Of a DNA stretch of 64,000 nucleotides, positions 1 through 64,000 are shown one piece after another. The translations under genes and the position numbers were made by a program. Under the pieces are notes generated by a model. That model saw only the letters and a list, made by a program, of their open reading frames with translations. It was not told the origin of the DNA and ran no database searches. Position 1 is the first letter of the stretch; every line of letters begins with the position of its first letter. The DNA lies in the NCBI RefSeq assembly GCF_019649055.1, contig NW_026570461.1, positions 1-64,000 on the forward strand, written 5' to 3'. Source of the DNA: Paramacrobiotus metropolitanus (taxonomy: Eukaryota; Tardigrada; Eutardigrada; Parachela; Macrobiotidae).

Positions 1-1130
1 GGATAGTTGCATCTCGGTATTTTTCAGTGAATCATTGGGTGTAGATAATTTTGGCTGTCCGCAAGATGTTTCTCACGATGCATTAATGCTGGGAACATTC
101 TGCTCCGAGATTTTAGCAGCCAGTGCAGTTTAGTGAAACTGTTCGAAAAATCATTCGGTGTGATGCTTCCGAACCGCGCACCGAAAGTTGCCCTTTTTAT
201 CTGTCTCATGCTGACAATTACGCGATTGCACGATTAATTTTCTTTAGAAGAAAAAGAGCGATCAGTTTAAAAGAAATGTATTACGGTAGTACGAACAGCT
301 TTTGCGTGGTGATATAACGTACGATCGATGTTTATACTGCATTGATTTCTGGCAGACATTGTTTTATTCTGGACGTAAAATTACCACCTAGAACTTCTGG
401 CAATTTACCACCTAGGTCCATATTTCTGGGTGGTGATTTACCATCTAGGTCCATATTTCTTAGTGGAAATTTACTATCCAGATCCACTCAGGCCGAAATG
501 TCCAGATCCGAATATACTGAGGCATAAGCGTCCGGATACAAATGGTACAGTACAGTACACTACGGCAGAAACGACCGGATACGAAAGTATACTTATTCCA
601 TTATTTTGTCAAAGGTAAATCGCAAAAAAGCTGCATGAGCAAAGTTTTTGGTGGCCAGGGTCGTTTCGGACGGTTTAGAGGTCAAAACAACTGGCGGACG
701 CCAGAGAAGACCGGTCGTTTTGGACGGTTACACACGTTACGTAATATGTACATGCGTGGTACTGCATATTTACGATTAATAGTATATACACGTATATGGT
801 ATATATACTACGTATTTTCCTAATTTACCACAGAGAGTATTTTCGCGCGAAGCTATCGAGCAATTTCTTTAATAAAAGTTAAAAAATATTTTGAAAGCAT
901 CTGATGATAGTTTTTAATTTACCCACCCTTTAGACTTTGCTATGGAGGGGGGAGGGGGCATCACCAATTTTTCACAACCTGCCGAATTTTTCACAATAAA
1001 TTTCCGAAGGGGGTACTATTGCTTATTTTGAAGTACCCAAATCCGCAGGCTACGGGGAGGGGGGAGGCCAAGGACCCTCGAGCCCCCCCCCCTTAAATTC
1101 GCCACTGCCTGGCACTTTGGAGTAGATTCG
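1..1130. other. non-coding, degraded repeat sequence
   Basis: No credible gene is visible. Positions about 60-260 resemble the repeat segments near 25,040-25,250 and 28,480-28,640 (shared text around GCATTAATGCTGGGAAC and TTAGCAGAC-type stretches). Positions 383-480 hold three imperfect copies of a unit containing TTACCACCTAGGTCCATATT. Positions 780-815 are an AT-rich near-palindrome. Short open frames here have no coding character. Confidence 0.5.
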
Positions 1131-1500
1131 CCTGCATTTCGTCATTCTCCATCCATACATTTTGATTTTGCAGTAAACTGACTGTAATTTTATCGATAGA
1201 GTGAAAAATTGCAGATAATGGAATCTTAACTGAACTGTCACGTTGTTGGCTACTTCGCCCGCTACGGTCGGATGGCTTGTTCGCGTGTCTGTCGTTCGTC
1301 AGGATATGGAACGGTGAGTCAGTCGGGGTTTTCCTGCTGCGAACTTGTAAAGTAAGCCGTTGGGAAATATTCCTGCTGGTTTACCATTACTATGTATATC
1401 TTTTGGACAGCTCATATCATGTGATTGTGGAGACTCATGTTATCCAGGTTTGGAGGCACTCGACCAAAACCACAAAAGACTGACCAAAAGCAATACTATA
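1126..1500 (+). repeat. R1 interspersed repeat, copy 1 (partial)
   Basis: The stretch GCATTTCGTCATTCTCCATCC and the following text about ACGTTGTTGGCTACTTCG and GGTCGGATGGCTTGTTCG recur at 4.9, 25.7 and 29.1 kb. The right arm of the conserved palindrome is degenerate in this copy. No coding capacity is seen. Confidence 0.6.
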
Positions 1501-1916
1501 TACATATTATGAAGACTGTCTGAAATTATTCATTTCTTCGTAACATCTTTCGCTTTAAACGGCGAAGGCGAATTTGGAAAGTAGTATAACAAAAGCGGCA
1601 GCACGTCTATCAGAATTAAAAGCAGTAATACATCCATTAAATACAAATTTGAAATGACCTGGCATCAGGATAAGTCGCTGCAGGCGTAGCGCTTGATACA
1701 ACGGAACCATGCGTAGAATTATAATGCCGCAACTGTGCGTAGAACGGTCGAACATTTTTAGCAAAGGAAAATATTATTTTATTGGTAAATGAGGAAAAGA
1801 TCAGTGCCACACTCTGTCCAGAAAATAAGTTCACTGATAGAATAAAGGTTCGCTGGTACTACAGTAGTGCTGGCCTGTAGTCAGCGGAGGTACAATACAA
1901 TATCTACTGTAAAATT

Positions 1917-4134
1917 CTAGAATACGGTACCATTACAGCCTGGTTCGTTGACAGAATATTCGATTTGTGAGTAATTAACCCATTCTGGGCCTACAGGAAA
2001 AGGGTCAGCGTGGCAGTCTATCGGATGATAAAGATCCTTTTTGGTATACTTAGCGTTTTCCAAACTTTGAAACATGGATTCAAAAGTATACACTTCGCCG
2101 ATTTCTGTTCGCAGTAGCAAAGTTTTCGTTTTTCGCCACCACGATCGATACCAAGCAAATTCGCAGCTGCAGTGGAGATTTTGCAAGAAACTTCGGAACG
2201 ACTGGTCGAAACTGTAGTTTCTTCGGTCGTCCAGCCGCGCTTCCACTGACAATATCTGCAGGTCGGGAATATCAGTAAAGGAACCCAGCTGCATGACATT
2301 TATAGTAGTGTTGTAAAATACAACCACCCGGAGCCGCTTAGAAACCGTAAAGTCCTCCTTTTTGACAGACAGGTTGCGACAACCATTGAGCTGAAAATCT
2401 AGAAGGTTGGTGAAGTTCAGGTCACTTAGTCTCGAGGTCACGCGCTCGGTGCTGCAGTTGTGCAACTGTAGTTTGACGACTTGGCGTTGCAATGGCGAAA
2501 AGGAGTAGTTTGCAATAAGTTGTTCTTCCACATTTATGGAAACCAGTCGTAGCGGTGGCTCAGCCATAGCCACCGCCATCCGCTGCAATACGGTAACCGA
2601 TGCGTTAGATCGGCAAACAATACGGAAATCAATTCGATATGTGCAGTTCTCGATCGTGGAAACGTCGGACGAGCAGTCACTGTTAAATTGTACGCCGCAT
2701 TTCTCCTCAGTCATTGGTTCGCTAGAGAAAATCGGAAAATCTGAGCTCGTGTCAGACTGGTTGCTACCGCGCGTGATATTAAGTGGACATTTGTAAGCAA
2801 TCATGATCTTGGCGACGTCACCCGCAGCGAGACGCTTTCGCCGTCCCATGCTTATGACCAAACCGTTTTTCGATATCATGCCGGGTTTCGGGGGAAACAC
2901 GTTCGCCGCAGCGAAGCCGCTCAGGTGTAGAACGGAATGGTAGTCGTACTTGGTCCCAAACGTATACATCGATGGATTGACCGCAAAGTAGGACTGAAAA
3001 GCGCTCGAAATGCTGGCATTACGCACCTCGACATACTGGTCTCGATCTGGACGTTTCTGCTCAAAGTCAAAGCCGAGTGCAAGCATCACTTCTAGCTGAA
3101 TGTTAATGGGATCAAAACAAGTCGGCAGGAAATGCTGTGACTGGTAGGATGGATTCCCCAGGTAAATAGCTTGTCTTCCAGACGTTCTTCCAAGGTCGGA
3201 AGAGCAACTGGCGAAAACCATAAATATTTACTGCTCAAATTATGATTTACTGTTTTTTAACCGCCAACGAGTTCTCTGACATACCCGATGGAATTCCCCG
3301 ACTCAAAGGTGAGGTAATCAGATTCGAACGTCCTGGGTTGGAACAAAATACATCTTTTCGTCATTCTTTCCATTGTGCGGAGAACTTTGAGAATGACCTG
3401 TCGTTCTGTGTCATCTGCATAAAGTTTTATTCATTATATTTGGCACGGACGCTTTATGTAGTCAGTTGTACTGCTGTAACTGCGGTCCATATACGTGGCA
3501 TAACTACCACGTTGACGTAACATACTCGCAATATTAGTTTGCCGGGCTTTACGCGCAGGAGATTAATTTTAAATTTATTGTGACAAATGGATTATTTCTT
3601 TCAGAAACGGGAGAAGCATTACTAAAACTGGAAATAGCAGAATGTAATGTGCTTACTGTAGGTCCATGATATATTGTAAGGAATGGCTTTAGGGTTCGGC
3701 CACAATCTGGGTCCAGTTCCCGCAATGGCATTTGCATCGGAAATATTGAGCGGTGCATCGAAAGCATCTGGAAATCATAGGTTCACTAATTCTCTACAAT
3801 AGTTTACTTCCACTGCTCTGCCATCCCGAACAAATACAGAACTATTAAATTAAATGGAACAAATCTGCCATAACTGCCTACATAAGAACTGGCAGATTAT
3901 TTGCTTTCGTCACGTTTTACTTTTGTGGTTTAGCCTAAACCAGTCACCGTTTAGGCATCTTTTCAATTATCCGTTTGACGGCATAAATCTACAAGATACT
4001 GGAACTGATAATTGATTTTCATATGGTTAACACTTACCCTCTGTTATTGCAATATCTTCATCTTCATCTGCGATTGCTACCGTGCTATGAAAAAGCACTG
4101 CAGCCAGAATGTAACGAAAAATCTGCGTTTTCAT
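1917..4134 (-). CDS. secreted astacin-like pseudoprotease with LRR C-terminal region
   Basis: Four exons on the minus strand: 4134-4038, 3767-3657, 3414-3285 and 3207-1917, each joined at GT-AG sites, about 542 residues. Exon 1 encodes a signal peptide (start MKTQIFRYILAAVLF). Exon 2 carries the astacin start (RLWPNPKAIPYNISWTY). Exon 3 carries RCILFQPRTFESDYLTF, and exon 4 begins inside GCSSDLGRTSGRQ. The zinc site of the family (HExxHxxGFxHE) reads LEVMLALGFDFE at residues 151-162: all three zinc histidines are lost (L151, L155, F161) and only the Glu is kept. The Met-turn is SVLHL instead of SVMHY, so Met and Tyr are also gone. The four structural cysteines (about 91, 114, 143, 253) are retained, so the fold is probably intact. 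Residues about 320-500 look like divergent leucine-rich repeats ending in an LRRCT-like CSCEFAWYRSWW segment; several N-glycosylation sequons follow. No transmembrane segment is seen. Inference: a secreted, non-catalytic binding protein. The long uninterrupted final exon argues against a pseudogene. Confidence 0.85.
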
Positions 4135-4860
4135 TATACTTATGAAGAAGCGGTTAGGTTACGGGAGAAACATCAACACTCGCACAAAAAAGGAGAGAAT
4201 ATGTTAACATGTACAAAAACAGAAAAACAAGCAGTGTAAGGGAAGTGATGCTTTATATCTTTCATTTTCTCAACGATATCTCAAATGTCCTGTTGGCGTC
4301 TGTACCGAGTTATGTATAACCCCGGGAAAATTATTTTTTGCAACGACAACAACGCCTTCGCGGCTAAAAAAATACGGCAAACAGAACGTGCAAAAATCAT
4401 GAAACGCTCATGTTACAAATAACCTGGGGCATCGTATACATACTAACATCCACGGGGATTGGGGGTTTTCCATGTACAGAGTACTGTAATTGCTCGTCTT
4501 CTTTAGAGATGGCAAATACTAAAAAAATACATACTGAACTGAGCCAAAACTGACTTTGTTTAAAGTTTTATGCTGATAAACGTCGGCGACTAAATTTTTA
4601 GTACTTAAAAAATTTTTTAGTAATTAACTAAATCCTGACTGGTTAGCCAGTGTTAACCGAGACTAAAGACAACTTGTTTCTTGTGCATAGCGGATGCCAT
4701 AAGTAATGCACACTGGAGCTGTTTCCTTGGGATGTTACGCTGTGATATAGATCACTTTGCCTGGAACATAAAATCATTTGACTTTCCATTTTTATGCGGT
4801 GATAATGTGTTATATTAAGAGAAGAACAAAGACAGTACAGTCCATATCCGGAAGATGTGT
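4135..4860. other. 5' flank of the astacin-like gene, no other gene seen
   Basis: AT-rich sequence upstream of the minus-strand astacin-like start. Short frames are not supported by splice signals or composition. No clear TATA box was found near the start codon. Confidence 0.4.
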
Positions 4861-6190
4861 AGCCCAATGTCTGTACTTCTATGGATGGGGTATGAAGAAA
4901 TGTTTCTATGGAGGCATGCCTGACCGAATTGTCACACTGTTGGCTACTTCGCTCGCTAAGGTCCGACGGCGTGTTTGTGATTTTTTTTAAGCTATGAATT
5001 GGAACTGTGGGTCAGTTAGATTTTCCCTGCTGGAAAGTTATTCTAAAATTACTATGGTATTTGGCTTTTTTTGTTGAAATTATATCAGGTATAAGTTTTA
5101 ACTAGTAAAGACAATTTATTAGGAATTTTCGCCTTCGAAATAAATCGCAAAATGTTAACAAAACAGTCATTTAAACATTTCTACATCTACTAGTCGACCC
5201 ACCACCGCTGAAATAAAACGTTTGGACAGCCTTGGAGACTCGGACTGATCACCAATTTATTCAAAGTCAATGCTAGAACCGCCTGGAAGAGCAGCTGGCT
5301 GAATTCACGACAGGAGCTGACAGTAATTGCTCAAAGTTTAAGTGTATTATTTTTTAACTAGTTTCCGAATCAAACAGATTAATTTGTGTTCGATTCGAAA
5401 ACTGCAATGAAAAGTTATTCAGCATTGAATTGCAGAAGAATTTCTAACTGATATAAATGTACACTGCCCATGGTAATGACTAATGAGCAAATTATACATA
5501 CGGTACTGAGTCTACTGACTATGTACAGCATTAAGGAAGAGAAGCGCAAGAAATTCACTAGCATGCTTGACTCCGATAGCAATAGACGGGCCTGACAATT
5601 TTTTAACCGCTCCACAATTTTCTGTCATTTCCTACAACCATACACAACGAATTCAGTAAGTTTTTGGAAATACTATACGCAATTTGGTATACCAAATTTT
5701 ATCTGGTAAATATCTGGTAACAAATTGTACCATTTGACCCCTGCCTGATATACCATTGGTAAATGGTATATCAGCCGTACCACAATACTAGTTACCAATA
5801 TTTTGGTATCCACAACCCTACGTATACCCGTACCTGGTTTGCGAGCAACACGTGTGATTGTTGGGACTCATGTTTAATACTGCAAAGGTCACTCTTCTTC
5901 TGGTTGATAGATCTCGAGCGTACGCTCCGCTTGCTATTCAAATGTAATGCGGAGCGTACGTGCTAGTTTGCAGCCAAGTCGATAACTGTATGGGAATAAG
6001 CCGGCTTCGACAGGTCATGCACAACCGTAAACTGAAAACGACTCTCACTGCGCGCAGCAACGCTTTGTAGAATAATTATTACGCTCATTATGTTCTGTAT
6101 AGGCACGTAAAACGCTTTCGCAACTGGGCAAACGGGATATCTTTTGGTGGTTTCAAGTACGACTATGCAGCTGACGCCGGTATACATACA
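4860..6190 (+). repeat. R1 interspersed repeat, copy 2, with internal insertion
   Basis: Starts at the GGATGGGGTATG motif near 4,884 and follows the same order as the copies at 25.7 and 29.1 kb (GTTGGCTACTTCGCTCGCTA, then the AACACGTGTGATTGTTGG region at about 5,848). Between about 5,040 and 5,815 it carries foreign AT-rich sequence containing GGTATACC-type palindromes that the other copies lack. The part after 5,815 resumes alignment with 25,890-26,110. Confidence 0.6.
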
Positions 6191-6508
6191 TACCTATACA
6201 TATTTATAATTTATTCGTACGCCACCCAATAACAATTTAAACAATGCTAATTATACAGTGTTAGTAAATGGAAAGTTCTTCGAAGTGAAACGCGCTGACG
6301 TTTTCGTCTTTTGGAAAGAGCATATGTAAAAAAATTTATTGCAGACGAGAATCCATATGAAATACACTTCATTGCCCAGCGTATTCGAAAAGGCAGTGGA
6401 AGCTTCCCATACGACGTCATCAGTAACTACTGTAATACCAGCAGGTTTTATTGCTGTCGGAACTTTAAAAACTCCCCCGGCAAATTAAAGTGTGCGCTAA
6501 CCAGTAAT
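6191..6508. other. non-coding spacer
   Basis: No gene or clear structure seen between the R1 copy and the following MITE. Confidence 0.35.
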
Positions 6509-7241
6509 AGGCCCACTCGACACGCACTTTAAATGAGTTCTGTAAGATACAGTGCCGGAAGTTCTGTAACGTTTTGACCCCACCCCTCACCGCTGATTGG
6601 ACGCTCGAGTTTAAGGTGTTCTGTATCTAAAGGGAACTTTCCTGGCTCCGTTACGATACAGAACTCGCATTTCTCACCAGAAGTGCAGGTCGATCTCACC
6701 AAGTGTAATAACAAAATAGTTTACCTTGCTACCCTTGAACCCGAACATATTTTTTTGGTGGTTTTCTGGTTTTAGCCTGGTTTTCTCATTTTGCCTTTTT
6801 CGAACTTCCTTTAAATCACTAACGCCTGGCTCAAGGCAATTCGCGCTCTAGGCAACCACATTCTTCGGATAATACAGTACTGTACCTTTTAACACACCAC
6901 TCTATGAGAGATACTTCTTATTCTGAGTTCACTACTAGCACTAATCGTTCCAATTTTGACATCACTGCATCCGCAATAAAAAGCTGCACTAGCAAAAATA
7001 AAGTAAACAACGCCCGTATCGAAATGTAATTTGTGAAAAATCAGTTTGTGATGTGAGTGCGGAACTCGCTGTACGCTAAAGGTTTTGACTGCATACTGTA
7101 ACAGGAAAAATGTTGAGTGTGGTCTCGTTGCTCTGTAACGCTCTGTAAGATTAAGCGCTGTGCCATTGGTAGAAGCTGTTTTAGAGAACTTCCGCCACTT
7201 TATCTTACAGAATGTATTTAAAGTGCGTGGCGAGACAGCCT
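6509..7241. mobile_element. MITE with about 55-bp terminal inverted repeats
   Basis: The left end (CTCGACACGCACTTTAAAT, then TTCTGTAAGATACAGTG and CCGGAAGTTCT) is repeated in inverted orientation at the right end (7,180-7,241: CTCGCCACGCACTTTAAAT on the minus strand). Arms are about 55 bp and roughly 80% alike by eye. No transposase frame is present. A target duplication is not obvious, so the superfamily is undetermined. Confidence 0.7.
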
Positions 7242-8300
7242 TATGTTGACAAGCTGTCGTACTTGTACTGCATTTTCCTGAATCAAGTACTATGCTCTAT
7301 ACATTACGGTTTTACGGACCTTGTATCCAGCGGAAGTATCACTATTTGCCAAATTAGCCGGTAAGTGTCCGATAAGAATCAAGAAGAACATTAATTTTTG
7401 CAAACCGATCGCGGTTTTCATCGTATCGATTTAGTACGGCAGTTTGTTTGTCGTTAAGAAGATTATATTCTCGTTCCGGGTGCCAGTGATGTTCGTTAAT
7501 GAGGTTTTCTACATTATAACATAGAGATCCAACGTCTGGCTGGATTTTTTCCTTTGGCTTATTGAAAAATATAACGGACATACCTGCAGCTGCCCCATAA
7601 AATGAGCATTCGTTTAGTTTCTTTCAATCTGGATGAAAAGTTCGGCATTATTACGATGTCTTACTGATGCATTCCGCTTTATCGGAGGATGATATTCAAG
7701 TTGGGTGTGGAATTTCGTGCATCTTTACGCAGGAGGTTTCCCAGCCGACTTGAATATATTCCTCAGACCTCAGCTACAGATAGTATCTGTATTTGTCCTG
7801 CTTAATATTCTGTACTGGTGCAGTACTGGCCGTAGTGGAGTGACTAACTATATCTGTAGTATTGGCCGTAGTGGAGTGACTGACTGTTATGTCGCTGAGA
7901 GGTAATGCATGTACAGGTAATGCATATTAAGCGCGTCGGCGGCGGTTAGAAAGCAGGCACTGCACTAGCTATCTTAATCTCAAAATTTAGTTTATAATAA
8001 ATTATTATGATAAATTATTTTATGATAAATCATTGTGATAAATAAATATATGATAAATTAAATGATAAATTATGTTTATGAAAAAATTATTATGATAAAT
8101 GAATTCGACTGCTAAATTCTCTGAATATTTAATAAATCACTGGGCGCACTAAAGCGGTCCGTAGAGCTACGCGCATTTTGGTTTTTGTACATGCACCTGC
8201 TGGGTAGAACGATTTCGCAGCTAATCGAAGAGTGTACCTTCTGGTGTTTAGGTTATACTGGTACGGGTATGCAGATGGACTACACTGCAAATATACTTTG
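7242..8300. other. non-coding, AT-rich, small tandem units
   Basis: No gene seen. Positions 7,818-7,888 hold two copies of GGCCGTAGTGGAGTGACT. Positions 7,985-8,105 are a degenerate tandem of TTATGATAAAT-like units. Confidence 0.5.
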
Positions 8301-8304
8301 TAAT

Positions 8305-9850
8305 ACGATTTTCGCATAACTTACTTTAAGCAGATATTCATTTCTGATAATTCTGCTGTACAGTCAGCCGTCGCCTGGAGTAAAAAATAAAATGTACAAA
8401 AACAGAGATAACAGGTCGTACAACAGATACAGCGGCCAGAAGAGTTGGAAAGAGATACTTTGTATATTGGCAACAGCCGGGCCCCGCCCGCCAGAGCAAA
8501 GCACACGAATAAATCATTGTATGTACTGTCAAAAGACACGAAAAGTTTGTAGACATTCTAAAGAAAAAGGTGTGTTAAAAAACTCAGTAATCAGGTACTG
8601 CAATTCTTGGTACATAATAACAACAATATAAGCGGCTGCCTAAAATGCAAGGGATCACAAAATTTAATCTTCTTCCTATTTTCTAAAACATTTTGTGCGC
8701 TGGCTGTTCGCTCCCGCCGGTATGACGTTTTCCCATGGTGTATTGATGATGGAAAAAAGGGCGTGCAGAGTTGATAACCAACGGCGGCTCATACTCAAGG
8801 CCAGTGAAACTGTTATACAAGTTAATTTAGTTCGATGGTTGACTGATTGTCGAGCCGGCTGTTTGTTCGTTTTATCACCAACATGGACAATTGTGGGATG
8901 AACGATTTTGCACATAAAGAAAAAGTTATGAAGGCTAAAGTACAGGCACCATCACGGCTTCCGCGTGGATGATGCGAGCGCAATGCTTTCTCGCAGACAG
9001 TAGTGGATTATTTTTCCGGACGGATTTCCGTAAATATGTATGTATCTGTTGCCCGAGATTTCTTATCCCAACTGTTCAAAATTATTCCTCATTTCAAGGG
9101 ATTCGTCAATATTTTTAAAACGTTTAAATATTTGCGAAATGTCCGGAGATAATAATCATTTTTCAAGCGGAAGTACAGTCTGTACATATTTGTTACCATC
9201 GATTAGCGTCCTGCTGATTCTACTGCTTTTGAAGGATCTCGTAGTGCCAATGGAGTCCCGGTAAGAAAATGTTCATTACGGCGAATGAAAGTCGCTCCAT
9301 TTGCTTTTTGGTTTTAATTTTTTAAGCTTGGAAATAATTCATAATTATGCTTTAAGTCTGCTTAGTAAATTTTCATCTCATGTTAACAAGGAAGAAATCG
9401 CTATTCGATCGCATTTATTTGGCGTAATTTACCCATGTGCAGAGTATATAATGCGGATAAATTTTAAGAAAAAGGTTTTTACTGGTGCTCATGTTGCTGA
9501 TGCCCGTGCACTTAATACAGTGTTTTGTACATATTTTCTTCTGTTACTATTATTGTGCACGCCATATTGGGAGAAAATTCCGCCTTTCCCGGACAGGACA
9601 CATCGCCCCTAGGTTCGCCTGCATTTCGCCATGCCCCAGCCATGAATGTTGCAGTCGGATAACTGCATATTACGGGTGGGGTATGAAAAAATTGCGGAAG
9701 ATTGAACACGCCCGAGCGCTGTACCACATTTATTTTTACCATGGGTTGTACTTTATCTGGTGTTTCCGTGACAAGTAGCCAAGTCCCACCGGTTTCCGGG
9801 CATTTTGCATTCTCCTGTTTGTTTACTGCATGGTTGCAGCCATCATGTAT
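8305..9850 (+). repeat. R3 interspersed repeat, copy 1
   Basis: Colinear with 30,400-32,640. Shared landmarks in order: TTCATTTCTGATAATTCTGC, the ACAGATACAGCGGC region, the GGCTGTT...CACGTTTTGCCA-like segment, GGTTGACTGATTGTCGAGCC, GAACGATTTT then ACA(C/T)A(A/G)AGAAA, and a CCCCAGCC ... GGGTGGGGTATG palindrome near 9,640. No coding capacity. This copy lacks the MITE that interrupts the other copy at 31.5 kb. Confidence 0.6.
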
Positions 9851-10560
9851 TAACCTGGATCCCACCGCTGTCCACAGTAGTACCCGGACAATTTTTTTGC
9901 AGGTACACATTTTTGGAGTAGCTTTTGTCAGGTACATCCGGGAATTTAAATAAACTGGGTGGAAAACGTAATCAACAAAATTACCTAGGTGTGATTGTTT
10001 CAATAAGGCGACTGCCGCCAATTGGAACTTTATAATCATATTTCCGTCAAATTCTAATTTATTATAGTAATAATATTATTTAATATAATTCGGAAATGGG
10101 CAAACTAAAAGTTTCGCTTCTCGTTCAGCCTCCAAATTCACTTACCTTTTCAAACAAATTTGTAAAAACGTTAAAGGTTTTTATAAAATTGGCTGAAGTT
10201 AACTTTTGCAAGTATCTGTAGTGAACACTAGTGCCTCGAATCCCGCTAAGGTAATTTTTTTTCATTCGCACTGAATTTATCTAAGAGCAGACAAATTTTT
10301 CGAAGAGATAATGTTAATCACGCTCTGGAGTCTGGACGGCTACAGAGCACCATGATATTTTGTTCAGCCGCCCGGTAGAATAATGCAGTGCACCGAATAA
10401 ATATCACCACCTTTTAATACACCTATGGCACGTTTTCTACACGTCAATTTTTTGGAAAGCTAAATCCTGCCTGCTGTTTGCTGAGCCCCCGGTTGACGTC
10501 TGTTGTCCGCCTGTAACCTTCCAGTTGGCTTGGGCCCTCTGTCCACGCATTACCCTTCTT
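9851..10560. other. no gene seen
   Basis: AT-rich unique-looking sequence leading into the minisatellite. Open frames here are short and carry no recognisable domain. Confidence 0.4.
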
Positions 10561-10561
10561 C

Positions 10562-13500
10562 TCTGTCGTTATCCTCCGTTGTCTTGCGTTGTCCATCCGT
10601 TGTCCGCCGTTGTGCACCCGTTGTCCTCCGTTGTCTTGCGTTGTCCACCCGTTGTCTTGCGTTGTTCATCCGTCGTCCTCCGTTGTGCTCCCGTTGTCCC
10701 CCGTTGTCTTGCGTTGTCCACCCGTAGGCTTGCGTTGTCCACCCGTTGTCCTCCGTTGTTTAACCGTTGTCTTGCGTTGTCCATCCGTTGTCCTCCGTTG
10801 TGCACCCGTTGACCTCCGTTGTCTTGCCATGTCCACCCGTTGTCTTGCGTTGTCCTCCGTTGTGCACCTGTTGTCCTCCGTTGTCTTGCGTTGCCCACCC
10901 GTAGTCTTGCGTTATCCACCCGTTGTCCTCCGTTGTCCACCCGTTGTCCTCCGTTGTTCACCCGTTGTCTTGCGTTATCCACCCGTTGTCCTCCGTTGTC
11001 CACCCGTTGTCCTCCGTTGTTCACCCGTTGTCTTGCGTTATCCACCCGTTGTCCTCCGTTGTCCAGCCATTGTCCTCCGTTGTTCACCCGTTGTCTTGCG
11101 TTATCCACCCGTTGTCCTCCGTTGTCCACCCATTGTCCTCCGTTGTTCACCCGTAGTCTTGCGTTATCCACCCGTTGTACTCCGTTGTGCACCTGTTGTC
11201 CTCCGTTGTCTTGCGTTGCCCACCCGTAGTCTTGCGTTATCCACCCGTTGTCCTCCGTTGTCCACCCGTTGTCCTCCGTTGTTCACCCGTTGTCTTGCGT
11301 TATCCACCCGTTGTCCTCCGTTGTCCACCCGTTGTCCTCCGTTGTTCACCCGTTGTCTTGCGTTGTCCACCCGTTGTCCTCCGTTGTGCACCCGTTGACC
11401 TCCGTTGTCTTGCCATGTCCACCCGTTGTCTTGCGTTGTCCTCCGTTGTGCACCTGTTGTCCTCCGTTGTCTTGCGTTGCCCACCCGTAGTCTTGCGTTA
11501 TCCACCCGTTGTCCTCCGTTGTCCACCCGTTGTCCTCCGTTGTTCACCCGTTGTCTTGCGTTATCCACCCGTTGTCCTCCGTTGTCCACCCGTTGTCCTC
11601 CGTTGTTCACCCGTAGTCTTGCGTTATCCACCCGTTGTCCTCCGTTGTCCACCCGTTGTCTTGCGTTATCCACCCGTTGTCCTCCGTTGTCCACCCGTTG
11701 TCCTCCGTTGTTCACCCGTAGTCTTGCGTTATCCACCCGTTGTACTCCGTTGTCCACCCGTTGTCCTCCGTTGTTCACCCGTTGTCTTGCGTTATCCACC
11801 CGTTGTCCTCCGTTGTCCACCCGTTGTCCTCCGTTATCCACCCGTTGTCCTCCGTTGTCCACCCGTTGTCCTCCGTTGTTCACCCGTTGTCTTGCGTTAT
11901 CCACCCGTTGTCCTCCGTTGTCCACCCGTTGTCCTCCGTTGTTCACCCGTAGTCTTGCGTTATCCACCCGTTGTCCTCCGTTGTCCACCCGTTGTCCTCC
12001 GTTGTTCACCCGTTGTCTTGCGTTATCCACCCGTTGTCCTCCGTTGTCCACCCGTTGTCCTCCGTTGTTCACCCGTTGTCTTGCGTTATCCACCCGTTGT
12101 CCTCCGTTGTCCAGCCATTGTCCTCCGTTGTTCACCCGTTGTCTTGCGTTATCCACCCGTTGTCCTCCGTTGTCCACCCGTTGTCCTCCGTTGTTCACCC
12201 GTTGTCTTGCGTTGTCCTCCGTTGTGCACCTGTTGTCCTCCGTTGTCTTGCGTTGCCCACCGTAGTCTTGCGTTATCCACCCGTTGTCCTCCATTGCCCA
12301 CCCGTTGTCCTGCGTTGTCCACCCGTTATCTTGCGTTGTCCACCCGTTGTCCTCCGTTGTCCACCCGTTGTCATCCGTTGTCCACCCATAGTCTTGCGTT
12401 ATCCACCCGTTGTCCTCCGTTGTCCACCGTTGTCTTGCGTTATCCACCCGTTGTCCTCCGTTGTCCACCCGTTGTCCTCCGTTGTTCACCCGTAGTCTTG
12501 CGTTATCCACCCGTTGTCCTCCGTTGTCCACCCGTTGTCCTCCGTTGTCCACCCGTTGTCTTGCGTTGTCCACCCGTTGTCCTCCGTTGTCCACCCGTTG
12601 TCTTGTGTTGTCCACCCGTTGTCCTCCGTTGTCCACCCGTTGTCTTGCGTTATCCACCCGTTGTCCTCCGTTGTCCACCCGTTGTCCTCCGTTGTTCACC
12701 CGTAGTCTTGCGTTATCCACCCGTTGTCCTCCGTTGTCCACCCGTTGTCCTCCGTTGTTCACCCGTTGTCTTGCGTTATCCACCCGTTGTCCTCCGTTGT
12801 CCACCCGTTGTCCTCCGTTGTTCACCCGTTGTCTTGCGTTATCCACCCGTTGTCCTCCGTTGTCCAGCCATTGTCCTCCGTTGTTCACCCGTTGTCTTGC
12901 GTTATCCACCCGTTGTCCTCCGTTGTCCACCCATTGTCCTCCGTTGTTCACCCGTAGTCTTGCGTTATCCACCCGTTGTCCTCCGTTGTGCACCTGTTGT
13001 CCTCCGTTGTCTTGCGTTGCCCACCCGTAGTCTTGCGTTATCCACCCGTTGTCCTCCGTTGTCCACCCGTTGTCCTCCGTTGTTTAACCGTTGTCTTGCG
13101 TTGTCCATCCGTTGTCCTCCGTTGTGCACCCGTTGACCTCCGTTGTCTTGCCATGTCCACCCGTTGTCTTGCGTTGTCCTCCGTTGTGCACCTGTTGTCC
13201 TCCGTTGTCTTGCGTTGCCCACCCGTAGTCTTGCGTTATCCACCCGTTGTCCTCCGTTGTCCACCCGTTGTCCTCCGTTGTTCACCCGTTGTCTTGCGTT
13301 ATCCACCCGTTGTCCTCCGTTGTCCACCCGTTGTCCTCCGTTGTTCACCCGTAGTCTTGCGTTATCCACCCGTTGTCCTCCGTTGTCCACCCGTTGTCCT
13401 CCGTTGTTCACCCGTTGTCTTGCGTTATCCACCCGTTGTCCTCCGTTGTCCACCCATTGTCCTCCGTTGTTCACCCGTAGTCTTGCGTTATCCACCCGTT

Positions 13501-13812
13501 GTCCTCCGTTGTGCACCTGTTGTCCTCCGTTGTCTTGCGTTGCCCACCCGTAGTCTTGCGTTATCCACCCGTTGTCCTCCGTTGTCCACCCGTTGTCCTC
13601 CGTTGTTCACCCGTTGTCTTGCGTTATCCACCCGTTGTCCTCCGTTGTCCACCCGTTGTCCTCCGTTGTTCACCCGTTGTCTTGCGTTATCCACCCGTTG
13701 TCCTCCGTTGTCCACCCGTTGTCCTCCGTTGTTCACCCGTTGTCTTGCGTTATCCACCCGTTGTCCTCCGTTGTCCACCCGTTGTCCTCGGTTGTCCACC
13801 CGTTGCCCACCC
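10562..13812 (-). repeat. minisatellite I, GTTGTCC(A/T)CC family, about 3.25 kb
   Basis: Tandem 10- and 11-bp half units (GTTGTCCTCC, GTTGTCCACCC, GTTGTTCACCC, GTTGTCTTGC, GTTATCCACCC) are organised into a higher-order unit of about 63 bp. Because 63 is a multiple of three and the unit lacks stop codons, several frames on both strands stay open for hundreds of codons (for example a PPVVLRC-type protein on plus and a GQRVDN-type protein on minus). These are artefacts of periodicity: no start context, no splice context and both strands equally open. The same family appears in the opposite orientation at 20.77-21.66 kb. Confidence 0.95.
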
Positions 13813-13815
13813 TTT

Positions 13816-14380
13816 GTGAGAATTACAGATCTGTACTGCAGAAAAATAATTGCTGTTACAGAACAGAGACAAGCGAAACCGTTTTTTATCCTTCCAATGC
13901 TCACTATCCGACAGGGTGGGACTTGGATTTCTCGGTTCAGTTATGAAAAAGTTTAATTATGAAAGGGAATTTTTAATGTGCCTGTACTGACCATAGGTCA
14001 CTGGCGGTGACTTGGGTGTTTAGCAACACCATTGGGCGTAGACAGTCCTAATCGTGAATTGTTTAGTTCTGTAATAATTCGGCGAACAACAACTGACGAT
14101 AACAAAAACGTTCATCGTATAGTCCATAACGAGGACTTCAAAACAAGGGCATTGCAGTGGTCGAAAAAGCCGTTTGTGCGCTGCAACGTCCGGTTCGGGA
14201 GTTATTTGTGAAAAAAAATTCCAAAAGTTCAAACGCGTGGCGGTAAACCAAAACTCTCATAATGGCCGATGCTCTTCGAATTTTGCACGAAAGCACACAT
14301 TACTATGAAGGCCGTTTTGGCACAGAACTAGCTTTCCACAATTTTTTTCAAATTTCAAAATGAAGTTCAAAAATTGATCT
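13816..14380. other. repeat-derived spacer
   Basis: No gene. Positions about 14,130-14,340 resemble one arm of the long-TIR element at 36.35-37.34 kb (shared CGTTTGTGCGC, CATCCGGTTCGGGAGTTAT-like and AAATTCCAAAA segments). Confidence 0.5.
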
Positions 14381-14381
14381 A

Positions 14382-15082
14382 CAGTGAAACCCCTCGTAAC
14401 GTACACCCTTTTATGACGTTCACCCCTTTATTATGTGCATACGGCTGGGAACCGGACTGTCCGGCATATTATAACGCAGGGGCAGTTCTCTTTATAACGT
14501 TCACCCCTCTACAAGTATAACGTACACATATCATGGAACGGCAGATCATATTTAAGGTACATTCAACCCCTGCGTTACGTACAGCTGGCTAAGAACGAGA
14601 AACAAAAATTTCAAAGATAGCTCCGGCTTCCAGTTTCAAGTCTGCACAATTCCGAATCTTGCGATGCAAAACAGCGAAACGATAAAAACAGCATTTACAC
14701 ACGTAGTTGGGAACTTAACCTTTCAGTTACGGTACTGTAGCTGTTTAAAAATGGACGCGACATGTAAGCGTCAGAGTTTCTCTTTGGAGAAAAAGCTCGA
14801 AATTATTAACGCCGTTAAATCAGAGACGCTTAGTTATCGGAGTGCTGCTAAAAGGTCTGCCGGCCACTACCATTCAGGGCTGTTTGAACCACCAGAATGA
14901 TCTGGAAGCCGAACCCGAGCATAATCCGGTTGCTACACCTACACACAAATACATATGTAACTCACGCCTGGGAGGAGCGTTATTATTCGACCCTAGGGGC
15001 AGTGCCCCTACCTAACGTACACCCCTTTGTAACGTTCAGGAAGTTAGGAACGGAGGGTTTACGTATTAGACAAGTTTCACTG
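14382..15082 (+). mobile_element. internally deleted pogo/Tigger-type element
   Basis: Begins CAGTGAAACCCCTCGTAACG and ends in the inverted complement of CAGTGAAAC (CAAGTTTCACTG). It is flanked on both sides by TA (14,380-14,381 and 15,083-15,084), the Tc1/mariner target duplication. Subterminal CGTACACCCCTTT repeats occur near both ends. At 14,751-14,900 there is a short frame with KRQSFSLEKKLEIINAV, matching the N-terminal CENP-B/pogo helix-turn-helix; it stops after about 49 codons, and the DDE domain is absent. Non-autonomous deletion derivative. Confidence 0.85.
14751..14900 (+). pseudogene. remnant of pogo/Tigger transposase (HTH only)
   Basis: About 49 codons from an ATG at 14,751. 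The segment KRQSFSLEKKLEIINAV followed by SYRSAAKR matches the helix-turn-helix start of CENP-B-type transposases. The rest of the enzyme is missing, so only DNA binding could survive, if expressed at all. Confidence 0.7.
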
Positions 15083-15700
15083 TACCGGTATGGCTCTATA
15101 ATGCGGTGAGCCGGAGGGAAATCCTAAAGGAGGAACATCCCGCTTTTGTTTCCTGGATACACCTTCATGATGGCATTCAGAATAAATGGCTCAAGCACAT
15201 CGCACGTACGTAAATTTGCAATAATTTTGGTTACGGGAGTCAAGACACAGTGTACTGCGGTACCGAGATGCTCACTTATTGCTCAGTTTCGGTCACAGGC
15301 GTCTCCTTTCTTTTTAAGGTTTTATAGTTTTTGTTCTTCTCTTTGTTTCAAAAGCTGATAGTTCGCCTCGCTCTAGCCAGTCATGATAAATAGCTTCATT
15401 AATTGACGTCCAGTGATTAAGCAAACATTAAACTCCATGCGGTTGTTATAAATACATATTAACTACAAACTGGCAATTGATTGTCAGGTTGTAGCACTGT
15501 TTTTCTGGGAAAATATGAAAAAATCAAAATTTCGAGAGAAAAACATACCGCTCTGGTTTGACGTAAATCAATTGATATCTCAGATGCGAATAACTGGGCA
15601 TAAAATGTGTTTTTGCAAACTGCAAAGAATTTGCAGTCACTGGATCGACAAAAAAAAATATTTGTAATGCAAAAGTTGGCGTCTTCAGGAAGAATATTTT
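15083..15700. other. no gene seen
   Basis: AT-rich spacer between the Tigger remnant and the TTCTTAGG-type repeat. Confidence 0.4.
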
Positions 15701-16245
15701 TAGAGATTTCTTGGGTTTCTTATGGTTTTTAAATTCCTTCGGCTTCTTAGGTTTTTTAGTTCTTCTTATTTTTATTAGGTTTCCTATGGTTTCTTAATTT
15801 ATCCTCTAGTTATTTTTAGGCTAGTCTCAGGTTTTTGTTAGGTTATTTTCAGGTCATTTTTATGCTGTTGTTAGGTTATTCGTAGGTTTCTTAAATTTTT
15901 CTTGTGGTTATTGGACTTCGTACTTTGTTGATTTCCTTAATTTTTTTTGGTTATTTTCTTTTGTGTTCCGGATTAATTTTTTTGTGTTCGCGGCATGTTG
16001 AATTAACCTGGTAAAAAATGTGTCTGCTAAAAAGAACTTTTCGTCGAAACAGTATCACAGCAAAATGTTTCGGCGTCTTAACGGCGTGGTGACGAAATCT
16101 CTCGCGGCGTAATGTCCTCTGGAATGACTGTCCCGCGACGAAACGTCGCGCGGCGAGATGACCTTGCGAATTGTCTGCGATCAAAAGTAATGCGACTAGT
16201 TGTCCTCGCCGAAATGTCGCGGTGACATTTGGTTTATAAACCAAA
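15700..16245 (+). repeat. TTCTTAGG-rich repeat, copy S1
   Basis: Core of degenerate GGTTTCTTAGGTT-type units (15,710-15,910), followed by a GC-rich part with many GGCG(A)AATGTC-like words (16,060-16,240). The same two-part composition occurs in opposite orientation at 42,770-43,290 and, with different flanks, at 19,720-20,330. Confidence 0.6.
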
Positions 16246-16846
16246 TGAATCCAGGAAAGAGCAGTGGTTAGGCCGATCGAATCAGCACCAGTAAAAAATT
16301 TTTATCTGGGCAGTGGGCAGTTTTTCCTCGAGGATGTTTTTTTGAATATATAGCTTGCATAATAAAATATGTGCAAAAATATGTATCGTTTAAGTTTCCC
16401 TATTTTGCCTCCCTGCCATCAGAAGTAATACACGGGAGATGTATTTTTTGTTACTTACTAAATTTTCAGGAGTGGCTCAATCCGTACCAAACCTTGTTGC
16501 GCCTATGACTGTCTCGTTGCGTACCAAGCAACGAGCAACTGATTACCTTAACCCCGCCGCAACCGTTTGTAGTGAACAAGGCGCAACAATAGCAACACTC
16601 GTGAAATACGGCAACAGCCGCAACCGTGTGTCGGGTCTTTAATACAACTATTAACCTTTAATAAGTGTCATGGTACGAGTACAAACTATGCACCAGAACG
16701 AAACGGCGTTTACAAAAGAAACACTTTCTCTATGCCATCCTCATCGGGGATCGTACCCATTACACAAATCGCGTTTCCCCGTTGTATTTGCATAGATATT
16801 CGCTGTTCAAAAAACTCTTTCGCCCGTTTTTGGCCAGTTGAAGTCG
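16246..16846. repeat. CAACAGCCGCAACC-containing repeat, left part
   Basis: Positions about 16,540-16,640 (GCGCAACAATAGCAAC, GGCAACAGCCGCAACCGTGTG) recur at about 17,590-17,700, on the other side of the retrotransposon fragment. No gene is seen. Confidence 0.5.
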
Positions 16847-17505
16847 CTATACCGCAACCGTTTCTACTAGCTTTTTAGTACCCTCTCCATAAGGTCCGTA
16901 AATTTCGAAGGATGCAGCGACGAGATCGTATCTTGTTTGCATCCAAGCGTGTTTCGCTAGTTTCTTCCTTTCGGCGAGTTCGGCTGCGGCGCCGGCGTTC
17001 ACGGAAGTACGGTCGATATACGAGGCTGCCAGCGTGTCCACGCAGGTAACATCCACTGGCAGCGGTTTTCCGCGCTTCCATGGGATGAGGGTAATCACAT
17101 CCGGCCTCTTCTTATCTTTCAGGGATAGACCTTTTGGTTCCATTCTTGAAGAAAAGCCAGCTGATTTCAGGCCCCGGGTGAATTCCGCGCTGATTCCGTC
17201 GTGTCGTGGTAATCTCCCGGCAGACCGCTTACAGCGAAGTCCGTGCCTGCCGAACTCGTCAACCAGCCCACCACAAACGCATACGTGTGGAGTGACGATC
17301 GGTGCTCCCAGACGCAGCGCGACACTTATGCGAAAAGCGTTGTCATCTAACAGATTACCGAGGCAAGCTGCCGGTAATGCATGGATCCACAGGCCTGCTT
17401 CCGGGACTGATACCGCCTTAAGATGCGCAACTTCCTCCTGGGATGTCCGTAGTGTCGTAAGGCTTGAATACGTCTGCAGGGTTGTGGGAGTGTCCCATGC
17501 TTTTT
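16847..17505 (-). pseudogene. non-LTR retrotransposon ORF, C-terminal fragment
   Basis: One open frame of about 215 codons on minus, ending at TAG (16,849-16,847). It carries the pattern common to C-termini of many metazoan non-LTR reverse transcriptase ORFs: WIHALPAACLGNLLDD, then RLGAPIVTPHVCVCGG with a Cys/His knuckle (VCVCGG...HGLRC), KRPDVITLIPWKRGK, DVTCVDTLAASY and a final YGPYGEGTKKLV. The RT and endonuclease domains are absent, so the copy is 5'-truncated, as is usual for target-primed insertion. No frameshift within the fragment suggests it is fairly young. Confidence 0.8.
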
Positions 17506-19715
17506 GAACGTGTCGGAAAGCTTCCGGTGGAAGTTCGTCGGTGTCAGCTTCTAACTTCCAGGCGCGCGTGGCGGTGATGACAACTGGATAAAGCAGCGCA
17601 ACAACAGCAACGCCGGTTTAGTGCGGCAACAGCCGCAACTGTGTGTTGGCCTTTTAGCCCAACTGCGGAAACCGGCGCAACAACAGCAACGCCAACTGCG
17701 GTATCGTTACACAGATTTGAGAAGCTAAACTGCGGCGCCAAACGTAAAAGATATGATGGAGTAGCTCAACTACATTATGGCAGTGGCTACAATTGCAACC
17801 ACCCAAAGTATATGGGTGGCAATACTAACGAGTAACGACCTTTCTACCAGTTCACTGGCAACTTCCGGTGGATGCTGTGTCATAAAAGTGGCGATTGCCA
17901 TTGTTTAGCCACTCACACATTGCATCTTGTCGATCATAGCCGACTAAGATCACCATGCCGACACACACAAGTTGTCGCTTGTTGGCGTAAGATTCAATGC
18001 CGGTCACAACGGCAACTGGGCCATCCATAACAATTTTTGATGCCGACCGTTATGAATGCTGCTGCCATACCCATAGGCGTTGACAAATAGTTTTTGTTTT
18101 ACCATAACGTTTATTTGAGTACTGTAAAACGCTTCGAGTACACGTGTAAAACGCGTACGCGTGTAAAACGCGTTTTTGTTTCTTGCTGACCAGTGGTCAG
18201 TCAGTGCAATAATCCTGTTTTGTAGTACTCTTGAAATTCTATCTGATGGGCATTTCGAGTTTTGCTAATTGCTGTTTGCATATTTTCTAGACAATTAAAT
18301 ATGTTCTATGCTAATGACTGTCTATGCCCATTGGTGTCACCCGACACACTGGTCACCGCCGGCGATCTATGGTCAGTAGAGCCAAACAAGAAATTCTCTT
18401 TCTTAACTAAATTTTTTCATCTGGAAATCTCGATTTTGAAACAGAAACTCGCACTCCTTCGAGTACCGAGCGTTCCCGGGTTAACCAAACGGAACTCTGC
18501 TTATGCGCGGACTAGCGTAAGCCGGCTCTTTATCTCGCACCCTCATTGTAAGAAGCGAGCAACAATCGTGTTGTCCGAATAAAGAAAAAAATCGCAACCA
18601 TACTAATGATGCAGGATATACAATTTTGTTTTGAATCTACGTTTCTGATTGGAACTACAACAGTATATGTAATTCATGTGGCATCAGCCTCCATTACTGA
18701 TGTTGCTAGTGGTGTGGCGACCATCGTTTACCAGATTGTGCGGCTGTTGTAATGAAAAGGTTGGCACGACCGGGTGTTGATGCTGTTTAGTGTTTGAAAT
18801 AAAACTGGTTCATCCCGGGCTCTCAAAAGAAACCACGTATCTCACGACCTGTTTGGACCTACGTGAAACAATTGCAAGGTTGTAAGCAAGAATCTGAGCA
18901 AGAGAACGAATTTATACAAGTTGCCGCAAGCGATTACTTTCTTTTGTTACCGCAGTTATACACTTCATGAATAGGAAAACTAGCCACTAAAATGCTCAGA
19001 CATTCTTACCGCGATGAACTATAACTGAGTTCTCATCGATCCTACAAATAATGTGCTATCGCTACAGTATATATCGCTACTATAGTTGAGAACGCCGTTC
19101 AAGCACTACTCACCAAATCAAGCTCGTGCATCAGTATGCAAATGCAACGTATTCCAGCAGCACAAAGGTCAACACGATTATGTGCGCATATAATCGGTTA
19201 ACAGCGAGACGGCCATCGATATTCCATAACAATTTAACAAACTAACAGATCATAAGGTTTGGAACATAACAAAGAAAATTTTATATGCCATCCTGTGGCA
19301 TATAGAATTTTGTATGAAAATTCTATATGCCATCCTGTCCACCTTAAAACTGCAAACAGAAGTGATCTTTGTACATATATAATTCTAAAGACAGCTATTC
19401 ACACCAGGAGTGCGTTTATTAATTCGAAAACAAATTTCAAAAATCTGTTAATAACAGGGATTAACAGTTATTGAGGTATGCGATTAAAAAGGTCTTGTGC
19501 TGTTTTTTTTTTAAACGGCTGTTTATGCTGTTTTTTAAACGAGCTCTGTGCAACCACAAGTTCAAAAGAGGGATGGTGTACAGTGCACGATATACGAGCG
19601 GTGATACGCACGACCTTTTGGGTCCGCACGGCTGCGTGCACGGGCGACATCCAAATGTATACTACGCACGGATTTTTGCATATACATTTAGATACAGTGA
19701 CTGTTGAATATTTTT
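17506..19715. other. intergenic, repeat remnants
   Basis: No gene supported. 17,590-17,700 repeats the CAACAGCCGCAAC block seen before the retrotransposon fragment. 19,272-19,342 has two TATATGCCATCCTGT copies. Other frames are short and featureless. Confidence 0.4.
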
Positions 19716-20330
19716 TACGGAGTGGCCATTTTGGCGCAGCTTTTGCGGCAGAATAGCCTTTTCCTATTTTGCCGCGGTATCTGCGGCAAGTTAGCTAGTT
19801 GGCTCTTTTGCCGCACAGTGCGGCTTTTCAGCTCGTTAGTTATTTTACCGCAGTATGTTAGATAGATTTCTTAGGTATTATTCTTAAGTGATTCTTAGGT
19901 TATTCTTGCATAGTTTTTAGGTTTCTTTAACTTTCTTAAGATATTCTTTTTAGGTTGCTTTTAAGTTAGTCTCACGTTATTCTGAGATTTTATTCTCGGG
20001 TTATCAAGTTGTTCTTAGGCTTGTCCATTTGTTTTAGACTATTCTTAGGTCATTCTTCGGCTTTCTTGGATGCTTAGGTTTCTCAGTTTATTCTTCTTAG
20101 GTTGTTCTTATGCTATTCTTGGATTTCATTATTAGGTTAAAATAAAGTCGTTCTTAGGTTTTTCTGTTCGTTTAAAGTTGTTCTTAGGCTAATCTAAGAT
20201 CTTTTTCTTAGGTTTCTTAAGCATACCGGGTAACCTATGACCACAGTATGCGGCAAAATAGCCAACCCGCTATACTGCCGCATTTTGTTCTTACTGCGGC
20301 AAAATACCGTTAGCCCATTTTTTTAATTTT
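19716..20330 (+). repeat. TTCTTAGG-rich repeat, copy S2, with GCGGCAAAATAG borders
   Basis: The core 19,865-20,225 is degenerate TTCTTAGGTTATTC-like. Both borders contain GC-rich palindromic blocks with GCGGCAAAATAG and its complement CTATTTTGCCGC (19,735-19,850 and 20,250-20,320). A bounded unit rather than a simple microsatellite. Confidence 0.55.
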
Positions 20331-20770
20331 GCTTTCTAAGTTGCTGTACATATAAGTCGAGACTTTTCTTTCACCATGATTAATTTTCGAACGCTTTTAA
20401 GACCTATTTTGTGGCATGCCATAATTGAGAAAAAGTCAAAAAAATCTGTGTCTTCGGTGTGAGGCTTCTGTCAGTGTTTTAGGTGGCAGGAGTGTGGGGT
20501 GCGATTTTCATGGTTTCGAATGCGGCCTTCGCATAACCTCGCACCTTTTCTGGTTCAAATGTGGCCGTTCTTAGGCCTAGCACTTAAATGTCTGTGGTCG
20601 CCGATGCCATATCAGGGAGCAACCGATTTTCTTATTTCTGGTTTTGATACTGTTCCCAGACCACATCCACCCCGATACTCGCATCTAATCTCGTTATATG
20701 AGCTCTTACTCTGTTTTCGCCGCAATATTCCAACCGGCTTAAAAAATAATTGTGGAAGAAATTTTAGTAT

Positions 20771-21660
20771 CAACGCAAGACAACGGGTGGACAACGGAGG
20801 ACAACGGGTGGGCAACACAAGACAACGGGTGGACAACGCAATACAACGGGTGGACAACGGAAGACAACGGGTGGACAACGCAATACAACGGGTGGACAAC
20901 GCAATACAACGGGTGGACAACGCAATACAACGGGTGGACAACGGAGGACAACGGGTGGACAACCCAAGACAACGGGTGGACAACGCAAGACTACGGGTGG
21001 ACAACGCAAGACAACGGGTGGACAACGGAGGACAACGGGTGAACAACACAAGACAACGGGTGGACAACGCAAGACAACGGGTGGACAACGGAAGACAACG
21101 GGTGGACAACGCAATACAACGGGTGGACAACGCAATACAACGGGTGGACAACGCAATACAACGGGTGGACAACGGAGGACAACGGGTGGACAACCCAAGA
21201 CAACGGGTGGACAACGCAATACAACGGGTGGACAACGGAGGACAACGGGTGGACAACGCAAGACAACGGGTGGACAACGGAGGACAACGGGTGGACAACA
21301 CAAGACAACGGGTGGACAACGCAAGGCTACGGGTGGACAACGCAAGACAACGGGTGGAAAACGGAGGACAACGGGTGGGCAACACAAGACAACGGGTGGA
21401 CAACGCAATACAACGGGTGGACAACGGAAGACAACGGGTGGACAACGCAATACAACGGGTGGACAACGCAATACAACGGGTGGACAACGCAAGACAACGG
21501 GTGGACAACGGAGGACAACGAGTGGACAACGCAAGACAACGGGTGGACAACGCAATACAACGGGTTGACAACGGAGGACAACGGGTGGACAATCCAAGAC
21601 AACGGGTGGACAACGCAATACAACGGGTGGACAACGCAGGACTACGGGTGCACAACGGAG
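20771..21660 (+). repeat. minisatellite II, ACAACGGGTGG family, about 0.9 kb
   Basis: Regular 21-bp units made of ACAACGGGTGG plus ACAACGCAAT, ACAACGGAGG or ACAACGCAAG. It is the reverse complement of the 10.56-13.81 kb array family. The period equals seven codons, which keeps several frames open on both strands (QRVDNG-type on plus, PLSTRC-type on minus); these are not considered genes. Confidence 0.95.
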
Positions 21661-21824
21661 GTATTTTGTATGGGTGTACAAATTTGTATTTGCACCCATA
21701 CCACCCATTTGCACCCATTTGTGTAAAATTTGTATGGGTGCACAACGGAGGTGCCATATTGTGTAGTCCATATTATGGACTACACAAGGACATTAATCTA
21801 CACGGCAGAACTCAGTAATACCAA
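21661..21824. repeat. TTTGTATGGGTGCA inverted/direct repeat at minisatellite edge
   Basis: GTATGGGTG(T/C)ACAA occurs at 21,669 and 21,737, with CACCCATA complements between them, and GCACAACGGAGGT appears on both sides (21,650 and 21,740). Confidence 0.6.
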
Positions 21825-23050
21825 TCGTGGCGATTAAAGCGTAAGTATTTTGCTTGCACAAAACTGCTGATAATCGCTTGTATTACGGCTGTCGGTAGTA
21901 CCACACTCTGCATTATTTTGCCGATATAGCTTTATACACATGATCGTACACAAAGTATGCGGTTGTCACTGCAGCTTTGAGCTTTCACAATAAACGCCTG
22001 GCAAAAGTAAAAGTTTGCAAAGCTGGTAAATTTAGCCACCACTGCGCTGGTGCATTGTTTCGGCGTCGCAAAAAAAAATGAACGACCTCGTGCTGTTCTT
22101 CGGCAGAATCTCTAGAACAAATCGACAAACCAAAGAAAACTGCATACAGTATGCACACAGGCACACTCAGTTATCAGTAGATGATAAAACGATAAAATAT
22201 TATGATCCTGCTGCTGAACTGGAAACGATGATGAAACTTATGCAGTACTTGTAAACAAAATTTCTGCCTGCTTACAAATTTATTAATCAACCTCCACACG
22301 GCGAAATAATAACGTGCGGAGGTTCAATAATAAACTTGCAGTCCAGCAAGTAACTGTATGGACAATAGTCGCGAAATGAAGAACCAGGCATGGCCCCCAA
22401 AGTTATGTTGATCCGATTCCGCAATAATGAAAACGGTGTTCTTGTACTACATGTACACTTGCGTCTTTTATATAAATCGTACACGAACTGTTTGCATGGC
22501 TGATTGCTTAATACTGCCGATAGGGTTTTTACTTTTTTTTAATCAATTTGTATACAACTTTGCCTTGGTACATGATTCGAGGAAAATCTTTTGAAATGCG
22601 GTAGATGCGAACACAGTTTCTAACTTCCTGTCCGGACACTGATAAGATTGTACCATTGTTTAAAAAGTAACATCGCGTAAAATTATACCGTGTCATCAGT
22701 TCTGGCATAATTTTCTGTGATAGGAAAATATTGTACCGATCTGAGCAAATTATGATGCGAAGTGTTTATAGAGCAAAACAGCTATATGACCAGCTATAAT
22801 TCAATGCAGGCGACTATCATTAAACGAAGAAACCGTCTGAAGAATCACCCAGTCTTTCTAACATGCACTTGTGCTTCGGTAACCAAATTATAGATTCGCT
22901 AGCTGTAATTACAAAAGCGAGAATATATTTTATGTTTGAGAAGTCGCCGAGCCAGAAACGACCGACCAAAAAGCAAATTATAATACATTCTGAAGCACAA
23001 AGTCATGAACACGGGTACAAATATCTATATATATTTCTTTTAACATGTGT
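21825..23050 (+). repeat. R2 interspersed repeat, copy 1
   Basis: Colinear with 33,755-34,960: shared GGCGATTAAAGCG/GGTGATTAAAGCA start, CTGATAATCGC then TTATTACG, TGCCGATA then AGCTTTAT, a CTCCACACG...CGTGTGGAG-type palindrome, and GTTATGTTGATC. No coding potential in either copy. Confidence 0.6.
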
Positions 23051-25000
23051 AGTAGTGGGCTTTACTAATTAGTAATAGGAGAGAAGACATAGTGACCGAC
23101 CGTGCTGTCTGCTGGTTATTTTCTATTTCTTTGGACTGGTACCAGCGCGCAAAGGATTAAACAATCAGCGAGTAAAAATTATTACGTCATGACAAAAAGG
23201 TACGCACATTGGTTAAAAGAGAAACTGACCACTGGTAAGAAAAACCATTTCATATTTTTATTTGTTTATTTTAATCTTTTTTTTATACGGCGCGTATACA
23301 AAAATTTTTAGTTGTTAGGGTTCTTAGTTAGGGTATTGTTAGTTTTTAGTTGTTAGGGTATTTATTATGTGGGATTTATTGCGAAACAAACTAAAGCTAA
23401 AACGACACCGGAAGCAGCAACTGCATCGAGCATTGCTATCATCGAGGCAACTGCATGTAGAAGATATATGATGCTGTTACATAATGACTATGCATCTGAT
23501 ACTCAATATTGACAATTTTCAAAAAGGCAACTTGCACATAGAAACGTGCAAAAACGTGAAAGCAGCACGATGTTTTATGTGGTCTTAAAAATTAAAAAGT
23601 AGTATCAGAAAGAAAAACATCTTTGGTTTCCTAAAAAGTAATTAAGCAGGTACATCGCTTTGCTTATTGCAGAAATGCTAGGAACTGTATAGAAATGAAT
23701 GGAATGGATGTGCACATAGTGAAAATACTGCGTACTGAGTTGTTAGCACTTAACAGACGGTGCGGTTCAGTAACTGATTTTGGAAAATATTTACTTAGTA
23801 CAACGGGTGACCGAATCCGCATCGGAAGTTGAACTTTTTATCAGCCCACCGCTGACAGTTATCAGATTGAACGATTAAATAAACCAGGCAGAAAAAAGCG
23901 ATCAAGTGCAAAGTAAAGTACAAGCACAGCGTCTGCGTGATGTTACAAACGCTCCATATTTATACTGCCTTAATCGCTTGCAGGCAACGTTCTTTTTCAT
24001 TCTTGGTGTAAAATTACCGGCTAAAATATACAGAGCGGTAATATTGTTTGTATACCGCACTGCCGCGGAATTTGTTGAAATTATTTTATCAAAAAATTAT
24101 GCAATAATAATTGTGAAGCTGCTTTATCAGGCTGTTGCGCTCTTTGCCTCGTTTACTGCTCATATTTCGGCATTCCCCATCCTGCATAAAGGCACTCGTC
24201 GAGTGCTTTCTGGCGGGATGGGGTATGAAGGAATTGCATCTGCAGTTGCTTAATCCTGGATTTTTTGTGCTTGTTTGGACCCGTATTTTAAATTCGTGAA
24301 AGTTAAATAATGGCTACGAGAACTGGTTATTTTTTGTTTCTTTGGACTGCTACCATGCAGCGTGCAACGGATAAATTTGCTGCGTATGAAAATTAACACG
24401 CCGTGGCAACGAAATACGCATGTGACTTAAAAAGGAAATCCCCAATGGTGGAAAAATCCATTCGTTTTTTTTAATTTTATTTACCAGCAATGCGCCTGTT
24501 AAGTTAACTGGGTATTGTAAGTGATTTGTTTCAAAAACAAATAAAATCTACGTAACGTCACCGGAAGCAGCATTTTTTCTGAAAATTGAACGTGATATTG
24601 TACGATGTATATTGATAGGTATAACTTGCGATTTATACAAAACCGATCGCCTAAAACGCAACCGCAAAAACACGAAACGTACACCCAGTATGTATAATTC
24701 TTTTTCAATAAAATGTTTTCTCGTGATGTGTTGTTTTTCTGGTGAAACAGTACACGGTTTTTGACAGTAGAAGCTATCATCTAACTGACGCTGAATCTAA
24801 TTTTCTTTAGTGTTAACTTTTTGTGTAAAAGCTGTCGCTGACAGCTTTAACTCGCACATGGCAAGGTGTGCAAAATAGTGGAAATCAGAAATACCTGGAC
24901 ATCAAAACATCTAGGTTTCCTTCAAAAAAAACATTATAAGTAAAAATCTTTGTTAATAGCAGAAACAACTATAAATTCCACAGGACTGTATCGGACAATT
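23051..25000 (+). repeat. R1-type repeat copy 3 and spacer
   Basis: Positions 23,730-23,880 (TTAGCACTTAACAGACGGTGC) match 25,080-25,140. Positions 24,170-24,240 contain the conserved CATTCCCCATCC ... GGATGGGGTATG palindrome. The rest is AT-rich with no supported gene. Confidence 0.5.
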
Positions 25001-25029
25001 TTCGCTTTTTTTAAATAAATTTGTTGATT

Positions 25030-26470
25030 CTAGGTTGTTTCTGGCTGTTTGCAAAACGTTTTTCACGGTGCATCAGTGCTGCGAATATCGTGCGCCGAGT
25101 TGCTAGCAGACGGCACGGCTCAGTAAAATATTTCGAAAAATTACTCAGTGCGATGGGCGACCGATTCGCGCACCGGAAGTTAATTCCACTCTTTATCTGC
25201 CCCATGCTGACAATTATGCAATTGTACGATTAATTAACATAGCAGATAAAAAACGATCAAGTGCAAAGCAGTTTCTCGGTACAAACAAAGCTTTTTCATG
25301 AGATTATACTGCATGCGATCGATGTTTATGCTGTCTTGTTTTCCTGCAGACAGTGTTTTTATGTTAGACGTAAAATTGCGGGCACTAATATACAGCGCGG
25401 TTGCGTGAGTATCGAAGGTGCTTCGTATACCGCCCTGTCGCTTATTTTGTTGAAATTAGTGGATCAAATAGTTAGGCGTCAAAGATTTTGTAGGTGTTTT
25501 ATCGGGCTGTTGTGCATAATCTCGTTCATTGCCGACACCAAAACATAATTTGCATTTTATTTAAATGAGGAGATAATGATGCTTGCCGTCGATGCCATAT
25601 TAGGAGCACAGCTTCGCCAGGTACTTTGGACGGGATTCGCCTGCGTTTAGTCATTCCCCATCCGTACATTTTACAGCTTATCCCGAGTCACTGACTGTAA
25701 TTTACGGATGGGGTATGACAAAATGCGGATGATGTGATATCTGACCAAACTGTCACGTTATGTGCTACTTCGCTAAATGCGGTCGGATGGCGTGCTTTTG
25801 TGTCTAACATCGCACGGGGAGTCAGTCGGAGTTTCCCTGCTGCCAACTTATAAAGTAAGCGGTCGGAATACACTCCTGCTGACTAACCGTATATTTTGTG
25901 AACACCTCGTGTGATTGTGGACTCAGGTTTAGTATTGCAAAGGTCGTTTTTCTGTTCACAGATCTCGAACAAGGCTCAGCTTGCTAGGGTAGGAAATGTC
26001 AGAGTGCGGAGCGTATGGAATAGATCTGCAGCCAAGTCAATAAACTGTAAGGAATTAACCCGTTCATCAACAAGCTCACGTACAGTCCTAACTGCAAACG
26101 AATTCTCACTGCAGGCAGTACAACGATCTGAAGAATTATGCGCTGAAAAAGTATGAATTGTTATTCATATTCTGTACACAGTACAGGCACTTTTAACACT
26201 GCCGCAACAGGGCGAAGAGCGTAATTTCCGGTTGTTTAAAGTTGCTGACGCCAGTATATACAGATATACTACGACGGATAAGATATGAAATAAGTTCTGC
26301 AAGACTTACTTTGAGCTAATTATATTCATTTCTGATAATTCTGCGGAATAATCAGCCGCTATATGTTGCACAAAATAAAATGCACAAAAAGAAGATCACA
26401 GGTAGCAACACTGATACAGCGGCAGCAACCGTGCACCGCACGCAGTTATAGAGGGAAGAATTTTAAACAA
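25030..26470 (+). repeat. R1 interspersed repeat, copy 4 (most complete)
   Basis: Contains in order the CACGGTGCATCAGTGCTG segment, the CATTCCCCATCCGTACA ... TACGGATGGGGTATG palindrome (25,648-25,716), the GCTACTTCGCT segment, the AACACCTCGTGTGATTGTGG segment, and the TTCATTTCTGATAATTCTGC / GATACAGCGGCAGCAACC end. Useful as the reference for the other copies. No coding capacity. Confidence 0.65.
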
Positions 26471-28290
26471 ATGGATAAATAAAAAAAAGTGAAAAGTATT
26501 TATAAAAGAAATAAAATGGCCATAAATATTTTTCATGAAAACTTTAAAAAAACCGGCTTTGGTGGTTTACCTGAATCAGAATAAATGAATATATACGGCA
26601 CTATACAATTTTGAGGAAGATGAATATGCTGTAGAAAAGGAAATTATCCACAATTTTTGCTGACTATGGTGCAACTGTTCCCAAGCACCCGTGAGGTACA
26701 TTTCCTTGACATGGTCAGCGAAGCGGACAAATCTACTTATGTACATACCTAGTATGCCAGCTCGATTTTTCTGAATTTATACAAATAATTTGGTGAAATA
26801 TGAAAGTCAACCGTGCCAGCAATTCAGAACACGTGCTGGTAGAATGCAGTCTGCGAATGACTGTACATATAACTGTATGTCTGTACCTACGTTCCTCAAG
26901 AATCTGCAAGCGGCACAAATAAAAAAATTAATGGTCGTGTACATGCGTATAAATCGTGCCGAATAATACTTTACTAGGAAAGTGCACTCGCTTTGTGCGG
27001 GCACTGCATGACCGAAGCGTAACAGGAATATGTGTTTAAATTACAATAGTTTCTGGTAAGCCTCTAATGGTAAGGCATTTTAAGCTATTTTCTACAGAGC
27101 AGCATTACCAAATCACCAATGAAATCGGGAAAGCCATCTAACAGAAAATCCGTCCACTGCTCTACTAACTGTATTTTCGCAAGCGAACGGTATTGTTTAA
27201 ATGTAATTTCTGCTACACCAAGCAATTATCATGTTGGTTTACCTTAGAAATATTGTCTTCTCTGCTAGACAAACTTTTCTACTCGGGATTAGAGCTTTTT
27301 TACGGGTACTCCGAAAGAAGCAAAAATGTCTGATGGGCGTTTTTGCCAGTCCGGTTCCCTTAAAAATGATGCAAGTCAGATCATACACTATGACAAAAAT
27401 TAATAATAATTTATGCCGGCGAAGCCGGGGGGAGGAGGTTAGGTTTTAGTGGCCATGCCAGTAGGACTTTTTGTTGGACTAAATGGTTTTTGTTGGACAA
27501 CCTGTGTCAGTAGCGGCAAAAATAAAAAAATTAATGGTCGTGTACATGCGTATAAATCGTGCCGAATAATATTGTATTACGACAATATTATCAGAACGAA
27601 TTTTCTTATAACATGCGTTTGCGTATATGCGCGTAGAGCCACTTTTAAACATTTTATATAAACGCTAAAACATATAAACTCAAATAAGACTCTTACCGCA
27701 CATTCATAATACGAACTGAAATACGTAACTCGTAACTGAAATAATTTATTAATTCAGTGTTGGTAATCGAACAGTTATCACTACCTAACGCACAGGCTTT
27801 TTTACTGTTTAAAAAAAGCACACGAGTACATAATAAAATTTTAACATGACAGAAATTAACAATATAACAATATTGTTAAGGAGAAATCGGTAATCTGAAC
27901 CAGTTCAAGCAGTAGATTGGACCTTATTTCACAAGGTATTTAGAAAGCCTCCGAATCGGAAATAGTATATCATCCATAATTTTTAATTCACACGGGCGGA
28001 AGTTCATGCCTACGCTCTTTACTGCACCCGCAGTTCTTTGAAAAAAATTTTTCATGAAGCAGTTATAGTATGCGGTTGCAGGTAATGTTGACGAGCAGTC
28101 GTACTGTGTTTTCCAGATTGCAGTACCGCACTGGATGCATTACAGTATGCACCCAGTGGAAGTGGTATTATTTACCACATAAGCCGGTAAGTGTCCGATA
28201 AGTATCAGGAAGATAATATTTGGTACCCTGATCGCGGTGTCTGATTATACAGAAGTAGTGCGGCAGCTTGCCCGTCGTTAAATAAATTAC
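26471..28290. other. non-coding, with a 50-bp direct duplication
   Basis: Positions about 26,918-26,968 and 27,518-27,568 are almost identical (AATAAAAAAATTAATGGTCG, then TGTACATGCGTATAAATCG). No gene supported. Confidence 0.5.
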
Positions 28291-30720
28291 ACGAGTGCTT
28301 TTGCTCCTGTCGGCTGTGGCGTTCTTTAATGAGGCATTCTACATTATAATATTCTGGTGTGAAGACGTTTCCTTTTCTTTTCTAAAAATACTTCCTTTTC
28401 TTTTTCAAAAATACAACGGAAGCTGCAGCTGCTTGATTAATATCGTGTGCATTAAAATTGGTTCTGTTTCCTTTAACCAGTCGATGAACCGAGTTGTTAG
28501 CAAACGGCGCAGTTTCGTGAAGTTGTTTTTAGAAGTTATTCCGTGCAATGGCCAACCGATTCGTGCACCGGAAGTTGCACTTTTTATCAGTCTCACGCGG
28601 ACAATTATCCGATTGAACGATTTAACCTGGCAGTGAAAAAGCGATCAAGTGACATGCAATGTTGCAGTAATTTAGTATGAACAAGCATCCGCGTGAATTA
28701 CACTGTATAATCAGCGTGTATACTGCTATGATCATTTGCAGACAGTTTTTTTATTCGGAGCATAGAATTACAGGCACGGCGCGGTAATGTTCCCATCGAA
28801 AGTGCTTCGTGTACTCCGAGGCCGCTGCATTGGTTGAAATATCTGTGCGATAATTATTCTGAAGCTGTTTTTTCTTCGGGCTGTTGCGCACATAACCTAG
28901 TTCACTATCTACGCGCCATGAAACAAATGTGAATTATCCATTTAAATGCATTTCCCATTTTCCCATTAGTTTAAATGCGGCTGTAATAAGCTTGTCGTAT
29001 TATCTTGTATTTTGGACGAGAATCGTCTGCTTTTCGCCATTCCCCAGCCGTAAACACTACAGTCCGCCGACTGTAGTTTACGGTTGGGGTATGCAGAAAT
29101 GCGGATGATGGAGCTCCTGACCGAGTTGTTACGTTGCCTGCTACTTCGCTCGCTACGGTCGGATGGCTTGTTCGTGTGTCTCGTCCGCTACCGTAGGAAA
29201 TCCAAGGGTGAGTCAGTCGGAGTGTCGCTGCTGCGAACGTATGAAGTTTGTGGTTGGAAAATATCCCTGCTGGCTCCCCGTGTTTTTGGCGAAAAGCAAG
29301 TGGGATTGTGAGGTCTTTTTTATAACACTGCAAAGGTCATTGGCTTTCAGACCTCGAACATACGCTGAGGTTGCGAAAAATATCAGAATGCGCAGCGTAT
29401 GTGCTAGATGTACAGCCAAGCCGATGGCTGCATGGGAAGTAGCCGGGACTTTGGCAAGGTCATGCGCAGGACTGACTTTAAAAGGATTGTAATCGCGTTC
29501 AGTAAAACGATCCGTAAAATTCCGCAAATTTTATGGTTTGTTCGGCCACCTATAACGTTTTTGCAGCTGCAGGCTAAGAGCGTAACTTCCGGTGGTTAAT
29601 AAGGTAACTGACGCCTTTTAATGCTGATACATGTATGCAGGCCCGTCGTTAGACGCCTATCCAGTTTCCGAAACACTACTCCTCCTACAGTTTCCATCCG
29701 ATAATTTTTCTGAATACACCATTGAACTCAGCGTAAAATTCTTAGCAAGATGATTGAGGCCGATTTTTGAAATTCGTTTCGCCCCTAAGGTCTCATCACC
29801 GGGCGGTCCCCAATGCGACACATCCTTTTGGGGTATTTCCCCTCGCAATTTTCAAAAATTTACTCCACCCACAGTTTGCATCCATTATTTTTTCTGAATA
29901 CACCAATGAACTCAGTAAAATTCTGAACAAAATGTTTGGAACCGAATTTCAAAATTCGATTCTTCCCAAATCCGACTACCAGGGGCGGTCAGACATGTAA
30001 CAACAACATATTTTCGAGGGCTTTCCCCCTGACTGCGCCAAACGCCCCAAAACCATTTGCTGTTAAAAACTGTATTTTTTCTTCCGTAAACAAGTAAACT
30101 CGAGATTCTTGTTCGTTTGCGGTGGCCAGGGGGGAAACCACAAAATATATGGTGTCGTATTGGCGACCGCCCGGTGATGTCGACTTTTGGGGGAAAACGA
30201 ATTTCAAAAATCGGCCGCAGTCGTCTTGTTCAGAATTTTACGCTGAGTTCAATGGTGTATTCAGAAAAAATATCGGAAATATCGGATAACTGTAGGAGGA
30301 GTAGTGTTTCGAAAATTGGATAGGGGTCTAACGACGGGCCTGCATGTATGTAATACAAATTTAATACGATGTCTTTATAAATTATGATGCCTCATGGTTT
30401 ATTTGGAGCTGATATGGATTTCTGATAATTCTGCTGTACACTTATTCGCTATCTATTGCACAAATACTGTAGTTTCTCATCAACATAAAGTCATTAAAAA
30501 TAAGGTGTACAAAAGTGCCTTCAAGAAATACAGCAGCAACAACCGCGGCCAGTGAGCACACGAACGAAATTTTGTATGGCCAAAAAGAATAAAGGTTTGA
30601 TGAAATTTGACAGAGAAATCTCTGAGGCCTGTTAACAAACCAGTGAATATGTACTGTATTTCTTGGTAGTTCCAGCCATAGTAGGGGCTGTTCAGAATGC
30701 AGGGAATCACCAGTCTCCCT
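28290..30720 (+). repeat. R1 interspersed repeat, copy 5, interrupted by a hAT MITE
   Basis: Same order of segments as copy 4: 28,480-28,640, the palindrome at 29,038-29,095 (CATTCCCCAGCCGTA ... TACGGTTGGGGTATG), 29,130-29,600, then 30,351-30,560 (TTCTGATAATTCTGCTGTAC). The interruption at 29,638-30,342 is the MITE described separately. Confidence 0.65.
29638..30342. mobile_element. non-autonomous hAT-type element with long TIRs
   Basis: 705 bp. Starts CAGGCCCGTCGTTAGACGCC and ends in the inverted counterpart (GTCTAACGACGGGCCTG). The inverted arms extend about 190 bp on each side. The element is flanked by a perfect 8-bp direct repeat CATGTATG (29,630-29,637 and 30,343-30,350). An 8-bp duplication with CAG termini is the hAT signature. 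No transposase frame. It lies inside R1 copy 5. Confidence 0.9.
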
Positions 30721-32640
30721 ACTTGGTTACTTTTTGAAAATTATTGAGCGCAGGCTGATTTTCAAGCCGATATCACGTTTTGCCACGGTATATTAATGCT
30801 GGGAACTTTGGTGCGCTGAGTCGTTAGCACACGGCGGCTCTAACGCGAAGCGGGTGGATTTTTTTATAGAAATGTTGCAGTTCGATCGTGGACTGATTGG
30901 CGAACTGGCAGTTTGTCTGTTATGTAACCCCACACGGAAAATCGCGCGATGAACGATTTTACACAGAAAGAAAAAAAGCAGTGAAGGCTAAAGGACAGGC
31001 GCAAATACGGCTTTCGCGTGGATGATACAATCGCTGTTATACTGTAGTGATGTCTCGCTGACAGTAATGGATCATAATATTATACCTCTGGCTCTGGATG
31101 GCATCTGAAGATAGATTTTCGAAAATACTATTTTGTGCCCGAGTAGATTTATCCGAATCATTTAAAAATATTCCTGATCACGTGGATAAGTCCCTGTTTT
31201 TAATATACAGTACAAATATATACAGTACAAACAGTACAAATATATCACTTATGTATGTGCGGTAATAATGAAAATTTTGGAAGCGGAAGTGTATGACGAG
31301 TACCGGTGGGTGTCATTTTGTTCCTACTACACGTGAAACATTCGGTATTAATTTTGATGTGATGCCGCAGTTGTTTTCTTAAAGGAAATCGGTAAGAAAC
31401 GGTCTTTTAGGCTGTATGAGAGTCGCTCCATTTGTTTTCCGGTTCAGTGTTTAGGCTTCTTAATAAAGAGTGGTAATGCGTTGTGCACAGTGCCATCTCA
31501 TGTTAGCAGGGCCGAATTCGTTATCTGATCGAATTAATTTTAGGTGAAGGCTCCTCATACCACCTTTTACCAGCTTTGGCTCCTAATACCACCTTTCATA
31601 CCACTTTTGGCTCCTAGGACCACCTTCTACACACCGCTTTTGACTCCGCATACCACCACTTATTTAATACTTACTCAAATCCATTTTTATTACATTTTAA
31701 TAAATTTCAATATCTGGAATAACTTAAATTAGCTTGCGCAGTTACATCCATATCAACACGTTGGGCTTCTTACTATGTACAATGCCGCATCTATAGCCGA
31801 TACGGAATCAAATCTCGGATTGACAATGCTCTCGGCCTGCCGTCCGGCGCGTCTTTTCGTGGAAGTATTTCTTTTATTCAAAGCATTCTAAAATCTATTT
31901 TCACCGGTATATGATAGAGACATCATATACCGGTTTATGATGTCTCTGCCGGGCTTCTTTTGTGGAAAAGGTCATATGCGAACACCAGTTTTAAAAAACA
32001 TCATAGCAACAAATAATTTAACTTATCATTTTACTTAAAGTTTAAAAAACTTTTGTGGTGGTATGCGGAGTCAAACGTGGTGTGCAAAAGGTGGTATTAG
32101 GAGCCATAAGTGGTATAAAGGTGGTATGCGGAGCCTTCACCTTAATTTTTTTCAGCGTGACTCGTCCATGTGCATTATTACGAAGAAATTTTGAGGGAAT
32201 TTGTTAGCCGATTTGCATCGTGTTGATGCGGGCATAAACGTCTTATACGTGCACCCTACTTTTGCATTTTCTTCTGTCATCTCACGGGTGGGGTACGAAG
32301 AAATTGCAGATGATTATAAGCGCCCGAATACCATGCCAGAATTTAGCCACGGCTTCCACTTTATCTGGTGTTCCCGGTGCAAACAGTTAGCAGTTTCCGG
32401 ACACTTTTTTCTTTTCTGTTGGATTACGTTTGCAACCATCATGCTACACCTGGACAATATCGTTGTCCATAGCAACACGAACACACGCTTGAATGGCACC
32501 AAACTGATTTGCCCCAACATTTCGGCATCACCCATCCAAAAACAGGACAGTGTGTTGATCTGGCCGGTTTTCGGGTGGGGTATGCAAAAATGCGGATTAT
32601 GGATTCTCGTTTGCAATGATGCCGGGTGAAATCTTGTCTA
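30721..32640 (+). repeat. R3 interspersed repeat, copy 2, interrupted by a MITE
   Basis: Colinear with 8,680-9,850: GTATATTAATGCTGGGAAC-like start, GATGGTTGACTGATT-like segment (TCGTGGACTGATTGGCGA here), GGATGATAC/GGATGATGC, and the terminal GGGTGGGGTATG motif at 32,574. The MITE at 31,543-32,141 splits it. Confidence 0.6.
31543..32141. mobile_element. MITE with about 110-bp TIRs built of GGCTCCNNATACCACC units
   Basis: Left arm: GGTGAAGGCTCCTCATACC, then GGCTCCTAATACCACCTTT and GACTCCGCATACCACCAC. The right arm is its imperfect reverse complement, ending GGAGCCTTCACC. Flanked by TTAATTTT on each side (31,534-31,541 and 32,142-32,149), with one extra base on the left. Internal part includes a small palindrome (31,907-31,968, ACCGGTATATGAT ... 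ATCATATACCGGT). The related R3 copy at 9.4 kb shows the uninterrupted site. Confidence 0.85.
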
Positions 32641-33754
32641 ACCAGGGCACATAAGCCTCCTCAAAAATCAAAAAATTTTCGCTTTTTGTAAAAAGGCAGT
32701 ATACTATATACAGTTTGCGTAAAAAAATATTTTCAGCTGCCAAAGGGGCGTGGCCGGAGAACAATTGAAAGTTTACATATTATCCTATACTTGGCACTGT
32801 GTAATACAGTGCAGCACTGCACAAGTTATTCGTAATACTATGTTTTACTTCTTACTGCAGCACCGTGGACTTTTATAGCTGTCGAGTTGTGATATAAAAG
32901 AAGCTCGTACCATTGCTGCGTAAGTATACATTTTCAAAATGTTTTATCGATTAGTGTTGTAAACAATAAGCTGTGCAAAAAACTTTTTACTACTAAATAG
33001 GGAGATACGTGCTTCACAAGAAATTTGGGAAAATGTGCGCTCAGGCAGCAATTTTTGGAAGGACACTACTTTCCCATCCAAACAACTGCAAGTTTTTCAA
33101 CTATTTAAATTGTATGTTAAAGGACTTTCTGTTTCAATAGACAAGAAATGGTTGGCACGGGGCATGCGCGAAAGGAGTTGAACAGTCAGCATATGTACTT
33201 TGGGACTTTCCAAAACATTGCTGTTTTAATTTCTATATTTTTTGGTATTTTCGTTTCAATTTCGTTAAAATCATAGGCTGAATAAGAAACTATGGGGTTA
33301 CATAATATCTAATTAATAAATCCAGTAAATCAGACAAATTGTTCTTGCAGAAACAAGATCGCAAATCGCCATCTCCCTTGCAGATTAGAACGAGAACTTA
33401 AATGCGAGGTTTCAAGTACCTGTCCCTTTTACTGGGCAAATACATTCACTAGGACGCCGCTACTTTTCATATTAAAAGACGAACGCCTACACCCGAAACA
33501 GATTTGGATTTGAACAAAGTTAGCTTAAGTTTAATTTTTGTATGTAGTAAACCTTGGTCTTTCGAAAGAACCTAAAATGATGCCAGTCATGCCATGGACA
33601 ATCACAGAGCACCATGATAAAATTAATCGCCATTTTAAATTCAGCCACCAGCCGGAATAAGATAGCGCACCATATTATATCCTGTAGAACTGCCCATCGG
33701 CCACCATGTGTGGACTAAGCAAAGATACCTAGCTGTCTGTACCACAGAAATGAA
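32641..33754. other. no gene seen
   Basis: AT-rich spacer between R3 copy 2 and R2 copy 2. No open frame of note and no structure identified. Confidence 0.4.
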
Positions 33755-34960
33755 TGCCAAAGGGGTGATTAAAGCACAGGAATTTCGCTAGCAGAAAACA
33801 GCTGATAATCGCTGTTATTACGACTGCTGCATGGCTGCACCATGCTCTGTATTATTGTTGCCGATAAGCTTTATTCAGCGTTTAAAAAATAGTTAGAGCT
33901 GCCTTCGCAATAAATATCTGGTAAAGTACAGTCTGCGAATACTGTTATAATTCTCCACGACTGCGTTGGTGCGTGGTTTCGACGTTGCGAAAAAAACTTA
34001 AACTTACAGCTTTGGCTACCCTGCCTGTCTGCGAATTTATCATTCCCGCTCCACACGCTGTGATAAATAACGTGTGGAGGAGCAATGATTAATCTGCAAT
34101 CCAGGCGGTAAGTGTGCGGAAAATTAGTCGCGAAATGGTGAACCAGACAGTGGCTCCAAGGTTATGTTGATCGGACTTCGCAATAGTGAAAATGGTTTTT
34201 TGATGCTGTACACGTACTCGCATCTTTTATGTACGGCAATTACCGTAGACGAACCTGGTTGTTTAGTCAATAGTGCCGGTAGGCTGTTCTAACCACTTGG
34301 TTCACAGCTTTAAATTGAACAAAAAGTTTATAAAACTATACGCGGTGCGATCATATAAAGATAATACGCGGTGCATTATAATTATGTGTTGAATTGTATC
34401 TTGCCAGTCACCGTTCTGCGCCAAAGTTTTATGAAAGCAGACCGTGTACAGCTTGCGTGCGTATGCCCATGCGTCTGTTTATACGAGCACTTTAACCAGT
34501 TCAAACCAGCCTGTGTGATGATCTCACATGCGCAATATCTGTGCCTGTGGTCCAACCTGATCGCAGCGCTACGATATATTTACAAGAAGCAGCCGTTATT
34601 GAGAGCAAGGTGACTGTTTTCCGCTGTACTGATCAGTTTAGATGCTGTTCTTCCCCGTACATCAAGGCTCTTGCGTGAGTTGATACCTCTAGATGCAAGG
34701 TAATCCAAGCGACTATATTCTCAACAATTAACAAAGAAGCGGAATCGAAAATCACACTCTTTCTAGCATACCATATACTTTCAGGAAATCAAGCAACAGA
34801 TTCAGTGCAATTACAAAAAGAAATACATGATCATTTAGGTCTCTATCGCCCCGTTTGGTTACACCGAAGCTACCGAAAAGGCCGACCAAAAGAAATAATA
34901 AAATTATAATTATGAATTCGCAGCCAAAGTTAAAAATTTTTTCAGAATTTATACATTTCT
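33755..34960 (+). repeat. R2 interspersed repeat, copy 2
   Basis: Aligned by eye with 21,825-23,050 over most of its length, including the CTCCACACGCTGTGATAAATAACGTGTGGAG palindrome region near 34,050-34,083 (arms CTCCACACG / CGTGTGGAG) and the TCGGACTTCGCAATAGTGAAAA segment. Confidence 0.6.
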
Positions 34961-36340
34961 TTTAAATCAGCTTTCATTTCAAGCGTCGAAGACGAATTGA
35001 AAAGGATTAAAAGCAGCGGTAAGTGCAACAGATACATACATGCAATTAAATATGTCCGGATACTACATATATCAGTGCTGACGCAGCCTCTTGAAAATAA
35101 GCGTAACTATATAAAGTGCAGATTGTACACGTTAAAAGCTGGCGAGCACCTTGATTGATAAGATTTTTAGACAAAACATCGTTATTGACATGCACGTATT
35201 TCAGTCAGTACAAGTCGAACCACGGTTTGGCAGTTTATGCTGTTGCTCGCACCCGAATCACCCAAATACACAAGCAAAAATAAATAGGCACTTTTAATCA
35301 AAAGTTGACAAAATAATAAGCAAAGCTGATTAGAGTCAAATTGTATCAATAAAAAAATCACCAGCGTGAAGAACGGTTTTGTTGTCCGCTTTCGCCGGCA
35401 TGCGCATCAAAACATCAAGCACCACTTACACTCAAGAGGCGACGGCTAATCTGATTTCCCGTACTGTGTACGACGGCCAGTTCTTTCCCACCACCGTCCA
35501 CTCGATGACCGCGCGATGAAACTCTGGTCGCGGATCAAGTCTGACATCCTTAACCACTTTCGCCCGCAATAATGTATACTGGGGATTAACGTAGCCAGAC
35601 ATCTTTCGCAGTGTCGGCAGAAGAAACAAATTACATGTCACCGCTGCGGATACGGGATTCCCGGGCAGTCCAAAGTCCAAACACTAGCTACGTTTTGTCT
35701 GGCTCTTCTTTTTCGATGGTGGCTAAAAAGCTTTCGTCACAGAATTCTTTACAACGCAATTGCGAAAACAAACGATTCAGGCTTTTTTTGAAAATTTCAA
35801 GTACTCTGTAAATGGTGCTTCTTGTTTAATCGGATAAAAAACCGAAAGAAGATCGGTTTTTGGAAGAAAATTCTTTAGTTTATTACTTTATACACTTAAA
35901 CAACCATCGCTCGTTGACTTAACATAGTGGTCCACTTACTTGTTAAGCGAACGTACGGGTAGTAAACTCCATACGTGGAAGCATATACTTACAGATTTAG
36001 CTTAAACTGTGGTACTGGTTGGCACAAGATCCTCAACAGTTCAAAAATTTTGTCGCAGAGAATCAAAACAGATTATTAATTAATTGACAATACGTCAACA
36101 GTGTGGCGCCGCAAAACTGGGTACCGTGCCTGGCGCCTGCAAATGACAAAGAGACATGAAAACGAAGTAGCAAAACGCTGATCAACCAACCCCGCTCACT
36201 CCAAAAGCCAATGGCGAATAATAATTACACCATCTTGAATGGATCAGAGGCCCCTTTTGCTCGACGTGAAGCGTAGGGCAGCATGGGTGAAGGCATCCGC
36301 GTCGTGCGCAACACGCATGTCACGTATTACAAGTAGGGAT
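34961..36340. other. spacer around the gephyrin-like exon
   Basis: Outside the gephyrin-like match, one minus-strand frame at about 35,690-35,812 is open (contains VLEIFKKSLNRLF and ends in TAG) but is unrecognised. No other feature seen. Confidence 0.3.
35418..35689 (-). pseudogene. gephyrin/MoeA-type exon with frameshift
   Basis: Minus-strand frame carrying [20 protein letters not shown] and [15 protein letters not shown], a clear match to the MoeA domain of molybdenum cofactor synthesis proteins (gephyrin, cinnamon). After NWPSYT the frame that would continue the family pattern ([12 protein letters not shown], then a GTAAGT donor at about 35,423) is shifted by one base; the unshifted frame stops at TGA (35,434-35,432). 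An acceptor-like TAG precedes the match near 35,690. No neighbouring gephyrin exons were recognised within 1.5 kb on either side. Either a duplicated fragment or a real exon with an assembly error. Confidence 0.7.
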
Positions 36341-36344
36341 TTTA

Positions 36345-37350
36345 AGTGAAGTGGCCCGATACATGGCACCAAATTCGTTTACATGCACGAAATCTTTCGC
36401 TATCGCGCACTCCCAAACCCTTTTTTCTCTTGTTTTGTGACATTCTGTAGCCAAATGATTGGTATACACTGTCGTGAAAACCGTTTGTGCGCGCAACATC
36501 CGGTTCGGGAGTTATGACTGTTCGGAAAATTCCAAAACGTTTAAATGCGCTCCGGTGTATCAAAAGTCTTATTATGAACCGATCTTTTTCAGATTTTCCA
36601 CGTAAATGCACATAATCACGAAGAATGTTTTTGCACCGATCCACTGGTCTAGCATGATTTTAAAATTTTAAAACGAATTTCAAAAATTTTAAAACTCATT
36701 TTCAAATCCAGAGTAGGGAAAGTAGGTACTTGCTTCTGCTCTGTGGTAACCAGGATGTTCGAACGGTCGGCAGATATTCCAGCAGCGTCGTGCATCCAGC
36801 AGCCTGCGTTAGAAACTGTAGGAAAAAGGGAAGACGCGAAGATATGCTTCCGTAAAGAACTTCGTTTTATCAAGGGGCAAGCTCTAACAGAGCGCCGCGT
36901 TTTCAGTGAAAAATTGCATACCATGGCCAGGTAAAAACAGTGAGAGAAAAGGGTCGAGAAATGTTTTAGATTTACGTATTGGTTCTTCGGTTGCGGTGCA
37001 GGCCAAGAATGAACTTAGTGGATTGCACTGACTGTTCGGTTTGACTGAAAAAAATCGCGGAAATCTGGATCGGTGTAAAAACGATCTTCACGGCCATGTG
37101 CATCTAAGTGCAAAATTTGAAGGAGATTGGTCCATAATAAGACTTTTGGTACACCGGAATGCATTTAAACTTTTTGGAATTTTCTAACAGCCATAACTCT
37201 CGAACCGGATGTTGCGCGCACAAACGGTTTTCATGACAGTGTATACAAATCATTTGGCTACAAAATGTCACAAACCAAGAGAAAAAAGGATTCCGAGTGC
37301 GCGAAAGTGAAAGATTTCGTGCAGGTATACGTATTGGGTATCATGTACCG
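36345..37350. mobile_element. TIR element with about 290-bp inverted arms
   Basis: 36,345-36,640 and 37,060-37,350 are reverse complements of one another at high similarity (landmarks: GAAATCTTTCGCTATCGCGC, CGCGCAACATCCGGTTCGGG, CAAAAGTCTTATTATG). The internal 400 bp has no transposase. Target duplication not identified. A single related arm lies at 14,130-14,340. Confidence 0.75.
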
Positions 37351-37389
37351 GGCCCCCTTCCCTTAATACGACATGAACGCAGGCCAGTC

Positions 37390-37740
37390 AGTACTTCGCT
37401 TACTGCCTTATATGGGCTCCCCTTATATTACTCTCTCTTATGTGGGCTCCCGAGCAATATGAGCAACCCTCTACATCGGCGGTTACGTTATTACTCACAG
37501 TTTTGCAGCTGTTAATAACAGCTGCAAAACTGCGAGTAATAACGGTCGCCATTAATCCTTCCGGAATTCAGTGTTATGACTGAATGAGAACTTAGATTTA
37601 TTTAAAATAATTATTTCGCCAGTACTTTTGTAGCATTGAGCTTGTATGGTATTGCTCACTAGCCGGGAGCCCAGATAAGGGAGAGTAATGTAAGGGGAGC
37701 CCATATAAGGCAGTAAGCGAAGTATGAATACTGAGTACAA
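37390..37740. mobile_element. small inverted-repeat element with central hairpin
   Basis: Arms 37,393-37,468 (ACTTCGCTTACTGCCTTATA, GGGCTCCCCTTATATTACTC) and 37,650-37,728 are inverted copies. The centre (37,488-37,545) is itself a palindrome: GTTATTACTC then ACAGTTTTGCAGCTGTTA, complemented by TAACAGCTGCAAAACTGCGAGTAATAAC split over the same span. A foldback/MITE-like structure. Confidence 0.7.
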
Positions 37741-38799
37741 AACAGCAGAAAGTACAGCTACCACAAACAACGGTTGCTAAGTACAACATGACAACACTAG
37801 AACGCACAAAATGGAAAACGATGCCACGTGAAAATTCTGGATGATTCTGTCATGTATTGAACGAACGGCATAATCTTTTATTATGTCCGCTCGGGACAGC
37901 AGCAAACAACCAACTAAACATTAGACATGGCAACAATAACGTACAACACCAATACCGTTGTTACGGCACATTAGCCATAGGCCATTATCCATCTCACGAG
38001 ATACTCGTACAATCTTTGTACGAGTACTACATACACTACAGATTCCAATCAGGGATCTTGGCTTACCGGATGTTGTTAATGCAATCGGTGAATAAATAAT
38101 ATTTATTGCAAGGAGTTGTGTTATAGTTATTCTAGGCAGTTATTTGTTATTCTCATTGGAAGTTGTGTCGGCAGCGATGACACTTAATAATGATGTCAGC
38201 TTTTGCCGAACACAGTATTTCCTGGTTTCCTTAAACTGAGCCGACGCTTTTACACTCTTGAAGCGCGACTGCCAACTTTATTGAGATGCAACATGAAGAA
38301 AAACCTGCAATATCTCCTACATCTGTATATTTTTTTGGAGAAACACTTGAATGAGTAAATTCGGAAAAAAGCACCACTTGAAAATTGTTTCCCAAAACAC
38401 TCTCTTCATGGCACAGTGAATACATGCAAACGCTTACTAAAAATTTGAAGAACGTTCCGCTCTAAATGCAACTGTCATCGTTCATTCTCATGCATTCCAG
38501 TAATCTTACAGGCAATGCTGCTATGTCTGGCCACTTGAGATTGGGTTTCCCTAAAACATGTTCGGCTGCAGTGTACGATTTCGGCAGAAGCACTGTCAGC
38601 ATTTCCGGTATCAACGGGTGGTTAAAAGAAGAAAAAAACGGTTTGGTGCCAAAACTCTCTCGTAAATATAAGCCGGATAATTCTGCAGTCATGTTCGTGA
38701 TTCGTATATATTTTCCTTGTCCTGCTATACAAGCCATAGTTTTCTAGCGCTCTGAGAAGAACTGATTGTTGGCCATTTCACGGTTCACCGGCAATTAAA
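37741..38799. other. upstream region of the secreted-protein gene
   Basis: A 90-codon frame exists on each strand at 38,462-38,747; neither is recognised. The minus one reaches a donor-like CCTGTAAGA near 38,505, so a small exon cannot be excluded, but no partner exon was found. Confidence 0.3.
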
Positions 38800-39899
38800 A
38801 TGGGTGTCCGTGCACTGATCTTTGGACTGCTGCTGTTGACCTTTACAGCAGCCACAAATGGCGGGGGTTTCTTTTCAAAGCAGCAGCCGAAATCTGATGA
38901 TTATGTGTTACTAATCACTAATGGTAAGTGACAAGATTTGACTTGAAAGAATTAGGTATTTAAAATTTTATAATGGAAGTTGCATACGTATTGTATTCGA
39001 TGTACTTGGCGCTTTGATTCAAGGGTTGAAGTAAGTAAAGCCTAAAATGAAGTGAAACTTGTGTAAATTTTAGAGATTATTTTTACATCTCCGTTGATTT
39101 AGCGTGAAAGAAGTACATAGACATACGATCTTTTAATCACATTAACCCGTGTTTCTAAACATAGCGGAATTTTGATATACGGATTACAGAACTGCAGAAA
39201 CAGGAGATTAAGTAACTTAATTATTGACTTACTGAAGTACGAATCTCAAAACTCTTCACATTGCAGATCTGGTGGAATCGATTAGTCTCCGTTTCAGGAC
39301 CACAAGTGGAATCCGATTGGCACATGTTTATGAACTGCAGTATTTGAGTGCGCCATTCCACGGGATTCTATTCCGGTTCCAGAAAGGCAACATGAAAAAA
39401 CTGGCTACAACAGTCAAGCAAGAGCTGCCTAATATGTAGGTCTGCCTCCTAGTTTTGATTTTATTTTGGTACGATACTCGCAATGTCCAGCGGCGCGAAA
39501 CGCCTTTCGTTCATAATACTATAAAGCACTATATTTTTTGTGATAACGATTTAACCAAGTGATTTGCACTTGTGCAGTTCCAAACGCGATCCAACACAGC
39601 ATACGTTCATCAACTTAAAGGTCCCCAAAATTCCGAGTAAACTGTCGAAACACCTGCCAAACCTGCTAGATATCGTCGAAAAAGCAAATGAAAAGTGGAG
39701 CCAAGATTCCGAGAAGGTCTTCATTTCGTACGACAGTTTCTATGGAAGATCAGCGCCTAACACTATTGTGCTGTCCAGTGCACCACGAAAGTTTTCGCGG
39801 GGCTTGCGAGGCCGGAAAGCGTCCCCTAAAGGTCGCCACCCAAAATATCGAGAAACCCGCCATTACAAACTGTCCTCCTTAAGTGATTCGCAACCTTAA
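38800..39899 (+). CDS. secreted basic protein of unknown function, three exons
   Basis: Exons 38,800-38,923, 39,267-39,435 and 39,578-39,899, joined by GT-AG introns in phase 1 and phase 2, give a 204-residue product. The start ATG follows CAATTAAA and opens a typical signal peptide (GVRALIFGLLLLTFTAATNG). The mature part is lysine/arginine-rich, especially the last 35 residues (RKFSRGLRGRKASPKG). A central segment (LVESISLRFRTTSGIRLAHV) alternates hydrophobic and polar residues as in beta strands. No cysteine pairs and no membrane segment in the mature chain. I do not recognise the family. The splice phases agree across all three exons, which is the main support for the model. Confidence 0.7.
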
Positions 39900-40656
39900 C
39901 TCATTCTGACGCTAATAGCTTTTAAGTTGACCAGCCTGCGCTTATATTAATTTTGTCATTTGTATGTCAAGGTATAAACTCGTGTACGGTACTATTAGTT
40001 TTTAACTACTTTAGCGTATTCCATGCGGCTTCCGTTAAACGTGGTGGTGGTATCATTCTGCATGCTTCTTCGATTGTGCCATCGATCGTTATAATGATGA
40101 TAATATCGTCGTTCTTTGTGTCGTTTACTTACTGTAATTACCAGATGTGTTATGTCTTCAGAACTAAATTTGGTAACGACCGCTTTTGCCTGTTGGGTTT
40201 TATAACGTAGCTGCGCAGGATACCAATTTCTCCACACCTGGCAGAAGCGGTTTGGGATGACTGAAACGTTTACCATGTCAAGCATGAGTCTAAAAACGAC
40301 AGAGCCTTGAATACATGGCAGAGAAAATCTTCTGTTTTTGTGGTTGGTATGATAATGAAATCGTCCATATACCATTTAAACCCAGGGAACACAAGTTGAG
40401 CTGCAAGTACGTACAACTATCATGCACAGCGTTGAACATCGTTAGCTATAGACTCGTACACACCTCCCTGTCTCCCAGTTACACGCGAACCCTGAAACGA
40501 CGCAGTGCAAGCTCTGAATTATCGATCCAAAAACCCTTGCGCTGCACCGTTTTCACGAGCTTCGATCATGCTGGCACTGGAATCCAGCTCGATCGACAGA
40601 CGGCCATACATTCAGCGTGAAGATGGTGTGCACGCGCGAAAAAGTTTTTTTCAATA
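39900..40656. other. intergenic between secreted-protein gene and FMRP-like gene
   Basis: Frames of 85-126 codons overlap on both strands here. A minus-strand frame ends at a strong donor-like ACAGTAAGT near 40,130 but has no identifiable partner exons or domain. Not called. Confidence 0.35.
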
Positions 40657-41724
40657 ATGTGCTTAAGCAACACGTCGAATATGACGCTTAATAAGCCGTA
40701 CTACTCGCGTTCATACGTCAAATTCACAGTGGACGTGGTGCGAGATGACGTGATACAGCGGGGATATGTTACTGATATTACTGACGATGGACTTGTCATC
40801 GACTTCGTTCATGACGGTCCCTCATCAGCGGAACTGGTGGAATTTTCCTGCATCCATATATTGCCACCCCAAAGGTATGGCGCCCATCGTTATCTTAAGC
40901 CACTCCAAGAGAACTCCGAGGTGGAGGTGTTAATTCGAGACATAATGTAAGTGACTGAGAGTTTTCTCGTTATGTCCTGTAATTCTTATCCTGCGGATTG
41001 CCGTATAATAATGGTCGCAATTTCCACTGGTAGAGGCCAGCCGCTGACCTGGAGAAAAGCCACCTTCGTGGCACTGGTGCCGGATTACGGTAACCAGCTA
41101 GTGGACAAGAAGGGTGAACAGTTTGCCTTGGTCCGACTGCCATCCTGGAATCCGTTCTCTTTGACGGTTGTTGTTAATATGTTTCCGCCAGTGGTAGCCA
41201 GCGATATACGTATCCGTCAGAAGCGATTCTGGAAGACAGTCACACCGAGAACATTCTACAAGGTGACCGTGTCGTACACATCATGCCACAAAGCCGAGTG
41301 TCCGTTCCCACGGTCTCCCCTTCTGTATTATCTGAAACAGCTGGACGCTTGTATGACGTTGGTCTGGCTGGATTTGACGGGCACGCTTATCATATCTGCG
41401 GACGATATCGGTGTCACCGTTCTTTGCCGCCAGAAAGCTAAACGACTACCCAACAAATTTCATCGACTGGTTTTTCACTTATACGACAAGTTTACGGAGC
41501 TGTATTATAGATACGGTTTGTCTGAGTTTTCAGTGTTTTCTTGGGTAGGGGATAGAAGGTGGCAGTGGCAACTGCCATCTTTTATCCCCTGCCGTTTTCT
41601 TGTTCTGGCAACAAAGCTTTGCTGCAGTCAGTTACTCGTACATGCATTAAGTAGAAGTATCGTGTTTCACCAATTTATGTCCACTCCGCCCCCGCTCATA
41701 TTTAATTCGCCCCCCCCCCCATAA
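40657..41724 (+). CDS. FMRP-like protein: two Tudor/Agenet-type units and KH0-like unit
   Basis: Two exons, 40,657-40,946 and 41,034-41,724, with an 87-bp GT-AG intron. About 326 residues if the last exon is read to its stop. Residues 14-70 (RGYVTDITDDGLVIDFV ... VEFSCIHILPP) and 80-135 (SEVEVLIRD ... PLTWRKATFVALV ... FALVRLP) match the spacing of the tandem Agenet/Tudor domains of FMRP family RNA-binding proteins. Residues 170-245 (RTFYKVTV ... LIISADDIGVTVL ... HRLVFHLYDKF) fit the KH0 domain that follows. KH1, KH2 and RGG parts are absent. The sequence after residue about 255 is low in coding character and contains a strong hairpin (41,549-41,590), so the true C-terminus may lie earlier or be spliced. 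The conserved Trp-Trp of the second Agenet unit is reduced to one Trp. Family assignment is by eye and divergent. Confidence 0.55.
41549..41590. repeat. hairpin-forming inverted repeat
   Basis: GGGGATAGAAGGTGGCAGT and ACTGCCATCTTTTATCCCC are near-perfect complements around a 4-base loop, inside the tail of the FMRP-like ORF. Confidence 0.8.
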
Positions 41725-42769
41725 AGCAGTCCTCTGTAGGTCTTGTTATCATAAGGGTACCTCTTTGACAAATTGATTCACCCCGCAACAGAGTTTCCGC
41801 CCAAGCCGCTTACGAAAAAATACCAATTGCGGGAAACTAATTAGTAAAATAGTGGTGATCGCAATCACTGAACATACCAAAATCTTGATCACCTTGCATG
41901 AACAACTCCAGTTATTTCATAAAATAGTCCAGCAGTTCTACTTTATGGTTATTCATAAAAGGCAATCGTAAGTTTTGGAGCCTTTTCTAAATTTTTGTCT
42001 TGAAAATAGGGGGTACCATTCGTATGGAGACATGGTTCCGAAAAACGTTCCAAAAATTACTGTTCTTTCCCAGATGGCTGGCATCGAAACTATACGTGCC
42101 CGGTACGTCAAATTTTCGCTATATGTAGACATTTTATTCATACCCTATTGGTTTCTGAACGTAAAATAGGGTAACCCAGGTAATGGTTTTGCTGGATGAT
42201 TTCATCTGATTTTTCCTGCGGAAATTTTCTAAGCTGTTTTTGGAAGAATTTGCATAGCGACAAACACGGGAACGTAATGTGCAAAGACTAGTGGAAGCAC
42301 AGCCTGGTTTTGCACTGAACATCGAGTGACTGATGGTGGTAGTGGTCACCAAAAAGAAACAAATTAATGCTGTTTTATCTGTACCTTGCAAAAAATTTGC
42401 AGAGGCCCTAATTTTTAAAAGCAGATCTCAGGATCATGATGCGTTTGCAACATTAAATACTCTTCCGGATGTTATCATGTTGGAGGCGCTGCAAAGCCTG
42501 GACAGGATAGGACATGGGGAACTAGAACGGTAAGGGTAGAATCATTGGTAACACTGAAAAGTGCTAAGCTACTAAAAACGTGATAGAAATCTCAATGATA
42601 CTACGTCATACAACGCTGGTTAACGTAATATCAAGGGTAGAAATGTTAGCATGGTACCGTATACAGATATTACATATATCCTGACTCCCAGCTAAATAAA
42701 CATGCAGTGGTCACGCGACATTTTGTTTCGCAGAGGACAGCTATTGGTATGAATGTTGTTTGTATACAT
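41725..42769. other. no gene seen
   Basis: AT-rich spacer; short frames only. Confidence 0.4.
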
Positions 42770-43300
42770 TTCGCCGCAAGGGCAGCTTGCCGCGCGAAGT
42801 TTCTTCGCGGGACATTTATTGGGCATGACATCACGCCGCGAGACAATTCGTCGCCAAGCCGTTCTGAAGCCGAGACTTTTCGCCATGATCGTTGTTTCAA
42901 CGAAAAGCCTTTTTTAGCAGGCTTATTAGCACCTAAATAAAAATTCAGGAACCCAACAGAAAGTAACTAAGAAAAAAAATCGAGGAAACCAAGAAAGTAT
43001 GAAGGCTGAGAACCAAAAGAAAAACCTAGGAAACCTAAGAATAACCTAAAACTAACCTAAGAATACCCAAAGAAACCTAAGAAAACCAAAGTAAGCATAT
43101 CAAAAATCCCGCAAAAATTCAGCGTATCGAATTATTTTGCGTCAAAGTGTCCGCGACCTGACGTCCTGCATCAAAATGTAGCAAAGTTAAAATGTCTCAA
43201 TGCAAATTGTCCTAACCGAAGTGTGTCGGCGTCATAACGCCCACGCGGCGAAATCGTGCGTCAAATTTAATTGCGGCGAAATGCCACACTCTCAGATATC
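42770..43300 (-). repeat. TTCTTAGG-rich repeat, copy S3 (inverted)
   Basis: CCTAAGAA-type units (43,020-43,095) flanked by GC-rich blocks with CGCCGCAAGG, CGCGAAGTTTCTTCGCGG and GGCGAAATCGTGCG. Composition and order mirror the copy at 15.7-16.25 kb on the other strand. Confidence 0.55.
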
Positions 43301-43887
43301 CGGATGCGGTCCGAGTAGAATCGTGTACGTAGTGACTTTGCCGACCAATCGAAAAAAATGAGAAAGCAGGTGGATCGAGTGCAGCTGATAAACTTGCACT
43401 GGCCAAGAAGGGTGTTGTTCACAGTACGTTTTCGACAAGCCAGGTGTAGGAATAAATAAGTGAACTTAAAGGGTAGTCGGTTGAACTAATTTTTCGAAGT
43501 AGTTCAATAGTGGTCTAAAATGCATTGTTGATTTGAAACGGGGAAAATCCCCGGACGGATGAATCGTCTGCACAGGACGCCTTCGCACTTCTGCCGGCAA
43601 AACTTTTCGCGGTCGAAAAAAAACATGGACAGTAAATTTTTTTGGAAGTTTAAAAAAAAGTAAATCCAACGTGTTTGGCGCTATTGTCGAAATTGGGAAG
43701 GATCCGGATGATGTGTTTCACCTGGACGATTTTATCGGAGCATACAGTATACTGAAAGCGGAAGTTGTGCTGTACTATATATTTTTTAGACCGGCGGAAA
43801 TTTTGCCGGCATTCTGCAGAGAAATCATTGGCACCGTTTGCATATTGCAGGGTCTGTCAAAGATGGCATAGACTTCAATCAAGCGCT
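43301..43887. other. spacer with short inverted repeat
   Basis: TGCCGGCAAAACTTTTCGCGGTC (near 43,593-43,615, quoted here as TGCCGGCAAAACTTTT plus CGCGGTC) is approximately complementary to GACCGGCGG then AAATTTTGCCGGCA near 43,790-43,812. Possible small MITE; ends unclear. Confidence 0.35.
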
Positions 43888-44244
43888 ATGGCAAAAACGG
43901 TTGTCTTGCTGGAAGCCCCGGACCGCCAACACAATCAGGCCGTTTACTTAGCGAAAGCGCTGCTTAAGTTCACGGCTATATCGACACGAAGCCTGCTGCT
44001 GATGCAGTTCTCTGCTAGCCACAGCTACACGACCATTCGGTTAATAAAAGAGATGCACTTGGAGTTGGAGTTGTACGCGTCTTTCCGCAGTACAGATCTA
44101 GTAGATTATCGCAGTTATCTCTGCGATCTGGAGGACGAGCTGGCGCTGTACCCCGCAGTCAATAATCTCCACATTTCCTGCTACATGAATTCAAGCAGCG
44201 CGAAACGACTTGTGTTAGGTACAAGCCTGTTTCAAAACGGCTGA
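43888..44244 (+). CDS. small protein with weak FMRP KH0-like resemblance
   Basis: Single open frame of 118 residues from the ATG at 43,888. The stretch SLLLMQFSASHSYTTIRLI followed by KEMHLELELYASF has the pattern of the FMRP KH0 domain (QLMILSAS then MHL at a fixed distance). Preceding AKTVVLLEAP and AVYLAKALLKF fit the same domain's first strand and helix. The remaining 50 residues (DYRSYLCDLEDELALYP ...) are unassigned. No Tudor units upstream. It lies 2.2 kb downstream of the FMRP-like gene in the same orientation, which suggests local duplication. Family resemblance is in the twilight zone. Confidence 0.45.
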   Translation: MAKTVVLLEAPDRQHNQAVYLAKALLKFTAISTRSLLLMQFSASHSYTTIRLIKEMHLELELYASFRSTDLVDYRSYLCDLEDELALYPAVNNLHISCYMNSSSAKRLVLGTSLFQNG

Positions 44245-44460
44245 CCGCTATAAGCGGCTAGCGCAGAAGCGTTGCACACTTAACGTTTTTCAATAAAATC
44301 GGTAAAGCTCGGTTGCGTATGGTAGTTTTTATTATTAGACAATTGTATCGCATCCGATTTTATTACCATAGTTGGAAATAAAATGTCAGCTAATAAAACA
44401 AGGAAAGTGGACTCGGTTTTTGCGGGATATTGATGTTAAACGGTTGTCCTAGAACTCATA

Positions 44461-44889
44461 ATGGCAGCGCCGCACGAAATAAAATATCTGCTGAACCTTC
44501 TGGGCGGCAACTGGACGTTCTGCTGCACCACGAAAACCATGAATGATACAGTTACGGGAATTGCACGTGTGCTGGATGCGCTGAACCTCCGCTGTTCTAT
44601 ACACGGCAAGCTGTCGGATGCCGTCGATTGTCCGCACCGTTGGCGATGGGAAGAAGGCGAGCGACTGAAAGCTGACCTGCAGCGCTGGCCTGTAAGTTCA
44701 GCAGCGTTGGATGCCATAACGAGGGTATCAGAGGATTATTATCCACCAAGCAGCGAGATTTCATATTGTCAAATAACGGGATTTCGACCGGATATTTTAA
44801 GAGTGCTGATCCGGAAGCCCTGTATGGTTGGAGAAGAATACTTCAGTTCCTGCGGCGTTCAGAGTTGGCTTCGATTTACGGGTACTTGA
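44461..44889 (+). CDS. small protein, possible third KH0-like paralogue
   Basis: Open frame of 142 residues starting at the ATG at 44,461. The segment TMNDTVTGIARVLDALNLRC then SIHGKL resembles the second half of the FMRP KH0 domain, and HEIKYLLNLLGGNWTF resembles its first half. A strong donor (GCCTGTAAGT) sits after codon 77 at 44,692, so the real first exon may be 44,461-44,691, with the rest being intron and further exons not identified. Same strand as, and only 216 bp after, the preceding ORF. Confidence 0.4.
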   Translation: MAAPHEIKYLLNLLGGNWTFCCTTKTMNDTVTGIARVLDALNLRCSIHGKLSDAVDCPHRWRWEEGERLKADLQRWPVSSAALDAITRVSEDYYPPSSEISYCQITGFRPDILRVLIRKPCMVGEEYFSSCGVQSWLRFTGT

Positions 44890-46539
44890 TTTTCTAACTC
44901 TTATTCGAAGATGGATATAGATAGAGTTTACTTTACCATTTGACTGTCTGCTAGTCAACAAGGGAAATAAATAGTTTTGAATTGTCTGTTAATCTTATTA
45001 TTAAATTACGCATTCATGCGCGTTCACCGCGCGAGTTTGTTACGCCGAAATTAACCTCATTTCAAAGAACTTCCTTTATTTCAATAGGCAAATGCTTATT
45101 TCATTAAAACCTGCTCCGATGTCTGAATGAAATAGAGGTTAAATCAATGGCCTTCGTTTCGGTCAGATTTTGGCTAACTGAAATACGATTACCAGAACAA
45201 AATCTCGGTTATGTTACTGTTCGGCAGCAAGGGCATGGGCCGGCGCACGCATGCTCCAGTTGCGTCGGTGCCGGACAACATCAAATTTTGACCTTCTTGC
45301 TCCAACATCGCGGTTGTTTCCGATATCGATATTAAGGGGGACTAATTTATAATAATTACATAAAAGTCCTTCACTTTCAACTAAACTGCTAATTGTACGA
45401 TCATAGTTACGCCATAAGTGAAAGTGCTATCAGATAGCATATTTTTTCCCTTATCGCATCCACTACACCAAAATTTAAAATGGTGCATTTTAAACTTTAA
45501 AATTTAAAAAGTTGAAAAACATACATTTTAATATACTTGTTTTACAAACAGTACCTGATCATGCCAAAAATGGCCTCAACTGGTATAGCATACTATGCTC
45601 CAAAATGGTAAGAAACGGATTTCGGCGACCACAAACAGATGATTTTAAACTGAATTTTAAAGTGTTCGTAGGTACCAATTTCATCACTTTACCGACCTAA
45701 CAGCACCCTTTTACAAAATCATGAAAGAGGTCGCCAAAATCCAATCTCTTACGTTTTTAGAGGAAAGAATTGGCTACAAAACAGTGTATAGCGTTTCTAG
45801 GTTGTTAATGTTCTGTGAGAGGAGTACAATAAAAAAGGTAAAAAACTGCACTTTTCAAAAGAAGCATGTACGTAAAGTGTTTGGCTGTCTATCGATACTG
45901 GATCGCGAAGGCTGAACTAAATAGCAGCGCATACAGTCACTTGCTCTTTGTCCAGTGCCTGTAGTGTCCAGTGTCTGCGTCTTTCAGCCCGCAGTGTCCA
46001 GACAGGACCAGACCGACGGCTGACAATGGAAAGCCTCCATCGCTTGTGTGACTGCTCGATAGGAAACAGACAAACAATCAATCGCGCGCTGTTAAATTAT
46101 CAGCTGCGCCAATTGTAACGTTTTATGACAGCCTTCGCATAAAAATGCATAAGAATTGAACGACTCATCCGTTTTCCGATATCTTACATGTTTCAAGTAG
46201 AGAAATGTTTGTTTTACAAGGATAAAGACAATTCAGAAAATCGGTAATTTATAAAATCGGGTTCCTGCTATAAATTATTCCCCCTTAAGTAAAATGTAAA
46301 TGACGTTTGTAGACACTTGCTTTATGCATTTTGTAGACGCTCTCTTAGCCGCTAACGAAATAATTCGAGTATGCAAGATTCCTAGTAAAATCTGATAACA
46401 AAACATCAAAACTGCAGAACAATGTGGAATTTATATTGCTCACCAAATGTTGTACGAGTACAACGCTACAATGCATAGGATATTGCATACGTGGATATAA
46501 ATAGTATGAACTTATGAAGGCGCTCAAAAACTACAAATG
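44890..46539. other. intergenic, no gene seen
   Basis: Between the KH0-like ORFs and Ig gene A. Contains only short frames; AT-rich with no clear repeat boundary. Confidence 0.45.
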
Positions 46540-47735
46540 TCAGCGCTTCTGCTTGTCCAGTGGATCCACCGTCTTCCATTCGTACTCGTAATCGAAATCC
46601 ATCTTGTCCACTTCCGACGTGGGCATTGTCGCTGCGGTGTTGACGGAATCCGTATTGACCGGACCACTGGCACCTGAACGCAAAAAAATCCATTAAGGGG
46701 CGCTCAGTAAGTTGTGCCGCTTGTACAAATCATGGTTACGTAAATCTATTTGAAAGACATAAATCAGCAGCCCATTGCCATACTGGACTACCAAAATGGT
46801 ATTTTCAAATGTCGTTTAATCAGTACAAAAATACTGCGACGATATGTCATTATAATCAGTACGAAATTACTGTGAGGAAATACTAATTACCGCACTATAC
46901 CGCTACTGACCTTTCGGCAAAACGGTTACGTGGTACGCTGGTCCAAGCCGCAATATGCAACCTGTTGAGTCCGCGACGTTGTGCCGACACTGACCGAGAT
47001 ACACACAGCCGTACACGCCCGCGTCAGTCGACTGGGTGGCTCGAATCAACAACTCTCCAGGAGCCGACAAACCGTCAACCGCAACATTGTGACCCGTTGT
47101 TACTATTAGTCGTTTCCCCGCCCGCAAATACTGTTCAGCCAGGTTCTGGGTGTCTTTACTCCAAAAGTACGTGCTCCACTCCCGCACCACATTGTAGCCG
47201 GCGTCGAGGCGGTAACCGTCGGCGGCATCTTCCAGCGGGCTGCACTGCAGTTTAACCAGTTCACCCTCTTTAACGTATATCTTCTCTGCCGATGCCCAGT
47301 GATCTGTTGCTGCAAAACTCACAGTCTGTTAGAACTCGTACATTTAGGCAGTAAACCTGCCATTATAAACTAAACTGAAGGTTGAATCCTGTAAATTTAT
47401 CAGTTAACGAACGGCGGCCCTTTTGTCGCTTGCACAATATTATAGTTAAGCGGAAAACATCGTAAAATCAAGCTCATTAATTAAGTTCTCTTTTCGCCGT
47501 TACCGTTGGAAACGGCGGGAATGAAGCAGTGAACGAGGTACTTCTCGTAATCGAAGCAGTCGTAAGGTAACTTTGCACAGTAATCGTTCCAGCACTGCAC
47601 TACGGCGTTGTTATCGGACTCTTGTTCCCATGGCGGAAGCGCTGCTGGAACAGGCAACGCCAGCACACTCGGCGGACCACGCAGCGTCCATGGAACGAAG
47701 ATTACAAACAAGCAGGATAATAACGAACACACCAT
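46540..47735 (-). CDS. Ig gene A: secreted single-Ig-domain protein
   Basis: Exons 47,735-47,504, 47,309-46,911 and 46,673-46,540 on minus, all introns phase 1, 254 residues. Exon 1 encodes a signal peptide (MVCSLLSCLFVIFVPW) plus a Cys-bearing segment (CWNDYCAKLPYDC ... YLVHCF). Exon 2 encodes one V-like Ig domain: LVKLQC ... TYFWSKD ... STDAGVYGC, with an extra Cys pair after the F strand (YLGQCRHN ... STGC). Exon 3 is a short acidic tail (EVDKMDFDYEYEWKTVDP) ending in KQKR. No transmembrane helix. The start was chosen because it gives a signal peptide and the same exon layout as genes B and C; a longer upstream open frame exists but adds an improbable second hydrophobic stretch. Likely a secreted recognition or matrix protein; function unknown. 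Confidence 0.75.
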
Positions 47736-48748
47736 CGTCAGTACTTGTACAGCTATAGTTCTATTCTGCAAGATTCTGTATCGGTGCTCTGCAGTAATTC
47801 GTAACTGGGATATTTCTCGACACGTCAATGTCGTCAAATATATCAACGCAGTTCTAATGCAGAGCAGAGTTAATACAATAGCGGACGCCACAAGTGATGC
47901 CGGTAGTACCCAATCCATGGAAGAATGCTTGAATTCAGGGAGAACATGCGACGCATGAAAGGCAAGGCAGCGAATAGAAACCACTCTGTTGCGACGTGCT
48001 GCGTTCGATTTTTACAATTGTTGCTTGCTGTTCATCTTCTTTACTTTACTTTTCGAATCTATGAAGACGTTGGGTGGGAGCACACAATGAAAGGAATGTG
48101 GCTGTGCGCCAGGACAGCAAGACAATGGTTGTGGACTGGTGTGAATTCGAATGGAGTCGTCTGGTTCTGTAGACTCTAAAATTTGCCGTTGATGTGAAGC
48201 TATCTTAAACGGAATTAGATAAATAACATGTCCGCATAATATGTTAACCCGGGTAGATCATTAATCTGCGCATACGCGTTTGATTATTACCATTTGAATG
48301 CCCGTTGTAATATGCAACGCTTCATAAATTGATAGAGCGTACGCGAATATATGGGATTATGCAAATAGTTTGTAGCTGACTTTGTACAGCCATCGGGAAC
48401 GACCATAATATTATCTGACTGAAAACGAACGAATAGAGTAACGATATTACAGATACATGACAAAAATGTTTAATTATACCGTGCATGGATCGACTAGAGT
48501 ATTCATTATTTTAAAGAATGAGTTATAAGTTTAGTCCGTTCTCCGTAGAGATTAATTATGCCACGCAGCCACAGTACTTTAGCAGCTATCGTAAGTGTGC
48601 ATGTCCACGTCTCACAATTCATATTTAATCAGATTATGTATCTGTATCATATGAGAATTAAATGGAGACCAATCCGTTATCCAGTTATCTACACAGCAGT
48701 TATCCACACAGCAACAGGTGGTTGGGAAACCGGAAGTGTGGCTCCAGA
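47736..48748. other. intergenic between Ig genes A and B
   Basis: Short promoter-containing spacer for gene A on minus. No additional gene is supported. Confidence 0.4.
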
Positions 48749-51563
48749 TCAGACCGCGTGCTTGCGTTTGCGCTTGAATGGCGGACAGGGACAGTTGCCG
48801 GTGCAGGCCGGACACTCGGGCGGGTACATGGTGTGGCGGCGCTGATCCGATGGCACCCAGTCGAACTCGGTAACCTGCTCTGCATCTTCCGCTTCTGACG
48901 TCGGCGTTGCCGGCGCGATGGTTGCCATCAGGTTCCCCGCGGATGTCGGCAAAAGCGGTGAACCGGCATCAGTGGCTGTAGAGGAGTGGATAAAGCCTGA
49001 TTGTTTTTCACCTACACAAATTGAGCAATCACAGGTAAGAAGGCAGATTATTCACGCTATTACGCTGCCTCATAGTTCTGCTATAGTAATATGCAGAGCA
49101 GAAAAATTATACAAATTCCGCATCTAAACTTTGGCTGGCTATGGAAGACAAGATGTATCCTTGAAAGTACAGAAAGCTGCCTACAGAAGCTTTCGTAGTT
49201 AGTAGCTGATGACACAGTACAAAGCTGTGGTAGAGAAAATTATTTTTGAAATCAGTACAGATATGATTACCTATTTCGTGCAGTTTTCGCGCCACCGCAG
49301 CCGCCCGTTCGGTCTCCCCTCCAGGGGCTTTTTTGGCTATCTCTTCGTCTTGGTCGAATCCTTCATCTTGTTTGTCACCTGTCAGCTCTCGACTACGACC
49401 CGCCATAGTTGTCTCCACCGCCTGAGGGACGGTGGTCAGTGATCGAAGCGTGGTCAAAACAGCTGCAGTCTTGCCAGCAGCCGTCGTTGTCGTCTCTGGG
49501 ATGATGTCCACGTCATCCTTATTGTAAGTTACGGATTTTGCTGGGAAGACGAAATAATCACGTTTAAAAAATGGTAAACAATTGAAAAAAACAAAAAGCT
49601 GAAATACAGAAATTGACTAGAAAAACTGGTTTCCTTGAAAAAAATTTTTAAAAAAAGAAAACATAAACAGATGTCTATCGCACTCTTGATGCAAATAAAA
49701 ATAATCATTGTACAACCGTTTTTCATAGTACACTCTAGAACCGTTTTTCATAGTACACTCTAGAATAGAACAGAATAGTACGAGAACGTAGAATAGTACT
49801 TGCTTGTTATCAGCGAGAGTGAACCGGTGTTGTTGATATCTTCCACCGTGCTCGAGTAATCCACAGCGGTATCGTTCGATAACTTCGATGGTGTGAATGG
49901 CAGTATCGTTTCTGGTTCAAGTAGCAGATTTGTGGTTGTGTCTGTACTGGTCGTCAAGGTGGTACTAATGACGGTAGGCGTTGAGTCCAGGCTGGCTTCA
50001 GCTAAAGTTAAAGAGCTGCAAAATTAAATTCCGTCAAAACTTTGTAACTAACGAACTACTGCATACCTCGAGAAAAAGCGCTAAACGCTGTTGCCGCCAA
50101 CGTGATGCGCGCTGCTGAATTCGTAGCGACAGATGCAGCCGATGCCGTTGTTAGCTGCGTAGTGGATTCCTTAGCAATTGTTCTCTGCGTTGCTGTAAAA
50201 AAATTTTAAAAAAATGTTTACAGCAAATGTACTGATTGTGTAATATTTAAATATTAACATTATTATCTCAAATATGTTGGTCTGTTTATCAGAAATACTG
50301 TACAATTTGACAAATCAGAATATAAGATAAGTCATCTGCCTGCGCAAAAATTAAATTTTCTGACAAAATGAAGGCGCGTCAACGAAACTGCAATTCGTAG
50401 AACTGAAGGAACAGTAATAAATTAGAAAAACTGAAATAAATGGAAGAATTTTTAAAACGATGGTAAACGGTGCAACCTACCGGTGGATGGTGACACGAGA
50501 AGCCGGAATCTGCCACCTGGGCGATAATGGCAGAAACCGTTGTACTCGGACTGGTACACGCATTCGGCGATATAAGTGCACGCATAGACGCCTGCATCAG
50601 CCGGTGACACGTTCTGGAAAACGATGGTCTCACCCGCGACGCAGGTGGCGACACGGTCGCTGCACGACCGATGCACGACGCGGTCGTCTTTGGTCCAGAT
50701 GTTGGTGGCGCTGGGGATTTGGCGCGTCCAGCGATGGGACCGGGCTACCGGTCGGGGCGGCGGCGCTGCGTAGCGGTATTTCTGCTGACCGCCCAACGGC
50801 TGGCAGTTGCTGGACAGATAACTGTTCTCCACTACCTTCGTAGTTGCAATATCTTCCTGTGATCGATCTGGAACATTATTCTCTTAATTTATTTAATGCC
50901 CAGACTAATCGATTTACTAATTTTTAAAAAAAAGCTGTTAACAGCTGCTTTAGCAGCTGCTTAATATCGTAGTACGTTGTATATGCACATTAGCCAACTA
51001 AACCAGTACGAGGCAAGCGGCAACTCTTTCCCATCGCTTTAGTAAATTTTATCACTTTCCCCGCTGCATCTTTCCGTGTGCAGGCGCTCACGTGATACTT
51101 GATTTCAGCCGTTTCACGTCTAAACCGCCTTGCAGCTATAGTTGATTACGCAGACTGATAAAGAATATAGCGAAGAGGACGGCAGGTGAGATTTTATCGC
51201 CGGCTAAGTAAGCGCTGATTAGAATGGTGAATAGATACGATATCACGTGAGCGCCTGCACACGGGTAAGATGCAGCGGGGAAAGTGATAAAATTTACTAA
51301 AGCGATGGGAAAGAGTTGCCGCTTGCCTCGTACTTAGGAAACTTGGAAAATTAATCGTATTCATGCTCAGACGCTACTAGTAAAAGAATCGCACCTTGGG
51401 AAACTCGTTCGGCGAAGCAGTACATTCCGTTAAGCCACGGATTGACGGTGTGACGCGTGTCCCAGTGAAAATCGGGACAGAGCAAAACCGCAGGCAGCTG
51501 TCGTGGGCAACATTGAACCAGCGCAAACAGAAACATGAGAATGTTTTGGTACAACCAGCGCAT
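48749..51563 (-). CDS. Ig gene B: secreted Ig-mucin protein with Cys-rich basic tail
   Basis: Six exons on minus: 51,563-51,395, 50,867-50,481, 50,192-50,067, 50,001-49,804, 49,540-49,271 and 49,011-48,749; all introns phase 1; about 470 residues. Exon 1: signal peptide (MRWLYQNILMFLFALVQCC) and Cys segment ending GMYCFAERVSQ. Exon 2: Ig domain (NSYLSSNCQP ... NIWTKDD ... SPADAGVYACTY ... AECVYQ ... GFCHY). Exons 3-5: Thr/Ser/Ala-rich, mucin-like, exon 5 ending in a charged helix-like part (DQDEEIAKKAPGGETERAAA). Exon 6 ends VTEFDWVPSDQRRHTMYPP, ECPACTGNCPCPP, KRKRKH. Intron 4 uses a GC donor (A|GCAAGT). No membrane segment, so probably secreted and O-glycosylated. Paralogue of gene C, which lies head to head. 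Confidence 0.8.
49731..49767. repeat. tandem duplication in gene B intron 4
   Basis: ACCGTTTTTCATAGTACACTCTAGA occurs twice back to back (quoted core TTTTTCATAGTACACTC), just beyond the donor of exon 4. Recent slippage or duplication. Confidence 0.8.
51006..51333. mobile_element. MITE with about 90-bp near-perfect TIRs in gene B intron 1
   Basis: GTACGAGGCAAGCGGCAACT at the left is matched in inverse at the right end (CCGCTTGCCTCGTAC). The arms run about 90 bp with very few differences (one at CTTTCCGTG versus CTTACCCGTG). The outermost GTAC is palindromic, so the target duplication cannot be separated from the TIR. No coding sequence. High arm identity suggests recent mobility or gene conversion. 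Confidence 0.8.
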
Positions 51564-52929
51564 TTTAAAAAGTCCAAGCAATATAAACGCGATAAACCTA
51601 AGGCTAAGTTAAACTGTTTAAATTAGAGCTGTGCTGTAAAAATTGATTAATTCCTAGTGAAAAATGCGGTTTCTATTTTCGAACCAAAATTATCCGGAAA
51701 AATGTATAGCAGACGAAATGACGTGCACATGTTTCGAACGCGCCGTCGCCCCGAATGGATCGCACGAGCAGTGATCGCAAATCATCGCATTATCTGTGCG
51801 CTGGTTCGGTGCCAAAAAGTGTGTCACTGAAATCCCAAAACCCGAATTAAGGTAGCACTGCTGCCTAAAATAATCCCAGGTGCACTGTGTGACTGTTTAT
51901 TGTTACCTTTTGATTCGAGTCAATAGTTTAAATTTAAATAGAAAACATTTAAACGTTTTCAGGCGCCGAGTAGCCATACCGTGTCATACCGTGTCATGTA
52001 CAGAAACAAATCATCCGATATCCAGCACAATTCAAGTCGAGTATGAAATAAGTACATTTAACTATGTGCAAGTGTTTTAATTTTACGGATACTTACGCCG
52101 CAAGTAATAAGTATTCCTTTATATGGCATATGTACAGAGCGTACTGTAAACCAAACGTGCTGTAAATCCTTTAATCGCAAGTATGCTGCAAAGTAGCGCG
52201 ACAATAGTCTAGTGATTAGCAATTATTACCAAAAAGCGAACCACTCTAGAAAACACATGTATGTACAGTATAAGCCACTTGTACCGGGTTTATTAAATTA
52301 TTACCCCTAATCCTTAACTTCATCGCGCGGGTATTAACGTTAATTGCATCTTTAAAAACGTCAGTGTTCTCCGGTTAGTAGTGTCAACTTAGAACGTGTT
52401 CGTCATTCGTCAACAGAACCAAATGTATACGTTGTTGATTGTTGTATATACATGTGTTTTTAATTGATAATAATTATAATGTCGCAGATTAAATTTGGTT
52501 ATATAGCGTACTATACACTGTACAGCCCATACAGCTACCTAAAAATTCGAATGTCCTGTTGTATGGAATGTGAACGCATTCCTGCGCTTTGTGCTCCAGC
52601 CCTGCCCACAGAGTTGTATTATACCGAACTGGCCACGTGAACACCGTTCTTATGCCATTTCGATTTATGCCAGCTTTTATGCGTAGAATCTGAATATTAC
52701 ACTGTACGATAGCCATTTTTTGCATCACAAGTCACAACAGACCTGGCCCAGGCATATATATACCCGTTAATATCCTTCCGACGTGTTTATTAAGCTGCAA
52801 CCCATCGTAAATTTTCCATCATTGCTCTCATTGTGGGAAAAGCATAATAAAGAAGCTGTGAAGCAGCCAGTTTTCCTTGTAGACTATTTGTAGTGTGGAT
52901 ACCAGAGATTCTGCTCTGGGGTTAAATCC
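51564..52929. promoter_or_regulatory. divergent promoter region between Ig genes B and C
   Basis: 1.37 kb separates the two divergent start codons. CATATATATACCC at 52,753-52,764 is a TATA-like box about 170 bp upstream of gene C's start. Because TATATATA is palindromic it could equally serve the small minus-strand frame at 52,489-52,722. No further elements were identified by eye. Confidence 0.35.
52489..52722 (-). CDS. possible small gene, unrecognised
   Basis: An open frame of about 76 codons on minus (…NTTLWAGLEHKAQECVHIPY … CMGCTVYSTLYNQI) begins about 35 bases below a TATATATA box in the right orientation. No signal peptide. The VTLW/GxxC/Ser-V-like spacing is faintly reminiscent of beta/gamma-crystallin strands but is not convincing. 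It may be a chance frame in the shared promoter region. Confidence 0.2.
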   Translation of the reverse strand, partial: QKMAIVQCNIQILRIKAGINRNGIRTVFTWPVRYNTTLWAGLEHKAQECVHIPYNRTFEFLGSCMGCTVYSTLYNQI

Positions 52930-55900
52930 ATGGATTGCGGGAACCAAATGATCGTCTTGTATCTGACGCTGCTGGCCGTGCTCTTCCGTGTCCCGTGCAA
53001 CGAAGCGTGCGCCCGTTCCCCACGCTACCGCAACGAAGTGTACTGCCCCGAAAACAACGCGCTGGGAGGTGGAGAATGTGTGATCGAGTACTTTGCCCAA
53101 CCTGCAAGTATGCTGGCTCTGCTAACAAATTTTGTTTGTTTTTAATAATATTTTTATTTTGTTTTTAATATTTATTTTACCTTTTATATACTGTAGTGAG
53201 TGTATCGGCTCGAATTCGCTCGATCAAGTGGCACCACAGAGTTGGTGTACAGGAAAACCGCACACATTCCGCGTGTGCATGCTCATGCGCTCGCAAACAC
53301 GAACAGCGCATACTTTGCAAGTGCTGATTTCCCGTACACAAACTCTGTAGTGCCAGTCGATCGAGCCGCTACAGTATCTTATATGCCATTTATTATAATT
53401 TATTTTTTTCTTCATCTTTGATTTTCCTGGGAGATTTTATTACCGTTTTTATTTCCACTTCGTCGTCGTTTTCTTCTTAATTTTTTAGCTGCATCCTCTA
53501 ATAGAATTTGTTTGTTATTATTCAATCCGAAAACATAGCCGTTTTTAATTATCTATTGAATTTTGGCGTTTGACGCAAGGCGAACGCTAAAAGGAACAAA
53601 GCGCCGTGCGTGGGCCAATGTCAAAAGGAGGAAGGAAATTTTAGAGGAAGGAAATTTTGTGTGGTCAAAAGGAGGAAGGAAATTTTTCGGGTCAAAAGGG
53701 GGAAGGAAAGTTTCACAAAATTTCAATGGTATAATAAATTTTTTTGACGAATGAAATTTTTATAACCGGTAGCGTTTCGAAACATGTGGAACCGTTTTCC
53801 ACGAAAAAGAACAAGAAATTCAAATCAAAAACACGAAACAACAAAAAATTATGAAAAAACAGACGCACAAAAAGCAAGAGCATCGCTTTTGCTTAAAGAG
53901 CGCTTTTGCTTAAGACAATTGCTTATCCTCCGAATTGTGAAAACCAAAATACTGTATGTAAATACCACAGAAACATTTTTGCTTATGCCGTTCGTAACTT
54001 CGTGCGTCTTCATCGCCGCTATCATCGTAAGTATCATAACCTTCCATGTTGCTGCTAGATGACTGTACCGTTTTGTAGAAAAATAAAAAGGAAATGTGTA
54101 TAATTCTATGCATAGCCATAAACTGCCCATAATGCGCTCCCTTCCGCACCCACATAGACTACAGGCACCCCTTTTCTTGACGATCTAACATGGCCTGATC
54201 TAGCCATGTTAGATCGTCAAGAAAATCTTTGTAAACTAAAAAGACTGGTAAAAACCTTTGTCAGTCCTCTGGGGAAAAAACTAAAAACAGGTGCCCATAT
54301 TTCGCGGAAAAAAATGCGGTGAGAATTAAATAATACAAAAGGGTTAAACCGGACGCAAAAGGCAAAAGGGGCACCTATAAGAAATGCGGGTAAAAGGGGT
54401 GCTGATCGTCTCACCCAGTTAAAATCTTAATAAAACAATTAGTTTTTCATTTTAAGTACTTTTCTAAGAATTGCACAACGATACCCTTTACGAAGCAAAA
54501 TGTTTCTTGAGAAATGATGCTTTGCGCCAAATGCACCCATGTGCGTCGCCGCTTTTGCTCGTCCACCGGCTAGACTGCAGCCGTCAGCTGCGTCGGTCTG
54601 AACATGGGAAAGCTTGGTTGTTTTGAAGAGTTTCAAAGGAATCAGACAAGATCACACTTCGGTGGCATCGTAAAGCACACTCGTTGTGGCTAGATGGATA
54701 AACCTTCGGGTTTTGAAAGATAGTCTACATCGAGCGCGGTTTGGACTTAGATGGGTGACCACTCTGAGTTCAGGCTGCGAGTGCACGGCCCGCAAGGCCT
54801 GTGTGCGAAGTGCTTGGCTGAGGCAGCAATACCACCACGGAGACGGGCACGGGAGATGGAGGATCACAATAGAAGCTTTGGGCAAAACACACCATATCCA
54901 TCTGTTAACCATCTCTTATCGCATAACGTAAGGTTATGGTAAAATACTGGTATTCGTGATTGGGCTGAGTCACTTTTAACATAGCACTTCTCCAACCTAT
55001 ACAAAGTTCCTGCTTCTAAAAGTGTTAAAGTAATAAGATCTTCCCGTTTTTTTCATTCAAAAACTGCAAAAATTTATGAAAATGAAGTTTATTTATCTTT
55101 TTCTTCTTTACAAACGAAAGTTAATCTCCCGGCGAAAGTTTCTTTTGCTTCTTTGTGTGTTGAAAAAGCGAAAACTGCGATATGACTGGGTCCCTTTCGC
55201 TTTTAACCCAAGCGTCTTCACTGAAAAAGAAAGCTGGCGATATTTCCGTTTTACGATGTCCGAAATCGAAGACCTCCGAAAGCGCCTGATGATACCTGAC
55301 GTCGTGATTACAGCAAAACGTGAGCGTGCTTCTGGGATAGAGGCTCTGTGCATCTTGTTGCGTCGCCTTGTGTATCCTTCTCGATGGATTGATTTAAGGA
55401 TGTTTTTTGGACGGTCCGAAAGCAGTTTATGCCGTATATTTATGTGGATGTTAAATCACATCGACAAGACATTCCGATGGCTGCTGGAAGAGTGGAACCA
55501 GGACTGGCTTTCCGAAGACGATTTTCTCACGTTCGCAGGCGCCGTCGCTGCGAAAGGTGGTGTGTTGCGCGGATGTTTTGGGTTTCATCGATGGGACAGC
55601 ACGGCCTATCAGCCGCCCTAAATTTTACCAGCGGCAGTGCTTCGGTGGCCACAAACGCCACCATTGCTCGAAATGGCAAGCCATTCTGCTACCAAACGGC
55701 ATGATTTGTAGCTTATATGGTGGACACCGCGGATCCATGCACGACAGCACTCTTTTGACCGCGAGCAAAGTTTTGGACGCACTGCAGCAGAAATTCACGA
55801 CGTTTGATGGTCCCGAAAGGTTTGCCTTTATGGTGACTCGGGCTAAGGAAGAGGGGACCTCGTGAAGAAACCGTTCTCGAAAGTAGAAGTCATGAATGAC

Positions 55901-58900
55901 CGCCGTAAAAAATTGTTAAATAAGGGCTATGTCTCGGGTAAGGGAGCCTGTTGAATGGGGCTTTAAAGAGGTTGTTTCTAAATTCGCGTTTCTTGATTTC
56001 AAAAAACAAATGCGAATGTATGTTAATCCCATAAACAAGTTGTACCGCGTAGCTGTTATACTTATTAATTGTCATAACTGTCTGCATCATAACCAAGCAA
56101 GCAAGTATTTCGATTTAGAACCGCCTAGCCTGGATGAATACCTGATAACTTTGAATGATTAAAGCTGCATTATTCTTCCTTTTGTTTTATTGAAAATCTG
56201 GTAGACAGTTGGTACACAATTTACAGGAGCTAATTATCCGCCACACATTTTCTCTTTCAGTGCAAGTTCACGCTCTCTGCAGGCAATTTCCCGTTCCTGT
56301 AAATCAAGTTCTCGCATGCGTATGGTGTATTTACGCTGATCTTCTGCAGTGCGCAGTTCTTTTTCCAGCTCCATTTGTTTTTCTTTTAGTTGTTTCTCTT
56401 GTTCCATCTCCTTTTCTTTAAATTCGCGCGTCTGTTGTAGTTCTTTTTCCTTCAGTTTACATTTAAATTTATCGCCCTCAGCAATGGCTTTGACCGCTTC
56501 CATTTCAGCTGACATTTTGGGAGCTTTGGCTGGGCGGACGCGCTTCTGTCGCAATCGTCGTGCAGCCTTCTCACGTTCGAATTTTTCAGGGTCGAAATCC
56601 GGCTTTTGCATAGCAGCTTCTTCTTCGGCTGCAGAATCCACCCACATGTCGTCGTCCGACCTGTCGATATCACCCGAAACACTGGAAGATGGGAGACGGT
56701 AATCAGCCAAATCGTCGGTGCGTTTCTTTTTCGAGAACGTCGCCTCTCCAGCGCTCTGAATAGCCGCAGTTTCTGCGTTCCGTTTCTGGGCCTCCAACAC
56801 CTTCTGCTGCTTTTTCTGCTCACTCAGGGCCAGGGCATCACGCTTGCTCGCAGACAGAGAGGAAAGCGCTGACTCGATGCGGCCGAAAATTTCTTCCGTT
56901 CCAGTTCGGACTAGATTGCGTAGGTCCTGTTTGATGTAATATTCTACCAATTTGTCCACACGCGTCTGACAAGCACGATCAGTCAGTGGCGCATTGAATT
57001 TCTACATATAGAACACATAGATAAGCACATTCCGCACTGGACCGCAGTATGATAGCAAACTAAATCTCACCTTCGTGGCATTGAGATTTTCGGCGATCTT
57101 TTCCCAGCATTCCCTAGGATTCCGAGCTGCATACGGGTTCTGTTCGCTAGCCTCTTCCACCAGTAACAAATCCTGAGTTGACGTGAAACGATTTCGACGA
57201 TTCTTCGTGGTAGACTGGGCAAGATCTTCTGAGGCCTCCATTTTAAAACAGTTATAAAATGATGAAGATCTTAAGTGCAGCAAAATTTTTTAGTGACGTT
57301 AAAATTTAAATGTCAAAAAACACTTGTTGCTTGCGGTGTGGTAGCCCGCCACGGAGGTGGCAGTACACAAAGTACTGCAGCTGCAGCGCGCAGTTGGCTT
57401 TTTGGTGTCCTCCGATTTATTTTTTTCTTTCGTTCTGTGTAGTTTGTATATCCACACTTACACTTTAACCATACAGTATGGTTTAGAGCCCTTGCTCGGC
57501 TCGGCTCTGTCGGCGCTCGCGAGCACTTCGAGCGAGCAGGCGTCGTTTTGCGAATTTGCGAACTGAGCAATAGAAAAATTGCGAGCGAGCCGAGCGAGCG
57601 GGATGGTCGGGTGCGAGCGATCGCGAGCCAGGCTGACATTGTGCGAACTGGAAGTTTCTGTACAAAATTACATTGACCGACCTGAAACGATCTTAAACCA
57701 CCGTCACCTTCGCGCTTCGCGCGAATTGATTTATTTACTAACTTTCCTAGACCGGTTGGGACGCACGACTAAATTTTGATATTTTGTACTCGTAGCCAAC
57801 AAAAACATTATTTGACGGGTTTATGAATCAGTTGAATGATTTCTAAGAAAGGTGCATTTTAATTTTTGAGCATTCTATTATACGTATTTAATTCAGGCCA
57901 AATTAAGAAAACTACATCCAGTTGAAAATTAGAGAAATGTATTAGCAAAAAAATGAAAAGCTAATGATACGGACTACCAGTATGGAGATATAAGTGATTG
58001 TCTCTGAACATCCAATTACACTTATGTTAGTTATGTACTGAGTTTTTGTGTTGGTGAAAAGTTTGGTATAATTAATTCGTGCAAAAATTGATACGTAAAT
58101 TTTTGCCGATCTTACGAGCGAGCCGATTTAAAAATAAAATTACGAGCGAGTTGAGCGAGCAGAAGCAAATAAAATTGGAAAACGAGCGAGTTGAGCGAGC
58201 GGTGGTTTGGGCGCGAGCGAGCTGAGCGAGCAGGAAGTTTAAAAAAGCAGAAACGAGCGAGTTGAGCAGCACTTTTGCTGCTCGTGCAGGGCTCTAGTAT
58301 GGTTAAGTGTATGGCTATGGTTAAGCGGAGCGTTTGCCCAAAGCTTCTAATACCACCCTGGCTACTCAGTAACGGCTTGGACTGAAAGGCCTGTGATGTC
58401 CGCAGCACCAGTCGTGCCAAATGGAAGGAGACAGGGAGATCAGTCGAAGCAGAGGATTGGCGCCTTCCCTAGAGATGTGCTTGCTGTCTACCTGTTTAGA
58501 ATTCTCTTAGTCTGGTTCTGTTGAACGTCTTGCTCTGCCCGAGCCGGTTAGCGCCACTGCGCGTTAAAATAAAGCTGGCGCTCGCGTTTGCGAGCTGCTG
58601 CATACGATCTGTCTGTTGCAGTGTTATAGCCTCCATTGTAACTCTGCGTGAATGAATTACCGTACTTTGCACAAAATGTTCTGTCTGTCACCTGATTAAT
58701 GCATTGCTGACCATGTAAACCGAGCCGTTTTCGAAACAACTAGCCGCATAAAGCAATCGCAAAGTACCGGCTGTGTTTTTTCAAACATTTGCCTGTCCCT
58801 TACTCAGTCTTCATGCGCATTGCCCGGTACGGTAAAATGCATTATTACATATTTCTCAGGGTTCGTATTAATCGTATCAAATACAGAAGTTGTAAGAAAC

Positions 58901-61900
58901 TTTAATGTAACAAAAACAGATCTTTTTGTATTAATTTTTGTTTTAAACAGATAATTTTTGCCCACAAAAATTTCCTTCCTCTTTTTGACCAGAAAAATTT
59001 CCTTCCTCCTTTTGACCCCCCAAAATTTCCTTCCTAAAAATTTTCCTTCCTCCTTTTGACCACACAAAATTTCCTTCCTCTAAAATTTCCTTCCTCTAAA
59101 ATTTCCTTCCTCCTTTTGACATTGGCCCTGTGCGTGAAATTATCTTACTCGTGCGCAGTCACACCCGTATAACATCAGATGTTCTGATAAATAATACTGC
59201 CACGTACATGCTCCATAATAAATATTTATATTAGGCAGGTACTGTACTATTCCATACTAGGCAGTGCCTAGTAGGCACAGTACTTTCGGTTCATTTATGG
59301 GTACATCACCCAGTTACCAGATAAATCGCTCCCTACATAATATTAAATAGGTCGCACCCCCGTCATCGAAGCGAGCGTAATGGAGGGCTGTCCGCTGGAG
59401 TTGCGTGCGGATTTCTCCACTAGTCCGAGAAAAGAGCTGCCGTACAGTCTCGTCCACGAAGATAACCGGGCCGGGCAGCGGCTGTACCGGATGTGGCGTA
59501 GTCGTCCGCACCAGCCCTACACCTGGACGCGGGACGGGCGCGTTTTCTCTGAATATAACCAGGCCGAGCGTCGCGTGTTCGAATTCCTGGGAGATCGACT
59601 GAAAATACGCTGGGCGACGCGCGACGACGAGGGTACCTATATGTGCGCATTTTATCCTCAACTATCGCGCCCTGTCATGGACCCATCCGTGAGCTATGTA
59701 GGGCTTACCTTTGGAGCCGCCGTTCGCGTGAAGGTTCTGCCCAGATCCAGTGGTAAATTCGCTTGATTTAGTTCTTTTCAGTATTGTTAATTTTTGTTTC
59801 ATTCTTATGCTGCTGATTACTGTTCATTTTGTTAGTAGGTACCTAGTGCATATTGTTGCGGTACCTACTGCTAATATTAATAGTATTAATTATTGGTAAT
59901 TGGCCAGGCGTTGTTTATGGTGCCCGCTAATAATTGTTTACAATGATTGCAAATTAATAGTTTTTAATCCAGGTTGTCAACTTGCTATTAGCAATTATGG
60001 TTGTTTTTTTACATACACAGACTGGTGCAGCGTCCCACATTCCACAACAACGCCAGCGCCGCGCCGGCTGTCGACAACTCAAGCAACTAGCAGCACATCG
60101 TCCCGCATCACCACTTCATCAACCGCCACTACTGTGTTGACCACCGGCTCCTTGCTGACCACTGTATTTCAGCTTTTGCGCACAACGCACTCGCCTGGCC
60201 CGGGTATTTTCAGTGTTTGAGAACGATTAATTAATATCTCGTTTATGCGAAATAGATAGCGTTTTTAGTGCTTTCGAAGCTTCAGATGCAAACGAACTTG
60301 CAAATAGTTAAGAACTAGCAATTATTTTTAAGCAGCTACAATTAAGTACAGCTGTATAGGTACATATTTGTGTGTATTCCCTCGAAATATCAAGAACAAA
60401 ATTCTAAAACCGAAGCAATTAGCTGTGCATGATTTGGATATGTATCTACGTACTTATAACACGAAAAGGCGAACCATTCTCTCCGATGACAATCATCTAA
60501 AGTGCGCAAACTGACGTTAAAGAAAGAAGCTTGAAGTAATGAGGCGTTCAGACGGAGCAGCATGGCCCGTTCACCAAATTCGTGCAGTGCTTCATTACAT
60601 TAATGCACTACATTAATTAATTAATTAACATGCATTAACATGCACTACAATAATTAAACCAAATAATTAAAATACCGCAAAATGCCGTTTTCAGCTCGTT
60701 AAACTAACAAAGGTTTGGTAGATTAGATAAAGCCGTAGATTTTTTTCAGTGTCGACACAATCCTTCTTGCCAGTGAATCGCAGCGGAATTCAGTCAATGA
60801 ATCATCCTGCCGTAGTCACCATTCCAGCCAGAGCGCTACCTAGCACCTTTTCCCCAAATTCTTGGCAGCGGGAAGTAAACGCTACCGCCGCGCTAACGAC
60901 AGGTAAAGCCGTAAAGCCTTATTGGTGCCGGCTGCGTGCCCTCGCCGTACAGGTATCTATCCACTAATATACTATAACCAGGAGAGCAAAACTTTGACCA
61001 ATACAGCAACCATCAGCGCCGCCGCAGGGGCCACCCAATACCGTTTATTACATAGGTCGTTTTTATCCAGTATAACTGAGACATTTCACAATAGAAGCCA
61101 AAGCTGAGATTTTCAGTTACAAGGTTTTCCAATAGTTGTGACGGCCTTGGTGGGAAATTCGACATCAGTAGTCCGCACTGCCTCCTCATCACCGTCGACC
61201 ATTTTACACGGGCCGCCGAAGCCAGTAACCAATTCTACCGCAGTCGATCGAGGTTCACACATTGCCGACACTTTTCTTTGGTCAGGTAACCGATAACGTA
61301 CGATGTCATAAACCGTTCGCCACTGGCTATTTTGCTACCTGGTCTTACAGACTACAACCGTCTGAATTCCACGGCGGTCAATTTGACATCAGATGGTAAA
61401 ATGGATTGTAAAATGGTAAAATGGATATTTTATTTCTGACATAACGGTTTGTCTGTCACTTCAGCAGGACCTATGCTCCCTTCGGCGATGATGGCGGACC
61501 ATGCGGATACCGGTACACCGCTGCCCATTGTTTCCTGCCCAAACACATCAATCTCCACGGCCAACACGGCAGCAGTTGCAGAGACAGTTAATAGCAGTTC
61601 ACTCTCTCCAACGACAGGCAAGTATCAAATTGTTCATCCATAATCCATCGGCAAAGCAAGCATGATTGAAATGAGACATTTTATTGCAAAACCTGAATTG
61701 TCGCTTTGCCCATGCGTCTATCTGTACTTTCGGCGCAATCTAATCTTAACGCAACAATAGCAGGCATCGTAATAGCGTTACTACTCTCTATGCTTACCCG
61801 CAATCTTTTAATTTAACTTGGATAGATGAAAAGCAGCCAGACTTTAGTCACTCCTACCCGGGCACTGTTACCGATTCACCGCTATCATCAACATCCGCGG

Positions 61901-62085
61901 CGGACCTGATGGCGACCATTGCGCCGGCTATGCCGACGACAGATGCAGAGGAAACGGAGGAGGTTACCGAGTTCGACTGGGTGCCGTCGGATCAGCGCCG
62001 CCACACCATGTATCCGCCCGAGTGTCCGGCCTGCACCGGCAACTGTCCCTGTCCGCCGTCCAAGCGCAAACGCAAGCATCTATGA
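52930..62085 (+). CDS. Ig gene C: secreted Ig-mucin protein with Cys-rich basic tail
   Basis: Seven exons: 52,930-53,107, 59,351-59,752, 60,021-60,203, 60,750-60,902, 61,124-61,285, 61,465-61,617 and 61,826-62,085; all introns phase 1; about 496 residues. Exon 1: signal peptide (MIVLYLTLLAVLFRVPC) and Cys segment. Exon 2: Ig domain (VIEASVMEGCPLELRADF ... PYTWTRDGRVF ... RDDEGTYMCAFY ... VRVKVLP). Exons 3-6: Ser/Thr/Pro-rich mucin-like (STTTPAPRRLSTTQATSS and similar). Exon 7: TSAADLMATIAPAMPTTDA, then VTEFDWVPSDQRRHTMYPP, ECPACTGNCPCPP, SKRKRKHL, almost identical to gene B. The exon 6 donor is GC (G|GCAAGT), as in B. Intron 1 is 6.2 kb and consists mostly of nested transposons. Unlike A and B, the Ig domain lacks the extra Cys pair after the F strand. 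Function unknown; the layout suggests an extracellular recognition or matrix role. Confidence 0.8.
54172..54225. repeat. perfect 23-bp hairpin
   Basis: TTTTCTTGACGATCTAACAT plus GGC pairs exactly with GCCATGTTAGATCGTCAAGA plus AAA across the 8-base loop CTGATCTA. Part of a wider inverted arrangement (GGCACCCCTTTT at 54,164 and AAAAGGGGTGC at 54,393). Confidence 0.85.
54690..54865 (+). repeat. 5S rRNA-like / SINE-like sequence
   Basis: TCGAGCGCGGTTTGGACTTA followed by GATGGGTGACCAC resembles the internal control region of 5S rRNA genes (GCGCGGTTAGTACTTAGATGGG...GACC). The upstream half does not look like 5S, and the terminal stem is missing, so a 5S-derived SINE or a 5S pseudogene is more likely than a gene. 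Confidence 0.35.
55076..56161 (+). pseudogene. Harbinger transposase, frameshifted
   Basis: Homology runs through three frames. 55,076 to about 55,585 gives the N-terminal HTH-like part and the start of the catalytic domain. A one-base shift near 55,585 moves to the frame with IDGTARPISRP, KWQAILLPNG and GSMHDSTLL. A further shift near 55,830 and an in-frame TAA after GDSG follow, and another shift near 55,925 leads to REPVEWGF and the C-terminal HHNQASKYF. The catalytic residues of the DDE triad (IDGT, GDSG, VEWGF) are visible, but spread over frames, so no active enzyme is made. Confidence 0.85.
56234..57241 (-). CDS. Harbinger-associated Myb/SANT-like protein
   Basis: Two exons on minus, 57,241-57,071 and 57,001-56,234, phase-0 intron of 69 bp (AAG|GTGAGA ... 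TATATGTAG|), about 312 residues. Residues 10-75 (RNRFTSTQDLLLVEEA ... NPRECWEKIAENLNAT) form a trihelical Myb/SANT-like DNA-binding domain. Residues 85-130 (RACQTRVDKLVEYY) extend the family pattern. The C-terminal 100 residues are a long charged coiled coil (KEKEMEQEKQLKEKQMELEK). In this superfamily the partner protein helps bind the transposon ends and bring the transposase to the nucleus. The frame is intact even though the neighbouring transposase is broken. Confidence 0.8.
57484..58296. mobile_element. hAT-like non-autonomous element rich in GAGCGAGC words
   Basis: 813 bp. Begins TAGAGCCCTTGCTCGGCTCG and ends GTGCAGGGCTCTA. Flanked by the perfect 8-bp direct repeat GTATGGTT (57,476-57,483 and 58,297-58,304). 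Both ends are packed with GAGCGAGC / GCTCGGCTCG motifs (57,490-57,640; 58,100-58,265), probably subterminal transposase-binding repeats. No transposase gene. It inserted into the Harbinger element. Confidence 0.85.
58349..59350. other. gene C intron 1, distal part
   Basis: 58,349-58,960 has no recognised feature. 58,965-59,128 is the right TIR of the outer element. 59,129-59,350 is the residual original intron before the exon 2 acceptor (TATTAAATAG). Confidence 0.5.
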
Positions 62086-64000
62086 ACCGCTACAGTTACT
62101 ACGAGGCCTTGTGTGTTGTTAAGCATATACTGGCTTCAAATGGAATCCGTGCAAGAGCCGTTCTCAGTAATTATGGGTGACGACCGAAATATTACACGCA
62201 AAGCTCCCGATGCCAATGAGCTTTTGTCAGCTGTGCTAACCGAAATGTGTGGCCAGTATAATGATTTACTGTACAGATATATGTTAATCAACATTAAAAT
62301 TTGTCGGCATTTCCTGTCACTGTACCTGCAAGGCTGGCATGAACTGTATCAGTTGATTTTTGGAAGAATAAAATACTCCATGTTTAACGGAAATCGTTAT
62401 GTGCGTCCTTTAACCCCTTTGCGCTATAAGCTACGGTTTTCGGTGAGTTGTCGCCTTTGCGTGTTCTTCGGTGGCAACAGGCATCCCGTTTTACGGGATA
62501 TGGTCTGCGCATGCTGTACCTCGAAATTCTCAGCGAATCGAGCACGCTGGCTACTCGTATTTTAACACTCCGCTGCATATTCAGCCCCGCGTCAGCTGAA
62601 CTTTCGAAAATGCTGCTGGGCATAACATCGTGTATTGTTTTAGGAACGATAGAAACTGCAGTAATAACTTTATGGTAAATTACAGCCGTCACTTCTTCCA
62701 AATTGTTCCCCAGGTTTTAAGAATATTGAAAACATTTACATTAATTTGCTGATTAGTAACACACGGTTTTAATTTCTTTTACGTTTTGCATTATTTCAAT
62801 TAATTCCTACCAGCGCCTGTACACTGTTATATAACAAAGTATGAAGCATCTTTGACTTGAAGAAAAGTCAGTTTTCGGCAAGGTTCTCATAGACCCATGC
62901 CAGCATGTAAGACCATATAATCACGAAAAGAAAGTTGTTTATTGCATGTTCAGTTAAAACTGTTCGGTTTCAGCTAATGGACTGCGTCTTCAGTTCTTGA
63001 CACGGGTTGCATGATCGCTGCTCGAGCGTTCTTATTACCCAACTCGCCCTGTAGTACGCTTTATGATCGCTAGATGAGTTTGATTAGCATTCTTTTCTGA
63101 ATGTTACGAAGAAAAATATTTTCCAAACATCGGCAGTTGTGCATGTGTCTCGTGCTTTGTGAACATGCAGGAGCGTTGCGTGGTGCGTACTTCGATCCCG
63201 TTGTTGTATGTAACTCCATATGACCACTTGTTGCTCAAAACCCTTTTGTAGGCCAAAGCATTCTCTTATGTATAAGCATTCGCCACCTTAATGTCCAAAA
63301 TTATAGCGCTCACACTTCCAGACGTTAACTTGTTGTGCTTGCTTTGCTGTCGCAACGTTATCGAAGCATGCTGTAATACGGTGACATTTTCCGTGGTGAT
63401 GTTGATCACGCGTTTTGGATTTCAAACTTCACTCAAACACGTTTTAAAAAAATTTAAAGAAACAAAAGTAGTTTAAGTGACAACCTACTAAAGCCACAAT
63501 CTACTTCCTGTGCATGGCCAGAATCCGCTGCCCTTCCGGAGAAGTCCCTAAATGATTCGTCATCATTACCCTTGGATCGTCTGTCGACCATCCAAGGGTA
63601 GTTTTGAGGAATCTTTAGCGCCGTTTTGCTGGATTATTCGCCGGGCCATTTTATGGAAAAGGTGACCAGATGGTATGGGCTGCGCACCTCATGCACGCCG
63701 TGCATCGATGTGCGCAGCAAACACCAACTGACTGTCGTCTTTTCATCACAATGACGTCGACGTTATCGCTGATCCCTCAAACAGTAAGAACCCGAAACAA
63801 AGTATTTAAGGCCTAAACAGTGCGAGTTCGAAAAGGGATAAGCGACGACTTTAGGGAACTTGTGCAAGATTACTAAAAGCATTTATACCAGTTGTGGCAC
63901 AATTCACATGGTTGTCCATAGGTTATAGTTTATACCGTGTGCGTTATTACATAGAACTTAAAACTTAAAAGAGTACGTTATTGCACACGTTTGTGCATTA
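62086..64000. other. downstream of Ig gene C, no gene confirmed
   Basis: Overlapping frames at 62,113-62,700 on both strands are unrecognised. One plus frame (LRMLYLEILSESSTLATRI) is faintly KH0-like but too weak to call. 63,570-63,605 has a CCTTGGATCG ... CCATCCAAGG palindrome. Nothing else seen. Confidence 0.35.

Follow-up and report, generated by a model that had tools for sequence, protein, structure and literature searches.

A tardigrade family of single V-set Ig heads on a shared, unrecognised Cys-rich basic tail as a candidate recognition system

The tardigrade Paramacrobiotus metropolitanus harbors an expanded family of Ig proteins in which single V-set heads are combined with a shared tail that has no match in Pfam, NCBIfam or the PDB, and in which heads and tails have had separate histories. 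Three members, designated A, B and C, lie in the stretch of 64,000 nucleotides analysed here (the window, part of contig C241). A family protein is made up of a leader with a Cys segment, then a single V-set Ig head, mostly followed by a multi-exon Ser/Thr-rich stalk, and finally the tail. In the reading that we favor, to which we assign a probability of about 0.45, the head would bind a ligand, the stalk would space it, the tail would hold the protein to the matrix, and heads and tails would have evolved separately. Judged from the sequence, the family is thus a candidate recognition system. The observations on which we build are its architecture, its copy number, purifying selection on its exons, the homogenisation of its tails and the conflict between its head and tail trees. 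The family also offers a clean case in which to study how exons bounded by phase-1 introns allow heads and tails to go separate evolutionary ways.

Models of the three genes were built from homology and splice rules, with signal peptides and helices called from hydropathy alone (Table 1). The clustering of three single-Ig genes at 46540-62085, as given in a preliminary description of this DNA, was confirmed by the splice-checked models, which have one Ig exon each and fill the span exactly, from the stop codon of A at 46540 to that of C at 62085. The predicted proteins A, B and C comprise 315, 434 and 506 residues, respectively, each with a single terminal stop. In every gene an exon for a hydrophobic leader precedes a single exon for a V-set Ig domain, and B and C additionally have Ser/Thr-rich stalk exons and the Cys-rich basic tail. 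The introns had been described as exclusively phase 1, and this holds for every one modelled (14 of 14); all end in AG, with 12 GT donors and two GCAAGT donors. The latter are located at 49804 and 61617, one in the stalk of B and one in that of C. These two genes are divergently transcribed, with start codons 1.4 kb apart. Their Ser+Thr share is 34-36% in the stalk versus 11-13% before it. Their tails had been reported as alike and their Ig parts as very divergent; indeed, the last 38 residues are near-identical, and the nucleotide identity is 88% in the tail versus 39% in the Ig exon. A hydropathy scan with 19-residue windows found no hydrophobic window in B, and in C only the signal peptide. 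A C-terminal membrane or GPI anchor was considered for B and C and rejected, as neither model has one.

Table 1. Exons of the three Ig genes and the astacin-domain protease gene (window positions unless a contig is named)
Feature	Position	Strand	Remark
Gene A exon 1	47504..47918	-	two hydrophobic segments (about residues 1-33, 53-81), then Cys-bearing PPWEQE..C..C..C..YL..C leader segment; phase-1 donor
Gene A exon 2	46911..47309	-	V-set-like Ig domain
Gene A last exon	46540..46673	-	short acidic tail ending ...FDYEYEWKTVDPLDKQKR, stop
Gene B exon 1	51395..51563	-	signal peptide and short Cys segment
Gene B exon 2	50481..50867	-	Ig domain
Gene B Ser/Thr-rich stalk exon 1	50067..50192	-	
Gene B Ser/Thr-rich stalk exon 2	49804..50001	-	GC splice donor
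Gene B Ser/Thr-rich stalk exon 3	49379..49540	-	
Gene B last exon	48749..49011	-	acidic linker and conserved tail EFDWVPSDQRRHTMYPPECPACTGNCPCPPFKRKRKHAV; core about 48755-48868
Gene C exon 1	52930..53107	+	signal peptide and short Cys segment
Gene C exon 2	59351..59752	+	Ig domain without FG-loop cysteine pair
Gene C Ser/Thr-rich stalk exon	60021..60203	+	
Gene C stalk exon	60750..60902	+	
Gene C stalk exon	61136..61285	+	
Gene C short stalk exon	61351..61395	+	
Gene C stalk exon	61468..61617	+	GC splice donor
Gene C last exon	61826..62085	+	linker and conserved tail EFDWVPSDQRRHTMYPPECPACTGNCPCPPSKRKRKHL; core about 61969-62082
Astacin-domain protease gene	1917-3415; paralogue C1:2190.0-2191.7 kb		Pfam E 5.5e-20

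Gene A departs from the other members in its first exon, where the reading frame extends a further 92 codons ahead of the Met used by their leaders and contains an in-frame ATG at 47918. From this ATG the exon encodes two hydrophobic segments, one on either side of a basic loop, so a cleavable signal peptide is not its sole hydrophobic segment. A paralogue on contig C1 has the same first-exon layout, likewise with two hydrophobic segments; the remaining 14 members have at most 19 open codons upstream of the leader Met and no upstream ATG. Aligned from the upstream ATG, A and the C1 paralogue keep the frame intact, with gaps in multiples of three. In this upstream part dS is 2.3, which is near saturation, and dN is 0.75; frame, start and hydrophobicity are kept. 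Since the two segments recur in the paralogue, the product of A is probably membrane-anchored rather than simply secreted, and their position around a basic loop makes an N-out, loop-in, Ig-out topology likely. The preliminary description, in which all three proteins were secreted and a membrane anchor would count against the proposal, therefore stands in this respect for B and C, where none was found, and fails for A, where an N-terminal one is likely. The last exon of A is weakly similar to the B/C tail and has neither its cysteines nor the KRKRKH end; in A and its C1 paralogue, an N-terminal membrane anchor would take the place of holding by a tail of the B/C type. An astacin-like protease gene is located 43 kb from A in the window and adjoins the A paralogue on C1, the two astacins being 60% identical. 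As the pairing of A with an astacin gene recurs at C1, this part of the locus has been duplicated and rearranged between the two places.

The genome (169.8 Mb in 533 contigs) was searched for the C-terminal module and the Ig exon, as had been proposed, and both recur on other contigs. The family comprises at least 16 modelled Ig heads, A, B and C included, and about a dozen tails on nine contigs; the queries were single sequences and one consensus, by which distant members may be missed. With the tail as query, tblastn gave 14 matches genome-wide, of which 12 had E ≤ 3.2e-6 (C241, two; C99, six; C321; C136, two; C155). Queries with a consensus Ig head and with the head of A added C1, C14 (three), C155 (two) and C61, as well as pieces on C138. 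At other loci, too, leader and Ig exons are found in the same splice phase; together with the tail matches, this means that the shared modules are not due to chance. In the exon upstream of the heads, a hydrophobic leader is succeeded by a Cys segment and a phase-1 donor, many copies reading ...PPWExEPYxSRxxxC...LLCLINxLT. A long leader type is found on C99, in A, on C1, C136 and C155 and in one C14 gene, and a short type in B, C, C61 and two C14 genes. C99 has a tandem array of five family genes at 173-207 kb. The proposed family of extracellular Ig proteins, with its conserved and unrecognised tail, is supported and is expanded within the genome; our literature search found nothing on it. 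In-frame stops were found in the C136a, C136b and C155 copies, and the tails are disrupted in the 302-kb copy of C99 (302-304 kb) and on C14; taken together, the copies on C136, C155, C99 (302-304 kb), C14 and C138 have in-frame stops, frameshifts or missing exons. Such broken copies could reflect a birth-and-death process, and single cases could be assembly errors. The family would evolve through gene duplication, the decay of copies into pseudogenes, and head and tail exons that follow histories of their own. A tandem repeat at 193.4-194.8 kb of C99 lies inside the gene cluster, and each of its units offers a phase-1 exon-like reading frame.

The heads belong to the V-set Ig superfamily by their predicted beta sandwich and their C, W and DxGxYxC signature, the B-strand Cys being displaced in gene C. 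A Pfam V-set or Ig_3 match was obtained for all nine heads scanned, including A, B and C (best E 1.3e-6, mostly under the curated cut-off). An AlphaFold head model made from the three window sequences, which has a mean pLDDT of 55 and at this low confidence informs on fold class only, matches V-set domains, SIRP and TIM-4 among them, with TIM-4 (5dzn) at rank 7 of the fold matches. An IL-1-receptor-like head, an idea taken from the LW..DxGxYxC pattern and the extra Cys, was dropped because IL1RAPL1 and IL-36R ranked below generic Ig matches.

A variable part of the head is the FG loop, the position of CDR3 in antibodies. Across the 16 heads its columns are almost unconserved, and those of the framework are far more conserved. 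Past the F strand, 14 of 16 heads have a pair of cysteines, which is absent in C and C99_4. The first is located six residues past the F-strand Cys in 13 heads and nine residues past it in C99_2, the second directly before the G strand, with 3-12 residues between them. A disulfide across this pair is plausible from its placement, and the head, with a loop of variable length between two extra cysteines, would most likely bind a ligand. Loops vary in any Ig family, and a variable FG loop alone is no proof of ligand binding.

The tail of B, C and their kin reads DQRR..PPECPxCTGNCPCPPxKRKRKH, with four Cys and a basic end. Across nine copies its core is ..D..P.DQRR....ppECP.CtgNCPCP..KRkRkhl, upper case marking invariant residues. 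The preliminary description had named a known widespread domain in this module as an outcome against it; the tails of B and C have no match in Pfam, NCBIfam or PDB. Since the protein also has a leader, six consecutive basic residues suggest that it binds polyanions. The tail of B, C and their kin would most likely keep these proteins, once secreted, attached to polyanionic material outside the cell, and it may link copies by disulfides; the stalk, probably O-glycosylated, would keep the head at a distance.

We estimated dN/dS per exon, also proposed beforehand, by maximum likelihood within the C99 cluster. Omega forms a gradient from the leader exon (0.45-0.50) over the Ig exon (0.34-0.37) to the tail, where it is lowest (0.22-0.24). 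All three exons are under purifying selection, and no positive selection was found in any of them, all values being below 1. The suggestion that the tail is constrained and the Ig and stalk evolve fast is therefore borne out for the tail; purifying selection acts on the Ig exon as well, and the contrast between B and C is not one of rate alone. These findings bear on the possibility that the family encodes reproductive or structural matrix proteins (of the egg envelope, the seminal fluid or the cuticle), with stalk and Cys/basic tail serving assembly and the head as a species-specific binding site. A mucin-like stalk and a four-Cys tail with a basic end would suit matrix assembly, and clusters of male-biased genes have been described in P. 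metropolitanus, a species with separate sexes (PMC11191345), but nothing in the sequence points to the gonads and positive selection was not found; we consider this explanation rather unlikely.

Several known systems come close to the family. In the vertebrate TIMs, as in B and C, a mucin-like stalk (glycosylation predicted for B and C) carries one V-set Ig head. TIMs are type I membrane proteins, whereas B and C have no transmembrane helix with a cytoplasmic tail and end in the basic Cys tail. The FREPs of Biomphalaria glabrata are secreted multigene Ig proteins as well, with an N-terminal Ig head or heads, a spacer and a conserved C-terminal module, and gene conversion has been reported for them (PMC7588048). 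However, a FREP ends in a fibrinogen domain and has a coiled-coil spacer, whereas the tardigrade proteins have a single Ig head, a Ser/Thr-rich spacer and a short Cys-rich basic tail, and the tail exons of B and C are without a Pfam match. The SmPoMucs of Schistosoma mansoni resemble the family as multigene modular secreted mucins with gene parts homogenised by gene conversion (PMC2576457), but lack an Ig domain and vary in their tandem repeats. The Drosophila Beat proteins are extracellular and combine an Ig head with a C-terminal Cys-rich region (PMC9743010); they differ in having two N-terminal Ig domains (A, B and C have one Ig exon each), a cystine-knot-like region, a potential transmembrane stretch and no mucin stalk. 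For comparison with the Cys-rich region of Beat, the tail offers CxxCxxxCxC only, with no profile or structure match. The architecture is intermediate between FREPs, TIMs and Beats and fails one defining feature of each. Its new part is the tail; otherwise it is a V-set Ig family of a known kind.

An alternative is neural or developmental cell recognition in the manner of Drosophila Beat, in which secreted or surface-held Ig heads would bind membrane Ig partners in trans. The PDB profile matches of the head are mostly neural Ig proteins (contactin, Robo), and Beat has a Cys-rich region after its Ig domains, to which the tail may be comparable. Such generic Ig matches are unspecific, however, and wiring molecules would not usually have one Ig instead of two and a mucin-like stalk, or come with several pseudogenes and with copies scattered over the genome; we take this role to be unlikely. 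If the family proved to be neural or structural, it would be of no more interest than other Ig families that have simply expanded.

The separate histories of heads and tails are seen in synonymous sites and in trees. Between B and C, synonymous differences amount to 11/44 (0.25) in the tail versus 54/82 (0.66) in the Ig exon (Fisher p 1.4e-5), and between C99_3 and C99_4 to 6/32 (0.19) versus 46/79 (0.58; p 1.5e-4); C99_1 and C99_2 have no such contrast. The tail codons of B or C reach a dS of 0.81-0.96 against C99_1 (0.96 for B). The low synonymous difference between the B and C tails, in codons that diverge in other pairs, indicates that the tails have been homogenised or the heads replaced, and the tails are alike partly through a shared recent history. 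In the alignment of the last exons of B and C, DNA identity increases from 45/60 at the start to 57/60 near the end and drops after the stop codon. In the tail tree, B pairs with C (100/100), and the pair falls into a group with C99_1 and C99_5 (94/93) that excludes C99_2 to C99_4. In AU tests, for which the groupings were named after the tail tree of the same genes had been seen, the heads rejected the group of B, C, C99_1 and C99_5 (p 0.011 for Ig, p 0.0024 for leader plus Ig), and B and C as sisters by Ig alone were not rejected (p 0.25). With C and C61 excluded, the head of B groups with two C14 heads (97/96). As the heads of B, C and C61 are on very long branches, their exact placement is unsure. 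The rejection of the tail grouping by the heads means that heads and tails have different histories and have been exchanged or converted separately; either tails were overwritten by gene conversion or heads were replaced. The uniform phase-1 introns would make such separate evolution of head and tail exons easy.

An explanation with no exchange or conversion would treat B and C as a recent inverted duplicate with a strongly constrained tail and heads driven apart. It is consistent with the lowest omega being that of the tail, with the close head-to-head placement of B and C, and with the AU test, in which B and C as sister Ig heads were not rejected. However, a recent duplicate of a whole gene predicts like synonymous divergence in tail and head, which is at odds with the B-C values above; synonymous sites of the tail are free to change, as their dS of 0.8-1.0 in B/C against C99_1 indicates; and the heads reject the tail grouping. 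This explanation is therefore weakened, and we judge it improbable. Still more doubtful is a role of the basic tail as a nuclear signal, or as a peptide that is processed by cleavage at the invariant DQRR, which would release four Cys and the KRKRKH end: RR is kept in 9/9 aligned tails and a C-terminal part of Drosophila Beat has been found in nuclei (PMC9743010), but B and C have no membrane helix beyond the leader, leaving a secreted tail without an evident route to the nucleus, and the degraded copy C136b has lost one R.

Returning to the favored reading of a ligand-binding head on a matrix-binding tail, its boldest extension is a germline-diversified humoral Ig repertoire of tardigrades, with diverse V-set heads, each with a cysteine-framed FG loop of variable length, repeatedly re-paired with the shared matrix-binding Cys/basic tail by phase-1 exon exchange or gene conversion; we rate this version as a long shot. 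Most homologues of the Toll and Imd pathways, and NF-kappaB, were not detected in tardigrades (PMC7056985), which makes an immune reading of the family worth testing and does not directly support it. For the recognition of microbes, or of one another, by tardigrades, a V-set family with variable FG loops would be a concrete candidate.

Mobile elements and repeats were also observed in the window. The 6.2-kb first intron of gene C contains a transposon at 53612-59128 with inverted-repeat ends (47 nt 100% and 94 nt 90% complementary). Within it, a reading frame at 55455-55865 matches the DDE_Tnp_4 nuclease (E 3.9e-12), and the opposite strand has a weak Myb/SANT match; the transposon looks like a PIF/Harbinger element. 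In the first intron of gene B, a palindromic element at 51005-51334, with two 71-nt arms that are 99% complementary and 188 nt between them, looks like a MITE. Long minisatellite-like tandem repeats at 10384-13956 and 20463-21818 have several frames open on both strands.
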